35,236 bases of DNA from Fibrobacter succinogenes (GTDB lineage: Bacteria > Fibrobacterota > Fibrobacteria > Fibrobacterales > Fibrobacteraceae), in assembly GCF_902779965.1 (NCBI RefSeq), contig NZ_CACZDK010000037.1, positions 1 through 35,236 of the forward strand, given 5' to 3'. Under the pieces are notes generated by a model. It was not told the DNA's origin and made no database searches. It worked only from the letters and a program-made list of their open reading frames with translations. Below, piece after piece: positions 1 to 35,236 of this stretch. The first letter of the stretch is position 1. The number at the start of each line of letters is the position of its first letter. The position numbers and the translations under genes were made by a program.

Positions 1-1127
1 ACCCACATCTTCACGGTCGGGGCGACCTTGTGACCCTTGATGATTTCGGCGGCGGCCTGCAAGTCGCTGAGGCGGCCGTTGGTGCAGCTACCCACGAAGG
101 CGATGTCGATCGGGCGGCCAATCATCTTGGAACCTTCTTCCCAGCCCATGTATTCATAAGCTTCGGAGATGACCTTCTTTTCGCTGCCTTCGAATTCGCT
201 GATCTTCGGCATGTTGCCGTTCAGCGGAATGGCCTGGGCAGGCGTAATGCCCCAGGTGACCATCGGTTCCAGGTTGTCGCAGTTGATTTCGACTTCGTCG
301 TCAAACTGGGCGTCGGCGTCGGTAGCCACGGACTTCCAGTAAGCGACGGCCTCGTCCCACTTGTCGGCCTTCGGGGCGTACGGACGACCCTTGAGGTATT
401 CGAACGTCTTTTCGTCGGGGTTGCAGTAACCGACGCGGGCGCCGCCTTCGATAGCCATGTTGCAGACCGTCATGCGGCCTTCCATGCCCATTTCTTCGAT
501 GACCGGACCGGCAAATTCGTAAGCGTAGCCAACGCCACCGTTCACGCCGAGCTTAGCGATGTAAGCAAGGGCGACATCCTTGGCGGTCACACCCGGCTTG
601 AGTTTGCCGGTGAACTTGATGCGGCGAGTCTTGAGCGGGCTCATGGCGAGCGTCTGGGTAGCGAGAACGTCTGCCACCTGGCTCGTGCCGATACCGAAGG
701 CGATAGCGCCGAATGCGCCGTGCGTAGCCGTATGGGAGTCACCGCAAGCAACGGTCATACCCGGCTGCGTCACGCCTTCTTCGGGGCCCACGATGTGGAT
801 AACGCCCTGTTCAGCAGTAGCGGGGCCAAAGAACTTGATGCCGTTATTCTTGGTGTTGTTTTCGATATGGGAGAACATCTCTTCGGAAATGCCGTCCTGG
901 AGCGGGCGGTTGCGTTCCGGGAAAGTGGTCGGGATAATGTGGTCGACCGTGGCAAAAGTGCGTTCCGGGAACAGCACCTTCTGGCCTTCTTCGCGGAGCT
1001 GGGCGAAGGCCTGCGGACTCGTCACTTCGTGGCAGAGGTGAAGCCCGATAAAGAGCTGGCACTGGCCGCTCGGGAGCTTAGCTACCGTGTGGCTTTCGAA
1101 AATTTTCTGATAGAGTGATTTTCCCAT
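1..1127 (-). CDS. leuC: 3-isopropylmalate dehydratase large subunit (partial, 5' part)
   Basis: LeuC with LeuD forms the cytoplasmic 4Fe-4S isopropylmalate isomerase of leucine biosynthesis. The minus strand reads from ATG at 1127 off the left edge, giving about 375 of the usual ~470 residues. Aconitase-family hallmarks are visible: the N-terminal MGKSLYQKIFESHTV, VACGDSHTATHGAFGAIAFGIGTS in the first third, and VGSCTNGRLSDL near the edge, whose Cys is the first cluster ligand. The other two cluster cysteines lie outside the window. The frame is open throughout. A TATATTTG promoter box lies 33 bases upstream. Its natural partner leuB is 33 kb away at the other edge of this window, on the same strand. 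Identification is by family recognition and is very secure. Confidence 0.97.
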   Translation of the reverse strand, partial: MGKSLYQKIFESHTVAKLPSGQCQLFIGLHLCHEVTSPQAFAQLREEGQKVLFPERTFATVDHIIPTTFPERNRPLQDGISEEMFSHIENNTKNNGIKFFGPATAEQGVIHIVGPEEGVTQPGMTVACGDSHTATHGAFGAIAFGIGTSQVADVLATQTLAMSPLKTRRIKFTGKLKPGVTAKDVALAYIAKLGVNGGVGYAYEFAGPVIEEMGMEGRMTVCNMAIEGGARVGYCNPDEKTFEYLKGRPYAPKADKWDEAVAYWKSVATDADAQFDDEVEINCDNLEPMVTWGITPAQAIPLNGNMPKISEFEGSEKKVISEAYEYMGWEEGSKMIGRPIDIAFVGSCTNGRLSDLQAAAEIIKGHKVAPTVKMW

Positions 1128-1159
1128 AGATTTGTCTCTTTTAGGTTTAATTTGCGGCA

Positions 1160-1167
1160 CAAATATA
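1160..1167 (-). promoter_or_regulatory. Putative -7 promoter box of leuC
   Basis: The minus strand reads TATATTTG, matching the TAnnTTTG -7 element of Bacteroidota, 33 bases before the leuC ATG. No clear -33 TTTG is seen at the usual distance, because a heptad repeat array begins 16 bases upstream. The same box recurs upstream of prfC, adk and the regulator gene in this window. Confidence 0.55.
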
Positions 1168-1182
1168 GAAAATGTAGGGGCT

Positions 1183-1331
1183 AGTTACTAGTCTTTAGTC
1201 GTTAGTTATTGGTTTTTAGTCACTGTTATTATAGAGACGGCAATTAAATAATTTACATGTCAATTATTTAACCGCCGAAGCAATGCAATAGTTGGTTCTT
1301 CCTACTGTCTACTTCCTACTGTCTACTAAAA
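1183..1331. repeat. Inverted pair of heptanucleotide arrays with central hairpin (element A)
   Basis: The left arm at 1183-1224 is six in-phase 7-mers of the form AGTnnnT (AGTTACT, AGTCTTT, AGTCGTT, AGTTATT, GGTTTTT, AGTCACT). The right arm at 1297-1331 is 7-mers ending in or containing ACT (ACTGTCT, ACTTCCT, ACTGTCT, ACTAAAA). The arms are inverted in type. Between them, 1239-1253 pairs with 1262-1276: ten AT pairs, two mismatches, three GC pairs and an 8-base loop. This gap between leuC and the lipoprotein gene holds no gene. Confidence 0.85.
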
Positions 1332-1359
1332 ACAAAAAAGCGCAGCTTGTAGCCGCGCT
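1331..1359 (-). terminator. Intrinsic terminator of the small lipoprotein gene
   Basis: On the minus strand a 9-bp stem (AGCGCGGCT with AGCTGCGCT, one G-T wobble) and a 3-base loop are followed by TTTTTTG. It lies about 24 bases after the stop codon of the 150-residue lipoprotein gene. Its T-tract runs into the right arm of heptad element A. Confidence 0.88.
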
Positions 1360-1382
1360 CTCGTCAAAATCAAGTCTTTAGA

Positions 1383-1835
1383 TTAGAACTGTTCAATCTG
1401 GGTGTTGAACTTGTATTTGTCCTTGTAATAGGCGAGCATTTCGTCGCTGTTGGAGAATGCGCGGCGCAGCGGATCGCGGAGGGCCGGTTCTCTCTTGACC
1501 TTCTTGTTGATTTCAGGAACTACGTCCTTGAAGAAAAGTTCGTTGCTAGCCATGGCAACATGATTCTGGTTGAAGTCCATGTGATAACGGCGTTCGACCA
1601 TCTGGAACAAGTCAGACTGGCAGGAATTTTCGGGCGGCATGTGGCTTGCGACAGGCATATAGCACTGCTTGATGTAGTCTTGCTTCATGCTAACGATGAG
1701 GCTGTCAATGGCGGGAATGTTGTGTACCGAGTCTTGATGATAAGCAAGTTCGGCCTTTGGGGTTACGACTCCAGAGCATGCTGAGAAGAATGCTGCGGCG
1801 AGTGCGAGGGAAGCCCAAATGATTGAATGTTTCAT
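1383..1835 (-). CDS. Small lipoprotein of unknown function
   Basis: A 150-residue protein with a lysine-bearing start, a hydrophobic stretch (IIWASLALAAAFF) and a lipobox FSAC at residues 17-20, so Cys20 is the likely lipidated residue. The mature part is hydrophilic, with two further cysteines (in KQCYMP and NSCQSD) that could form a disulfide in the periplasm. I recognise no family. A good ribosome binding site (AAGGATTAGGA) precedes the ATG, and an intrinsic terminator follows the stop, so it is probably monocistronic. A TAACTTTG box about 55 bases upstream of the ATG could be its promoter. Confidence 0.85.
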   Translation of the reverse strand: MKHSIIWASLALAAAFFSACSGVVTPKAELAYHQDSVHNIPAIDSLIVSMKQDYIKQCYMPVASHMPPENSCQSDLFQMVERRYHMDFNQNHVAMASNELFFKDVVPEINKKVKREPALRDPLRRAFSNSDEMLAYYKDKYKFNTQIEQF

Positions 1836-1890
1836 GTCCTAATCCTTTTGTTTGACATTTCTTTTTTTTACTACATCAATCCCGTGAATC

Positions 1891-1898
1891 CAAAGTTA
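1891..1898 (-). promoter_or_regulatory. Possible -7 box upstream of the small lipoprotein
   Basis: The minus strand reads TAACTTTG, fitting TAnnTTTG, about 56 bases upstream of the ATG at 1835. No convincing -33 element was found, so this is only a candidate. The rest of the 1836-2014 gap is AT-rich and shows no gene and no clear terminator for the upstream peptidase gene. Confidence 0.35.
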
Positions 1899-2014
1899 CT
1901 TAATTGTGGGTTGATTTGCGATGGTAGTAGTGTAAATTTGCAGTTACAAAAGACCTTTTTTGGGCTTTTTTCGGGTAAAATGTGATATACAACACCGATT
2001 TTAGTAAAAAATTT

Positions 2015-3526
2015 TTATTTCGAGGTTGGCTTGAATTTATAAAACCATTTGATGGGGTCGATGACGTCGTAACGGACGTTGCCGATGCGTTTTTGCCCTT
2101 TTTTGCTCACGAGTCCTGTAACGATGTGGGCGTGCGGGCCTGTGGTGTGTCCTGTGGTGCCAACGGTTGCAATCGGGTCGCCGGGCATCACTTCTTGACC
2201 GTTGAGATAAAGTAATTTATCGCAGTGCATGAACAAAATAACATCTTCTTTACGAACAAGTGCTATGATGACACCGCCGCGTTCATCGCGGCTGGTCCAG
2301 GCCTTGGCGCCGAACGGTGCTAGAATGCGGGCGCCTTGACGGCTTGCAACGTCGATGCCGTTGTGTTTACGTTGTGTGGGTGTTGCTTTTTCATGATAAA
2401 ATTCCGTGATGTAGGCGATGCTGTCCGAAATCACAGATGTCCAGTATTTCCATGCGGCGCCAATTGTATCTGCAGAGGCTGGGCGCTTGATCTCGTCCGG
2501 ACGCGAGAAGCGGATTGTTGTCCCTTTGGGTGGAATGTTGAGGTTCCCTTTTTCCCATGAGGTCACGCCAAAACCGTTATCTTCGAGCGTCTTGGCGACG
2601 TAATTCTTGATCATCTTCTCGTTGGTGATGATTGCGTCAAAACGTCCGATGGCGTAACGTGCAATGCGTTGCATGGTTTCAACGCCGTCGAATGTGTATT
2701 CGAAGGAGGGCGCAACGGAGAGCTGGTTTCGTTCCTGGATGCGGTCGCGGATGTTGGAATCGCTCCTGTCGATGTCTGTGACGAAGAGAAATGGCGCAAC
2801 AATGACGAAAAGGAGCAGTAACGGGAAGAAATTGCGGATAATTCTCGGGAATCCGTCCAGAGGGTTCTTGGTGAGGATTGAGACTTTGTGGATTTTTTTC
2901 GCGATTCGGGCGAATTCTTCCGGCTGTTCCTTAAAACTTAATTTTGAAACGTTTACACTACGGCGAACGGCTTTGCGTGCCTTTGGGTAGCTGCGGCGGA
3001 TTGGGCGTTCTTTCGAAAGCCACAACAGTTCGATTTTCTGAGCTTCTTTTACGTCTTCGATGAATGCGGCAGCCGTTCTTGCGGACATCCCGGTGACATT
3101 CACGATTAAAAGACGAGCCATCGAAATTAGATTTCCGACATTTTCGACTTGTTCAAGCGAAATGATGCCGATGACTTGCGGGGCAATCTTTTCGAGGCGC
3201 TTGATGTTGTGGTAAAGCGTTCGGTATTCTGCATCCGTTGTCGGGATAGCTTTGGGGCCCGCAAACGTGACGCTTTCACCGGCGGTATAAATCTGGTCTA
3301 TATCGTCGGTGGTGAGGTTTCTTTGCGAAAGGTCGATTGCCTGGAAGGGGGCGTTGCCTGTTAATGGGCGTTTCCCCGAAAAGTCAATTACAACAAAACG
3401 CGCACCGGCGTTAAGTGCCAGTGCGAATTTGTGCAAGGCTTCTGTGGGTAAAACGTCTTCGTCAGAGATGGCGAAAAGCGTGAACCCGCCTTGGTTGTAA
3501 AGGTTTTCTAGGACCTTTCTCTGCAT
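2015..3526 (-). CDS. Membrane-anchored M23 (LytM-type) metallopeptidase with cytoplasmic N-terminal domain
   Basis: A 503-residue protein. Residues 1-180 resemble an alpha/beta domain of the ParA/MinD/BY-kinase kind (VVIDFSG, VIGIISLEQVENV, LLIVNVTGMSA) but have no P-loop. Residues 180-230 are basic, 232-250 are a single transmembrane helix (FFPLLLLFVIVAPFLFV), and the rest is periplasmic. The C-terminal peptidase has the zinc and catalytic motifs H388-N-G-I-D392, H434 in FMHCDKL, and H465-A-H467 in GPHAHI, so it should be an active zinc endopeptidase cutting peptidoglycan cross-bridges. It follows the 135-residue gene with three bases between stop and start, so the two are surely co-transcribed. 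The fusion suggests cytoplasmic control of wall cleavage; that is inference. The peptidase call is secure; the N-terminal fold is tentative. Confidence 0.9.
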   Translation of the reverse strand: MQRKVLENLYNQGGFTLFAISDEDVLPTEALHKFALALNAGARFVVIDFSGKRPLTGNAPFQAIDLSQRNLTTDDIDQIYTAGESVTFAGPKAIPTTDAEYRTLYHNIKRLEKIAPQVIGIISLEQVENVGNLISMARLLIVNVTGMSARTAAAFIEDVKEAQKIELLWLSKERPIRRSYPKARKAVRRSVNVSKLSFKEQPEEFARIAKKIHKVSILTKNPLDGFPRIIRNFFPLLLLFVIVAPFLFVTDIDRSDSNIRDRIQERNQLSVAPSFEYTFDGVETMQRIARYAIGRFDAIITNEKMIKNYVAKTLEDNGFGVTSWEKGNLNIPPKGTTIRFSRPDEIKRPASADTIGAAWKYWTSVISDSIAYITEFYHEKATPTQRKHNGIDVASRQGARILAPFGAKAWTSRDERGGVIIALVRKEDVILFMHCDKLLYLNGQEVMPGDPIATVGTTGHTTGPHAHIVTGLVSKKGQKRIGNVRYDVIDPIKWFYKFKPTSK

Positions 3527-3529
3527 GCC

Positions 3530-3937
3530 TTACTTGGCGGCACCGCGCGGGTAGGAGTAGCCAGAAGGAGGAGCGGCGACGAACTTGTCAACCTGGAGGT
3601 AAAGTTCTTCAGCGGATGCGGCCGGGTTGAAGAAAATTTCCTGATTGCGGTTCTGGCTGCGGCCCTTGATGGGTTCGTTGCGGCGGCCACGGCTAACAAT
3701 GCCGAGCGGGAGCACTTCCAAGAGCGGCAAAAGGCCGAAGTAGCGGAAAAGGCTGAAGTTCTTCTGCCATGTGGTGCGTTCTGCCAAAATTGCAAAGGTC
3801 CCTTCAATGATGGACTTGCTCTGGAGAAGGTCTTCAGAAGTCATCGTCACGAGTTCGTGATTGGTGGGGAAGTTGTTCTGGAAGTTTACCATGTCGCCTT
3901 TGAGATAGTTGGCGTCACAAAGGAATACGAATTTCAT
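3530..3937 (-). CDS. Small Rossmann-like hypothetical protein co-transcribed with the M23 peptidase
   Basis: A 135-residue soluble protein without a signal peptide. Its pattern of MKFVFLCDANYLKGD, HELVTMTSEDLL, GTFAILAE and a C-terminal AEELYLQVDKFVA alternates strands and helices like a receiver (CheY-like) or similar flavodoxin fold, but I cannot place it in a family. A CAGGAAAAA ribosome binding site precedes the ATG. The peptidase gene starts three bases after its stop, so the pair forms an operon. A role as cytoplasmic partner of the N-terminal domain of the peptidase is plausible from context only. Confidence 0.8.
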   Translation of the reverse strand: MKFVFLCDANYLKGDMVNFQNNFPTNHELVTMTSEDLLQSKSIIEGTFAILAERTTWQKNFSLFRYFGLLPLLEVLPLGIVSRGRRNEPIKGRSQNRNQEIFFNPAASAEELYLQVDKFVAAPPSGYSYPRGAAK

Positions 3938-4372
3938 TGTTTTTCCTGGTTAGATTTGGTTTATTTTTAAATAATAGTTTTTTTTGTCGAATTTTGCCAT
4001 AATTTGAGGGGTGTTTGCTGGCTATGAATTCCCCAAAATCGGCTCTTTTACAAAAATTTTACATTCAACAGTGGCACTTTTGGGTGTTTAAAGTGTTTAT
4101 ACCTTTATTTCCAAGCTTCAATTGCGTTTATTGGGCGAAAAGAGAGAGCCTTAGCTTTGTGTTAAGTGCATTTCGTAAGTCGTTGATTTTTCGTAAGTTA
4201 TGCAAATTGGGAAAATTTGCTGGACAAATGTGTCGTTTTTTGTTATGAAAAAACATTAATGGCGATTGAGAAAATATTTATGAAATGCGTTATATTTATA
4301 GACGTTTTTAAGGACGTTTTGAAAAATTTCATTGGGAAATTTTGATTGCGTGTATGGTATCGGAGATTGAAA
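3938..4372. other. Divergent intergenic region, AT-rich, no gene
   Basis: About 435 bases lie between two divergent transcription units. The 77-codon open frame at 4015-4248 has no ribosome binding site and no recognisable product, so I do not call it a gene. Near the right end TATATTTA (about 4288) is a possible -7 box for the giant gene. A direct repeat of GACGTTTT follows, and an 8-bp hairpin (AAAATTTC at 4323-4330 with GAAATTTT at 4336-4343) lies just before the ribosome binding site. The hairpin falls in the presumed 5' leader and could affect translation or stability. Confidence 0.5.
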
Positions 4373-7300
4373 ATGAATAAGTTGAAGATGTCTATGGCGA
4401 CCTTGCTTGCTTCGGCGAGCGTGATAGCAACATCATCGTTTGCACAAAATCCAGCACCTGCGGCACCTGCTCCACAGCCGGCTCCAGCCCCAGCTGCGCC
4501 TGTGAATGAGCCTGCTCCCGAACCCGCACCGGCGGTTGCAAATGAAGCTCCTCAGATTGGTGGAATTCCTGGCGAATCTATTTTGGAAGGTGGTGTTTTT
4601 TCGAAGATTAAACTCGACAATTTTGTAACGGACGATATGGATCAGCCTTCGCAGATTCGTTGGAAGGCGAGTGGCAATAAGAACCTCAGGGTGACGATTA
4701 CTCCGGACCATACGGTTGAAATTGTAACGCCAAATCCTCTTTGGAACGGCTCTGAAGATATCACTTTTACAGCAACAGACTCTAGGGGCGCTTCGGCTTC
4801 TGAAACGGTGAACTTTACGGTTGAATCTGTGAATAATCCGCCGGTGGTGTCGCAAATCCCGAGCCAGGTTATTGAAGAAGGCAAGCTGTTTGCAAAGGTT
4901 CGCTTGGACGATTTTGTAAATGACCCGGACCACAAAAAAGACCAGATTACGTGGGATACCGAAATTGTTCCGGCTGGCGGTCCTCAGGCTGATGGTGATT
5001 TGTCTGTAACGATTGACGGAAACCGCGTGGCAACGATTGTGGTTCCCGATAAGCACTGGTATGGCGCCGCTCGAATCAAGTTCATCGCCAATGACCCGGA
5101 TTACGGTAGCGATAACAAGACGGCTGCCTTTACGGTCTCGCCGATTAACGATCCTCCGGTATTTACAAAGAAGATCCCTGACCAGATTATCGACGAAAAG
5201 AATCAGTTCGACATGATTTCGCTTGTAGATTATGTCAATGACCCCGATGATGACGTCATGAAACTCAAGTGGGCCGTGTCGGGCAACAAGGATTTGAAGA
5301 TTGAACTCGACAAGTACGGTTCTGCGATTGTGACCATTCCGAACGAGTATTGGAACGGTCAGGAACGCGTAACGTTTATCGTGACCGACGCAGCGGGCGC
5401 TTCTGCAAAGCAGGATGTTTTGTTCAAGGTCAATTCTCAGAATGATGCTCCTGAATTTATCCAAAATATCCCGGACCAGACGATTGATGAAAAGCAAGAA
5501 TTTGCTCCGATTCAGTTGGGCCAGTATGTCAAGGATCCGGACCACCGCATCGAAATGCTCAAGTGGGCTGTTTCTGGTGCAAAGGACCTGAAGGTTTCTG
5601 TTTCTGGCGGTGTTGCGACAATTCGCATTCCGAACAAAATGTGGAATGGCTCAGAATCCATCAAGTTCAAGGCTACGGACCCGGAAGGCGCTTCTGCTGA
5701 AAGCGAAGCCATGTTTACGGTCAATTCTGTCAATGACTTGCCGAAGTTCATTCGTCCGATTCCGAACCAGAACATCAACGAAAAGCAACAGTTCACCAAG
5801 ATCAAGCTTGATGACTTTGTCAAGGATGAAGACCACAAGAATTCTGAACTTTCTTGGGATGTCGAAGTCAAGCACCAGGGCCAAATGCCGGAAACGGGAA
5901 CGCTCAATGTCTCTATCGACGAACAGCATGTGGCAACGGTTGAAATCCCGGACCCGAGCTGGTTTGGCAATACGATTGCAACGTTCACTGTGATGGACCC
6001 GGAAGGCGGTTCTGCTAAGCAGGATGTCGCTTTGAACGTTCGCTCTGTGAACGACCCACCGATTTTCAAGAAAATTGCTGACCAGACGATTGACGAAAAG
6101 AATGAATTTTCTTCGTTTATCTTGGACGATTACTTGAGCGATGCCGACCACGACTTCTCCAAGCTCAAAGTTGAAGTGACTGGCAATCGCGATCTCAAGG
6201 TCAATATCGACAACAGGTCCCACGAAGTTTCCGTGAAGATTCCGCACGAACAGTGGAATGGTTCTGAAACTTTGACCTTTACGGCAACAGACCCGGAAGG
6301 CGCTCGTGCAACGACGAATGCGAAGTTCACGGTAAAGGCTATTAACGATCCTCCGGTCATGAGGGATATCCGCGAACAGACCATCAAGGAAAAAGGCGAA
6401 TTCCAGCCGGTTGAACTGGATAACTATGTTGAAGATCCGGATCATGCCAAGAATCGCCTCAAGTGGACGATTACAGGCAACAAGGAACTCAAGGTTGCTG
6501 TAGATGGTGGCCATAATGCCCGTATCACTCCGCCGTCTGCACAGTGGCATGGTGCCGAAGCTATTACGTTCAAGGTTTGTGACCCGGACAATGCTTGCGA
6601 CGAACGCACGGTCAACTTTACGGTTGAATCTGTGAACGATTTGCCGGTGTTTGTAAGACAAGTTATGCCGCAGTCCATTCGCGAAAAGGGCCAGTTCCAG
6701 CCGATCAAGCTTGGCGACATGGTAAAGGATATGGATAACAAGCTCTCTGAACTTACGTTTGCCGTTTCTTCGAAGCCGGCCGCGGGTTCCAAGAAAAGAG
6801 AATCTGAGCTGAAGGTCAATATCGATGCGAACAAGGTGGCAACGATTGTCATCCCGAACAAGTACTGGAATGGCGCCGAAGAAATCACGTTCACCGTAAC
6901 GGACCCGGAAGGCGCTAAGGCTACTTCGTCGGCTCTCTTTACAGTAGAATCTGTGAACGACCTTCCGGAAATCAAGCAGGTTGCAGACCAGACTATTCAA
7001 GAAAAGGGTGAATTCAAGCCGTTCAATGTTTCTGAACTCATTTCGGACCCGGATGACCGCTTTGAAGATTTGAAGGTGGACTTCACTGGCAATAAGGACC
7101 TCAAGGTTGAAATGTCCAAGACGGGCATGGTGACGGTGAAGACGCCGAACAAGATGTGGAACGGTGCTGAAAAGATTACGTTCACGGTGACAGATGCTGC
7201 TGGCGCCAAGGCTCGTACGACGGCAACATTCACGGTTGTTTCTGTGAACGATCCGCCAATCATGAAGGAAATTGCAAGCCAGACTGTTAAGGAAAAAGAA

Positions 7301-10300
7301 TCGTTCAAGCCGATTGAACTTGACAATTTTGTTGAAGACCTTGACCATGCCAAGAATCGCCTTAAGTGGAAGTTCGAAGGCAACAAGGATCTCCGCATTT
7401 CTATGGACCCGACGCACAAGGTGACGGTTACTCCGCCGAACGTGAGCTGGAATGGTTCCGAAAAGATTCGCTTTACCGTAACGGACCCGGATGGCGCCTC
7501 GGATAGCAAGGAAGTGACATTTACCGTTCTTTCTGTGAACGATGCTCCTGAATTTGTACGCGATTTGCGCGACCAGTCCATTGACGAAAAGAAACAGTTC
7601 CAGCCGATTAAGCTTGCGGACTTTGTCAAGGACCCGGACCACAAGATTAGCGAACTCAAGTGGACATTCAAGGTTAGCCCGATTAGCCAGGGCTCTAAGA
7701 AAAAGGGCAAAGACGATGGTGAAGAAACTTCGGGCCTTCGCGTAACTGTCGATGCCGCTGGCGTTGCTACGGTGAACATCCCGAACAAGTACTGGCACGG
7801 TGCTGCAAACATCACGTTTACGGCTACGGACCCGGAAGGTGCTTCTGCAAGCAAGACTGCTCGCTTTGAAGTGCGCTCCGTGAACGATGCTCCGGTGATT
7901 GCTGCAACAGCACCGACTGGCGAAACGATTCTCGAAGGTGGCCGTTTCAAGACGATTGATCTTTCGACTCTCGCTGATGACCCGGACCACCCGGCCTCTT
8001 CGCTCAAGTGGGAAGTTTCTGGCAATAGAGACCTCAAGGTGGACATCCGCAAGGATAACACTGTGATTATTTCTGTTCCGGATAAGCAGTGGAGCGGCAA
8101 GGAAAACATGACGTTCTCCGTGACGGACCCAGAAGGCGCTTATGCCCGCCACAAGATGCTCTTTGAAGTCACTCGCGTGAACGATCCTCCTGCATTTGTA
8201 AAGCGCATTCCTGACCAGAAGATCAAGGAAAAGGAAACGTTCAAGCAGATTAAGCTCGATGAATTTGTGAAGGACCCGGATAACAAGCCGAATGAACTTC
8301 GCTGGAAGATTACGGGTGCAAAGCAACTCAAGGCCGAAATTTCTCCGAGCCGCGTTCTTACCGTTACTGCTCCCAATAAGGATTTCTGGTGTGCTCCTGA
8401 AATGATGATTCTCGAAGTGAGCGACCCGGATGGTGCAAAGACTTCGCAGTCCATCACGTTCGAAATTACTTCTGTGAACGATCCTCCGGTTTTGAGAGAT
8501 ATTCCGCCGCAGAGAATCCGCGAAAAGGGCCAGTTCAAGGATATTGACTTGAGCAAGCTTGTCCGCGACCCGGATAATGCCTTGGATCAGCTTTCTTGGT
8601 CTGTCAAGGTCAACAAACCAGAATCTGAAGCCAAGAAGAGCAAGAAGGGCAAAAAAGGCAAGAAGGATGATGACGATGAAGACGAACCTGTTGTAAAGGA
8701 TCCGTTTAGCGTTGTTATTTACAAGGGTGGTCTCGCTCATATTGAAATTGCCGATAAGTACTGGCATGGCGAACGCAATGTTATGTTCACCGTGAAGGAC
8801 CCGGATGGTGCAACGGATTCCAAGACTGTTAATTTTGTTGTGGAATCTGTGAACGATGCTCCGGCAATTAGACCGATTCTTGCTCAGACAATCAAGGAAA
8901 AGGAACAGTTTGAACCGATCGACTTGACGAAGTTCGTGTCGGATTCGGATCATCCGTTGAGCTCCCTCAAGTTCGAAATTGCTCCGACTCGCGCGCTCAA
9001 GGCTTCGATTAATGCTAAAAAGCAGCTTGTTGTTTCGACTCCGGACAAGTACTGGAGTGGCTCTGAAAAGATTCGCCTTGATGTGACGGACCCGGAAGGT
9101 GCAAGAGCTTCTCAGCAGATTGAATTCAGTGTGACTCCGGTGAACGACCCGCCGGTGATTGTGAAGGATATTCCTGGCCAAAAGATCAAGGAAAAGGAAA
9201 GATTCACGATGGTGGACTTGACCCAGATCGTTAAGGATCCGGACAACAAGCCTAATGAACTCAAGTGGTCTGTAGCTGGAAATAACGAACTCACTGTGGA
9301 TATCAAGAATGGACGTGCAACAGTGACTACGCCGAATCCGAACTGGTTCGGTAAGGAAACGCTCACGTTTACGGTCATGGACCCGGCTGGTGATAAGCAG
9401 TCTACCAAGGCTACATTCGAAGTGGTTCCGGTGAACGACCCGCCGAAGTTTAAACCAGTTCCGCCGCAAGTCATTGAAGAAAAGAAGACGTTCCCGGCTA
9501 TCGACTTGGCTAAGTTTGTGACGGACCCGGATAACTCCCTTGCTGAACTCAAGTGGTCCATTGATGGTGAAAATCCGTTTGCTTCTTCTGCTTCGACAAA
9601 GTCCCACAAGAAGGACAAGAAAAAAGACAAGAAGAAAAAGAAGCATGTTGAAGAAGAACCTGCTCCGAAGTTCGGAAAGCATGAACTCAAGTACAATATT
9701 AGTGACAGGGGTATTCTCACGGTTGAAATCCCGGACAAGTATTGGAATGGCACAGAAACGATAACTGTCAACGTGTATGACCCGAGCAAGGAAAAGGCTT
9801 CTACAGAAATTCGCTTTACGGTGAAGTCTGTGAACGACGTTCCGGTTGTGAAGGAAATTCCGGGACAGACGACTCTTGAAGGCAAGGCTTTCAAGTCTAT
9901 CAATCTTGATGACTATGTAACAGATCCGGACCACAAGAAGAGCGAAATCAGATGGACCGTTTCTGGCGCTAAGAACCTCGATGTGAGAATCAACGGTTCT
10001 CATGTGGCTGAAATCAAGCCGAGAAGAGATAACTGGTTTGGTGACGAAACGATTATCTTTACGGCTACTGACCCGGCTGGCGGTACGGACAAGTCTGTTG
10101 TCAAGTTCTTTGTGAAGCATGTGAATGCACCTCCGGTCATGCGCGACATTCCTGACTTTACCATCAGGGAAAACCAGAATGAAGGCGTGATTGCTACGAT
10201 TAAGCTCGACCAGTATGCCCGCGATAAGGATCACAACTTCGATGACCTCAAGTGGAAATTTACGGGTCAAAAGCAGTTGCAGGTGACTTACGACAAGGCT

Positions 10301-10765
10301 AAGAAGACTGTGATCGTGGCCCAGCCGTACTCTCATTGGAAGGGTAAGCCGGAACGCATTACGTTTACGGTGACGGACCCGGATGGTGGTACGGCTCACA
10401 AGACCGCAACGTTTACGGTGATTGCCGTGAATAATCCGCCTGAAGCGAAGCCGCTCTCTTACCAGACTCGCGAAGGCGAAGTGCTTAAGGTTCCGGCATT
10501 GTCAGGCCTTATGTCTGCTGCTAAGGACCCGGATGGCGACAAGCTTGAAGCTGTGAAGGTTGTGATGAAACCGCGCAACGGTCGAATCGTCTTGAACGAA
10601 AAGAATGGTTCCTTCGAATACACCCCGAATAAGGGCTTCTCTGGAATCGATGAATTTACGTACAAGGTGTTTGACCCGTCTGGCCTTGGCTCCAAGGTGA
10701 CGAATGTTGAAATCAACGTTTCGTTCAAGCCGAAGGATGTTCGTGGCAACGCTAAGAAAAAGTAA
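4373..10765 (+). CDS. Giant exported cadherin-like tandem-repeat protein
   Basis: A 2130-residue protein. I place the start at ATG 4373, with CGGAG seven bases upstream, rather than the in-frame TTG at 4346. Residues 1-24 are a signal peptide ending SSFA. A Pro/Ala-rich linker (to about 60) follows, able to span peptidoglycan. Then come 19 units of about 95-130 residues, each starting VND-PP and carrying an EK-F-LDDFV-DPDH-LKW core, WNG-E-ITFTVTDPEGA and FTV-SVND. A 20th, different domain (YQTREGEV, then GFSGIDEFTYKVFDPSG) is of the bacterial Ig/cadherin tandem type, and the tail is basic. The DPD and DPEGA acids suggest calcium binding, as in cadherin and VCBS repeats. There are only three cysteines in the repeats. 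Units 2, 5, 8, 11, 14 and 17 hold an extra loop, Lys/Asp-rich in the later ones. No lipobox, sortase or type IX sorting tail is evident, so its anchoring is unknown. Adhesion or an envelope scaffold is likely. Confidence 0.92.
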   Translation: MNKLKMSMATLLASASVIATSSFAQNPAPAAPAPQPAPAPAAPVNEPAPEPAPAVANEAPQIGGIPGESILEGGVFSKIKLDNFVTDDMDQPSQIRWKASGNKNLRVTITPDHTVEIVTPNPLWNGSEDITFTATDSRGASASETVNFTVESVNNPPVVSQIPSQVIEEGKLFAKVRLDDFVNDPDHKKDQITWDTEIVPAGGPQADGDLSVTIDGNRVATIVVPDKHWYGAARIKFIANDPDYGSDNKTAAFTVSPINDPPVFTKKIPDQIIDEKNQFDMISLVDYVNDPDDDVMKLKWAVSGNKDLKIELDKYGSAIVTIPNEYWNGQERVTFIVTDAAGASAKQDVLFKVNSQNDAPEFIQNIPDQTIDEKQEFAPIQLGQYVKDPDHRIEMLKWAVSGAKDLKVSVSGGVATIRIPNKMWNGSESIKFKATDPEGASAESEAMFTVNSVNDLPKFIRPIPNQNINEKQQFTKIKLDDFVKDEDHKNSELSWDVEVKHQGQMPETGTLNVSIDEQHVATVEIPDPSWFGNTIATFTVMDPEGGSAKQDVALNVRSVNDPPIFKKIADQTIDEKNEFSSFILDDYLSDADHDFSKLKVEVTGNRDLKVNIDNRSHEVSVKIPHEQWNGSETLTFTATDPEGARATTNAKFTVKAINDPPVMRDIREQTIKEKGEFQPVELDNYVEDPDHAKNRLKWTITGNKELKVAVDGGHNARITPPSAQWHGAEAITFKVCDPDNACDERTVNFTVESVNDLPVFVRQVMPQSIREKGQFQPIKLGDMVKDMDNKLSELTFAVSSKPAAGSKKRESELKVNIDANKVATIVIPNKYWNGAEEITFTVTDPEGAKATSSALFTVESVNDLPEIKQVADQTIQEKGEFKPFNVSELISDPDDRFEDLKVDFTGNKDLKVEMSKTGMVTVKTPNKMWNGAEKITFTVTDAAGAKARTTATFTVVSVNDPPIMKEIASQTVKEKESFKPIELDNFVEDLDHAKNRLKWKFEGNKDLRISMDPTHKVTVTPPNVSWNGSEKIRFTVTDPDGASDSKEVTFTVLSVNDAPEFVRDLRDQSIDEKKQFQPIKLADFVKDPDHKISELKWTFKVSPISQGSKKKGKDDGEETSGLRVTVDAAGVATVNIPNKYWHGAANITFTATDPEGASASKTARFEVRSVNDAPVIAATAPTGETILEGGRFKTIDLSTLADDPDHPASSLKWEVSGNRDLKVDIRKDNTVIISVPDKQWSGKENMTFSVTDPEGAYARHKMLFEVTRVNDPPAFVKRIPDQKIKEKETFKQIKLDEFVKDPDNKPNELRWKITGAKQLKAEISPSRVLTVTAPNKDFWCAPEMMILEVSDPDGAKTSQSITFEITSVNDPPVLRDIPPQRIREKGQFKDIDLSKLVRDPDNALDQLSWSVKVNKPESEAKKSKKGKKGKKDDDDEDEPVVKDPFSVVIYKGGLAHIEIADKYWHGERNVMFTVKDPDGATDSKTVNFVVESVNDAPAIRPILAQTIKEKEQFEPIDLTKFVSDSDHPLSSLKFEIAPTRALKASINAKKQLVVSTPDKYWSGSEKIRLDVTDPEGARASQQIEFSVTPVNDPPVIVKDIPGQKIKEKERFTMVDLTQIVKDPDNKPNELKWSVAGNNELTVDIKNGRATVTTPNPNWFGKETLTFTVMDPAGDKQSTKATFEVVPVNDPPKFKPVPPQVIEEKKTFPAIDLAKFVTDPDNSLAELKWSIDGENPFASSASTKSHKKDKKKDKKKKKHVEEEPAPKFGKHELKYNISDRGILTVEIPDKYWNGTETITVNVYDPSKEKASTEIRFTVKSVNDVPVVKEIPGQTTLEGKAFKSINLDDYVTDPDHKKSEIRWTVSGAKNLDVRINGSHVAEIKPRRDNWFGDETIIFTATDPAGGTDKSVVKFFVKHVNAPPVMRDIPDFTIRENQNEGVIATIKLDQYARDKDHNFDDLKWKFTGQKQLQVTYDKAKKTVIVAQPYSHWKGKPERITFTVTDPDGGTAHKTATFTVIAVNNPPEAKPLSYQTREGEVLKVPALSGLMSAAKDPDGDKLEAVKVVMKPRNGRIVLNEKNGSFEYTPNKGFSGIDEFTYKVFDPSGLGSKVTNVEINVSFKPKDVRGNAKKK

Positions 10766-10790
10766 GATTCTTTAGAAATGAAGAAAAATG

Positions 10791-10824
10791 CCCCGCGGAT
10801 TAGAAATGCCGCGGGGTGTTTTTG
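10791..10824 (+). terminator. Intrinsic terminator of the giant repeat-protein gene
   Basis: A perfect 8-bp GC stem (CCCCGCGG with CCGCGGGG, 10-base loop) is followed by TGTTTTTG, 25 bases after the TAA. It is a strong Rho-independent terminator, and heptad repeats begin six bases after the T-tract. Confidence 0.92.
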
Positions 10825-10829
10825 TATTT

Positions 10830-10864
10830 AGTAGGAAGTTTGAAGTAGGCGGTAGGAAGGTGTG
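10830..10864. repeat. Left-type heptad array (AGT type)
   Basis: Five in-phase 7-mers: AGTAGGA, AGTTTGA, AGTAGGC, GGTAGGA, AGGTGTG. Their complements (TCCTACT type) match the right-type arrays elsewhere in the window. The next right-type array is at 11607-11648, beyond the glycosylase gene, so the two could bound a gene-bearing unit of about 0.8 kb or be unrelated singles. Confidence 0.75.
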
Positions 10865-10893
10865 TGCTGCTTTCTGCAGCGAAAATGCGACCT

Positions 10894-11012
10894 CAGTCAT
10901 CCTCGCGAATGCGAGGATCCATACAGTTTTAATTGCTGATAATTCTTACATTCCTAATCATTGCTTGCTAGAATGCGGCTGGATCCTTTGGGCTTTTACC
11001 CCTCAGGATGAC
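10894..11012. repeat. Two REP-like GTCAT hairpins
   Basis: The first hairpin follows GTCATCC: ATCCTCGC (10897-10904) pairs perfectly with GCGAGGAT (10909-10916). The second at 10983-11009 pairs ATCCT with AGGAT and GGG with CCC, and ends CAGGATGAC, the reverse complement of the first type. The GTCATCC ends face outward, so they may form one composite element. Similar hairpins occur at 11711, 21914, 25415 and 34353. Confidence 0.7.
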
Positions 11013-11023
11013 ATTCCAATGAC

Positions 11024-11551
11024 CTAATTTCTACAGACAACTTGATACGCTTCCATGAGCGTTTCGAATTTAACGGCGCAGTTGGCGGGGGAGGTGGAGG
11101 GGAGTTTTATGGCCTTGATTCCAGCTGCTTTTTCGCAATACTTTTCATAGAGTTTGTGGGCGGTGGCGCCTGTGCAAAAGATGCGCTTGATTTTTGTTTT
11201 CGCGATAAGCGATGCAATGTCGTTTGGTACGACGTCTTCGATGCTTGTGTCGCTTGCGCCAATGATGGTGCAACTGTCGAGAACGTCCCAAAGCGCAATG
11301 TGGTGCTTCAAGAGCATGGCGCGTTTTTCGTCGATGGTCGCGGGGAGCGGTTCGTTCAAGACGCTTGCGAGAACTTTCCAGAAGCGGTTTTGCGGATGCC
11401 CGTAGTAAAATCCCTGTTCGCGCGATTTGGGCGAGGGAATGGAACCGAGCAAAAGAACCTCCGAATTGGCGTCGAAAAGTGCGGGAAACTCATGCGTTAC
11501 CCGAGTCCTCGTATTCTTAACGTTTCTGGATTGCGACTTCTTGATTGCCAT
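11024..11551 (-). CDS. DNA-deoxyinosine (hypoxanthine) glycosylase, UDG superfamily family 6
   Basis: A 175-residue cytoplasmic repair enzyme that should remove hypoxanthine arising by adenine deamination. Family signatures are clear: VLLLGSIPSPKSREQGFYYG followed by HPQNRFWKVL, LWDVLDSCTIIGASDTSI, a central FCTGATAHKLY, and LPSTSPAN near the C-terminus. The length fits the family. The basic, polar N-terminus (MAIKKSQSRNVKNTRTR) is an extension before the core. No Shine-Dalgarno sequence precedes the ATG (TTCTTGTAAC). The gene stands alone on the minus strand between REP-like hairpins and heptad arrays, and could be mobile with them. The alternative of a mismatch-specific uracil glycosylase is less likely given the GASD and SPAN motifs. 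Confidence 0.9.
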   Translation of the reverse strand: MAIKKSQSRNVKNTRTRVTHEFPALFDANSEVLLLGSIPSPKSREQGFYYGHPQNRFWKVLASVLNEPLPATIDEKRAMLLKHHIALWDVLDSCTIIGASDTSIEDVVPNDIASLIAKTKIKRIFCTGATAHKLYEKYCEKAAGIKAIKLPSTSPANCAVKFETLMEAYQVVCRN

Positions 11552-11606
11552 GTTACAAGAAAATTAGAAAGATTTACCCCAAAGTGAGCCGAAAGCGAAC
11601 GACCCC

Positions 11607-11648
11607 ATACCCCATAGCCCAAGGCCTACTGTCTACTGCCTACTAATT
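11607..11648. repeat. Right-type heptad array joining ATACCCC and ACTnCCT forms
   Basis: Six 7-mers in one phase: ATACCCC, ATAGCCC, AAGGCCT, ACTGTCT, ACTGCCT, ACTAATT. The array matters because it joins the two heptad spellings found elsewhere (ATACCyC and ACTnnCy) without a phase break, indicating they belong to one family. Confidence 0.8.
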
Positions 11649-11677
11649 GGTACATTGAACTTAGTCCTCAAAGTTAT

Positions 11678-11685
11678 TATATTTG
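11678..11685 (+). promoter_or_regulatory. Putative promoter upstream of prfC
   Basis: TATATTTG matches the TAnnTTTG -7 box, with TTG at 11655-11657 (20-base spacer) as a possible -33 element. The prfC ATG is 119 bases downstream, and a REP-like repeat and a heptad repeat lie between, apparently inserted into the leader. Confidence 0.5.
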
Positions 11686-11710
11686 CCGCGTAAAATCAAC
11701 ATTTTTATAG

Positions 11711-11745
11711 ATCATTCGACTTCACTGCGTTCCGCTCAGGATGAC
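11711..11745. repeat. REP-like repeat ending CTCAGGATGAC
   Basis: Read on the minus strand it begins GTCATCCTGAGCGGAACGC and continues to AATGATC. This is the widespread bacterial intergenic repeat type that starts GTCATCCTGAG. It forms only an imperfect hairpin here. It lies in the presumed prfC leader. Confidence 0.6.
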
Positions 11746-11754
11746 ACTCGTCTC

Positions 11755-11801
11755 ATACCTCAGAGGGCGCCGTAGGCGACCGACCTCATACCTCAAAGCT
11801 C
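11755..11801. repeat. ATACCTC heptad copies flanking a small hairpin (element C)
   Basis: ATACCTC occurs at 11755-11761 and again at 11788-11794, followed by AAAGCTC. Between them is GGCGCC-GTA-GGCG, a short stem-loop. The stretch GGCGACCGACCTCATA resembles 11596-11609 and, on the other strand, 24586-24601. The prfC ATG follows four bases after the last heptad, with no Shine-Dalgarno sequence. Confidence 0.6.
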
Positions 11802-11804
11802 GTT

Positions 11805-13370
11805 ATGAATCCAGAAATTGAAAAACGCCGCACTTTCGCCATCGTCAGCCACCCTGACGCCGGTAAAACCACCATCACCGAAAAGTTCCTGTGGTACGGG
11901 AATGTGATTCGCGAGGCTGGTCATGTGCGCGCGAAGGCCAACAAGAGCTACACCGTCAGTGACTGGATGAAAATTGAACAGCAGCGTGGTATTTCGGTTT
12001 CCAGCTCCGTTTTGAACTTCCCGTTCGAAGGTTGCATGTTCAACCTCGTTGATACCCCGGGGCATCAGGATTTCTGCGAAGACACGTACCGTGCGCTTAC
12101 TGCCGTGGATGCCGCTTTGGTGCTTATCGATAGCGTGAACGGTGTTGAAAAGCAGACGATTCGCTTGATGAATGTTTGCCGCATGCGCCATACGCCGATT
12201 ATCACGTTCATCAACAAGATGGACTTGGATGGTCGCCATGTGCTCGACTTGCTCGACCAGATTGAAAGCGTTTTGCAGATTAAGACAGCTCCCTTTACGC
12301 TCCCCATTGGTGTGGGTAAGCTTTTCAAGGGAGTCTATTCCATTGCCGAAAATACGTTCCACACGTTCAACCCGGACGATGGCAAGCAAGAAATTATCCA
12401 GATGGATGGCCCGGACGATCCGCGTCTTGTTGAACTCTGCGGTGAAAACTGGGTCGCGCAATTCCGCGAAGAATATGAAATGGTCACGGGCGGTATGGAT
12501 CCGTTCGACCATGAAAAGTTCCTGAAGGGTGAAATGTGCCCGGTGTTCTTCGGTTCTGCCGTGAACAACTTCGGTGTGCGCCAGCTTTTGAACGCTTTTG
12601 CAAAACTCGCTCCGCCGCCGATGATCCGCGACACCGACAAGCGCCCGGTCAAGCCGGACGAGGATGCTTTCAGCGCATTCGTCTTCAAGATTCAGGCCAA
12701 CATGGACCCGAAACACCGCGACCGCACGGCATTCCTCCGCATTTGCTCGGGCAGCTTTACCCGTGGCGAAAAGGTTTTCCATGTGCGTACCGGTCGCGAC
12801 ATCCGCTTGGCCGCTCCGACCGCATTCCTCGCGAAGGACAAGGAAGTGATTGACCACGCCTGGGCGGGTGACATCGTGGGTATCAACGACCCGGGACTTT
12901 TCCGCATTGGCGATACGCTCACGGACGGCGAAAAGATGAACTTCACGGGCATCCCGGACTTTGCGCCGGAACACTTTGCCCGCGTGACGCTCTTGAACCC
13001 GCTCAAGTCGAAGCAGATGGCGAAGGGCCTTGCTGAACTTTCGGAAGAAGGTGCAACGCAGCTCTATGAACCGCTCAAGTCAGCCGTGCCTGTCGTGGGC
13101 GTGGTGGGCGAACTCCAGTTTGACGTGCTCAAGTTCCGCTTGCAGAGCGAATACGGCGCCGATGTGCAGCTCGACCGCGTGCCTGCCCATTGCATCCGCT
13201 GGGTGAAAGGCCCCGAAGCCGATGTAGGCAAGTTCGCCGAAGAATACGCCGGCGATTGCATGATGGACAAGGAACGCAATCTCGTGTGCCTGTTCCCGAA
13301 CGAATACCGCCTGAATCTTGCGCTCAAAAACTACGAACGCTTGAGCTTCGCCGAAACCTCGCAGGGGTAA
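11805..13370 (+). CDS. prfC: Peptide chain release factor 3
   Basis: RF3 is a translational GTPase that removes RF1/RF2 from the ribosome after termination. The 521 residues match the usual length of about 525. G1 is SHPDAGKTT (15-23), the switch I region is QQRGISVSSS, G3 is DTPGHQDF and G4 is NKMD. The C-terminal half carries the RF3-specific FGSAVNNFGVRQLL and VGVVGELQFDVLKFRL. It is distinguished from EF-G by length and by the DWMKIEQQRGISV sequence. The ATG at 11805 has no Shine-Dalgarno sequence because a heptad repeat abuts it. After the stop there is a weak hairpin (GATACA 13377-13382 with TGTATC 13395-13400) without a T-tract. Confidence 0.97.
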   Translation: MNPEIEKRRTFAIVSHPDAGKTTITEKFLWYGNVIREAGHVRAKANKSYTVSDWMKIEQQRGISVSSSVLNFPFEGCMFNLVDTPGHQDFCEDTYRALTAVDAALVLIDSVNGVEKQTIRLMNVCRMRHTPIITFINKMDLDGRHVLDLLDQIESVLQIKTAPFTLPIGVGKLFKGVYSIAENTFHTFNPDDGKQEIIQMDGPDDPRLVELCGENWVAQFREEYEMVTGGMDPFDHEKFLKGEMCPVFFGSAVNNFGVRQLLNAFAKLAPPPMIRDTDKRPVKPDEDAFSAFVFKIQANMDPKHRDRTAFLRICSGSFTRGEKVFHVRTGRDIRLAAPTAFLAKDKEVIDHAWAGDIVGINDPGLFRIGDTLTDGEKMNFTGIPDFAPEHFARVTLLNPLKSKQMAKGLAELSEEGATQLYEPLKSAVPVVGVVGELQFDVLKFRLQSEYGADVQLDRVPAHCIRWVKGPEADVGKFAEEYAGDCMMDKERNLVCLFPNEYRLNLALKNYERLSFAETSQG

Positions 13371-13456
13371 GGCTTAGATACACGCGCTTCGGCTTGTATC
13401 AAACAAACTTACATAACGGTGCAGGAAGGATACCAAATTTGGATTGCTGAGAGCAT

Positions 13457-13472
13457 ATTGCGCTTACGCAAT
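13457..13472. other. Small hairpin in the prfC to LtaS-like gap
   Basis: ATTGCG and CGCAAT form a perfect 6-bp stem with a CTTA loop, 27 bases before the putative -7 box of the next operon. It lacks a T-tract and its role is unknown; it could be an operator or a remnant repeat. Confidence 0.4.
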
Positions 13473-13506
13473 TTGTGGTGATAACCTCAAAAAAATTCTA
13501 TTTTTG
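13472..13506 (+). promoter_or_regulatory. Putative promoter of the LtaS-like operon
   Basis: TTTG at 13472-13475 and TATTTTTG at 13499-13506 fit the -33 and -7 elements of the Bacteroidota type, with a 23-base spacer. The same 23-base spacing is seen in front of the regulator gene at 31008. The ATG lies 38 bases downstream behind an AAGGA ribosome binding site. Confidence 0.55.
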
Positions 13507-13544
13507 GTCCATTAAATACGCATGTCTTTTGACAAGGATTCTTC

Positions 13545-15476
13545 ATGCATCGTTTTTATTGGTTCTTTTTTGCACTGCTACTGATTCTTGGTAGATTCAG
13601 TCTCCTTTGTTCCTTGTACTATATAAAGACGCCTTTTGGTGGTCCATTAGTTGATTCGGTCAATAAATTCATTTGGCACACGCTCTACGTAGAAGCAGGC
13701 GTTTGCATGTCCATCGCGTTCGTTTTTTATGCGATTTCGAAATTTGTTCGCGGTAAGGGAATAAAGATTTTAAAAATTGTATCGATTGTCGTAGCGGCAG
13801 TCTATCTGTTACTCAGCGGTGTTGATGATGAAATTATGCGTTGGATGGGGCAAAAGCTTTCGCTTTCTTACCTAGCCACTTATATTTTTGCTTTTACAGA
13901 CACTGAACTTGCTGCAAATATTTTTTGTGGAGATGCATCCCATTTTCTATTGACTGCTGGAATTGTTGTCGCTTTTTCCGCTGCCATTATTGTTTTATCG
14001 TACAAAATGGATTTGGCTCTATGTTGGAAAAGTCCTTTTAAAAAGAATTACATTCTTTTGTTTATCATGTTTATCCTTGCGGTTGCTGGCTGCACGTCCT
14101 TTTGGTGGTTCAATCCGCTTTCGAGGCGGCAAGTACGCATTAAACCGGTTGCTTATAGTTTTATCGATAACATTCTTGAAATAATCAGTGCAAGAAATCC
14201 ACCTGCGGATTACCGTGAAGGCATTGTTGCTCTTCGAGGAAATCCTAATCAAGAATATCCGTTCTGGAAAGAGGCTAAAAACGAGCAGGCGTCACTTGAT
14301 GCGTTCAAGTCAAAAAGCTTAGAAGACAAACCTGATATTATATTACTGACCATCGAAAGTTTGCGTGGCTGGACTAACGATATGCGTGTTGAGGAAAATT
14401 GCAAGCGTACGCCCAATCTTTGCAAATTGACAAAACAGAGCTTGTATTTTCCTTATGCCTACAGCGTCGGTTATCCGTCCATTGAAGGACTACTGGGAAT
14501 CATGGAAGGCGTTCTGAGCTTGCCCCATCACGTTCTTTTGAATAGTTATCCCAATACTCGAATGCGGTCGATTTCTGAAATTCTTAGAGATGCTGGCTAC
14601 CATACCGAAGTTCTCGTTGGTTCGGACCCTTATTTTGACAATGGTATGGTATGGTTCCAAAAATGGTTTGATTATGTGGAATATAAACCTGAAAATCATA
14701 GCGATGTTGCAATAGCCCATCGTTTCATTGAACATTACAATTCGCGTCCCAAGGATAAACCGCTCTTTTACCATTGGATGAGTTGCAGCATGCATGTCCC
14801 TTTCGATTTACCAAAAGATATGGGGGAAAAACCTAATGATATAGACTCTGCTTACATGCGTGCCGTCGTTTATATGGACAGTTCCCTTGGAATCCTTATG
14901 AATGAAATTGAGCGGAGCGATAGGGCGAAAAATACTTTGCTAATTCTTACCGGAGACCATTCGATTGGTAATAGCAAGCAAATGTCTACTGTTGAAAATG
15001 TGGGGCAGGCCGCTGACGCTTTCACGTGGGTTTCGCTCCTGTTTTGGGGGCTTGGCGTTGAACCGCGTATAGATTCACGTCCCGTTTCGCAGGCTGATAT
15101 TCCTCCGTCGATTATTGGGGCTTTGGGTCTTGATGTTTCCAATCATTTTGTGGGAACTAACTTGCTCCAATGCCGTGATTCGTCTTGCACTATGGATTTG
15201 CCGCCTGTCTATTCTCTCCGTGGGGGCAGTATAGGACTTCGAACAGATTCACTCACTTTTTTGCTTCCGAATGTTGAAGGGGCTGATCCGGCTATTGTCT
15301 TGAAAAAAGAGCATGAGCCGACTTGGAATACGTCTGAACCTGTAGAAGGCTATATAAACGAGGAACCATTCGAGATTGATCGAGAAAATCTCCTCAAGAC
15401 AACGGCAACCATGCGGGCGGTATCCAATGCATGGAAATATGTTGTTTATAAGAATAAACTTATGCCACAGAGATAA
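13545..15476 (+). CDS. LtaS/OpgB-like phosphoglycerol transferase, copy 1
   Basis: A 643-residue membrane enzyme of the LTA synthase family (sulfatase/alkaline phosphatase fold). Five N-terminal transmembrane helices lie near 4-25, 47-67, 74-92, 133-153 and 168-187, followed by an extracytoplasmic catalytic domain. The metal and catalytic positions are visible: E271 in LLTIESLRGW, the nucleophile position in SVGYPS312IEGLLG, H417 in SMHVPF, and D471-H472 in LTGDHS. The nucleophile position holds Ser, where LtaS enzymes have Thr. A Gram-negative cell lacks classical lipoteichoic acid, so a phosphoglycerol or related headgroup is probably moved from a phospholipid to a periplasmic glycan or lipid; the acceptor is unknown. 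An AAGGA site precedes the ATG. The second copy starts 15 bases after this stop. Confidence 0.88.
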   Translation: MHRFYWFFFALLLILGRFSLLCSLYYIKTPFGGPLVDSVNKFIWHTLYVEAGVCMSIAFVFYAISKFVRGKGIKILKIVSIVVAAVYLLLSGVDDEIMRWMGQKLSLSYLATYIFAFTDTELAANIFCGDASHFLLTAGIVVAFSAAIIVLSYKMDLALCWKSPFKKNYILLFIMFILAVAGCTSFWWFNPLSRRQVRIKPVAYSFIDNILEIISARNPPADYREGIVALRGNPNQEYPFWKEAKNEQASLDAFKSKSLEDKPDIILLTIESLRGWTNDMRVEENCKRTPNLCKLTKQSLYFPYAYSVGYPSIEGLLGIMEGVLSLPHHVLLNSYPNTRMRSISEILRDAGYHTEVLVGSDPYFDNGMVWFQKWFDYVEYKPENHSDVAIAHRFIEHYNSRPKDKPLFYHWMSCSMHVPFDLPKDMGEKPNDIDSAYMRAVVYMDSSLGILMNEIERSDRAKNTLLILTGDHSIGNSKQMSTVENVGQAADAFTWVSLLFWGLGVEPRIDSRPVSQADIPPSIIGALGLDVSNHFVGTNLLQCRDSSCTMDLPPVYSLRGGSIGLRTDSLTFLLPNVEGADPAIVLKKEHEPTWNTSEPVEGYINEEPFEIDRENLLKTTATMRAVSNAWKYVVYKNKLMPQR

Positions 15477-15491
15477 GGTGTTGTAAAAACT

Positions 15492-17441
15492 ATGATTAAA
15501 AAAATTTTAAGTACCCATTATTATTGGATTGCCATTTCTGCCATTTTAATAATCGGAAGAATATCTCTCCTTTGTTCTTTGTACTTTTTTAAGAATCCAT
15601 TTGGCGGTCCAGTCGTAGAAAACGTAAATAAGTTCTTATGGCATTCTATTTACGTAGAATCTGGGGTCGTCATGGCTTTGATGACTTGCTTTATTCTGGC
15701 GTCTTTTTGGATTCGCGGTAAAGGGTTGACCGTCTTAAAAGCGTTTATTGTAATTCTTGGTTCTCTATATGTTATTACATCTGGTATTGATGACGAAGTC
15801 CAACGTTGGATGTTTCAAAAATTTACGCCTTCTTTTATTAGTGTTTATTTAACGGCATTTGCTGACACGTCTATTGTTTTAGATGTTTTTTCGGGAGATG
15901 CGTTTCATTTTATTCTGACCATTGTTCTTTGCACATTGTTCAGTGCTTTGCTTGCTATAGTTACGGTCAAGGCGGATTTCCGTCAAATTATGCAAAGACC
16001 TCTTAAGAAAAATCAGTTAATGGTTTTCGCCATTTCATTTCTTTTGGCTGTTGTCGGCTGTACATCTTTTTGGTGGTTTAATCCGTTGCCGCGAAGACAG
16101 GTTCGCATTAAGCCTGTCTTTTATTCATTTGTAAGTGAATTTATCAGCACTCTTGATGCTCGGCATGCTCCTGAAAATTATCGCGAAGGCGTTATTGCTC
16201 TTGGCGGGAATCCCGATGCTGAATACCCATTTTGGAAAAATGCAGAAAACGAAACTCAGTCTCTTGAAAACTTTAAATTAAAATCTCTTGACGAAAAACC
16301 GGATATTATTTTGTTCACTATCGAAAGTTTGCGCGGTTGGACAAGCGATATGCGCATCGGTTCCAGTTGCAAGACTTTTCCTCATTTGTGCAAGCTTGCT
16401 CTCGAAGGTCTTTATTTCCCTAACACGCATAGCGTGGGAGCCCCTTCCATCGAAGGTTTGCTCGGAATCATGGAAGGCATCCTAAGTCATCCTTATGTCG
16501 TGTTTTTAAACAATTATCCTACGACACGGATGAGGTCGTTACCTGAAATTTTGCGTGATGCTGGCTACCACACGGAAGTTTTGATGGGGACTGATCCCAG
16601 ATTTGCTAACGAAGAAGTTTGGTTTAAGCAGTGGTTTGATTATGTAGAATTTATTGACAATAGTAATGATGTCACGCTTGCAAATCGTTTCATTGAACAT
16701 TACAAGGAACGACCTGAAGGTAAGCCGTTGTTCTATCATTGGATGAGCCGCAGTATGCACGTTCCCTTCAAACTGCCTAAAGATATGGGGCCCACTCCGG
16801 ATGACCCTGCTGTAGCTTACATGCGAGCCGCTGTTTACATGGATAGCGCTCTTGGTATTATTATGAATGCTGTTGAAAACGGTCCAAGGGCGAATAATAC
16901 TTTGTTTGTCTTGACGGGCGATCACTCTTTCCCGACAGGTAAACAAGCCCACCTCGCAGAAAAGCTTGGAAAAATCAATGATGGTCACTCTTGGATTTCA
17001 CTCCTATTTAAGGGTCCAAACATAAAGCCCCAGCTGGCAACTCAGCAAGTATCGCAAGCGGACATAGCTTCTTCTATTCTCGGCTATCTCAATTTAGATG
17101 TGTCGAATCATTTTATGGGAATAGATTTGCTAAGTGAACGTGACAGTCTTTCGACAAAGAAATTGCCTTCCGTGTTTTCCTTTGAGTATGGCGATATGGG
17201 AATGTGGGTAGATTCCATGACCTATTATCTTTCTCCTATACAAGGGAACAATCAAGCCGTTGCTTTAAAGACGTACTTGGAACCCGCTTGGGATACAACG
17301 CAGTTGGTCGATGGATTTGTTCAGGCGGCTCCTACCGAAATTTCGGCAGAAGAATTGGAGGCAAAGACAAAAACGATGCGTGCCGTTGCCAATGCTTGGA
17401 AGTATCTGATATATAAAAACAAGCTCAGACCGCCTAAGTAA
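15492..17441 (+). CDS. LtaS/OpgB-like phosphoglycerol transferase, copy 2
   Basis: A 649-residue tandem paralogue of the preceding gene with the same layout: five N-terminal helices, then the catalytic domain with LFTIESLRGW, SVGAPSIEGLLG (Ser again at the nucleophile position), SRSMHVPF and LTGDHSF. The two copies align end to end, including the shared VGCTSFWWFNPL before the catalytic domain and the closing AVANAWKYLIYKNKL. They have diverged along the whole length, so the duplication is not recent. The only ribosome-binding candidate is AAGG in the stop region of copy 1, so translation may be coupled. Different acceptors or growth conditions for the two enzymes are plausible but not shown. 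Confidence 0.88.
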   Translation: MIKKILSTHYYWIAISAILIIGRISLLCSLYFFKNPFGGPVVENVNKFLWHSIYVESGVVMALMTCFILASFWIRGKGLTVLKAFIVILGSLYVITSGIDDEVQRWMFQKFTPSFISVYLTAFADTSIVLDVFSGDAFHFILTIVLCTLFSALLAIVTVKADFRQIMQRPLKKNQLMVFAISFLLAVVGCTSFWWFNPLPRRQVRIKPVFYSFVSEFISTLDARHAPENYREGVIALGGNPDAEYPFWKNAENETQSLENFKLKSLDEKPDIILFTIESLRGWTSDMRIGSSCKTFPHLCKLALEGLYFPNTHSVGAPSIEGLLGIMEGILSHPYVVFLNNYPTTRMRSLPEILRDAGYHTEVLMGTDPRFANEEVWFKQWFDYVEFIDNSNDVTLANRFIEHYKERPEGKPLFYHWMSRSMHVPFKLPKDMGPTPDDPAVAYMRAAVYMDSALGIIMNAVENGPRANNTLFVLTGDHSFPTGKQAHLAEKLGKINDGHSWISLLFKGPNIKPQLATQQVSQADIASSILGYLNLDVSNHFMGIDLLSERDSLSTKKLPSVFSFEYGDMGMWVDSMTYYLSPIQGNNQAVALKTYLEPAWDTTQLVDGFVQAAPTEISAEELEAKTKTMRAVANAWKYLIYKNKLRPPK

Positions 17442-17485
17442 AGAACGTTCAAGCGTATTAGCCTTTCAGAGCGCAAAATCGTTCG

Positions 17486-17600
17486 GCTCGGTCATGTCAA
17501 AGTGCAAACGCTCTTTGACGCCTATGGCATTCGTGGCTGCGATTCGAAAATGCAAAAATAAGTTTTTGCGCTTTCTCGCCTTGCTCACTTTTGCCGCGAC
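17486..17600. repeat. Hairpin-rich dispersed intergenic repeat
   Basis: Two stem-loops stand out: GTCAAAG (17496-17502) with CTTTGAC (17513-17519), extended by an inner GC pair, and GCAAAAA with TTTTTGC around a TAAG loop near 17552-17570. Segments CTCGGTCAT and GGCTGC followed by GAAAATGCAA recur in the gap after clpC (24511-24536), so this is a dispersed family. No gene is seen in the gap between the LtaS-like gene and lysS. Confidence 0.6.
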
Positions 17601-17639
17601 TCTTGCCATTTGCTATCTTTACCCCGTTCAAATTTAAGA

Positions 17640-17657
17640 CGTGATTTATTCACGAGG
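17640..17657 (+). promoter_or_regulatory. Leader hairpin and ribosome binding site of lysS
   Basis: CGTGA and TCACG form a 5-bp hairpin (17640-17654) whose last base begins the GAGG ribosome binding site (17654-17657), nine bases before the ATG. The hairpin could modulate initiation. TATCTTTA about 30 bases upstream is a weak -7 box candidate. Confidence 0.45.
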
Positions 17658-17666
17658 TAAAACAAT

Positions 17667-19172
17667 ATGGCAATGCAAGATATGAATGACCAGGTGCAGG
17701 CTCGCTTGGCTAAGCTCGACAAGTTCAAGGAAATGGGTGTAGAGGCTTATCCTCACAAGTTTAACAGGACCCACGATTCCAAGGTTTTGAAGGAAAACAA
17801 GGAAGCCTTGATGGTGACGAAGGAACCGGTGGCATTTGCTGGCCGCGTGGTTCGTTTCAATCGCAAGGGCAAGATGTGCTTTATGCACTTGAAGGATCGT
17901 TATGGTCGCTTGCAGGTTGTCGTTGCCCGTGACGAGGTGGGCGAAGAAAACTACGAAATCGTGAAGATGACCGACCTCGGTGACTTCATTGGCGTGAACG
18001 GTACGATGTTCGAAACGCAGAGTGGTGAATACTCTGTGCGTGCCGAAAAGGTCACGATGCTTTCGAAGGCTGTGCGCCCGCTCCCGGTCGCTAAGGAAAA
18101 GATTGACGAAAACGGCAACAAGGTCGTGTTCAACGAATTTGCCGACGTCGATACTCGTTACCGCCAGCGTTACATCGACATGGCCCTGAACGACGACGTG
18201 AAGGAAGTCTTCATCAAGCGTTCCAAGATCATGCAGGCTATCCGCGAATACCTCATCGAAAAGGGATTCATCGAAGTCGAAACCCCGACGCTCCAGCCGA
18301 TTTACGGTGGTGCAAACGCCCGTCCGTTCACCACGCACCACAACGCTTGCGACATGACACTTTACTTGCGCGTTGCTCCGGAACTTTACCTCAAACGCTG
18401 CATCGTGGGCGGCATGGAAAAGGTTTTCGAATTCTCCAAGAACTTCCGCAACGAAGGCATGGACCGCACCCATAGCCCGGAATTCACCGGCCTCGAATTC
18501 TACGAAGCTTATGCCGACTACAACGACATGATGGTTCACTTCGAAAACATTTATGAACGCGCTTGCATTGCTGCAAATGGCACCACCAAGATTGAATATC
18601 AGGGCAAGGAAATCGACTTTAAGGCTCCGTGGCCGCGCTACAGCATGATCGAAGCTATCGAAAAGTTCGGCGGCCTCAAGGTGAACGAAATGAGCGATGA
18701 CGAAATCAAGGCCAAGATGGAAGAGCTGGGCGGTCACCTCGATGGCGAATTCTCTCGCGGTCGTGGCATTCTCGAACTCTTCGAATTGACTGTTGAAGAC
18801 AAGCTTATCCAGCCGACATTCATCAAGGACATGCCCACCGAAAGCACTCCGCTCTGCAAGAAGCACCGCACTATCGAAGGCCTTATCGAACAGTTCGAAC
18901 CGTATGCAAACGGCTGGGAACTCGGTAACGCTTACACCGAACTTAACGACCCGATCCGTCAGCGCGAACTTTTGGAAGACCAGGTCCGCCGTGGCCGCGG
19001 TGGTGAAGGTGAAACGCATCCGATGGATGAAAACTTCATGCATGCCATCGAATCTGGCTTGCCGCCGACGGGCGGCGTGGGCTTCGGCATCGACCGCATG
19101 GTCATGCTCCTCACGAACCAGCAGACCATTCGCGACGTGCAACTGTTCCCGCTCATGAAACCGGAAACGTAA
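17667..19172 (+). CDS. lysS: Lysyl-tRNA synthetase, class II
   Basis: It charges tRNA-Lys in the cytoplasm. The 501 residues fit bacterial LysS. An N-terminal OB-fold anticodon-binding domain (about 55-140, AFAGRVVRFNRKGKMCFMHL) precedes the class II core: motif 1 near 195-209 (IEVETPTLQP), motif 2 near 260-277 (FRNEGMDRTHSPEFTGLE) and motif 3 near the C-terminus (GVGFGIDRMVMLLT). The GGANARPFTTHHN region for lysine and ATP binding is intact. A GAGG site supports the start at 17667; the in-frame ATGs two and five codons later are less well placed. An 8-bp hairpin overlaps the stop codon. Confidence 0.98.
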   Translation: MAMQDMNDQVQARLAKLDKFKEMGVEAYPHKFNRTHDSKVLKENKEALMVTKEPVAFAGRVVRFNRKGKMCFMHLKDRYGRLQVVVARDEVGEENYEIVKMTDLGDFIGVNGTMFETQSGEYSVRAEKVTMLSKAVRPLPVAKEKIDENGNKVVFNEFADVDTRYRQRYIDMALNDDVKEVFIKRSKIMQAIREYLIEKGFIEVETPTLQPIYGGANARPFTTHHNACDMTLYLRVAPELYLKRCIVGGMEKVFEFSKNFRNEGMDRTHSPEFTGLEFYEAYADYNDMMVHFENIYERACIAANGTTKIEYQGKEIDFKAPWPRYSMIEAIEKFGGLKVNEMSDDEIKAKMEELGGHLDGEFSRGRGILELFELTVEDKLIQPTFIKDMPTESTPLCKKHRTIEGLIEQFEPYANGWELGNAYTELNDPIRQRELLEDQVRRGRGGEGETHPMDENFMHAIESGLPPTGGVGFGIDRMVMLLTNQQTIRDVQLFPLMKPET

Positions 19173-19186
19173 GGCGGAGCCTTACG
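19168..19186 (+). other. Perfect hairpin overlapping the lysS stop codon
   Basis: CGTAAGGC and GCCTTACG form an 8-bp stem around GGA, and the TAA stop lies inside the left arm. There is no T-tract after it; heptad repeats start four bases later. It may be a terminator remnant cut off by repeat insertion, or a 3'-end stabiliser. Confidence 0.6.
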
Positions 19187-19189
19187 GCT

Positions 19190-19641
19190 AGTAAACAGTG
19201 GTTAGTGGTTAGTAAACAGGAATGCATAAAGGAATGCAATGGCTCAAAGCTATAAAGATTTGGTAGTCTGGCAAAAAGCGATTGATCTGACCGTTGCGGT
19301 TTATCAATTGACGAAACAGTTTCCTAAAGAGGAATTGTTTGGACTAGTATCCCAAATGCGGCGAGCTTCTGTTTCTATAGCCAGTAATATTGCAGAAGGT
19401 GAAGGACGCAAGTCTAAAAAAGAGTTTGCTCATTTTTTAGGCATTTCCCTTGGATCAAAGGCTGAGTTAGAAACTCAATTGCTTTTGTGTGAGCGTGTTG
19501 GTTTAGCTAGTTCATCTGCAGTTTCTGAAATAAGAGATTCGTTGGATGAAATCGGAAAGATGCTTGCCATCTTAAAAATGCGACAAGACTCTCGTATTGT
19601 GATAAAACATCCCAACCACTAACCACCAACCACTAACCACT
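19190..19641. mobile_element. Putative element: four-helix-bundle gene between inverted heptad arrays (element D)
   Basis: The left arm at 19190-19217 is AGTAAAC, AGTGGTT, AGTGGTT, AGTAAAC. The right arm at 19614-19641 is AACCACT, AACCACC, AACCACT, AACCACT. AGTGGTT is the exact reverse complement of AACCACT, so the arms are terminal inverted repeats built of 7-mers. The only gene inside is the four-helix-bundle gene, and its last three codons and stop are encoded by the right arm. A near-identical left arm (AGTGGCT, AGTAAAC repeated, then AGG) without a gene occurs at 21744-21774. Mobility is inferred from this structure; no transposase is present. Confidence 0.6.
19239..19622 (+). CDS. Four-helix-bundle protein of the 23S rRNA intervening-sequence (S23/IVP, TIGR02436) family
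   Basis: 127 residues matching the family along its length: YKDLVVWQKAIDLTVAVY, then FPKEELFGLVSQMRRASVSI, ASNIAEGEGR, EFAHFLGISLGSKAELETQL. Members lie within 23S rRNA intervening sequences in Leptospira and Coxiella, are scattered as single genes in many genomes, and share their fold with the Avd protein of diversity-generating retroelements, a basic pentamer that binds nucleic acid. The biochemical role of the free-standing members is unknown. An AAGGA site lies five bases before the ATG. Its C-terminal PNH and stop codon are written by the first heptads of the right repeat arm. It sits between lysS and the Lol permease gene, unrelated in function to either. Confidence 0.9.
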   Translation: MAQSYKDLVVWQKAIDLTVAVYQLTKQFPKEELFGLVSQMRRASVSIASNIAEGEGRKSKKEFAHFLGISLGSKAELETQLLLCERVGLASSSAVSEIRDSLDEIGKMLAILKMRQDSRIVIKHPNH

Positions 19642-19663
19642 AAAATCTCGTCTTTCGTCTAAA

Positions 19664-20911
19664 ATGCAAAAACTCGAACTTCTCATCGCTTGGCGTTACT
19701 TGGGGGCTCAACGTAAGAGTCTCTTTGTTTCGCTTATTGGTATTTTCAGTATGCTCGGTGTTTCCATTGGCGTGTTTGCGTTGGTGGTGGCGCTTGCGGC
19801 GGTCAACGGTTTCGAAGAAGAGGTCACGGCCCAGATGATTGGGAAGGACGCTCACTTTGAACTGATGGCGTACAATGGCAATCCGATTGGTCCGTACGAT
19901 AGCCTCACGCAGGAAGTGCAAAAGCGCGTGCCTGATGTAGTCGCTTCGTCGCCGTTTATCATTTACAAGGTGGGCATCAGCTCCAAGAAGGTGAACGATG
20001 GCATTGTCATTTATGGCATTGATGATAAAACTGCCAAAGGCGTGACGGACATCCACAAGTATATCAAGTGGGGAAAGTACTCCGTTGATAGCCTCGAAGA
20101 CATGGGCGGTAAGCTCCGTCCGGGAATTATTCTCGGTACTGGCCTTGCGGCGCGTTTGCGCGTTGTCGTTGGTGACAAGCTTGTATTGCAGACGTTCCAG
20201 AGTCCGGACGAGGCGATGTCTGCGGGCGGCCCGAAGATGATGATGTGCGTGGTGAGCGGCATTTTTGAAACAGGCACTTACGAGTACGATGGCAACCTTG
20301 CGTATGTCGGCATTTCGGATTTGCAGAAGTTGCTCGGCATGGGAAACACCGTGACCGGCATCCAGTTCCGCATCAAGGATCATTGGAAAGCGGGCGAGGC
20401 GGTCGATAGCATGGCTACGTGGCTGTCTTATCCGTACTACGGGATGGATTGGAAGTCCAAGAACATCACGCTGCTCAAGTGGATGAATTACGAAAAGTTC
20501 ATTGTGGCGGCGGTGATTTGTTTGATTATCTTGGTCGCTGCATTCAACATCATCAGCTCCCTCATTATGGTGGTTATCGACAAAACGAAGGAAATCGGTA
20601 TCTTGCGCAGCATGGGCTTTAGCAAGGCGGGCGTGATGCGCGTGTTCATGCTGATGGGAAGTTTCATTGGCGTGGGCGGAACCGTTGTGGGTGGGACGAT
20701 TGGTCTTGTGCTTTGCAAGTTGCAAGAGGCTTACCACTTTATCAAGCTTCCGGGCGATGTTTACGTGATTCCATATTTCCCGATTTCTGTGCATGCGATT
20801 GATGTGATTTTGATTTTTGTCATTGGTATTGTACTTTGCGTGTCGGCAACGCTTTTGCCCGCATGGAAGGCTAGCCGCTTGGATCCCGTAGGAGCGATTA
20901 GACATGAATAA
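19664..20911 (+). CDS. Lipoprotein-releasing ABC transporter permease (LolC/LolE/LolF type)
   Basis: The 415-residue inner-membrane permease has the MacB/FtsX layout: one helix near 21-47, a large periplasmic domain to about 280, then three helices near 280-300, 322-345 and 380-402. The conserved coupling segment ISSLIMVVIDKTKEIGILRSMG is intact, and the C-terminus ends in the usual ARLDP-like ASRLDPVGAIRHE. With LolD it should extract outer-membrane lipoproteins from the inner membrane and pass them to LolA. Only one permease gene is present here, so a homodimer (LolF-like) or a second permease elsewhere is possible. No Shine-Dalgarno sequence precedes the ATG; the right arm of element D ends 22 bases upstream. 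lolD follows, after a 158-base repeat-filled gap. Confidence 0.93.
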   Translation: MQKLELLIAWRYLGAQRKSLFVSLIGIFSMLGVSIGVFALVVALAAVNGFEEEVTAQMIGKDAHFELMAYNGNPIGPYDSLTQEVQKRVPDVVASSPFIIYKVGISSKKVNDGIVIYGIDDKTAKGVTDIHKYIKWGKYSVDSLEDMGGKLRPGIILGTGLAARLRVVVGDKLVLQTFQSPDEAMSAGGPKMMMCVVSGIFETGTYEYDGNLAYVGISDLQKLLGMGNTVTGIQFRIKDHWKAGEAVDSMATWLSYPYYGMDWKSKNITLLKWMNYEKFIVAAVICLIILVAAFNIISSLIMVVIDKTKEIGILRSMGFSKAGVMRVFMLMGSFIGVGGTVVGGTIGLVLCKLQEAYHFIKLPGDVYVIPYFPISVHAIDVILIFVIGIVLCVSATLLPAWKASRLDPVGAIRHE

Positions 20912-20917
20912 TTTTTT

Positions 20918-21073
20918 AGTAGACGGTAGACAGTAGGAAGTAGACGGTTTTGCTATGTTCTATGCTGTTTTGTCATTAATAATTAGACCATTTTATGTCA
21001 AAAGGATTTTTAATATTTTGTTTTTTATTTTAAGCATCACTTCCTACTTCCTACTTCCTACTTCCTACTATGT
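20918..21073. repeat. Inverted heptad-array pair between permease gene and lolD (element E)
   Basis: The left arm at 20918-20952, starting seven bases after the permease stop, reads AGTAGAC, GGTAGAC, AGTAGGA, AGTAGAC, GGTTTTG. The right arm at 21039-21073 is four exact ACTTCCT units followed by ACTATGT, so the lolD start codon ATG (21070-21072) lies inside the fifth heptad. The left arm read on the other strand matches the right arm of element A at 1297-1327. The centre (20953-21038) is AT-rich with no gene and no strong hairpin; a lolD promoter could lie there. Confidence 0.85.
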
Positions 21074-21741
21074 CTAGTTTACTTCAAACCATCAATCTTC
21101 GGCGAGTCTTCTCCGAGACGGGTGAATCTCTTGAAATCCTGAAGGGCGTGAATTTTTCGATGGAAGCGGGGGAACTTGTGGCGCTCACGGGTTCTTCGGG
21201 TTCCGGTAAATCGACGTTCCTGAATTTGGTCGGAATGCTCGATACTCCGACTTCGGGCGAGATTTTATTCAACGGCAAACCGCTTAGCAAGTTCAATAGC
21301 GAAGAACGCGATATGTATCATCGGAAACATGTTGGGTTCGTTTTCCAGTTTCATCATTTGCTCACGGAATTTACGGCGTTGGAAAATGTCTGCGTGCCGG
21401 GCCGCATTCTCGGGACGCCCGAAAAGGAATGCCGCGAACGTGCTGAGATGCTTTTGGAAACGGTTGGTCTCAAAGATCGCCTCAAGCATTTGCCGCGAGA
21501 ACTTTCGGGCGGTGAACGCCAGCGAATTGCAATTGCGCGTGCGCTCATGAATAATCCGTCCCTTGTGTTTGCGGATGAACCGAGCGGAAACCTAGACGAA
21601 GCGAATTCGGCGAAGTTGAACGAACTCTTTGGCGAACTCAATGAAAAGTTCCATCAGGCGTTCTTGATTGTGACGCATGATGAAAAATTGGCACAGTTTG
21701 CAAAACGTCGAGTCGTCATGCATAACGGAGTGATTCAATAG
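21070..21741 (+). CDS. lolD: Lipoprotein-releasing system ATP-binding protein
   Basis: A 223-residue ABC ATPase that powers the adjacent permease at the inner face of the cytoplasmic membrane. Walker A is GSSGSGKST (41-49), the Q-loop is VFQFHHLL, the signature is LSGGERQRIAIARAL, Walker B is LVFADEPSGNLD, and the switch histidine is in IVTHDE. The sequence FQFHHLLTEFTALENV is typical of the LolD/MacB group. No Shine-Dalgarno sequence is possible, as perfect ACTTCCT heptads run straight into the ATG. Order and spacing suggest it was once in a tight operon with the permease, later opened by element E. Confidence 0.93.
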   Translation: MSSLLQTINLRRVFSETGESLEILKGVNFSMEAGELVALTGSSGSGKSTFLNLVGMLDTPTSGEILFNGKPLSKFNSEERDMYHRKHVGFVFQFHHLLTEFTALENVCVPGRILGTPEKECRERAEMLLETVGLKDRLKHLPRELSGGERQRIAIARALMNNPSLVFADEPSGNLDEANSAKLNELFGELNEKFHQAFLIVTHDEKLAQFAKRRVVMHNGVIQ

Positions 21742-21743
21742 TG

Positions 21744-21870
21744 AGTGGCTAGTAAACAGTGGCTAGTAAACAGGATTAGTTAGGCGGCTACGCCGCGATT
21801 ATAAAAAACTTCCTACTTCCTACTGCCTACATCCTACTAATCACTAACTACTAACCACTAATCACTATAG
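21744..21870. repeat. Inverted heptad-array pair with central GC hairpin (element F)
   Basis: The left arm at 21744-21771 begins three bases after the lolD stop: AGTGGCT, AGTAAAC, AGTGGCT, AGTAAAC, then AGG. A hairpin GCGGC-TAC-GCCGC lies at 21784-21796. The right arm at 21808-21870 is nine in-phase 7-mers, each beginning AC: for example ACTTCCT, ACTGCCT, ACATCCT, ACTAATC, ACTAACC. It contains both the TTCCTAC spelling of element E and the ACTAACC spelling of element D. It looks like a gene-less version of element D. Confidence 0.85.
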
Positions 21871-21913
21871 ATAAGTAACTATCTTTTGAGTGTGATAAGA
21901 GAATGAATAGGAG

Positions 21914-21938
21914 ATTCCCGCTCAGCGGCGGGAATGAC
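21914..21938. repeat. REP-like GTCATTCCCGC hairpin before clpC
   Basis: ATTCCCGC (21914-21921) pairs perfectly with GCGGGAAT (21928-21935) around TCAGCG, and TGAC follows. On the minus strand it begins GTCATTCCCGCC. It contains the ATG at 21934 that would extend the clpC frame by five codons, which argues against that start. Confidence 0.75.
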
Positions 21939-21948
21939 AAAAGCAATT

Positions 21949-24462
21949 ATGGCAGATATTAACGGTATTTTTTCAGCGAAGGCGAAGGCCGCTCTGCAAG
22001 CGGCTCGTATTGCGGCACGCAATTTAGGTAGCGATTGTGTGACGGTGGAACATCTGTTGTTTGGTCTTGTTCGTGAGGATTCTGGTGTTGCCTCCGAAAC
22101 ATTGAAAGCGCTTAAGGTCAACCTCACGGAGCTGAGCGAAACGATCCAGCGCGCGTTGAGTACGAATGGTGGCCTTATGACGGTCGGTGGCGATGCTCAC
22201 GGCGGTCTTTTGACGTTTACGGGGCAGTGCAAGGCAGTGCTTTACAATGCCGCTAAGATTGCCAAAGAAGAGGGCGTTCAGTTCATTGGTCCGGAACATT
22301 TGATGCTTGCTATTTTGCAACAGACTGATTCTCCGGCTGCGGCAACGCTTTCGACGTACAATGTGACGTTTGAAAATTATCAAGAAATGTTGATGCAAAT
22401 CAAGCGTCAGGCTGATGGTCAGCCGTTGGATGATGGTCAGTCCGAAGATGAACCGCGTGAACGTTATACGCAGACGCGTCAGGCTTCTCCGTCGCGCTCC
22501 AAGACTCCGATTCTGGAACATTTCGGTCGTGACCTTACAGCGATGGCTCGCGCTGGCAAACTTGATCCGATTATCGGTCGTGAAGCTGAAATTGAACGCT
22601 TGATCCAGATTCTGTGCCGTCGCAAAAAGAACAACCCGGCGCTCATCGGTGAACCGGGTGTGGGTAAGACCGCTATTATTGAAGGCCTTGCACTCAAGAT
22701 CGTGCAGCGCAAGATTCCGGACCTCTTGGCCAACAAGCGCGTAGTGACGCTCGATGTGGCTGCAATGGTTGCCGGTACAAAGTATCGTGGCCAGTTCGAA
22801 GAACGCGTGAAGGGCCTCATCATGGAACTCCAGCGCGTGGGCAATTCCGTGATTCTCTTCATTGACGAACTCCATACGATTGTAGGTGCTGGTGGCTCCG
22901 AAGGTAGCCTCGATGCATCGAATATCTTTAAGCCCGCTCTTGCTCGTGGCGAACTCCAGTGCATTGGCGCGACGACGTTTGATGAATACCGCAAGTATAT
23001 CGAAAAGGATGCTGCGCTCGAACGCCGTTTCCAGACGATTGTGGTAAACCCGCCGACGGTCGAAGATTCCATCCAGATTCTCGATGGCCTTCGCCCGAAG
23101 TATGAGCAACATCATAATGTTCATTACACGCCGGATGCCGTGCGTGCCGCTGTTGAATTAAGTGAACGTTACATCAGCGAGCGATTCTTGCCGGACAAGG
23201 CGATTGACGTGCTCGATGAAGCGGGCGCACGAGTTCGTTTGAATTCCATCAAGATTCCGCAAGACTTGCAGAACATGGAAGACGAACTCGGTGAATGTCT
23301 CCAGAAGAAAGAAGAAGCTGTTGCCAATCAGGATTATGCCTCTGCGGCGGACTATCGCGCCCGCGAAGAAGATTTGCAGAACTTGATTGCTGAACGCAAA
23401 AAGCAGTTGCAAAATGAAAATACGGAAACACCGATTGTCGATGATAACGTTATTCGTGATGTTATCAGCAAGATGACGGGAATCCCGGTTCGCAGGCTCG
23501 GTGGAGAAGAAGCGCAAAAGCTGATTCACCTTGGCGATGAAATCAAGCAGCACGTGATTGGTCAGGACCAAGCTGTTGATGCCATTGTGAAATCGATTCG
23601 CCGTAGCCGTGCTGGCATCCGCAACAACAAGCGCCCGATGGGCAGTTTCCTCTTCCTTGGCCCGACGGGTGTGGGTAAGACGGAACTTGCGAAGGTGCTT
23701 TGCAAGGAACTTTTCGGCAGTGAAGATTCGCTTGTGCGTATCGACATGAGCGAATACATGGAAAAGCATAGCGTGAGCCGCTTGATTGGTGCGCCTCCGG
23801 GATACGTAGGCTTTGAAGATGGCGGTGGTCAGCTCAGCGAAAAGGTGCGCAAGCATCCGTATTCTGTGGTGCTCTTGGATGAAATCGAAAAGGCGCATCC
23901 GGACATTTACAACTTGCTTCTCCAGATTTTGGACGATGGCATTTTGACGGATAGCTATGGCCGCAAAATTAACTTCAAGAATACGATTATTATCATGACG
24001 AGTAACGCCGGTGCTCGCGAAGTCCGCCATAGCAGTGGCATGGGCTTTACCAAAATGGGCGAGACGGATGATTACGAACGCATGGAAACTGCCATTCGCG
24101 AAGAAGTGAAGCGCGTGTTCTCTCCGGAATTCCTGAACCGTGTGGATGAGCAGATTGTGTTTCGCGCCCTCTCGAAAAAGGACCTCGTTTCTGTCGTGGA
24201 TATCCAGATGGGATTCTTGCAGAAGAATCTTTCGGACCGCGGAATCCTTTTGGAAATGAGCCAGGAAGCAAAGGAATTTGTAGTAAACCACAATTACGAT
24301 GCTTCGTTGGGTGCACGTCCGATCCGCCGCTCCATCCAGAATCTGGTGGAAGACGAAATCGCTGAAGGCCTTTTGCTCGGGACGATGACGGACTTCTCCA
24401 CAATTTACGTGGGCGTCGAAGACGGCAAGCTGTCTTTTAAATGCGAGAAAATACAATCGTAG
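21949..24462 (+). CDS. clpC: ClpC-type AAA+ chaperone/protease ATPase subunit
   Basis: An 837-residue Hsp100 protein that unfolds substrates, usually for ClpP. In order: two Clp_N repeats (1-150), a linker, AAA domain 1 with Walker A GEPGVGKT (234-241) and Walker B VILFIDELHT, a short middle domain with the UVR-type motif NQDYASAADYRAREEDL, AAA domain 2 with GPTGVGKT (about 569-576) and VVLLDEIEKAHPD, and a C-terminal ClpB_D2-small region. The short UVR middle domain indicates ClpC rather than ClpB. The ClpP-docking loop would be SSGMGFTKMG, with MGF in place of the common LGF or VGF. I chose ATG 21949 because the upstream in-frame ATG lies in a REP-like hairpin. No Shine-Dalgarno sequence is visible. 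No adaptor gene adjoins it. Confidence 0.93.
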   Translation: MADINGIFSAKAKAALQAARIAARNLGSDCVTVEHLLFGLVREDSGVASETLKALKVNLTELSETIQRALSTNGGLMTVGGDAHGGLLTFTGQCKAVLYNAAKIAKEEGVQFIGPEHLMLAILQQTDSPAAATLSTYNVTFENYQEMLMQIKRQADGQPLDDGQSEDEPRERYTQTRQASPSRSKTPILEHFGRDLTAMARAGKLDPIIGREAEIERLIQILCRRKKNNPALIGEPGVGKTAIIEGLALKIVQRKIPDLLANKRVVTLDVAAMVAGTKYRGQFEERVKGLIMELQRVGNSVILFIDELHTIVGAGGSEGSLDASNIFKPALARGELQCIGATTFDEYRKYIEKDAALERRFQTIVVNPPTVEDSIQILDGLRPKYEQHHNVHYTPDAVRAAVELSERYISERFLPDKAIDVLDEAGARVRLNSIKIPQDLQNMEDELGECLQKKEEAVANQDYASAADYRAREEDLQNLIAERKKQLQNENTETPIVDDNVIRDVISKMTGIPVRRLGGEEAQKLIHLGDEIKQHVIGQDQAVDAIVKSIRRSRAGIRNNKRPMGSFLFLGPTGVGKTELAKVLCKELFGSEDSLVRIDMSEYMEKHSVSRLIGAPPGYVGFEDGGGQLSEKVRKHPYSVVLLDEIEKAHPDIYNLLLQILDDGILTDSYGRKINFKNTIIIMTSNAGAREVRHSSGMGFTKMGETDDYERMETAIREEVKRVFSPEFLNRVDEQIVFRALSKKDLVSVVDIQMGFLQKNLSDRGILLEMSQEAKEFVVNHNYDASLGARPIRRSIQNLVEDEIAEGLLLGTMTDFSTIYVGVEDGKLSFKCEKIQS

Positions 24463-24672
24463 AGCTATGGGCACGGAGCTAAAGCTCCTTTGACGCTTCC
24501 AGCGTCCGCGGCTGCACTCGGTCATAGAAAATGCAAGCATTTTCTGCGACACTCGTTTTGCACGCTATTGAGCACGCTTCGCTTTGGGCTATGAGGTCGC
24601 CTTGTTTTGCAAGGCTTTGGGCATTTCTTATTACAATTGCCCATACCTCAAAGGGGCGCAAGCCCCGAGCTC
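24463..24672. repeat. Cluster of stem-loops downstream of clpC
   Basis: No gene is seen, but stems follow each other: GGAGCT with AGCTCC (24475-24488), GACGCT with AGCGTC (24492-24506), GAAAATGC with GCATTTTC (24527-24544), CCTTG with CAAGG (24600-24614), TGGGCA with TGCCCA (24618-24643), and GGGGC with GCCCC around a GCAA tetraloop (24653-24666). None has a proper T-tract. The stretch 24511-24560 resembles 17486-17590. GGGCTATGAGGTCG at 24587-24600 is a left-type partner of the ATACCTC heptads that follow. Confidence 0.7.
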
Positions 24673-24754
24673 ATACCTCATACCCCACATCCCATACTCC
24701 ATAGCTGAAAAGCGTCTTTTTCGACGTTCTAAGCTCTAAGTTCTAGGTTCTAAA
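24673..24754. repeat. Two heptad arrays upstream of adk (ATACCyC and TTCTAAG types)
   Basis: At 24673-24707 five in-phase 7-mers read ATACCTC, ATACCCC, ACATCCC, ATACTCC, ATAGCTG. At 24727-24754 four more read TTCTAAG, CTCTAAG, TTCTAGG, TTCTAAA, ending four bases before the adk promoter box. The TTCTAAG spelling occurs only here in the window. The period is 7 in both arrays although the sequences differ. Confidence 0.8.
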
Positions 24755-24757
24755 AGC

Positions 24758-24765
24758 TATATTTG
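24758..24765 (+). promoter_or_regulatory. Putative -7 promoter box of adk
   Basis: TATATTTG, followed by CCTCGG, sits 36 bases before the adk ATG at 24802. No -33 TTTG is visible; the heptad array occupies that position, as it does upstream of leuC. Confidence 0.55.
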
Positions 24766-24801
24766 CCTCGGAATTTTAACAATCAACCTATGAGGTTATC
24801 A

Positions 24802-25398
24802 ATGTCTCAGATTTCTGCTGTTCTTATTTTTGGTGCTCCGGGTTCTGGCAAGGGCACTGTGGGCGCAAAGCTCGCTGCAACGACTGCTCTCAAGCACCTT
24901 TCCACGGGCGACATCTTCCGTGGCATCGCTCCGTCTAGCGAATCCGGCAAGCTCCTTGCTTCTTACTCCAGCAAGGGCCTTCTCGTTCCGGACGAAGCCA
25001 CCGTTGAAATCTTCGGCCGCTTTGTCGAAGGTCTCGTGAACACGAACAAGCTCAACCCGGAAAAGGACACCCTCCTCCTCGACGGTATTCCTCGCACGGT
25101 TGCTCAGGTCGATCTCATCAAGCCGATCGTTGACGTGAAGCACATCTTTGTTCTCGACATCAAGGACGAAGAAACCATCGTTGCTCGCCTCCTCAACCGC
25201 GCCAAGATCGAAGGCCGTAAGGACGACGCTGACGTGAACGTCATCAAGAACCGTCTCAATGTTTACAAGGAATCCACTGCTAAGGTTCTCGAAAAGTACG
25301 ATCCGAAGATCATCAGCCACATCGTTGGCGACAACACTCCGGACGAAGTCTTCCTCGACGTGCTCAAGGCATACGTGGACTTCACGAAGAACGCTTAA
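24802..25398 (+). CDS. adk: Adenylate kinase, short-LID type
   Basis: A 198-residue nucleoside monophosphate kinase that interconverts ATP, AMP and ADP in the cytoplasm. The P-loop GAPGSGKGT is at 11-19, the AMP-binding STGDIFR follows, and DGIPRTVAQ replaces the common DGFPRT. The LID is the short form (LLNRAKIEGRKDDADVNVIKNRL), without the zinc-binding insertion. I chose ATG 24802 because GAGG lies six bases before it and the protein then starts at the usual MSQISAVLIFGAP; in-frame TTG 24763 and ATG 24790 give unsupported extensions. Because the LID is short, a UMP/CMP-kinase-like specificity cannot be fully ruled out. It stands alone, with REP-like and terminator hairpins after it. Confidence 0.93.
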   Translation: MSQISAVLIFGAPGSGKGTVGAKLAATTALKHLSTGDIFRGIAPSSESGKLLASYSSKGLLVPDEATVEIFGRFVEGLVNTNKLNPEKDTLLLDGIPRTVAQVDLIKPIVDVKHIFVLDIKDEETIVARLLNRAKIEGRKDDADVNVIKNRLNVYKESTAKVLEKYDPKIISHIVGDNTPDEVFLDVLKAYVDFTKNA

Positions 25399-25414
25399 TT
25401 GATTTGAACAAACT

Positions 25415-25447
25415 GTCATCCTGGAGGCTGAAAAGCCGATAGGATTG
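25415..25447. repeat. REP-like GTCATCCTGGAGG hairpin after adk
   Basis: ATCCT (25418-25422) pairs with AGGAT (25441-25445), and GGCT pairs with AGCC around a GAAA tetraloop, separated by a 3x3 internal loop. It begins GTCATCC like the other REP-like units in the window. Confidence 0.65.
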
Positions 25448-25474
25448 ATAAGTGACAAATAAAGTTAACATAGT

Positions 25475-25502
25475 TCCGGCTCATTTGAGTCGGGCTTTTT
25501 TT
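25475..25502 (+). terminator. Intrinsic terminator of adk
   Basis: CCGGCTC (25476-25482) pairs with GAGTCGG (25487-25493), with one G-T wobble, followed by GC and seven T. It ends just before a TATATTG box for the next gene. Confidence 0.85.
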
Positions 25503-25503
25503 G

Positions 25504-25510
25504 TATATTG
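25504..25510 (+). promoter_or_regulatory. Possible -7 box of the tandem lipoprotein operon
   Basis: TATATTG lies immediately after the adk terminator T-tract and 37 bases before the first lipoprotein ATG. It is one T shorter than the TATATTTG seen elsewhere. A TTTG at 25484-25487 is only 16 bases upstream, so the assignment is uncertain. Confidence 0.35.
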
Positions 25511-25547
25511 CGGAAAATAATAAAGATAAATTTATGAGGATTGGAAA

Positions 25548-27560
25548 ATGAGATTGATGATGTGTATGGATTCGTGGAAAACGCGGGGCTTAAATGTTCT
25601 TATCGTGCTGTTGCTGGCATTGACGTTTGTCGCATGTAATGAAGATAAGAATGAATTCTTTGATGAATCTCAATTAATGATAACGGTGCAGTTCGATAAT
25701 AGGGTGGTTGAAAAAAAAGAAGAGAAAAAGTCCCTTTACAAATCAAAGAAAAGTTCTTGGGGAAATAAAAGATCTTGTACAGGTTTCCCCAAAAAAATAG
25801 CGTATTTTTCTACGAAAAACTCCATTGGAGATACTTTAAATTTTACTCCCGAAGAAAAATTAAAGAATTACCAAAAAAGTTTCAAAATTTGGAGCGGCGC
25901 TTATAGGCTTAAATCAAAAAAATCCAGTTCGGATAGATCATCTGTTAATCAAGATACATCTTTCCTTAAGTTGAATGACAATTTTAAGATTCCGTATGTC
26001 GGAAGAAATCTGAATGTTGGTGGGGAAGAATATAGTGCTTCAGAACTTGTTGAAACGATAAAAGTTTTTAATGAAAAATTGCTTGGTGTAATCCAAGAGA
26101 ATATGACTGGACCTTGGAATTCTATAAAGCTTGATTTGACTGAATTAAGGAAAACAGTAAAAAATTTGACTGTTACTGAGAAGTCCCAGAAAAAAATGAA
26201 TGTTAACGATTTCTTTTATGAGATAGATGTCAAGGTTAAAAAAATATGTAGTGAGTGCTATTCAAAAACATTCGACCTGCTTAATTTGAATGAAAATTTA
26301 AAAGAAGTTAAATTATCGACATATGATGTTTTGCTTGTAGATTTTTATCCCAAAGTAAAAAAACAAAAAGTTCATTTTGATAATCATGAAATAGAATCGA
26401 AAATTGAAGTAGCTGTTTCGACAAAAGCTAGAGTTTATCAAGAAGGATATCATTTTATCCTTTCGTCCAATGTCATGGAAATTTTGGTTGATGTTTTGGG
26501 TGTTACACCGAAGAATACTAAAAATATGCGACTTTGCGTAAAAGATGATTATTTGAAAATTTTAATAACAAGTGAAGGAATAACAGATAATGTTGTTGTA
26601 AATAGTTTTAATCAATCAACGGAGATTATTTCTATAATCAAAGGTGATGCGAAGGATAGTGTGAATGATTATTTTCAAAATTATTATTTAAAATTCAATG
26701 ATGGTTTAAATGTTCTAGATTCGATAAAAATTCCTTTCTTGAATAAACTGTTTTTCTCTGTTAATCAAAAAAATCTTAGTATAAAGAGTGTTCTTGAGTC
26801 TATTGAAAATTACAGTAGACTTCTTCAATTTTATGTGGATTCTAATTTAGATGTAAAAGGAACGGGTGACGGTGGAATACTTAATTTAAAAGGAGTAGGG
26901 AAAATGTTGAGGTTGTACTATGACAGAAATATTCCGTTACGTAATGCCGCTATGTGTAACAAATCTTTTGATTACTTATTTCTTCCCTACAATAAAAGGA
27001 ATTTTATTGATTTAACGAAACCGATAGAGAAAAAGTATCGTAAAATGAAACTCCCCGAAAATGAAAATGTTTTGGTGTATCGAATTACACCAGCATTATT
27101 ACGATACAATCAGATTGTTGATTTTGGATTGTTGAAAGTTCAAAATTTTACGGTTGATTTTGAAACCTATGTAAAGCAGGCTTTTTATATAGCTGGTGAT
27201 TTTGTGATTGGTGAAGACTGTTACCTTGATGACGTTGATTTAAAATTATCTGCACGCGTGAATGAAATAAAACTTGGTGATAAAAAAATTTTATTTGAAA
27301 ATGGTAGGCTTAATTATTTGATAAATATGCATATGATATATGAGGGCTTAAAGAATATTGTTATGACTCTACCATCGTTTTTGAATTTAGATTACGAATC
27401 CTTGACGATTATGGATGGCGATAGGATTGTAGCGACTGTGAATAACCAGAATCATAAAGAACGTTTTAGCTATGATTTTAATATTGACAAATGGATGATT
27501 CCAAGTTCCTTGAAACCGTATGTAACGTTGCCTAAACGTAATATGAAATTTGACGAGTAA
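25548..27560 (+). CDS. Large AT-rich lipoprotein, tandem copy 1
   Basis: A 670-residue predicted lipoprotein of unknown family. A signal with KTR before a hydrophobic core ends in the lipobox FVAC, putting the lipidated Cys at residue 30. Recognisable blocks are the early FTPEEKLKNYQKSFKIWSGA then YRLKSKK, a mostly beta-predicted middle, and the C-terminal LNLDYESLTIMDGDRIVAT, SYDF and MIPSSLKPYV. A GAGG site lies eight bases before the ATG. ATGAGGATTGGAAAATGA, a five-codon frame (MRIGK), overlaps the start by ATGA. Composition is far richer in A/T (AAA, AAT, ATA codons) than the housekeeping genes here, suggesting transfer or relaxed codon use. The paralogue begins 22 bases after the stop, so the two form an operon. 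The function is unknown; a surface or periplasmic location is likely. Confidence 0.85.
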   Translation: MRLMMCMDSWKTRGLNVLIVLLLALTFVACNEDKNEFFDESQLMITVQFDNRVVEKKEEKKSLYKSKKSSWGNKRSCTGFPKKIAYFSTKNSIGDTLNFTPEEKLKNYQKSFKIWSGAYRLKSKKSSSDRSSVNQDTSFLKLNDNFKIPYVGRNLNVGGEEYSASELVETIKVFNEKLLGVIQENMTGPWNSIKLDLTELRKTVKNLTVTEKSQKKMNVNDFFYEIDVKVKKICSECYSKTFDLLNLNENLKEVKLSTYDVLLVDFYPKVKKQKVHFDNHEIESKIEVAVSTKARVYQEGYHFILSSNVMEILVDVLGVTPKNTKNMRLCVKDDYLKILITSEGITDNVVVNSFNQSTEIISIIKGDAKDSVNDYFQNYYLKFNDGLNVLDSIKIPFLNKLFFSVNQKNLSIKSVLESIENYSRLLQFYVDSNLDVKGTGDGGILNLKGVGKMLRLYYDRNIPLRNAAMCNKSFDYLFLPYNKRNFIDLTKPIEKKYRKMKLPENENVLVYRITPALLRYNQIVDFGLLKVQNFTVDFETYVKQAFYIAGDFVIGEDCYLDDVDLKLSARVNEIKLGDKKILFENGRLNYLINMHMIYEGLKNIVMTLPSFLNLDYESLTIMDGDRIVATVNNQNHKERFSYDFNIDKWMIPSSLKPYVTLPKRNMKFDE

Positions 27561-27581
27561 TAAACTTATGAGGCTTGGAAA

Positions 27582-29573
27582 ATGAGATTGTCGGTGTGTA
27601 TGAATTCGTGGAAAACGCGGGGCTTAAATGTTCTTGTAATGCTGTTGCTGGCATTAGCGTTTTCCGCATGCAATGAAGATAAGGATATAGCCAAAAATCA
27701 TCGTGAGAATGTTGTGGAACCTTCTGTGATAGAGGTTCACCCAAAACCACGTGTACACCCACATCCCAAACCTGGTGTACGTATTCATCCATCGCAATTT
27801 AGTTGGAGATTCCGTCCTGCTGATCGTCCTAAGATAAATTATCTTTTCCCGAAAGGCTCCATTGAAGATACTGTAAATTATACTCCTGAAGAAAAAGCAA
27901 AGAATTACCAGAAAAGTTTTAAAATTTGGAGCGGCGTTTATAGGCTTAAATCACAAAAAACGGCTTCTGATACATCCTCTCTTAAATTAGATGAAAATTA
28001 TGAAATCCCGTTTGTCGGGAAAAAATTGAAAATAGGGGATAACGAGTATAGCATTTTTGAAATGCTTGAACTCGTAAAAAAAGAAAAAACGGCTTTGTTG
28101 AATGTAATCGCCTCGAAAATTAAGTGGAGCAACCTTTCTTTCCGATTGGATTTAAACGAATTGCGAAAAAGTATTGATTCTTTACAAACTATTAAAGAAT
28201 TGTTTTCTGAAATAGATTTTAAGATGGGTATAAGTGGTTATATCATTTCTAATAGATCAGAAATAAAATCTCATTCAATAGATCTTTTGAATTTGGATAC
28301 AAATGATCAATTTGTTGAATTTCCACTTTATAACAAGTTTTTTATAGAATATACTCCTAAAATAAAAAATCAGAAAGTTAAATTAGGCAACCTTAGAACA
28401 GAAACCGAAGTGGATGCATCTATTTTGACGGAAAATACAATGCATTATGAAAATGAAAAGATTTTATTTTCATCTAACGTGATATCGGTTGTTTTGGATT
28501 TTCCAGGCATAACAGATGAAAAAACAGAGTCTTTGCCGATTGGTGTTAAGTGGGATTTTTTGAACATTTCTATAACGGGAAATGGTGTTGTAGATAATGT
28601 AGGCCCAATAGAAAAAGTTAAGAAGGTCAAAAGAGTCGATTTCCCTGTAAAAGATTATTTGGAACAATACTATGATAAAAATTTTTATCTGTCTATAGAA
28701 GAATATTTCGGTGCGTTTGAAGAATTAGAAATTCCTTTTTTAGATAATCCTGTTTTTTCATTTGGAAGAGATTTTTTTAGTCTGAAAAACTTAATCGAAA
28801 CCATTGATAATTATGACCGATTTGTTCTGTATGCTACTACGGAGGCTACAGAATTGAAGGAAGGCGTTGAAGGCGGAAAAATTAAAATAAAAGAGATAAC
28901 CGATTCGCTTAAGCGACATATTCGCAAAAACATGACATTACGGAATGTCTCGATGTATAATAAATCCTTTGAAGATTTGGATGATGTCTATAATAAAAGT
29001 GGACTGATTAATTTAATGAGCTATTCGAAGGTAAAAAAGAATCGAACGATTCGACTTCGGGATCAAGAAAATGTTTTGGTTTATAAAATAACGCTTAAAC
29101 CACTTGAACTTACTAAGAATATTGATTTTGGCTTGTTTAAAACTGAAAGTTTTGATGTTGATTTTGTTGCTTATATCCAGCATCGTATTTATCTTTTGTT
29201 GGGTTACATGGTTCTTGATAACAGCTATGTTGACGCTATTGATTTAAAGCTATCTGCTCGCGTGAATGAAATTAATCTTGGCGATAAAAAGATTTTGTTT
29301 GGCGATGGTTCTTCGAAAAATAATGGAAGACTTGATTATTTTATACGTATAAGCCCGGATGCCGAGGATTCATCTAAAATTGTAAAACCTGCATTGAATT
29401 TAGATTACGAATCCTTGACGATTATGGATGGCGATCGGATTGTAGCGACTTTGAATAATCAGAATCATAAAGAACGTTTTAGCTATGATTTCAAACGCAA
29501 GAAATGGATGATTCCAAGTTCCTTGAAACCATACGTAACGCTAGCTAAAAGCAATGTGAAATTTGATGAGTGA
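27582..29573 (+). CDS. Large AT-rich lipoprotein, tandem copy 2
   Basis: A 663-residue paralogue of the preceding gene. The signal region (SWKTRGLNVLVMLLLALAF, lipobox FSAC, Cys30) and the last 60 residues (from LNLDYESLTIMDGDRIVAT to the closing VKFDE) are almost identical to copy 1. The middle has diverged strongly, and it carries a His/Pro-rich stretch after the lipid anchor (HPKPRVHPHPKPGVRIHP) that copy 1 lacks. The alternating His-Pro segment could bind metal or act as a rigid spacer. The same overlapping five-codon frame (MRLGK) precedes the start, with GAGG as ribosome binding site. No terminator is evident before the next promoter. I do not recognise the family. Confidence 0.85.
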   Translation: MRLSVCMNSWKTRGLNVLVMLLLALAFSACNEDKDIAKNHRENVVEPSVIEVHPKPRVHPHPKPGVRIHPSQFSWRFRPADRPKINYLFPKGSIEDTVNYTPEEKAKNYQKSFKIWSGVYRLKSQKTASDTSSLKLDENYEIPFVGKKLKIGDNEYSIFEMLELVKKEKTALLNVIASKIKWSNLSFRLDLNELRKSIDSLQTIKELFSEIDFKMGISGYIISNRSEIKSHSIDLLNLDTNDQFVEFPLYNKFFIEYTPKIKNQKVKLGNLRTETEVDASILTENTMHYENEKILFSSNVISVVLDFPGITDEKTESLPIGVKWDFLNISITGNGVVDNVGPIEKVKKVKRVDFPVKDYLEQYYDKNFYLSIEEYFGAFEELEIPFLDNPVFSFGRDFFSLKNLIETIDNYDRFVLYATTEATELKEGVEGGKIKIKEITDSLKRHIRKNMTLRNVSMYNKSFEDLDDVYNKSGLINLMSYSKVKKNRTIRLRDQENVLVYKITLKPLELTKNIDFGLFKTESFDVDFVAYIQHRIYLLLGYMVLDNSYVDAIDLKLSARVNEINLGDKKILFGDGSSKNNGRLDYFIRISPDAEDSSKIVKPALNLDYESLTIMDGDRIVATLNNQNHKERFSYDFKRKKWMIPSSLKPYVTLAKSNVKFDE

Positions 29574-29630
29574 TGATAATATTCGTTTTGGCTGAAAAAT
29601 TTTTTTACATGTGTTTTGATTTGTTTTTTA

Positions 29631-29658
29631 TTTGGGATAATTTATATATTGTCCCAAA
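29631..29658 (+). promoter_or_regulatory. Palindromic promoter of the serine-linker lipoprotein
   Basis: TTTGGGA (29631-29637) and TCCCAAA (29652-29658) are a perfect 7-bp inverted repeat around 14 bases that contain the -7 box TATATTG (29645-29651). A TTTG at 29620-29623, 21 bases upstream of the box, fits -33. The whole dyad is 28 bp, the same overall span as the dyad in front of the regulator gene. It is a likely operator. Confidence 0.55.
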
Positions 29659-29681
29659 CTTTCAATAAAAAGGAGTTATTT

Positions 29682-30815
29682 ATGAATTATAAAAAAGTTG
29701 GTTTGGGTATTGCTCTTTCGACAGCGATGAGCTTTATGGCTTGCGGAGATGATAGTTCTTCATCTCCGGTTTTTGATGCCCCGAGTAATCAAAATTCTTC
29801 TTCAAGTGTCGGAAATTCTGCTCCGGAATCTAGCTCTGCTGTAAGTTCTTCGAGTGTTTCTGATGCAAATTCTAGTTCTTCTGCAACAGTTTCTAGTTCT
29901 TCCGTTGCTAAAGCTGAACCTTGCACTTTTGCGGCTACAGACAATCTTTGGGAAATGTCTTACAAGGCAAGCAATAGCAAGGGTAATGCCAATGTCAAGA
30001 CTATCTATAAAATTGATGGCGAAAACCTTGTTATTCTCGATACGATCCGCTATACGGGTAACCAGGCTAGTATGATTTGCAGGATCGCTGATGGTGCTTC
30101 TGATTTTAGTTCCAGTGATGGTCAATTTGTTGGCGTGCAGTATTGCGACGGTAGCACGGTTGTCATTGCCGGTACGGTTACACAAAAGGGTTACTTTGCA
30201 GCTAACGCTCGCGAAACTGTTCATGCCGCCGTGCAGAAAGCTTGTGGCGTAGCGGTTAACGGCGGATCCTATGATAAGATTCCTCTTGCAACAAAGACGA
30301 CTTGCGATTTCAAGGCCGAAGACAATGTGTGGTCTTATTCTTATCTCGATGAAGGCTGGCGTGGTCAGGACAGCGTTGTCGTGATTCAGTCGTTCCTTTT
30401 TGATAAGAAGTTGCGCGTGAAGGCTGAACAGCATCCGTTGCAGCATGCAGAATGCATTGCGAAGAACTTCACGGATATTTCTGGAAACAATTACTGCTCC
30501 GCTGATGGCTTGATGGATGTTTCTTCTTCGGGCATTACCTCTGAAAAGGAATCTATGTACAATAGCGAACTTCGCATGTGCAAGGAAAAAATTCCGGCCG
30601 GCAGCGAAACGGAATCCAGCTCTAGCTCTGTAACGGATTCTGGATCTAGCTCCAGCACCGGATCCGTCTCTACGGGTGATATGGTTTCTTGCGATATTCC
30701 GGGCGTTTTGGGCGAATGCCTCGAATACCCGGCCGGTAGCGATGAAGCTGTGCAGATGGCTTCGATGTGCGAATCTACCTTGATGGGAACACTCGGCACT
30801 GGCTGCGCAAAGTAA
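29682..30815 (+). CDS. Lipoprotein with poly-serine linkers and duplicated domain
   Basis: A 377-residue protein started at ATG 29682, where AAGGAG is well spaced; the longer frame from 29616 lacks a site. The lipobox is FMAC (Cys21). A Ser-rich linker (about 26-75) typical of Fibrobacter surface proteins follows. Then come two related domains: CTFAATDNLWEMSY onward and CDFKAEDNVWSYSY onward, each with paired cysteines. A second Ser-rich linker leads to a short Cys-rich tail (CDIPGVLGECLEY to the C-terminal GCAK). The family is not recognised; the linkers and disulfide-prone domains suggest exposure at the cell surface. It has its own palindromic promoter and strong terminator, so it is monocistronic. 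Confidence 0.85.
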   Translation: MNYKKVGLGIALSTAMSFMACGDDSSSSPVFDAPSNQNSSSSVGNSAPESSSAVSSSSVSDANSSSSATVSSSSVAKAEPCTFAATDNLWEMSYKASNSKGNANVKTIYKIDGENLVILDTIRYTGNQASMICRIADGASDFSSSDGQFVGVQYCDGSTVVIAGTVTQKGYFAANARETVHAAVQKACGVAVNGGSYDKIPLATKTTCDFKAEDNVWSYSYLDEGWRGQDSVVVIQSFLFDKKLRVKAEQHPLQHAECIAKNFTDISGNNYCSADGLMDVSSSGITSEKESMYNSELRMCKEKIPAGSETESSSSSVTDSGSSSSTGSVSTGDMVSCDIPGVLGECLEYPAGSDEAVQMASMCESTLMGTLGTGCAK

Positions 30816-30841
30816 GTTCATAAAATTACGCTATTTGATGG

Positions 30842-30866
30842 CCTCGGGTTAATCCCGGGGTTTTTT
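30842..30866 (+). terminator. Intrinsic terminator of the serine-linker lipoprotein
   Basis: CCTCGGG (30842-30848) pairs with CCCGGGG (30854-30860), one T-G wobble, TTAAT loop, then six T. The rest of the gap up to 30960 shows only a partial REP-like remnant (GTCGGGAATCC) and no gene. Confidence 0.9.
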
Positions 30867-30966
30867 GTGTGTGCAAAACGCATCATGCTCGCGTAGTCGG
30901 GAATCCTGTTGTGTCATATACGAAAAATCTTTAATTCTGCTATTGATTTTTTAATGAAAATACTGA

Positions 30967-31007
30967 TTTTGTATCATTGGTAAACAATAAAACCTATATT
31001 TGTTTAC
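30967..31007 (+). promoter_or_regulatory. Palindromic, apparently leaderless promoter of the TIGR02147 regulator
   Basis: TATATTTG (30995-31002) is a -7 box, with TTTTG ending at 30971 (23-base spacer) or TTGG at 30977 as -33. The ATG follows the box by only five bases, so transcription should begin at or next to the start codon. GTAAACAA (30980-30987) and TTGTTTAC (31000-31007) form a perfect 8-bp inverted repeat overlapping the box. This is a strong candidate operator for autoregulation. Confidence 0.6.
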
Positions 31008-31835
31008 ATGAAACCGATAACAGAATACAAAGATTACCATTCTTTGATCAAGGATTTCTACGAAGATCGAAAAAGAACTTCGTATTTTTCCTGGCGGGAA
31101 TTCGCGAAACTAGCGGGGTTTTCTTCTCCGACTTACTTGCGGCTTGTGAGCGAAGGCAAGAGCAATTTGAGCCGCGTGACAATGCCCCGTATGATTTCGG
31201 CAATGGAACTTGCCGGTTTCGAAGCGGAATATTTCAAGGCGTTGGTGAATTTTTGCAATGCCAAGGACGACTCCGCTAAAATGCCGTTCTGGAAACAGAT
31301 GCGCCAGATAGCACTGGAATATAAAGTACGCGTTGTCGATAAAGAAGCTGTAGAATACTTTGACGGTTGGAAAAATTCCGTAATCCGCGAACTGGCTCCG
31401 AGGATGAAGGGCGCTACTCCAGGGGTGATTGCGAAAAAATGTTGCAACGAAATCTCCGCTGCCGATGTCAGTGCGTCGCTCGATTTTTTAACGAAAGCAG
31501 GATTCCTAAAGAAAGATGCTGACGGAGCGTACCGTCAAACAGAAAAGAACGTTACAGCATCCAAAGAAGGTATGGTCTATGCCGTGCATGCGATGCAACA
31601 CAAAATGTTGCAACTTGCCGATGAATCTATCGAACGCTTTGCACCGGATGTACGCAACGTTTCTGGCGTGACTTTTACGGTAAACCGAGAATGCTACAAA
31701 CGAATTTCTCAGGAAGTGGATGCTTTCAGGAAGAAAATCATTGCGATTGCGGCGGATGCTGAAAACGCTGACCAGATTTACCGTCTGAATTTACAACTGT
31801 TTCCGATGACATGGAAATTAAATGAGGAGGCTTGA
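31008..31835 (+). CDS. TIGR02147-family Fibrobacter regulatory protein
   Basis: 275 residues. The N-terminus (ITEYKDYHSLIKDFYEDRKR, then FSWREFAKLAGFSSPTYLRLV and SEGKSNLS) is the hallmark of the TIGR02147 paralogous family, with a helix-turn-helix at about 30-60. The C-terminal half (FDGWKNSVIRELAP, then a winged-helix-like DVSASLDFLTKAGFLKKDADGAYRQT) matches the DUF4423-type domain. It is cytoplasmic, without a signal. No Shine-Dalgarno sequence precedes the ATG, and the promoter box almost touches it. The lipoprotein gene starts one base after the stop, so the pair is translationally coupled. Family members in Fibrobacter are commonly next to secreted-protein genes; control of the downstream lipoprotein is inferred. 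Confidence 0.92.
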   Translation: MKPITEYKDYHSLIKDFYEDRKRTSYFSWREFAKLAGFSSPTYLRLVSEGKSNLSRVTMPRMISAMELAGFEAEYFKALVNFCNAKDDSAKMPFWKQMRQIALEYKVRVVDKEAVEYFDGWKNSVIRELAPRMKGATPGVIAKKCCNEISAADVSASLDFLTKAGFLKKDADGAYRQTEKNVTASKEGMVYAVHAMQHKMLQLADESIERFAPDVRNVSGVTFTVNRECYKRISQEVDAFRKKIIAIAADAENADQIYRLNLQLFPMTWKLNEEA

Positions 31836-31836
31836 T

Positions 31837-34245
31837 ATGAAAAAACTTTGCAGTTTATTTGCTCTTGGAATGCTTCTCTTTTGGGCCGCATGTTCTGAAG
31901 AAAACGTCTCTCCTGTATCGGGTTCGACCGAAGACCCGAACATGGTGACTGCTGATTCATCGATGTATGTCCATTGCAGTCGCATCGCATCGGGAAAATC
32001 GCAAAATTCTGAGGATTCGGGATGCTATTGGTCCGGTGATATGTGGAATCGCACGTCCGGTTATCGCGTACATACTGGTTATGATAACGGAACAAATACA
32101 TCGGGTATTTGGACTTGGTCTGTGAACGCTTTAAATGATAGCATTGTTCATACCGGTTGGAACTTCCCGCTCGCCGATACCGATGATTCGACAGCTCTTG
32201 CTGATGTTATTGACAAATGTAATGGTAGTTTGTGTGGAACTATTGAATTTAAACAGTTACCGGATTCTTTACGATATGTCCCTGTTCCCAGTAGAGAAAT
32301 CACTTCGTTTACTCTGAAATTCAGTTTAGCAGGCAAGGATTCTTCTGGTAAGTTTGAAAGTGCCGATGTGCACGACATGCAAGGTATTTGTATAGAATAT
32401 ATTGCAGTTGGCATGGAAATAGAATTGGATCTCGGTGATTCCTTGAATACTGTCATGGCTGGATATTTTTATAATGTCAAGCTACCGTACTATCCGAAAG
32501 AAAACGCAGATGGGGGTGTAAACGGAAAAGAAGTGTGTTATCCATGGAATAGCTTTGTTTTGCCTAGAGATGTTGGAATCAAGGGCATCCCGATATCGAT
32601 GGATGAAGCTCTCTCACATTTGCAGGGATTTCGCTTTACTATATCAACGAATTATAACTATGGTTATCCTGTCAGCGAATACTTTGATATTATCAGTTTA
32701 GGCCGTTATTCGGGAAATGCTCCTACCACGAACTTACATTCCGTAGATAAAAGTTGTAGTCCCGATTCTGTGAGAGATTATTTTTGTGAATGTACTTATC
32801 CGGACGAACGGAGTGAACGTGAAGGATTCGAGAAAACATTACGCTATATCAATGAGAAAATTGGACAGATAAAAAATGAGTCCTCGATTATTTCAGATAA
32901 AACAGAAAAATGCTTTGGACACATACCTACGCCCTACATTACGGAAACGCATAAAGTTGTAAACTGGGAGCGTCCGTGCGACAATCCAATCCCAAAGACT
33001 TTGGTATGTGCAGACGGCTCCGTCAGCGAGTCTCGAGAGTTTACTCAAATGATGGAAATTTTTGACGCTAAGGCAAACGTTGTTTTTGAACAACAAAAGT
33101 TGATTGTTGATTCGCTCTTTGGTGAGTGTATGAAATTGCGAGATACTTTGTTCAATGGTGAAATTGTTCCTGATTCTTGCCGTATTGACGAAATCCTTAT
33201 GGATAGGAGCGTTCATTACTTGCCCTATACAAAAGATGCTTCCGTGGCGGCAAATGCTGCATTTATAGACGAATTAGATTCCCTTTCTAAATTGGATTCT
33301 TTGGACGAGGCTTCCAAATACTGTGTTCTTCAATTTAACTCAAGGGAACCCCGTCTGGTTTCTTCCCTTAAAAAGCGTCCATTGGCAGAGCCTTTAATTA
33401 CACATCCGATGGTCAAATCGATTCGTTGTGAAAGCGGAAACGTGTATTACACCAGCGAATATAAGGAATTTTTGCAGGAACTTGGGCTTAAAGACGATAC
33501 AGATTCTTTGGATGTTTATAATGCTGCAAAAAAATATTACCTAGATCAGCGTAAAAATGCATTAGACAATTGCGTAGATAGCTATGGAAAAAATGGAATC
33601 ATCTGGAATGCTGTTTGGACGAAAGTCAATACCGGATTTGACAATGGTTCGGGAACTTCGGGCAAATGGTTCTATGTGACGGATTCTGCGGATGGCGGAA
33701 AATCGCATATTGAATGGAATAATGGTTATGTCGTTAAAGATTGGAACGACCCGAACGCTTTAGATACATTGCTTCGGAATGATGGACAATTGAAAGGAAG
33801 TGCTTATTTTGCCAAAACCTCGATACGAACTCCTTTTGTGAATCTCGGTTTTTGGCTTGCCGGGGAAGACGGCAAGGGAGGCCATGACGCGGTTGATATT
33901 ACGGATAAAGAGGGAATATGTTTGGATTTTGACCTTTCAAATACAGGATATACAAGTACAGGATTTACTCGAGTTTATTTGCAACTTGACATGAGCGATT
34001 CACTGGGTGCTACTATCAATTTTGATTTATTTTCGGCTCGTCTGCGTTCAACGAATTCGACCGTTCTGAATTGTTATGTATGGGAAGATTTTAGACAAGC
34101 GGGATGGGGAACCAAAATGGAGTTGAAAGAGGCTCTTAAACATGTGACTGGGATAAAATTCCATTTCGAATATACCGGTCAAGAAGAATCCGTTGTCGAT
34201 TTTTCAATTAAGCGAATTGCGTTCAAGAATCCATACATGTTATAA
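31837..34245 (+). CDS. Large lipoprotein with two carbohydrate-binding-like domains
   Basis: 802 residues from ATG 31837, which has AGGAGG seven bases upstream; the earlier in-frame ATG 31822 overlaps the regulator gene and lacks a site. The lipobox is WAAC (Cys19). Two related domains bracket the protein. The N-terminal one (about 60-290) has GYDNGTNTSGIWTWSVN, IEF, FTLKFSLAGKDSSG, GICIEY and CYPWNSF. The C-terminal one (about 590-802) has GFDNGSGTSGKWFYVTD, AYFAK, LGFWLAGEDGKGG, GICLDF and CYVWEDFRQAGW. The pattern looks like a jelly-roll carbohydrate-binding module (CBM11- or CIA30-like). The middle (about 300-580) is helical and Cys-containing. Surface binding of plant polysaccharide is plausible for this genus but unproven. 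It is co-transcribed with the regulator. Confidence 0.85.
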   Translation: MKKLCSLFALGMLLFWAACSEENVSPVSGSTEDPNMVTADSSMYVHCSRIASGKSQNSEDSGCYWSGDMWNRTSGYRVHTGYDNGTNTSGIWTWSVNALNDSIVHTGWNFPLADTDDSTALADVIDKCNGSLCGTIEFKQLPDSLRYVPVPSREITSFTLKFSLAGKDSSGKFESADVHDMQGICIEYIAVGMEIELDLGDSLNTVMAGYFYNVKLPYYPKENADGGVNGKEVCYPWNSFVLPRDVGIKGIPISMDEALSHLQGFRFTISTNYNYGYPVSEYFDIISLGRYSGNAPTTNLHSVDKSCSPDSVRDYFCECTYPDERSEREGFEKTLRYINEKIGQIKNESSIISDKTEKCFGHIPTPYITETHKVVNWERPCDNPIPKTLVCADGSVSESREFTQMMEIFDAKANVVFEQQKLIVDSLFGECMKLRDTLFNGEIVPDSCRIDEILMDRSVHYLPYTKDASVAANAAFIDELDSLSKLDSLDEASKYCVLQFNSREPRLVSSLKKRPLAEPLITHPMVKSIRCESGNVYYTSEYKEFLQELGLKDDTDSLDVYNAAKKYYLDQRKNALDNCVDSYGKNGIIWNAVWTKVNTGFDNGSGTSGKWFYVTDSADGGKSHIEWNNGYVVKDWNDPNALDTLLRNDGQLKGSAYFAKTSIRTPFVNLGFWLAGEDGKGGHDAVDITDKEGICLDFDLSNTGYTSTGFTRVYLQLDMSDSLGATINFDLFSARLRSTNSTVLNCYVWEDFRQAGWGTKMELKEALKHVTGIKFHFEYTGQEESVVDFSIKRIAFKNPYML

Positions 34246-34271
34246 ACTTGCAGAGTTATAGAGTCCAACCC

Positions 34272-34303
34272 AAAAAGCGACCGGAGAAATCCGGTCGCTT
34301 TTT
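34272..34303. terminator. Bidirectional intrinsic terminator
   Basis: GCGACCGG (34277-34284) and CCGGTCGC (34291-34298) form a perfect 8-bp stem with AAAAA on the left and TTTTT on the right, so it works for the plus-strand lipoprotein gene and the converging leuB. Confidence 0.93.
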
Positions 34304-34307
34304 GCAT

Positions 34308-34336
34308 AAAGAAAGCCACCGGCGTGAACCGGTGGC
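34308..34336 (-). terminator. Terminator of leuB
   Basis: On the minus strand GCCACCGG and CCGGTGGC (34315-34336) form a perfect 8-bp stem followed by TTTCTTT. It lies 45 bases after the leuB stop and just before the bidirectional terminator. Confidence 0.8.
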
Positions 34337-34352
34337 AAATTTGTTTTGAAAT

Positions 34353-34379
34353 GTCATTCCCGACTTGATCGGGAATCTC
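34353..34379. repeat. REP-like GTCATTCCCGA hairpin
   Basis: ATTCCCGA (34356-34363) pairs perfectly with TCGGGAAT (34369-34376) around CTTGA, starting GTC and ending CTCC. It is the same type as the unit in front of clpC and lies directly after the leuB stop. Confidence 0.75.
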
Positions 34380-34380
34380 C

Positions 34381-35236
<856 letters not shown>

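What the first reader, a model, noticed from the sequence alone, without database searches (positions are those of the whole stretch)
4949..9690. Every third repeat of the giant protein carries a growing, charged loop
Between the two conserved Trp positions most units have 25-27 residues. Units 2, 5, 8, 11, 14 and 17 have 34, 34, 35, 43, 54 and 62, counted by eye. The inserts sit in the same loop, about 900-950 bases apart, and change from neutral to KKKGKDD, then KKGKKGKK with DDDDEDE, then KKDKKKDKKKKK. This is a three-domain super-repeat with a graded feature along the molecule. Such loops could bind polyanions, wall polymers or neighbouring chains at about 300-residue spacing.
Basis: seen in the sequence. 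Interest (0 to 1): 0.75.

Follow-up and report, generated by a model that had tools for sequence, protein, structure and literature searches.

The report
Fibrobacter giant protein with three-domain super-repeat
A giant secreted rod protein found in every near-complete Fibrobacter genome searched has an extra loop on exactly every third of its 20-23 cadherin-like domains, and the loops get longer and change from acidic to Lys-rich along the chain, which suggests an envelope scaffold with a built-in regular spacing, although its job is untested.

Summary
The ORF at 4373-10765 (+) encodes a 2,130-residue secreted protein of Fibrobacter with 20 tandem cadherin-like (Big_9/tandem-95) units. In 69 full-length gene copies (two Fibrobacter clades, other genera of the family and a second family at about 43% identity), 466 of 466 'phase' units carry the insert and 997 of 1,001 other units have exactly 7 residues there. 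Unit number changes only by three: 23 in most, 20 in the window's clade, which lost one triplet and kept the phase. The inserts are the disordered stretches in an AlphaFold model, all between strands C and C'. Loop charge runs from acidic to basic in all groups, and the chain ends in a basic tail. Corrections: the first loops are acidic, not neutral; strictly increasing length fails in the 23-unit clade; the Asp/Glu runs are specific to the window clade. Best mechanism: a fixed-length envelope rod whose basic distal loops dock on an anionic partner. This is inferred; no function is demonstrated.

The parts
4373..10765 (+). Giant secreted protein gene, 2,130 aa from the ATG at 4373 (the listed ORF opens at TTG 4346); predicted signal peptide MNKLKMSMATLLASASVIATSSFAQ, Pro/Ala-rich N-terminal spacer, 20 cadherin-like units, basic C-terminal tail
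   Evidence: ATG preceded by ggag; signal peptide and spacer read by eye; orthologues
4541..10762 (+). Array of 20 cadherin-like units (Big_9 / Cadherin_5 / tandem-95)
4832..5146 (+). Unit 2, insert loop of 15 residues (DTEIVPAGGPQADGD), acidic, net -4
5732..6049 (+). Unit 5, insert loop of 15 residues (DVEVKHQGQMPETGT), net -2
6635..6955 (+). Unit 8, insert loop of 16 residues (AVSSKPAAGSKKRESE), net +2
7538..7882 (+). Unit 11, insert loop of 24 residues (TFKVSPISQGSKKKGKDDGEETSG), net +1
8477..8851 (+). Unit 14, insert loop of 35 residues (contains KKSKKGKKGKKDDDDEDE), net +1, disordered in the model
9434..9832 (+). Unit 17, insert loop of 43 residues (contains HKKDKKKDKKKKK), net +5, disordered in the model
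10430..10762 (+). Terminal unit 20 and basic tail (...KDVRGNAKKK; a long Lys-rich tail in the 23-unit clade)
2015..3526 (-). Divergent neighbour: M23-family peptidase with a predicted membrane segment; kept beside the giant gene in the family
   Evidence: Pfam M23; membrane segment read from sequence
3530..3937 (-). 135-aa conserved protein of unknown family, between the M23 gene and the giant gene wherever that order is kept
1383..1835 (-). 150-aa probable lipoprotein (lipobox-like SACSG read by eye), next to the M23 gene

Best explanation
The gene encodes a core, single-copy, fixed-length envelope rod of Fibrobacteraceae made of probably calcium-linked cadherin-like domains. Its working unit is a three-domain super-repeat: two plain domains and one domain in which the tight C-C' turn (consensus xVSGNKD) is replaced by an extended, protruding arm. 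SHOWN: the period of three, its conservation, the step of exactly one super-repeat between clades, the single structural site (in a predicted fold), and the N-acidic to C-basic gradient ending in a basic tail. INFERRED: consecutive domains are twisted by about a third of a turn, so the arms point to one side about every 13 nm; the basic, flexible distal arms and tail dock the C-terminal half on an anionic envelope partner (peptidoglycan, lipopolysaccharide or another acidic polymer or protein), while the acidic proximal half stays free or points away. The protein would act as a spacer or scaffold of set length rather than as a variable adhesin.
For: Phase lock in 466/466 phase units, with 997/1001 other units exactly 7 residues (table). 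The 20-unit clade equals the 23-unit form minus one triplet (units 1-8 match 1-8, units 9-20 match 12-23), and no other unit count was seen apart from terminal units below threshold. Same-phase units are more alike outside the loop (lag-3 identity 0.47-0.53 against about 0.42-0.47 at lags 1-2; permutation p 0.0001-0.006). Loop net charge rises from acidic to basic in all four groups; body charge also rises (rho 0.76, p 0.0002 in the window protein; 0.41-0.75 in the others); the tail is basic in all ten proteins printed. Strong matches in all 43 Fibrobacter genomes at least 90% complete. Inserts are the disordered stretches between strands C and C'. Fold matches are cadherins and the calcium-linked AhLap adhesin rod. 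E16, D31, W68 and D80 are invariant in all 19 units and D33 nearly so. Calcium-linked Ig-like rods are known with twists of about i+2, i+3 or i+4 (PMC7493085). Conserved neighbours include an M23 peptidase gene.
Against: No experiment or paper found that deals with this protein. Inter-domain orientation is not confidently predicted (pTM 0.32 and 0.45), so facing of the loops is not shown; the lowest-rmsd four-domain match, AhLap, has an i+2 rather than i+3 rotation. Neither location (periplasm or surface) nor calcium binding was tested. Lengths and letters of the long loops drift freely, as expected of weakly constrained linkers. In the second family the gene sits elsewhere (after lysS, FtsX-type and ABC genes), so the M23 link is not universal. 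In the divergent genus g25 (L097) the charge gradient is weak.
Confidence: 0.4

Rival explanations
1. Chain-to-chain zipper: acidic proximal arms and bodies of one molecule pair with basic distal arms of another (antiparallel or staggered), building a bundle or lattice in the envelope.
For: Opposite charges at the two ends at matching ~300-residue spacing in all groups; domain bodies are acidic while distal loops are basic; regular spacing suits registered lateral packing.
Against: The Asp/Glu runs that would pair with Lys runs are specific to the window clade; the 15-residue proximal loops are short compared with the distal ones; no assembly data.
Confidence: 0.2
2. Fibre adhesin: a rigid surface rod carrying the cell's attachment to plant fibre, the loops being binding or spacing elements.
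For: Fibrobacter attaches to cellulose; cadherin-domain proteins are reported in its envelope proteome (PMC4619616), though those are different proteins (FSU_2931 and FSU_2932) by mass and pI; fold matches include a calcium-linked adhesin rod.
Against: No carbohydrate-binding module, RTX repeats or recognised surface anchor in the Pfam and NCBIfam scans; unit number is fixed within clades, unlike typical variable adhesin arrays; Lys-rich arms are not known cellulose binders.
Confidence: 0.18
3. Historical by-product: the array grew by copying three-domain blocks in which one domain happened to have a longer turn, and the later loops expanded by slippage in Lys/Gly/Ala/Pro codons because the site tolerates it.
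For: Same-phase similarity and phase clustering of central units show triplet copying; distal loops are low-complexity and vary in length between species.
Against: The phase persists without a single loss in 69 gene copies down to about 43% identity; units 2 and 5 keep 14-17 residues and stay acidic (unit 5 at most net 0); distal loops stay net positive or at least neutral in spite of sequence turnover; other units keep exactly 7 residues in 997/1001 cases; the same graded charge recurs in a second family.
Confidence: 0.2

Closest known systems
Titin A-band super-repeats (7- and 11-domain patterns of Ig/Fn domains)
   Same: A higher-order repeat of domains with a fixed register; loss of whole super-repeats shortens the molecule in set steps (PMC5648799), as the natural triplet loss does here.
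   Different: Bacterial, cadherin-like domains only, period of three, mark is an insert loop rather than a change of domain type, charge gradient along the chain; no partner filament known. An analogy only, not homology.
Calcium-linked Ig-like extender regions of RTX adhesins (MhLap, AhLap, MpIBP)
   Same: Tandem beta-sandwich domains forming a rod with a regular twist (i+2 to i+4; PMC7493085); AhLap 6xi1 is the lowest-rmsd four-domain match (Z 12.5, rmsd 6.8 over 369).
   Different: Those are secreted by type I systems with RTX repeats and have long arrays of repeats; no every-third insert was found described for them; none of their terminal modules was found here.
Big_9 / Cadherin_5 / tandem-95 repeat proteins
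   Same: Sequence family of the units (Pfam Big_9 2e-148; NCBIfam tand_rpt_95 531 bits against a 90 cut-off).
   Different: Ten other candidates from the same phylum, spaced with the same unit model, show no every-third spacing where several adjacent units are resolved.
Basic terminal domain (BTD/FPm-1) of F. succinogenes glycoside hydrolases
   Same: A basic module on secreted Fibrobacter proteins (PMC3079729).
   Different: A C-terminal paralogous module on enzymes; sequence was not compared here, and the loops described are inserts inside Ig-like domains.

Membership tests
Tandem-95 / Big_9 cadherin-like repeat protein | Sequence match to the repeat family above curated cut-off | tested here: met
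   Pfam Big_9 484 bits (cut-off 23.6); NCBIfam tand_rpt_95 531.5 bits (cut-off 90)
Cadherin-like fold | Beta-sandwich matching solved cadherin domains | tested here: met
   AF2 models, pLDDT 78 and 87; cadherin EC chains lead the fold searches (Z 11-14)
Cadherin-like calcium-linked rod | Calcium-binding residues at domain junctions | tested here: inconclusive
   N1, E16, D31 and D80 invariant, D33 nearly invariant in all 19 units, as expected for such sites; binding not tested
RTX fibrillar adhesin (LapA/MpIBP type) | RTX nonapeptide repeats and type I secretion end | tested here: not met
   No such family among Pfam or NCBIfam matches; a signal-peptide-like N-terminus is present instead
RTX fibrillar adhesin (LapA/MpIBP type) | Rod of tandem Ig-like domains | tested here: met
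Type IX secretion cargo | C-terminal T9SS sorting domain | tested here: not met
   No CTD family among Pfam or NCBIfam matches of the giant protein, although a SprA_N-family homologue is encoded in the genome
Titin-like super-repeat ruler | Fixed multi-domain register conserved across orthologues, length changing by whole super-repeats | tested here: met
Titin-like super-repeat ruler | Partner polymer with matching period whose length it sets | not testable with these tools
   No partner known

The most novel reading that the evidence does not exclude
A bacterial molecular ruler or scaffold: a rod with about three domains per turn that presents one graded, electrostatically tuned arm per turn on a single face, binds a repeating anionic envelope partner in register, and is lengthened or shortened in evolution only by whole turns.
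Probability: 0.25. Interest if true: 0.78.

Novelty: new variant of a known kind. Interest (0 to 1): 0.58.

Why it matters
Giant tandem Ig-like proteins of bacteria are usually treated as uniform spacers with variable repeat number. Here the array has a second-order pattern kept without exception across a family and into another, and its length changes by whole super-repeats. It is present in every near-complete Fibrobacter genome searched, so it is probably important for the cell envelope of these major rumen cellulose degraders, yet no paper found deals with it. It gives a directly testable case of whether domain register and loop charge in a bacterial rod encode spacing, as super-repeats do in titin.

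Tried and rejected
Chance or miscounting: rejected. Inserts at different structural sites: rejected. Assembly artefact: rejected, the pattern is in 69 gene copies from separate genomes. General property of tandem Ig-like proteins of the phylum: not seen in the controls, though several controls resolved only a few units. Link with the cadherin-domain proteins FSU_2931/FSU_2932 of the S85 proteome: not the same protein by mass and pI. Guess that the 135-aa neighbour is a bactofilin: no Pfam or NCBIfam match. Inter-domain twist from structure prediction: not obtainable (pTM 0.32/0.45, no coordinates). Sequence search of the PDB with the unit profile: only marginal matches. Unit trees: phase clustering reaches p 0.03 in one of four proteins tested (others 0.11-0.35), so triplet ancestry is clear for the central units only. 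Laying the whole genome in the Python box was not available. Literature searches for every-third inserts or super-repeats in bacterial Ig arrays gave nothing relevant.
Full report
WHAT IS THERE. The ORF at 4346-10765 (+) most likely starts at the ATG at 4373, after a ggag motif, and encodes 2,130 residues (236 kDa, pI 5.4). Read by eye it has a signal-peptide-like start (MNKLKMSMATLLASASVIATSSFAQ), a Pro/Ala-rich spacer and then 20 tandem units. Pfam and NCBIfam call the units Big_9, Cadherin_5 and tandem-95. Record titles of matching contigs name Fibrobacter.

THE OBSERVATION. Splitting at the N-D-x-P junctions gives unit lengths of 97-99 for inner plain units and 105, 106, 107, 115, 125 and 133 for units 2, 5, 8, 11, 14 and 17. 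All inserts lie between the W of 'LKW' and the L of 'DLKV'. In plain units this is a seven-residue tight turn of consensus xVSGNKD, with Gly at the fourth position in nearly all; in phase units the turn is replaced by a strand-like xFDVKP start followed by the insert. In this protein alone, the chance of six inserts falling on one phase of 19 units is about 1e-4.

ORTHOLOGUES. The genome search found the protein across the genus, with a strong match in all 43 Fibrobacter genomes of at least 90% completeness in those two calls (split over contigs in one), in most other genera of the family (but not in g26, of which 12 genomes were searched) and in a second family of the order at about 43% identity. 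From the loci fetched I parsed 71 loci into units with a profile HMM and measured loops. Two of these were halves of a split gene and were left out, leaving 69 gene copies: 17 in the 20-unit clade, 39 in the 23-unit Fibrobacter clade, 11 from other genera and 2 from the second family. Every one of 466 phase units has a loop of at least 10 residues; 997 of 1,001 other units have exactly 7, the exceptions being one of 6 and one of 10 residues and unit 21 in both members of the second family. A few proteins were counted as 19 or 22 units only because the terminal unit fell below threshold; their total lengths fit 20 or 23.

EVOLUTION. Units 1-8 of the window protein match units 1-8 of the 23-unit form, and units 9-20 match 12-23. 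Since the other genera and the second family have the longer form, the window clade most likely lost one triplet, in register. Outside the loop, units three apart are more alike than other pairs (lag-3 identity 0.489, 0.532, 0.472, 0.524 in four proteins; same-phase against other-phase permutation p 0.001, 0.0001, 0.006, 0.003). FastTree groups units 7/10/13, 5/8/11/14 and 3/6/9/12 in a 23-unit protein, though label clustering over the whole tree reaches p 0.03 in only one of four proteins. So the central array grew by copying three-domain blocks, and the pattern was then kept through deep divergence.

THE GRADIENT. Mean loop lengths are 15, 15, 16, 27, 35, 44 (window clade); 15, 15, 15, 17, 32, 46, 31 (23-unit clade); 15, 15, 16, 14, 31, 36, 27 (other genera); 14, 15, 14, 19, 27, 37, 49 (second family). 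Loops 2 and 5 are nearly invariant in length; later ones are low-complexity and vary. Net charge runs -3.8, -2.0, +2.0, +1.1, +1.1, +5.2 in the window clade and from about -4 or -2 to about +3 to +5.5 in the others. The domain bodies also go from about -9 to about 0 (Spearman 0.76, p 0.0002 in the window protein; 0.41-0.49 in the two most distant proteins tested), and the ten C-termini printed are all basic. A DNA pattern coding KKGKKGKK occurs only twice in the genome, once in this gene.

STRUCTURE. AlphaFold models of units 9-17 (pLDDT 78, pTM 0.32) and 10-13 (pLDDT 87, pTM 0.45) show cadherin-like sandwiches. In the first, the long low-confidence stretches, 244-258, 556-580 and 877-907, are the three inserts (a fourth, 505-508, is four residues at a unit junction). 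Fold searches return cadherins and protocadherins and the calcium-linked AhLap adhesin rod. It is physically reasonable: PMC7493085 reports such rods with i+2, i+3 and i+4 rotations. The lowest-rmsd match here, AhLap, is the i+2 case, so this does not favour i+3.

NEIGHBOURHOOD. Divergently transcribed genes for a 135-aa protein, an M23 peptidase and a 150-aa probable lipoprotein are kept next to the giant gene in Fibrobacter and in most other genera of the family for which flanks were read; in the second family the giant gene follows lysS, an FtsX-type permease and an ABC ATPase gene, homologues of which lie a few kb downstream in the window. This points to the envelope without naming a function. 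A SprA_N-family protein is encoded in the genome, but the giant protein has no recognised T9SS sorting domain.

MECHANISM. The most likely reading is a set-length envelope rod whose super-repeat presents one arm per three domains, with basic distal arms and tail docking on an anionic partner. Fixed unit number within clades, core presence and lack of a recognised ligand-binding module argue against an ordinary variable adhesin. A zipper between chains, a fibre adhesin, and a historical by-product with slippage remain open. Pattern, conservation, site, triplet loss and charge gradient are shown; calcium binding, one-sided display, location and docking are inferred. The lengths quoted in nanometres rest on the usual size of a cadherin-type domain, about 4.5 nm (general knowledge, not measured here).

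KNOWN OR NEW. The units belong to a known family and the rod has known structural relatives. Searches of the held literature found no description of this protein or of an every-third-domain insert in a bacterial Ig array. The closest analogy for the super-repeat is titin, where removal of whole super-repeats shortens thick filaments in set steps (PMC5648799).

Noticed in passing
window 5651-10399 (-): A 1,582-aa open frame runs antisense through most of the giant gene; probably a codon-bias artefact of the repeat array.
   Followed up: no
window 13545-17441 (+): Two adjacent sulfatase-fold genes resembling lipoteichoic-acid-synthase-type phosphoglycerol transferases (weak NCBIfam matches), odd for a Gram-negative and possibly making an anionic envelope polymer near the giant gene.
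   Followed up: partly
window 25548-30815 and 31822-34245 (+): Four large genes (670, 663, 399 and 807 aa) without any Pfam match or NCBIfam match, around a DUF4423 regulator-like gene at 31008-31835.
   Followed up: no
window 19239-19622 (+): A 23S rRNA-intervening-sequence-type protein gene (Pfam PF05635) sits between lysS and an FtsX-type permease gene; no counterpart was reported between them in the second family.
   Followed up: no
window 3530-3937 (-): A 135-aa protein of no known family is 87-100% identical between distant Fibrobacter clades, far more conserved than its neighbours.
   Followed up: partly
window 4373-10765; genomes G119-G130 (genus g26): The giant gene was not found in 12 genomes of one genus of the family, only two weak N-terminal matches; several of these genomes are 90% or more complete. 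What replaces it is unknown.
   Followed up: no

Follow-up and report, generated by a model that had tools for sequence, protein, structure and literature searches.

An S23 gene bounded by inverted heptad arrays in Fibrobacter succinogenes: a candidate class of mobile element without its own recombinase

Introduction

The closest known system to the locus described here is the intervening sequence (IVS) of the 23S rRNA. In Coxiella and Leptospira, these sequences encode the S23p protein, the Coxiella IVS being 428 nt long; their complementary ends form a stem, the hairpin is cut by RNase III, their distribution is sporadic, and they have been termed selfish or parasitic (PMC4990558). S23 is described as a homopentamer in work cited there. 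Two other systems are of relevance. RAYT is a Y1 HUH transposase, and the REPs are short palindromes (PMC3116915). Heptameric repeats have been described in Xanthomonas and Nostoc, two Xanthomonas genomes having 70 and 75 pairs in inverted orientation (PMC4692102), and TAACTGA repeats are found in Beggiatoaceae, cyanobacteria, and Bacteroidetes (PMC4679880). In these papers, one author suggested that a repeat-binding protein might be the mobile element, and Rehm et al. reported that mobile elements are not generally associated with heptameric repeats (PMC4692102, PMC4679880).

Here, we analyzed a contig of 35,236 nucleotides from Fibrobacter succinogenes, referred to as the window, in which a first-pass annotation had proposed a new mobile element made of a four-helix-bundle gene and terminal heptad arrays. 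The 23S rRNA motifs tested were absent from all the loci examined, and the window element lies between lysS and lolC, not in an rRNA gene.

Results

An S23 Gene between Inverted Heptad Arms

The window is contig C37 of a 4.09-Mb Fibrobacterota genome (G000), in which profile search found only one TIGR02436 match. This S23/IVP gene is located between the end of lysS at 19172 and the start of lolC at 19664, and the protein scored 138.9 bits against PF05635 (curated cut-off 33.8) and 130 bits against TIGR02436 (cut-off 24). The solved structures 2gsc (XCC0516) and 2rld are related to it. The inverted heptad arrays assigned to both sides of the gene were confirmed from the sequence and with TRF (Table 1). 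The left array had been described as AGTGGTT heptads, and these do match the AACCACT units on the right in inverted orientation, but only two such units are present, with AGTAAAC on either side of them. The sequence, the open reading frames, and the profile matches bore out that S23 is the only gene between the arms and that its 3' end, CCC AAC CAC TAA (P, N, H, and stop), is encoded within the right array. The absence of a transposase from the element was likewise upheld, S23 being the sole ORF inside, and the element thus lacks the transposase that an insertion sequence or DNA transposon has between its inverted repeats.

Table 1. Coordinates of the features discussed, in window positions.
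Feature	Position	Strand	Evidence and remarks
Palindrome TAAGGCGGAGCCTTA across the lysS stop codon, left edge of the insertion	19170..19184	.	Sequence; comparison with relatives' alleles
Left arm, AGTAAAC AGTGGTT AGTGGTT AGTAAAC AG	19190..19219	+	Sequence; TRF 19197-19213; RNA-fold pairing with right arm, z = -4.6
S23 / 23S_rRNA_IVP four-helix-bundle gene, 127 aa	19239..19622	+	PF05635 E 8.7e-41; TIGR02436; dN/dS ~0.06 in its own clade
Right arm, inverted copy of the left heptads, AACCACT AACCACC AACCACT AACCACT	19614..19641	+	Sequence; TRF 19614-19643
AGACGAR-type right-arm remnant just 5' of lolC, TCTCGTC TTTCGTC T	19646..19660	+	Identical sequence terminates complete AGACGAR-type elements at lysS-lolC in relatives; related forms are 27-bp scars there
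Gene-less (MITE-like) element, lolC-lolD	20915..21069	+	Arms AGTAGAC/AGTAGGA 20918-20945 and CTTCCTA 21039-21069; TRF; 0-bp junction in ~26 relatives
Gene-less (MITE-like) element, lolD-clpC	21744..21867	+	Arms AGTGGCT/AGTAAAC 21744-21773 and ACTTCCT/ACTAACC 21808-21867; TRF; fold z = -3.2; 10-30 bp in most relatives

Palindromes analogous to TAAGGCGGAGCCTTA were observed in other filled lysS-lolC alleles and were absent from the empty ones. The remnant next to lolC suggests, by its similarity to elements of relatives, that a previous element once occupied the lysS-lolC site of the window genome. Elsewhere in the window, intergenic heptads of the families ACCCCAT/CTCATAC and GTTCTAA are found at 11602-11644 and 24670-24753, and its GAGGTAT-type heptads match the arms that S23 elements of the RDFHSLEIW clade have in related genomes.

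Inverted Arms Surround S23 Genes in Many Phyla

The window locus alone was weak evidence, because heptad arrays are abundant in this genome. We therefore compared the 200 bp on the left of each S23 gene with the 200 bp on its right and took the highest-scoring inverted match without gaps as the arm score. Three sets were scored: 108 distinct loci from Fibrobacterota, 80 found by contig scan in about 20 phyla, and 30 from Gammaproteobacteria. Shifted, size-matched placements were used as controls. In the 80-locus set, 75% of the loci had an arm score of at least 13, compared with 0.76% of 1440 control placements. The same threshold was reached by 56% of the Fibrobacterota loci and 0.5% of their shifted placements, and a score of at least 10 by 88% and 6%, respectively. 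The gammaproteobacterial set was an independent replication, with 70% of the loci at 13 or above against 0.9% of the controls. Arms were weak or undetected at about 10-25% of the S23 loci. Inverted heptads flanking other family members, as the first-pass annotation had anticipated, were thus found in most of the phyla sampled, and since the pattern is replicated over S23 loci of many phyla, the inverted arms of the window are above chance.

These S23/heptad elements are 440-515 bp long and consist of two inverted arms, with S23 as sole cargo and no recombinase. The period of the arms is almost always 7, occasionally 8 or 9, and the heptads vary from locus to locus yet agree between left and right within one locus. 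In several elements, the right arm is a homogeneous tandem array and the left arm is mixed. Arm pairs spaced 300-600 bp apart enclosed S23 in 26 cases and did not in eight, of which seven, by our count, belong to two loci rich in repeats, L095 and L082. The element reads in the same direction as the upstream gene in 84% of the diverse set and 92% of the Fibrobacterota, versus a background of 64%. An apparent flip of S23 orientation relative to the arms between relatives was discarded as an artefact, as the loci had retained the orientation of their contigs.

Some loci showed further particularities. In Candidatus Chloroploca sp. Khr17 (L095), which is very heptad-rich, AGGTTTC/AGGGGTC arrays recur about every 99 bp around the S23 gene. 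In two Flavobacterium species (L143, L145), the same junction holds an S23 element whose units are 8 bases long, and one of these genomes (G170) has nine S23 genes. The left arms of L035, L045, L050, L182, L195, L196, and L198, and window positions 21780-21795, contain small hairpins among the heptads, e.g., CGCCGCTTCGCGGC, GGCTCTACGAGCC, and GGACCTACGGTCC, which are conserved in position and different in stem sequence.

The Heptad and Its Genome-Wide Dosage Follow the S23 Clade

S23 is patchily present in 100 of 168 Fibrobacterota genomes and is under strong purifying selection, with dN/dS values of 0.06-0.18 across seven clades. Four S23 clades occupy the lysS-lolC site, each with its own heptad: AQSYKD with AGTGGTT, QGYRD with AGTAGGA, FAYRKL with AGACGAR, and RDFHSLEIW with GAGGTAT. 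The FAYRKL clade, with AGACGAR arms, was found at two sites. Among pairs of elements at the same site, 57% shared the heptad when their S23 proteins were at least 60% identical, and none of 242 did so below 60%. On these sequence comparisons, the heptad goes with the S23 clade rather than with the site.

Whole-genome counts of three heptad families were then obtained in 80 genomes, with clades assigned from the loci retrieved, which did not comprise all loci; controls with the reversed pattern were almost all zero. The median AGTGGTT count was 30 in genomes with the AQSYKD clade versus 4.5 in those without it (p 0.0019), and the corresponding medians were 18 versus 0 for AGTAGGA and QGYRD (p 4.6e-07), and 46.5 versus 17 for AGACGAR and FAYRKL (p 0.0026). 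None of the six non-cognate combinations of clade and heptad was significant in these 80 genomes, and the arms of the S23 element itself contribute only a few of the heptads counted. When phylogenetically independent, discordant sister pairs were compared, 13 of 15 differed in the expected direction (p 0.0037, an approximate value because some sister pairs recur between heptad families). For example, G104, with the QGYRD clade, has 34 AGTAGGA and 10 AGTGGTT, and its sister G098, with the AQSYKD clade, has 0 and 33, respectively. The two reversed contrasts were one for FAYRKL (14 in G069, 29 in G103) and one for AQSYKD (71 in G128, 104 in G077).

Gene-Less Elements and Heptad Arrays

Gene-less copies that share their arms with S23 elements occur, and gene-less heptad arrays greatly outnumber the S23 genes. 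In 20 samples of 20 kb each from G000, period-7 arrays had a density of about 11 per 100 kb, and every other period tested gave 0-2 arrays in all 435 kb. A strict test for inverted partners of gene-less arrays returned few pairs, owing to the mixed composition of left arms; a looser test in G000 gave about a 4-8-fold excess over random placements, at low scores. Arms outlast S23, as arrays were still present in genomes without it, such as G136, and the presence of S23 is therefore not a strict predictor of them.

At lolC-lolD, gene-less heptad elements of 85-200 bp provide a stop and a new start codon, splitting one frame into two genes (window 20905-21072; L162-L201). In about 26 genomes where this site is empty, lolC and lolD form a single continuous reading frame, in L192 and L201 even without the lolD ATG.

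The numerical excess of gene-less arrays, together with the presence of a different element type's heptads where the window element ends on the right, would fit arrays that are independent elements, either slippage-prone repeats or MITEs moved otherwise, with S23 as a passenger or using the arrays as its landing sites. We regard this as unlikely, because the heptad goes with the clade and not the site, each clade predicts the abundance of its own heptad family only, and S23 is nearly the sole content of arm pairs 300-600 bp apart.

Candidate Partner Enzymes

A reverse transcriptase was detectable in only 18 of the 80 genus genomes, by our count 15 of the 53 with S23 and three of the 27 without it; with many S23 genomes lacking one, it was rejected as an obligatory partner. 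A Y1_Tnp domain occurred in 27 of the 80, with a distribution independent of S23, and was missing from G000, and the Y1 transposase was also rejected as an obligatory partner. The suggestion in the first-pass annotation that the element is moved either in trans or through some unknown mechanism is consistent with these data: there is no internal transposase, neither enzyme is required, and the clade predicts the abundance of its own heptad.

The related claim of a kinship of S23 with Avd, the accessory protein of diversity-generating retroelements, was only partly supported. The window protein matched the bAvd profile weakly (30.5 bits, E 5.5e-07), below the curated cut-off of 40, and with this score, and with the sole reverse transcriptase of G000 encoded on another contig (C28), it could not be classed as an Avd. 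This weak match and the homogeneous right arms opposed to mixed left arms in several elements would nonetheless be accommodated by a retroelement- or Avd-like mode, in which S23 is the partner of a reverse transcriptase that copies the transcript of the hairpin, slippage producing the homogeneous right arm as a tail. Such a mode is improbable in our judgment, given how few genomes of the genus carry the enzyme and how many with S23 do not.

Filled and Empty Sites

In about half of 30 genus loci, lysS and lolC are separated by just 9 bp, and in the others by 444-494 bp; over all the loci compared, filled junctions measure 444-515 bp. The existence of relatives with an empty site, on which the proposal of mobility depended, was thus verified, and this result and the flanking heptads of other family members both favour mobility. 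In a panel of 41 genomes, filled and empty states were scattered across the lolC tree. The sister species G103 (empty) and G069 (filled) have lolC genes 95.5% identical, and G104 (AGTAGGA arms) and G098 (AGTGGTT arms), whose lolC genes are 93.0% identical, hold different S23 clades at this site. Four closely related genomes (L187-L190) keep a 27-bp scar of CTCGTCT-like heptads there. All the panels were composed of draft genomes, and the nearest filled/empty contrasts were between sister species or related plasmids, none within one strain.

Similar contrasts were observed in other bacteria. In Rhizobium, empty nuoC-nuoD spacers measure 67-81 bp and filled ones 475-497 bp; the latter include three heptad types, and L279 and L289 retain scars of the right arm. 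On cyanobacterial plasmids, one integrase/hypothetical gene junction measures 3 bp in Tolypothrix PCC 7601, Aulosira laxa, Nostoc carneum, and Anabaena cylindrica and is occupied by a full element in Calothrix brevissima NIES-22, and an element found at nrdA-nrdB in Nostoc edaphicum is missing from Calothrix NIES-4105. No target-site duplication was evident in the filled/empty pairs compared, the closest of which had several base differences at the junction. These comparisons show that insertion is clean, arms included, into stop-to-start junctions of operons, that loss can leave arm scars, and that hot-spot sites are shared among elements. In the Rhizobiales (L087, L088, L110, L280-L304), nuoC-nuoD of the complex I operon is a hot spot common to several genera, with several heptad types. 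A possible transposition between two Calothrix plasmids (H1 and H2) that have the same S23 copy was ruled out; their flanks are also 97.5% identical, and this is therefore a regional duplication.

Most copies occupy few sites (25, 14, and 10 loci), the scars show that losses occur, and homologous recombination between species could transfer whole loci. The S23 loci might accordingly be old and vertically inherited, often lost, their patchiness arising from loss and from interspecies recombination in the flanks, with little or no present transposition. This is quite unlikely, since there are empty alleles without a scar (3-9 bp or a fused junction), one site is held by unrelated S23 clades with different heptads and one clade is found at two sites, and the cognate heptad families are amplified across the genome. 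A role of S23 as a regulator of the host or a toxin-like gene, with the arms as a regulatory hairpin for its own expression in operons, can be set aside as very unlikely: the purifying selection, the strong RNA fold, and the orientation shared with the operon fit it, but the empty sites, the gene-less copies, and the dosage link between clade and heptad are left unexplained.

Discussion

We consider it probable that the window element is one copy of a widespread, recombinase-less class of S23/heptad mobile elements, in which S23 recognises the hairpin of its own heptads and brings about its spread, both in cis and in trans; both the recognition and the chemistry are inferred, and there are no binding data. 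In the mechanism that we propose, the arms would base-pair with each other, either in the transcript or as single-stranded DNA, to form a long hairpin; for the window element, the RNA is predicted to fold into a hairpin closed by the arms. S23, as a pentameric four-helix bundle, may recognise the heptads of its own hairpin and promote its re-insertion, acting in cis on the element that encodes it and in trans on copies without the gene, with the DNA chemistry provided by host replication or repair enzymes, none of which has been identified. The hairpin in the mRNA may also be cut by RNase III, as with the 23S rRNA IVS, and intergenic junctions would tolerate the element because the cut could take place there.

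More broadly, we lean, by a narrow balance, toward the S23 proteins defining a class of mobile DNA that lacks its own recombinase, in which each S23 recognises a heptad code private to its hairpin arms and relies on host enzymes to spread both the S23 gene and a genome-wide gene-less family. The class would extend over most bacterial phyla, be the source of many unexplained heptanucleotide repeats, and include the 23S rRNA IVS as a special case. The S23 family, without a function since its discovery in rRNA intervening sequences, would gain a testable role, and the intergenic heptanucleotide repeats left unexplained in several papers a possible origin. The data point to a class of mobile elements that is found in bacteria as different as Fibrobacter, Rhizobium, and Nostoc and for whose movement no recombinase can be recognised, and the pairing of S23 clade and heptad is a specificity code open to testing.

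Our literature search found no paper tying S23 genes to heptad arms, although most subscription journals were outside it. Within this incomplete coverage, no mobile element of the S23/heptad build has been described outside rRNA, a statement that rests on absence.

Among known systems, ordinary MITEs share with these elements the short, gene-less form, the inverted ends, and the intergenic location; however, the S23 arms consist of tandem arrays, different in each family, target-site duplications are not visible, and what the full-length partner encodes is S23 instead of a transposase. The resemblance to RAYT/REPIN systems lies in a small, usually low-copy gene with inverted repeats around it and many intergenic gene-less copies that track the cognate protein. 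In contrast to RAYT, S23 is a four-helix bundle for which no catalytic site is known, its element has heptad arrays as arms, and G000 has no Y1_Tnp. The repeats of Xanthomonas, Nostoc, and Beggiatoaceae are, like ours, intergenic period-7 arrays variable among close relatives, but no carrier gene has been named for them, whereas the S23/heptad element has S23. An S23 element is a candidate source of those heptads; we have no data from those genomes, and no Xanthomonas, the genus with the GGGAATC repeats, was recognisable in our sample.

The likeness to the 23S rRNA IVS goes furthest, with the same protein family, a similar size, complementary ends around the S23 ORF, and a sporadic distribution, and both sit where the continuity of the RNA is dispensable. 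The IVS are known only within rRNA genes, whereas the S23/heptad elements lie between protein genes. In the literature found, the IVS are not described as having heptad arms, gene-less copies, heptads specific to a clade, or amplification across the genome. If the IVS are taken as the parent kind, the S23/heptad element would count as a form of IVS.

What the first reader, a model, noticed from the sequence alone, without database searches (positions are those of the whole stretch)
21744..21870. Gene-less element with the same arms as the four-helix-bundle element
The left arm (AGTGGCT and AGTAAAC alternating, then AGG) almost equals the left arm at 19190-19220, and the right arm contains ACTAACC, the right-arm unit of the gene-bearing copy. 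The centre is only a GCGGC-TAC-GCCGC hairpin. This resembles the relation between a non-autonomous MITE and its autonomous parent, 2 kb apart.
Basis: seen in the sequence. Interest (0 to 1): 0.7.

Follow-up and report, generated by a model that had tools for sequence, protein, structure and literature searches.

The report
Gene-less relatives of S23-gene repeat elements
Short inverted arrays of 7-letter repeats scattered between genes in this bacterium share their ends with a small element carrying a four-helix-bundle gene of unknown function, and the same kind of repeat surrounds that gene in many bacterial phyla, which suggests a little-recognised class of mobile DNA.

Summary
21742-21870 is an inverted pair of heptad arrays around a GCGGC-TAC-GCCGC hairpin, starting right after a stop codon. 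Both arms resemble those of the element at 19190-19643, whose gene is a 23S_rRNA_IVP/S23 four-helix-bundle protein (PF05635). It is one of many: copies recur across the genome and genus, and 7 of 36 sampled own-genome arrays match the gene element equally well. So it is a family member, not the offspring of its neighbour 2 kb away; two sister genomes separate the pair. Beyond the window, IVP genes in many phyla sit between heptad arrays, inverted and alike within an element (array on at least one side in 50 of 80 loci; 54 of 943 control pairs). Genus genomes with the matching IVP class hold most matches to its spelling (median 38; 0 without IVP). Both forms lie mostly sense between co-directional genes, and the same gaps are empty or filled with other spellings in relatives. 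Best reading: IVP-linked inverted-heptad elements with gene-less members that probably depend on IVP in trans. A moving enzyme, target duplications and actual movement are not shown; IVP is not a known transposase.

The parts
21742..21870 (+). gene-less inverted-heptad element (the finding), in the lolD-clpC gap (gene names recalled), starting directly after the stop codon TAG at 21739-21741
   Evidence: 17-copy alignment A2; profile score 125.6; this copy is one of the 17 that built the profile
21744..21773 (+). left arm: AGTGGCT/AGTAAAC heptads then AGG
21784..21796 (+). core hairpin GCGGC-TAC-GCCGC inside a conserved core
21808..21867 (+). right arm: TTCCTAC-type then ACTAACC-type heptads
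19190..19219 (+). left arm of the IVP-bearing element
19239..19622 (+). IVP/S23 four-helix-bundle gene (127 aa), the only one found in this genome; its stop codon lies in the right arm
19614..19643 (+). right arm of the IVP-bearing element
20917..21070 (.). second gene-less inverted pair (AGTAGAC/TTCCTAC spelling) in the lolC-lolD gap
   Evidence: I2, arms 20917-20954 and 21033-21070, 74% complementary

Best explanation
The element is a gene-less member of a family of small inverted-heptad elements. Gene-bearing members carry a single IVP/S23 gene between two inverted arrays of 7-nt units. Shown: ends shared with the gene-bearing form, dispersed copies between genes, the same gaps empty or differently filled in relatives, and a mostly sense orientation between co-directional genes. 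Inferred: the element is a unit that enters the gaps of operons; the IVP protein (solved relatives have five chains per entry, and PMC4990558 describes a homopentameric ring) binds the heptad arms as single-stranded RNA or DNA; gene-less copies depend on it in trans; the activity that moves it comes from the host or is not yet found. As RNA the arms can fold into a stem, as in 23S rRNA intervening sequences.
For: Family: 71 match rows in the own genome at E<=10, many of them single arms; a match to a copy in 49 of 61 sampled genus genomes; 17 copies from 11 genomes align. Shared ends. Arms of one IVP element are alike in inverted orientation: 0.31 against 0.053 between elements (13 elements of this phylum) and 0.364 against 0.026 (35 of other phyla), 0 of 2000 permutations each; same element in direct orientation 0.005 and 0.068. 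Generality: best lag-7 identity in IVP flanks 0.664/0.605 against 0.418 in 936 control windows; 50 of 80 loci against 54 of 943 control pairs. Number: exact matches to an AGTGGTT-type pattern, median 38 with the cognate IVP class (n=17), 18 with class B only (15), 4 with other IVPs (21), 0 without IVP (27). Site histories: lolD-clpC gap filled in 9, without arrays in 19, unread in 2 of 30 loci; lysS-lolC gap with IVP of three classes in 22, without IVP in 7, cut in 1 of 30. Orientation with a codon- or residue-model gene caller: gene-less 22 sense, 1 antisense (of 30 loci; the 23 lie at 17 separate sites); IVP 28 and 0 (of 35), 52 and 1 (of 80); gene-less in sampled stretches plus the window 18 and 4 (of 30). 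RNA folding z-scores -2.4 to -5.5 for five copies.
Against: No transposase or nuclease in the element; no target duplication noticed at the gaps read (the ends are not defined to the base); no movement observed. Four of the seven lysS-lolC gaps without IVP (G001, G043, G046, G047) keep TCTCGTC-like remnants, so they may be losses and not never-filled sites. Ordinary genes between co-directional neighbours are also 88% sense (678 of 772), so the IVP orientation is only weakly special, and several of the IVP loci of this phylum share one site. A cruder longest-ORF caller gave 5 of 9 for gene-less copies, 7 of 12 for IVP of this phylum and 30 of 39 for other phyla; it mis-called the known lolD/clpC site. 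Two of five annotated plasmid IVPs are antisense to both neighbours. IVP identity does not predict arm spelling between different loci (Spearman 0.03, 661 pairs), though the 12 such pairs at 65% identity or more share more (0.153 and 0.277 against about 0.05). The second spelling (GACGAGA) is only weakly tied to its IVP class (median 35 against 25, p=0.15). One genome without IVP has 47 AGTGGTT-type matches (G028, 83% complete). The array-IVP comparison is not corrected for relatedness, and long arrays count several times. 23 of 112 IVP elements show no array on either side at the threshold used, 41 on one side only.
Confidence: 0.6

Rival explanations
1. Heptad arrays arise on their own by replication slippage at intergenic sites, and IVP genes or hairpins merely lie among them.
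For: Arrays differ by 7-nt steps (G000 against G075 at lolD-clpC); heptamer repeats are widespread and slippage has been proposed (PMC4679880, passages).
Against: Inverted pairing with the same spelling on both sides of the gene, a conserved non-heptad core in copies at separate sites, a cross-phylum tie to one protein family.
Confidence: 0.15
2. The arrays are REPIN-like elements moved by an unlinked tyrosine (HUH) transposase, and IVP is a passenger.
For: Dispersed intergenic hairpins with few gene copies per genome resemble REPIN/RAYT organisation (PMC3116915, listing with the start of its abstract; PMC3733652, passages). Unlinked transposases were not searched for.
Against: No transposase lies between the arms here; genomes without IVP have fewer AGTGGTT-type matches. 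The cross-phylum scan started from IVP, so it cannot tell whether other genes occur between such arms.
Confidence: 0.12
3. A reverse transcriptase copies the element RNA, with IVP acting as its DGR relative Avd does.
For: IVP is a distant relative of Avd (bAvd E 5.5e-7 and DivGenRetAVD E 1.7e-8, both below the curated cut-offs); sense orientation would fit an RNA step.
Against: RVT_1 is found in only 18 of 80 genus genomes, and 38 of the 53 IVP genomes have no match, among them G060 (99% complete, 70 pattern matches) and G039 (100%, 27).
Confidence: 0.07
4. The elements are fixed regulatory RNA hairpins of operons (processing or translational insulation), copied by recombination and kept by selection.
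For: Mostly between co-directional genes, often next to stop codons, mostly sense, foldable.
Against: The same gap is empty or filled by unrelated spellings in close relatives; no Rfam match.
Confidence: 0.2

Closest known systems
23S rRNA intervening sequences (IVS) with an S23p ORF, e.g. Coxiella burnetii (PMC4990558: abstract, introduction and passages seen)
   Same: Same protein family, one small ORF in the loop of an inverted-repeat stem; the Coxiella IVS has two or three tandem heptameric repeats just before the S23p start codon, varying between strains.
   Different: Here the elements lie between protein genes and gene-less copies are abundant; RNase III excision was not tested.
REPIN/RAYT system (PMC3116915: listing and start of abstract; PMC3733652: passages)
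   Same: Many short dispersed intergenic hairpins, few linked genes per genome.
   Different: The linked gene is IVP, not an HUH tyrosine transposase; arms are heptad arrays with variable spelling.
MITEs (general knowledge, recalled)
   Same: Short, gene-less, inverted ends shared with a gene-bearing element.
   Different: No transposase in the gene-bearing form and no target duplication shown.
Heptamer repeat arrays: TAACTGA in Beggiatoaceae, cyanobacteria and Bacteroidetes (PMC4679880: abstract, one section and passages), GGGAATC in Xanthomonas with 70 and 75 inverted pairs in two genomes (PMC4692102: passages)
   Same: Intergenic 7-nt arrays, some as inverted pairs, indels in 7-nt steps.
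   Different: The terms 'four helix' and 'helix bundle' have 0 occurrences in the two main texts; the IVP link is made here.

Membership tests
MITE | terminal inverted repeats, short, non-coding, multi-copy | tested here: met
MITE | ends shared with an element encoding a transposase | tested here: not met
   shared with an IVP element whose only gene is PF05635
MITE | target-site duplication | tested here: inconclusive
   none noticed by eye in the filled and empty gaps; ends not defined to the base
REPIN/RAYT | linked HUH tyrosine transposase | tested here: not met
   the linked gene is PF05635; unlinked ones not searched
23S rRNA IVS with S23p | S23/IVP ORF between inverted repeats | tested here: met
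   for the gene-bearing element:
23S rRNA IVS with S23p | located in a 23S rRNA helix | tested here: not met
   the two elements lie between protein genes; no Rfam match in 17600-24800
23S rRNA IVS with S23p | excised from the transcript by RNase III | not testable with these tools
   needs RNA work
Diversity-generating retroelement | reverse transcriptase with Avd and template/variable repeats | tested here: not met
   no RT in the element; RVT_1 in 18 of 80 genus genomes, one match in the own genome on another contig; Avd models below cut-off; template/variable repeats not looked for
Simple heptamer repeat arrays | tandem 7-nt units | tested here: met
   lag 7 gives 1 to 36 arrays per genome sample, lags 5 and 8 none, lags 6, 9, 10, 11 and 13 at most 4

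The most novel reading that the evidence does not exclude
IVP/S23 genes and inverted heptad arrays form a bacteria-wide class of mobile elements without a transposase, in which a pentameric nucleic-acid-binding ring reads or lays down 7-nt units. rRNA intervening sequences, the unexplained heptamer arrays of cyanobacteria, Xanthomonas and Beggiatoaceae, and gene-less copies like this one would be parts of one system that enters transcripts in the sense direction.
Probability: 0.3. Interest if true: 0.92.

Novelty: new variant of a known kind. Interest (0 to 1): 0.76.

Why it matters
S23/IVP proteins are described as having no known function (PMC4990558, introduction), and the papers seen on heptamer arrays leave their origin open (PMC4679880, PMC4692102). 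A tie between the two, with gene-less copies whose number follows the presence of the gene, gives a direct test of what the protein does and could add a transposase-free type of mobile element.

Tried and rejected
Longest-ORF gene caller: mis-called known genes, replaced by a codon model trained on 396 long ORFs and a residue model for other phyla; its contrary counts are given above. Inverted-partner count in samples: 43 of 132 arrays with an inverted partner against 9 at random positions, 16 direct against 20 at random; the direct control is probably inflated because random positions can fall near the array, so little weight is put on it. A strict two-ended pattern found 2 left ends in the window and 0 to 2 per genome sample, and 1 in shuffled own-genome sequence. 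Rfam: no match in 17600-24800. Phages: no IVP match; plasmids: 33 records. Reverse transcriptase as mover: disfavoured. IVP identity against arm spelling between loci: no overall correlation. Papers: in the listings of searches, and in the four papers opened, I saw no text linking IVP genes to heptad arrays other than the Coxiella IVS paper; only open PubMed Central papers are held.

Rows dropped: one search used 79 of 80 loci per side; one search used 112 of the 116 IVP loci then on hand (L028, L074, L192, L194 left out); one search used 30 of 38 gene-less loci (L039, the same place as L002, and L062-L068 left out); one search printed 22 of the 30 clpC loci, seven others were judged by eye; L094 and L097 are unread. 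The genus is not named by any search.

Full report
The feature is real. Window 21742-21870 lies in the gap between lolD (stop 21739-21741) and clpC (longest ORF from 21934, conserved start at 21949; gene names are recalled from the proteins, not from a call). It consists of a left heptad array, a short hairpin and a right inverted heptad array. The gene-bearing element at 19190-19643 lies in the lysS-lolC gap and holds a 127-aa protein that matches PF05635 23S_rRNA_IVP (E 8.7e-41) and TIGR02436 four helix bundle protein; two PDB entries match by sequence, each with five chains. It is the only IVP gene found in this 97% complete genome. No call names the genus.

Arm likeness. The left arms align over 21 bases with one mismatch (score 19; best of 5000 random heptad arrays 18), the right arms over 29 bases with four mismatches (score 21). 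In 400 kb of the own genome 7 of 36 arrays match the IVP left arm at least as well and 7 of 36 the right arm. The element thus belongs to a family spread over the genome. A 221-base query gives 71 match rows, many of them single arms. Of the seven places next best to the query itself, six show arm, GAATAGTTAGGCGGC-like core with hairpin, ATTATAAAA-like stretch and inverse arm (one of them with hardly any left arm); in L006 half of the hairpin is replaced. Seventeen copies from 11 genomes align along the core. A match to one copy is found in 49 of 61 sampled genus genomes. Two short copies keep a stretch resembling the IVP leader, as an internal deletion would.

The gene-less element and its neighbour are not a pair. 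In G075 the same gene-less element is present, but the lysS-lolC gap holds a class B IVP with GACGAAA arms. In G069 the IVP is identical (100% over 127 residues), but the lolD-clpC gap holds another element. Of 30 lolD-clpC loci, 9 are filled with five different spellings, 19 are short gaps without arrays and 2 are unread. Of 30 lysS-lolC loci, 10 hold class A, 9 class B and 3 class C IVP, 7 have no IVP and 1 is cut by a contig end. Class A has AGT heptads in two spellings (AGTGGTT, AGTAGGA), class B GACGAGA and class C GAGGTAT. Four of the seven gaps without IVP keep TCTCGTC-like remnants, so loss is possible.

The wider rule. A scan of species genomes with an IVP alignment kept the best 80 of 591 relatives, from many phyla. 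Within 160 nt on either side the best 28-nt window has a lag-7 identity of 0.664 upstream and 0.605 downstream, against 0.418 in 936 control windows; lag 7 and its multiple 14 stand out, and lag 8 a little. An array is present on at least one side in 50 of 80 loci (54 of 943 control pairs): Bacillota 12 of 14, Bacteroidota 19 of 31, Acidobacteriota 3 of 3, Patescibacteria 3 of 10 and others (phylum labels are mine from the record titles). The two arms of an element are spelled alike in inverse orientation and unlike those of other elements; this was measured on the 48 of 112 elements with both arms over the threshold, while 41 had one arm and 23 none. Five cyanobacterial plasmid IVPs of 33 plasmid records were inspected, and all five have inverted arms, judged by eye. 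The Coxiella 23S rRNA intervening sequence, which carries an S23 ORF, has two or three tandem heptamers just before the start codon (PMC4990558).

Gene and arrays go together. IVP is found in 53 of 80 genus genomes. Exact matches to an AGTGGTT-type pattern (overlapping matches counted) have median 38 in 17 genomes with the cognate class, 18 in 15 with class B only, 4 in 21 with other IVPs and 0 in 27 without; one genome without IVP has 47. The GACGAGA pattern gives medians 35 with class B, 25 with class A only (p 0.15), 12 and 4. These tests ignore relatedness. In sampled stretches of 11 genomes lag 7 gives 14 to 127 arrays per Mb, lags 5 and 8 none; genomes without IVP are represented there by 60 kb of one genome only.

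Orientation. With a codon or residue model for gene calling, gene-bearing elements lie sense between co-directional genes in 28 loci and antisense in 0 (of 35 of this phylum; 2 convergent, 3 far, 2 missing; several share one site) and in 52 against 1 (of 80 of other phyla; 5 convergent, 3 divergent, 13 far, 6 missing). Gene-less copies are 22 against 1 (of 30; 3 convergent, 2 divergent, 2 far), at 17 separate sites for the 23. A profile search of the sampled stretches and the window gave 18 against 4 (of 30; 2 convergent, 2 divergent, 3 far, 1 edge), the four antisense ones scoring 26.7-49.5. Ordinary genes between co-directional neighbours are sense in 678 of 772, so the gene result alone proves little; the gene-less result is the informative one. 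A cruder caller gave 30 of 39 for other phyla but no bias for IVP of this phylum (7 of 12) or gene-less copies (5 of 9), and 2 of 5 annotated plasmid IVPs are antisense.

Mechanism. As RNA the five gene-less copies folded have z-scores from -2.4 to -5.5 and the IVP element -4.8. This fits a stem like that of rRNA intervening sequences but does not prove an RNA step. A reverse transcriptase is unlikely to be needed: 38 of 53 IVP genomes have no RVT_1 match. I take the IVP ring as the arm-binding factor and an unidentified host activity as the mover; both are inferences.

Known and new. Heptamer arrays are described in Beggiatoaceae, cyanobacteria, Bacteroidetes and Xanthomonas, in the last with 70 and 75 inverted pairs in two genomes (PMC4679880, PMC4692102; abstract, one section and passages), and S23 intervening sequences are known in rRNA. 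In the listings of the ten paper searches I saw no text that ties intergenic inverted heptad arrays to IVP genes. The gene-less element itself is an ordinary member of this family; the family is what deserves attention.

Noticed in passing
window 19168-19186: A small palindrome, CGTAAGGCGGAGCCTTACG, spans the lysS stop codon just before the IVP left arm; similar hairpins at the gene end occur at several filled lysS-lolC sites and were not noticed at the seven gaps without IVP.
   Followed up: partly
window 21910-21939: A second short palindrome, TTCCCGCTCAGCGGCGGGAATGACA, lies between the element and clpC; similar TTCCCGC/GCGGGAATGAC stretches are seen beside two arrays elsewhere in the genome.
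   Followed up: no
window 24724-24753: A heptad array of another spelling (TTCTAAG type) downstream of clpC.
   Followed up: no
L077 (G008), lolD-clpC gap: The gap holds an AGGT-type element with the GCGGC core in the opposite orientation and an AGTGGTT-type outer right arm, as if elements nest or replace each other.
   Followed up: no
L339 1492-1860 (Anabaena plasmid pANA02): An IVP element with inverted heptad arms sits between cas6 and cas4 of a type I-D CRISPR locus.
   Followed up: no
L335 1489-1857 (Nostoc plasmid pNe_5): An IVP element lies antisense between the two ribonucleotide reductase genes.
   Followed up: no
window 21808-21830, G000 against G075: The right arms of the two sister genomes differ by one 7-nt unit.
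   Followed up: no
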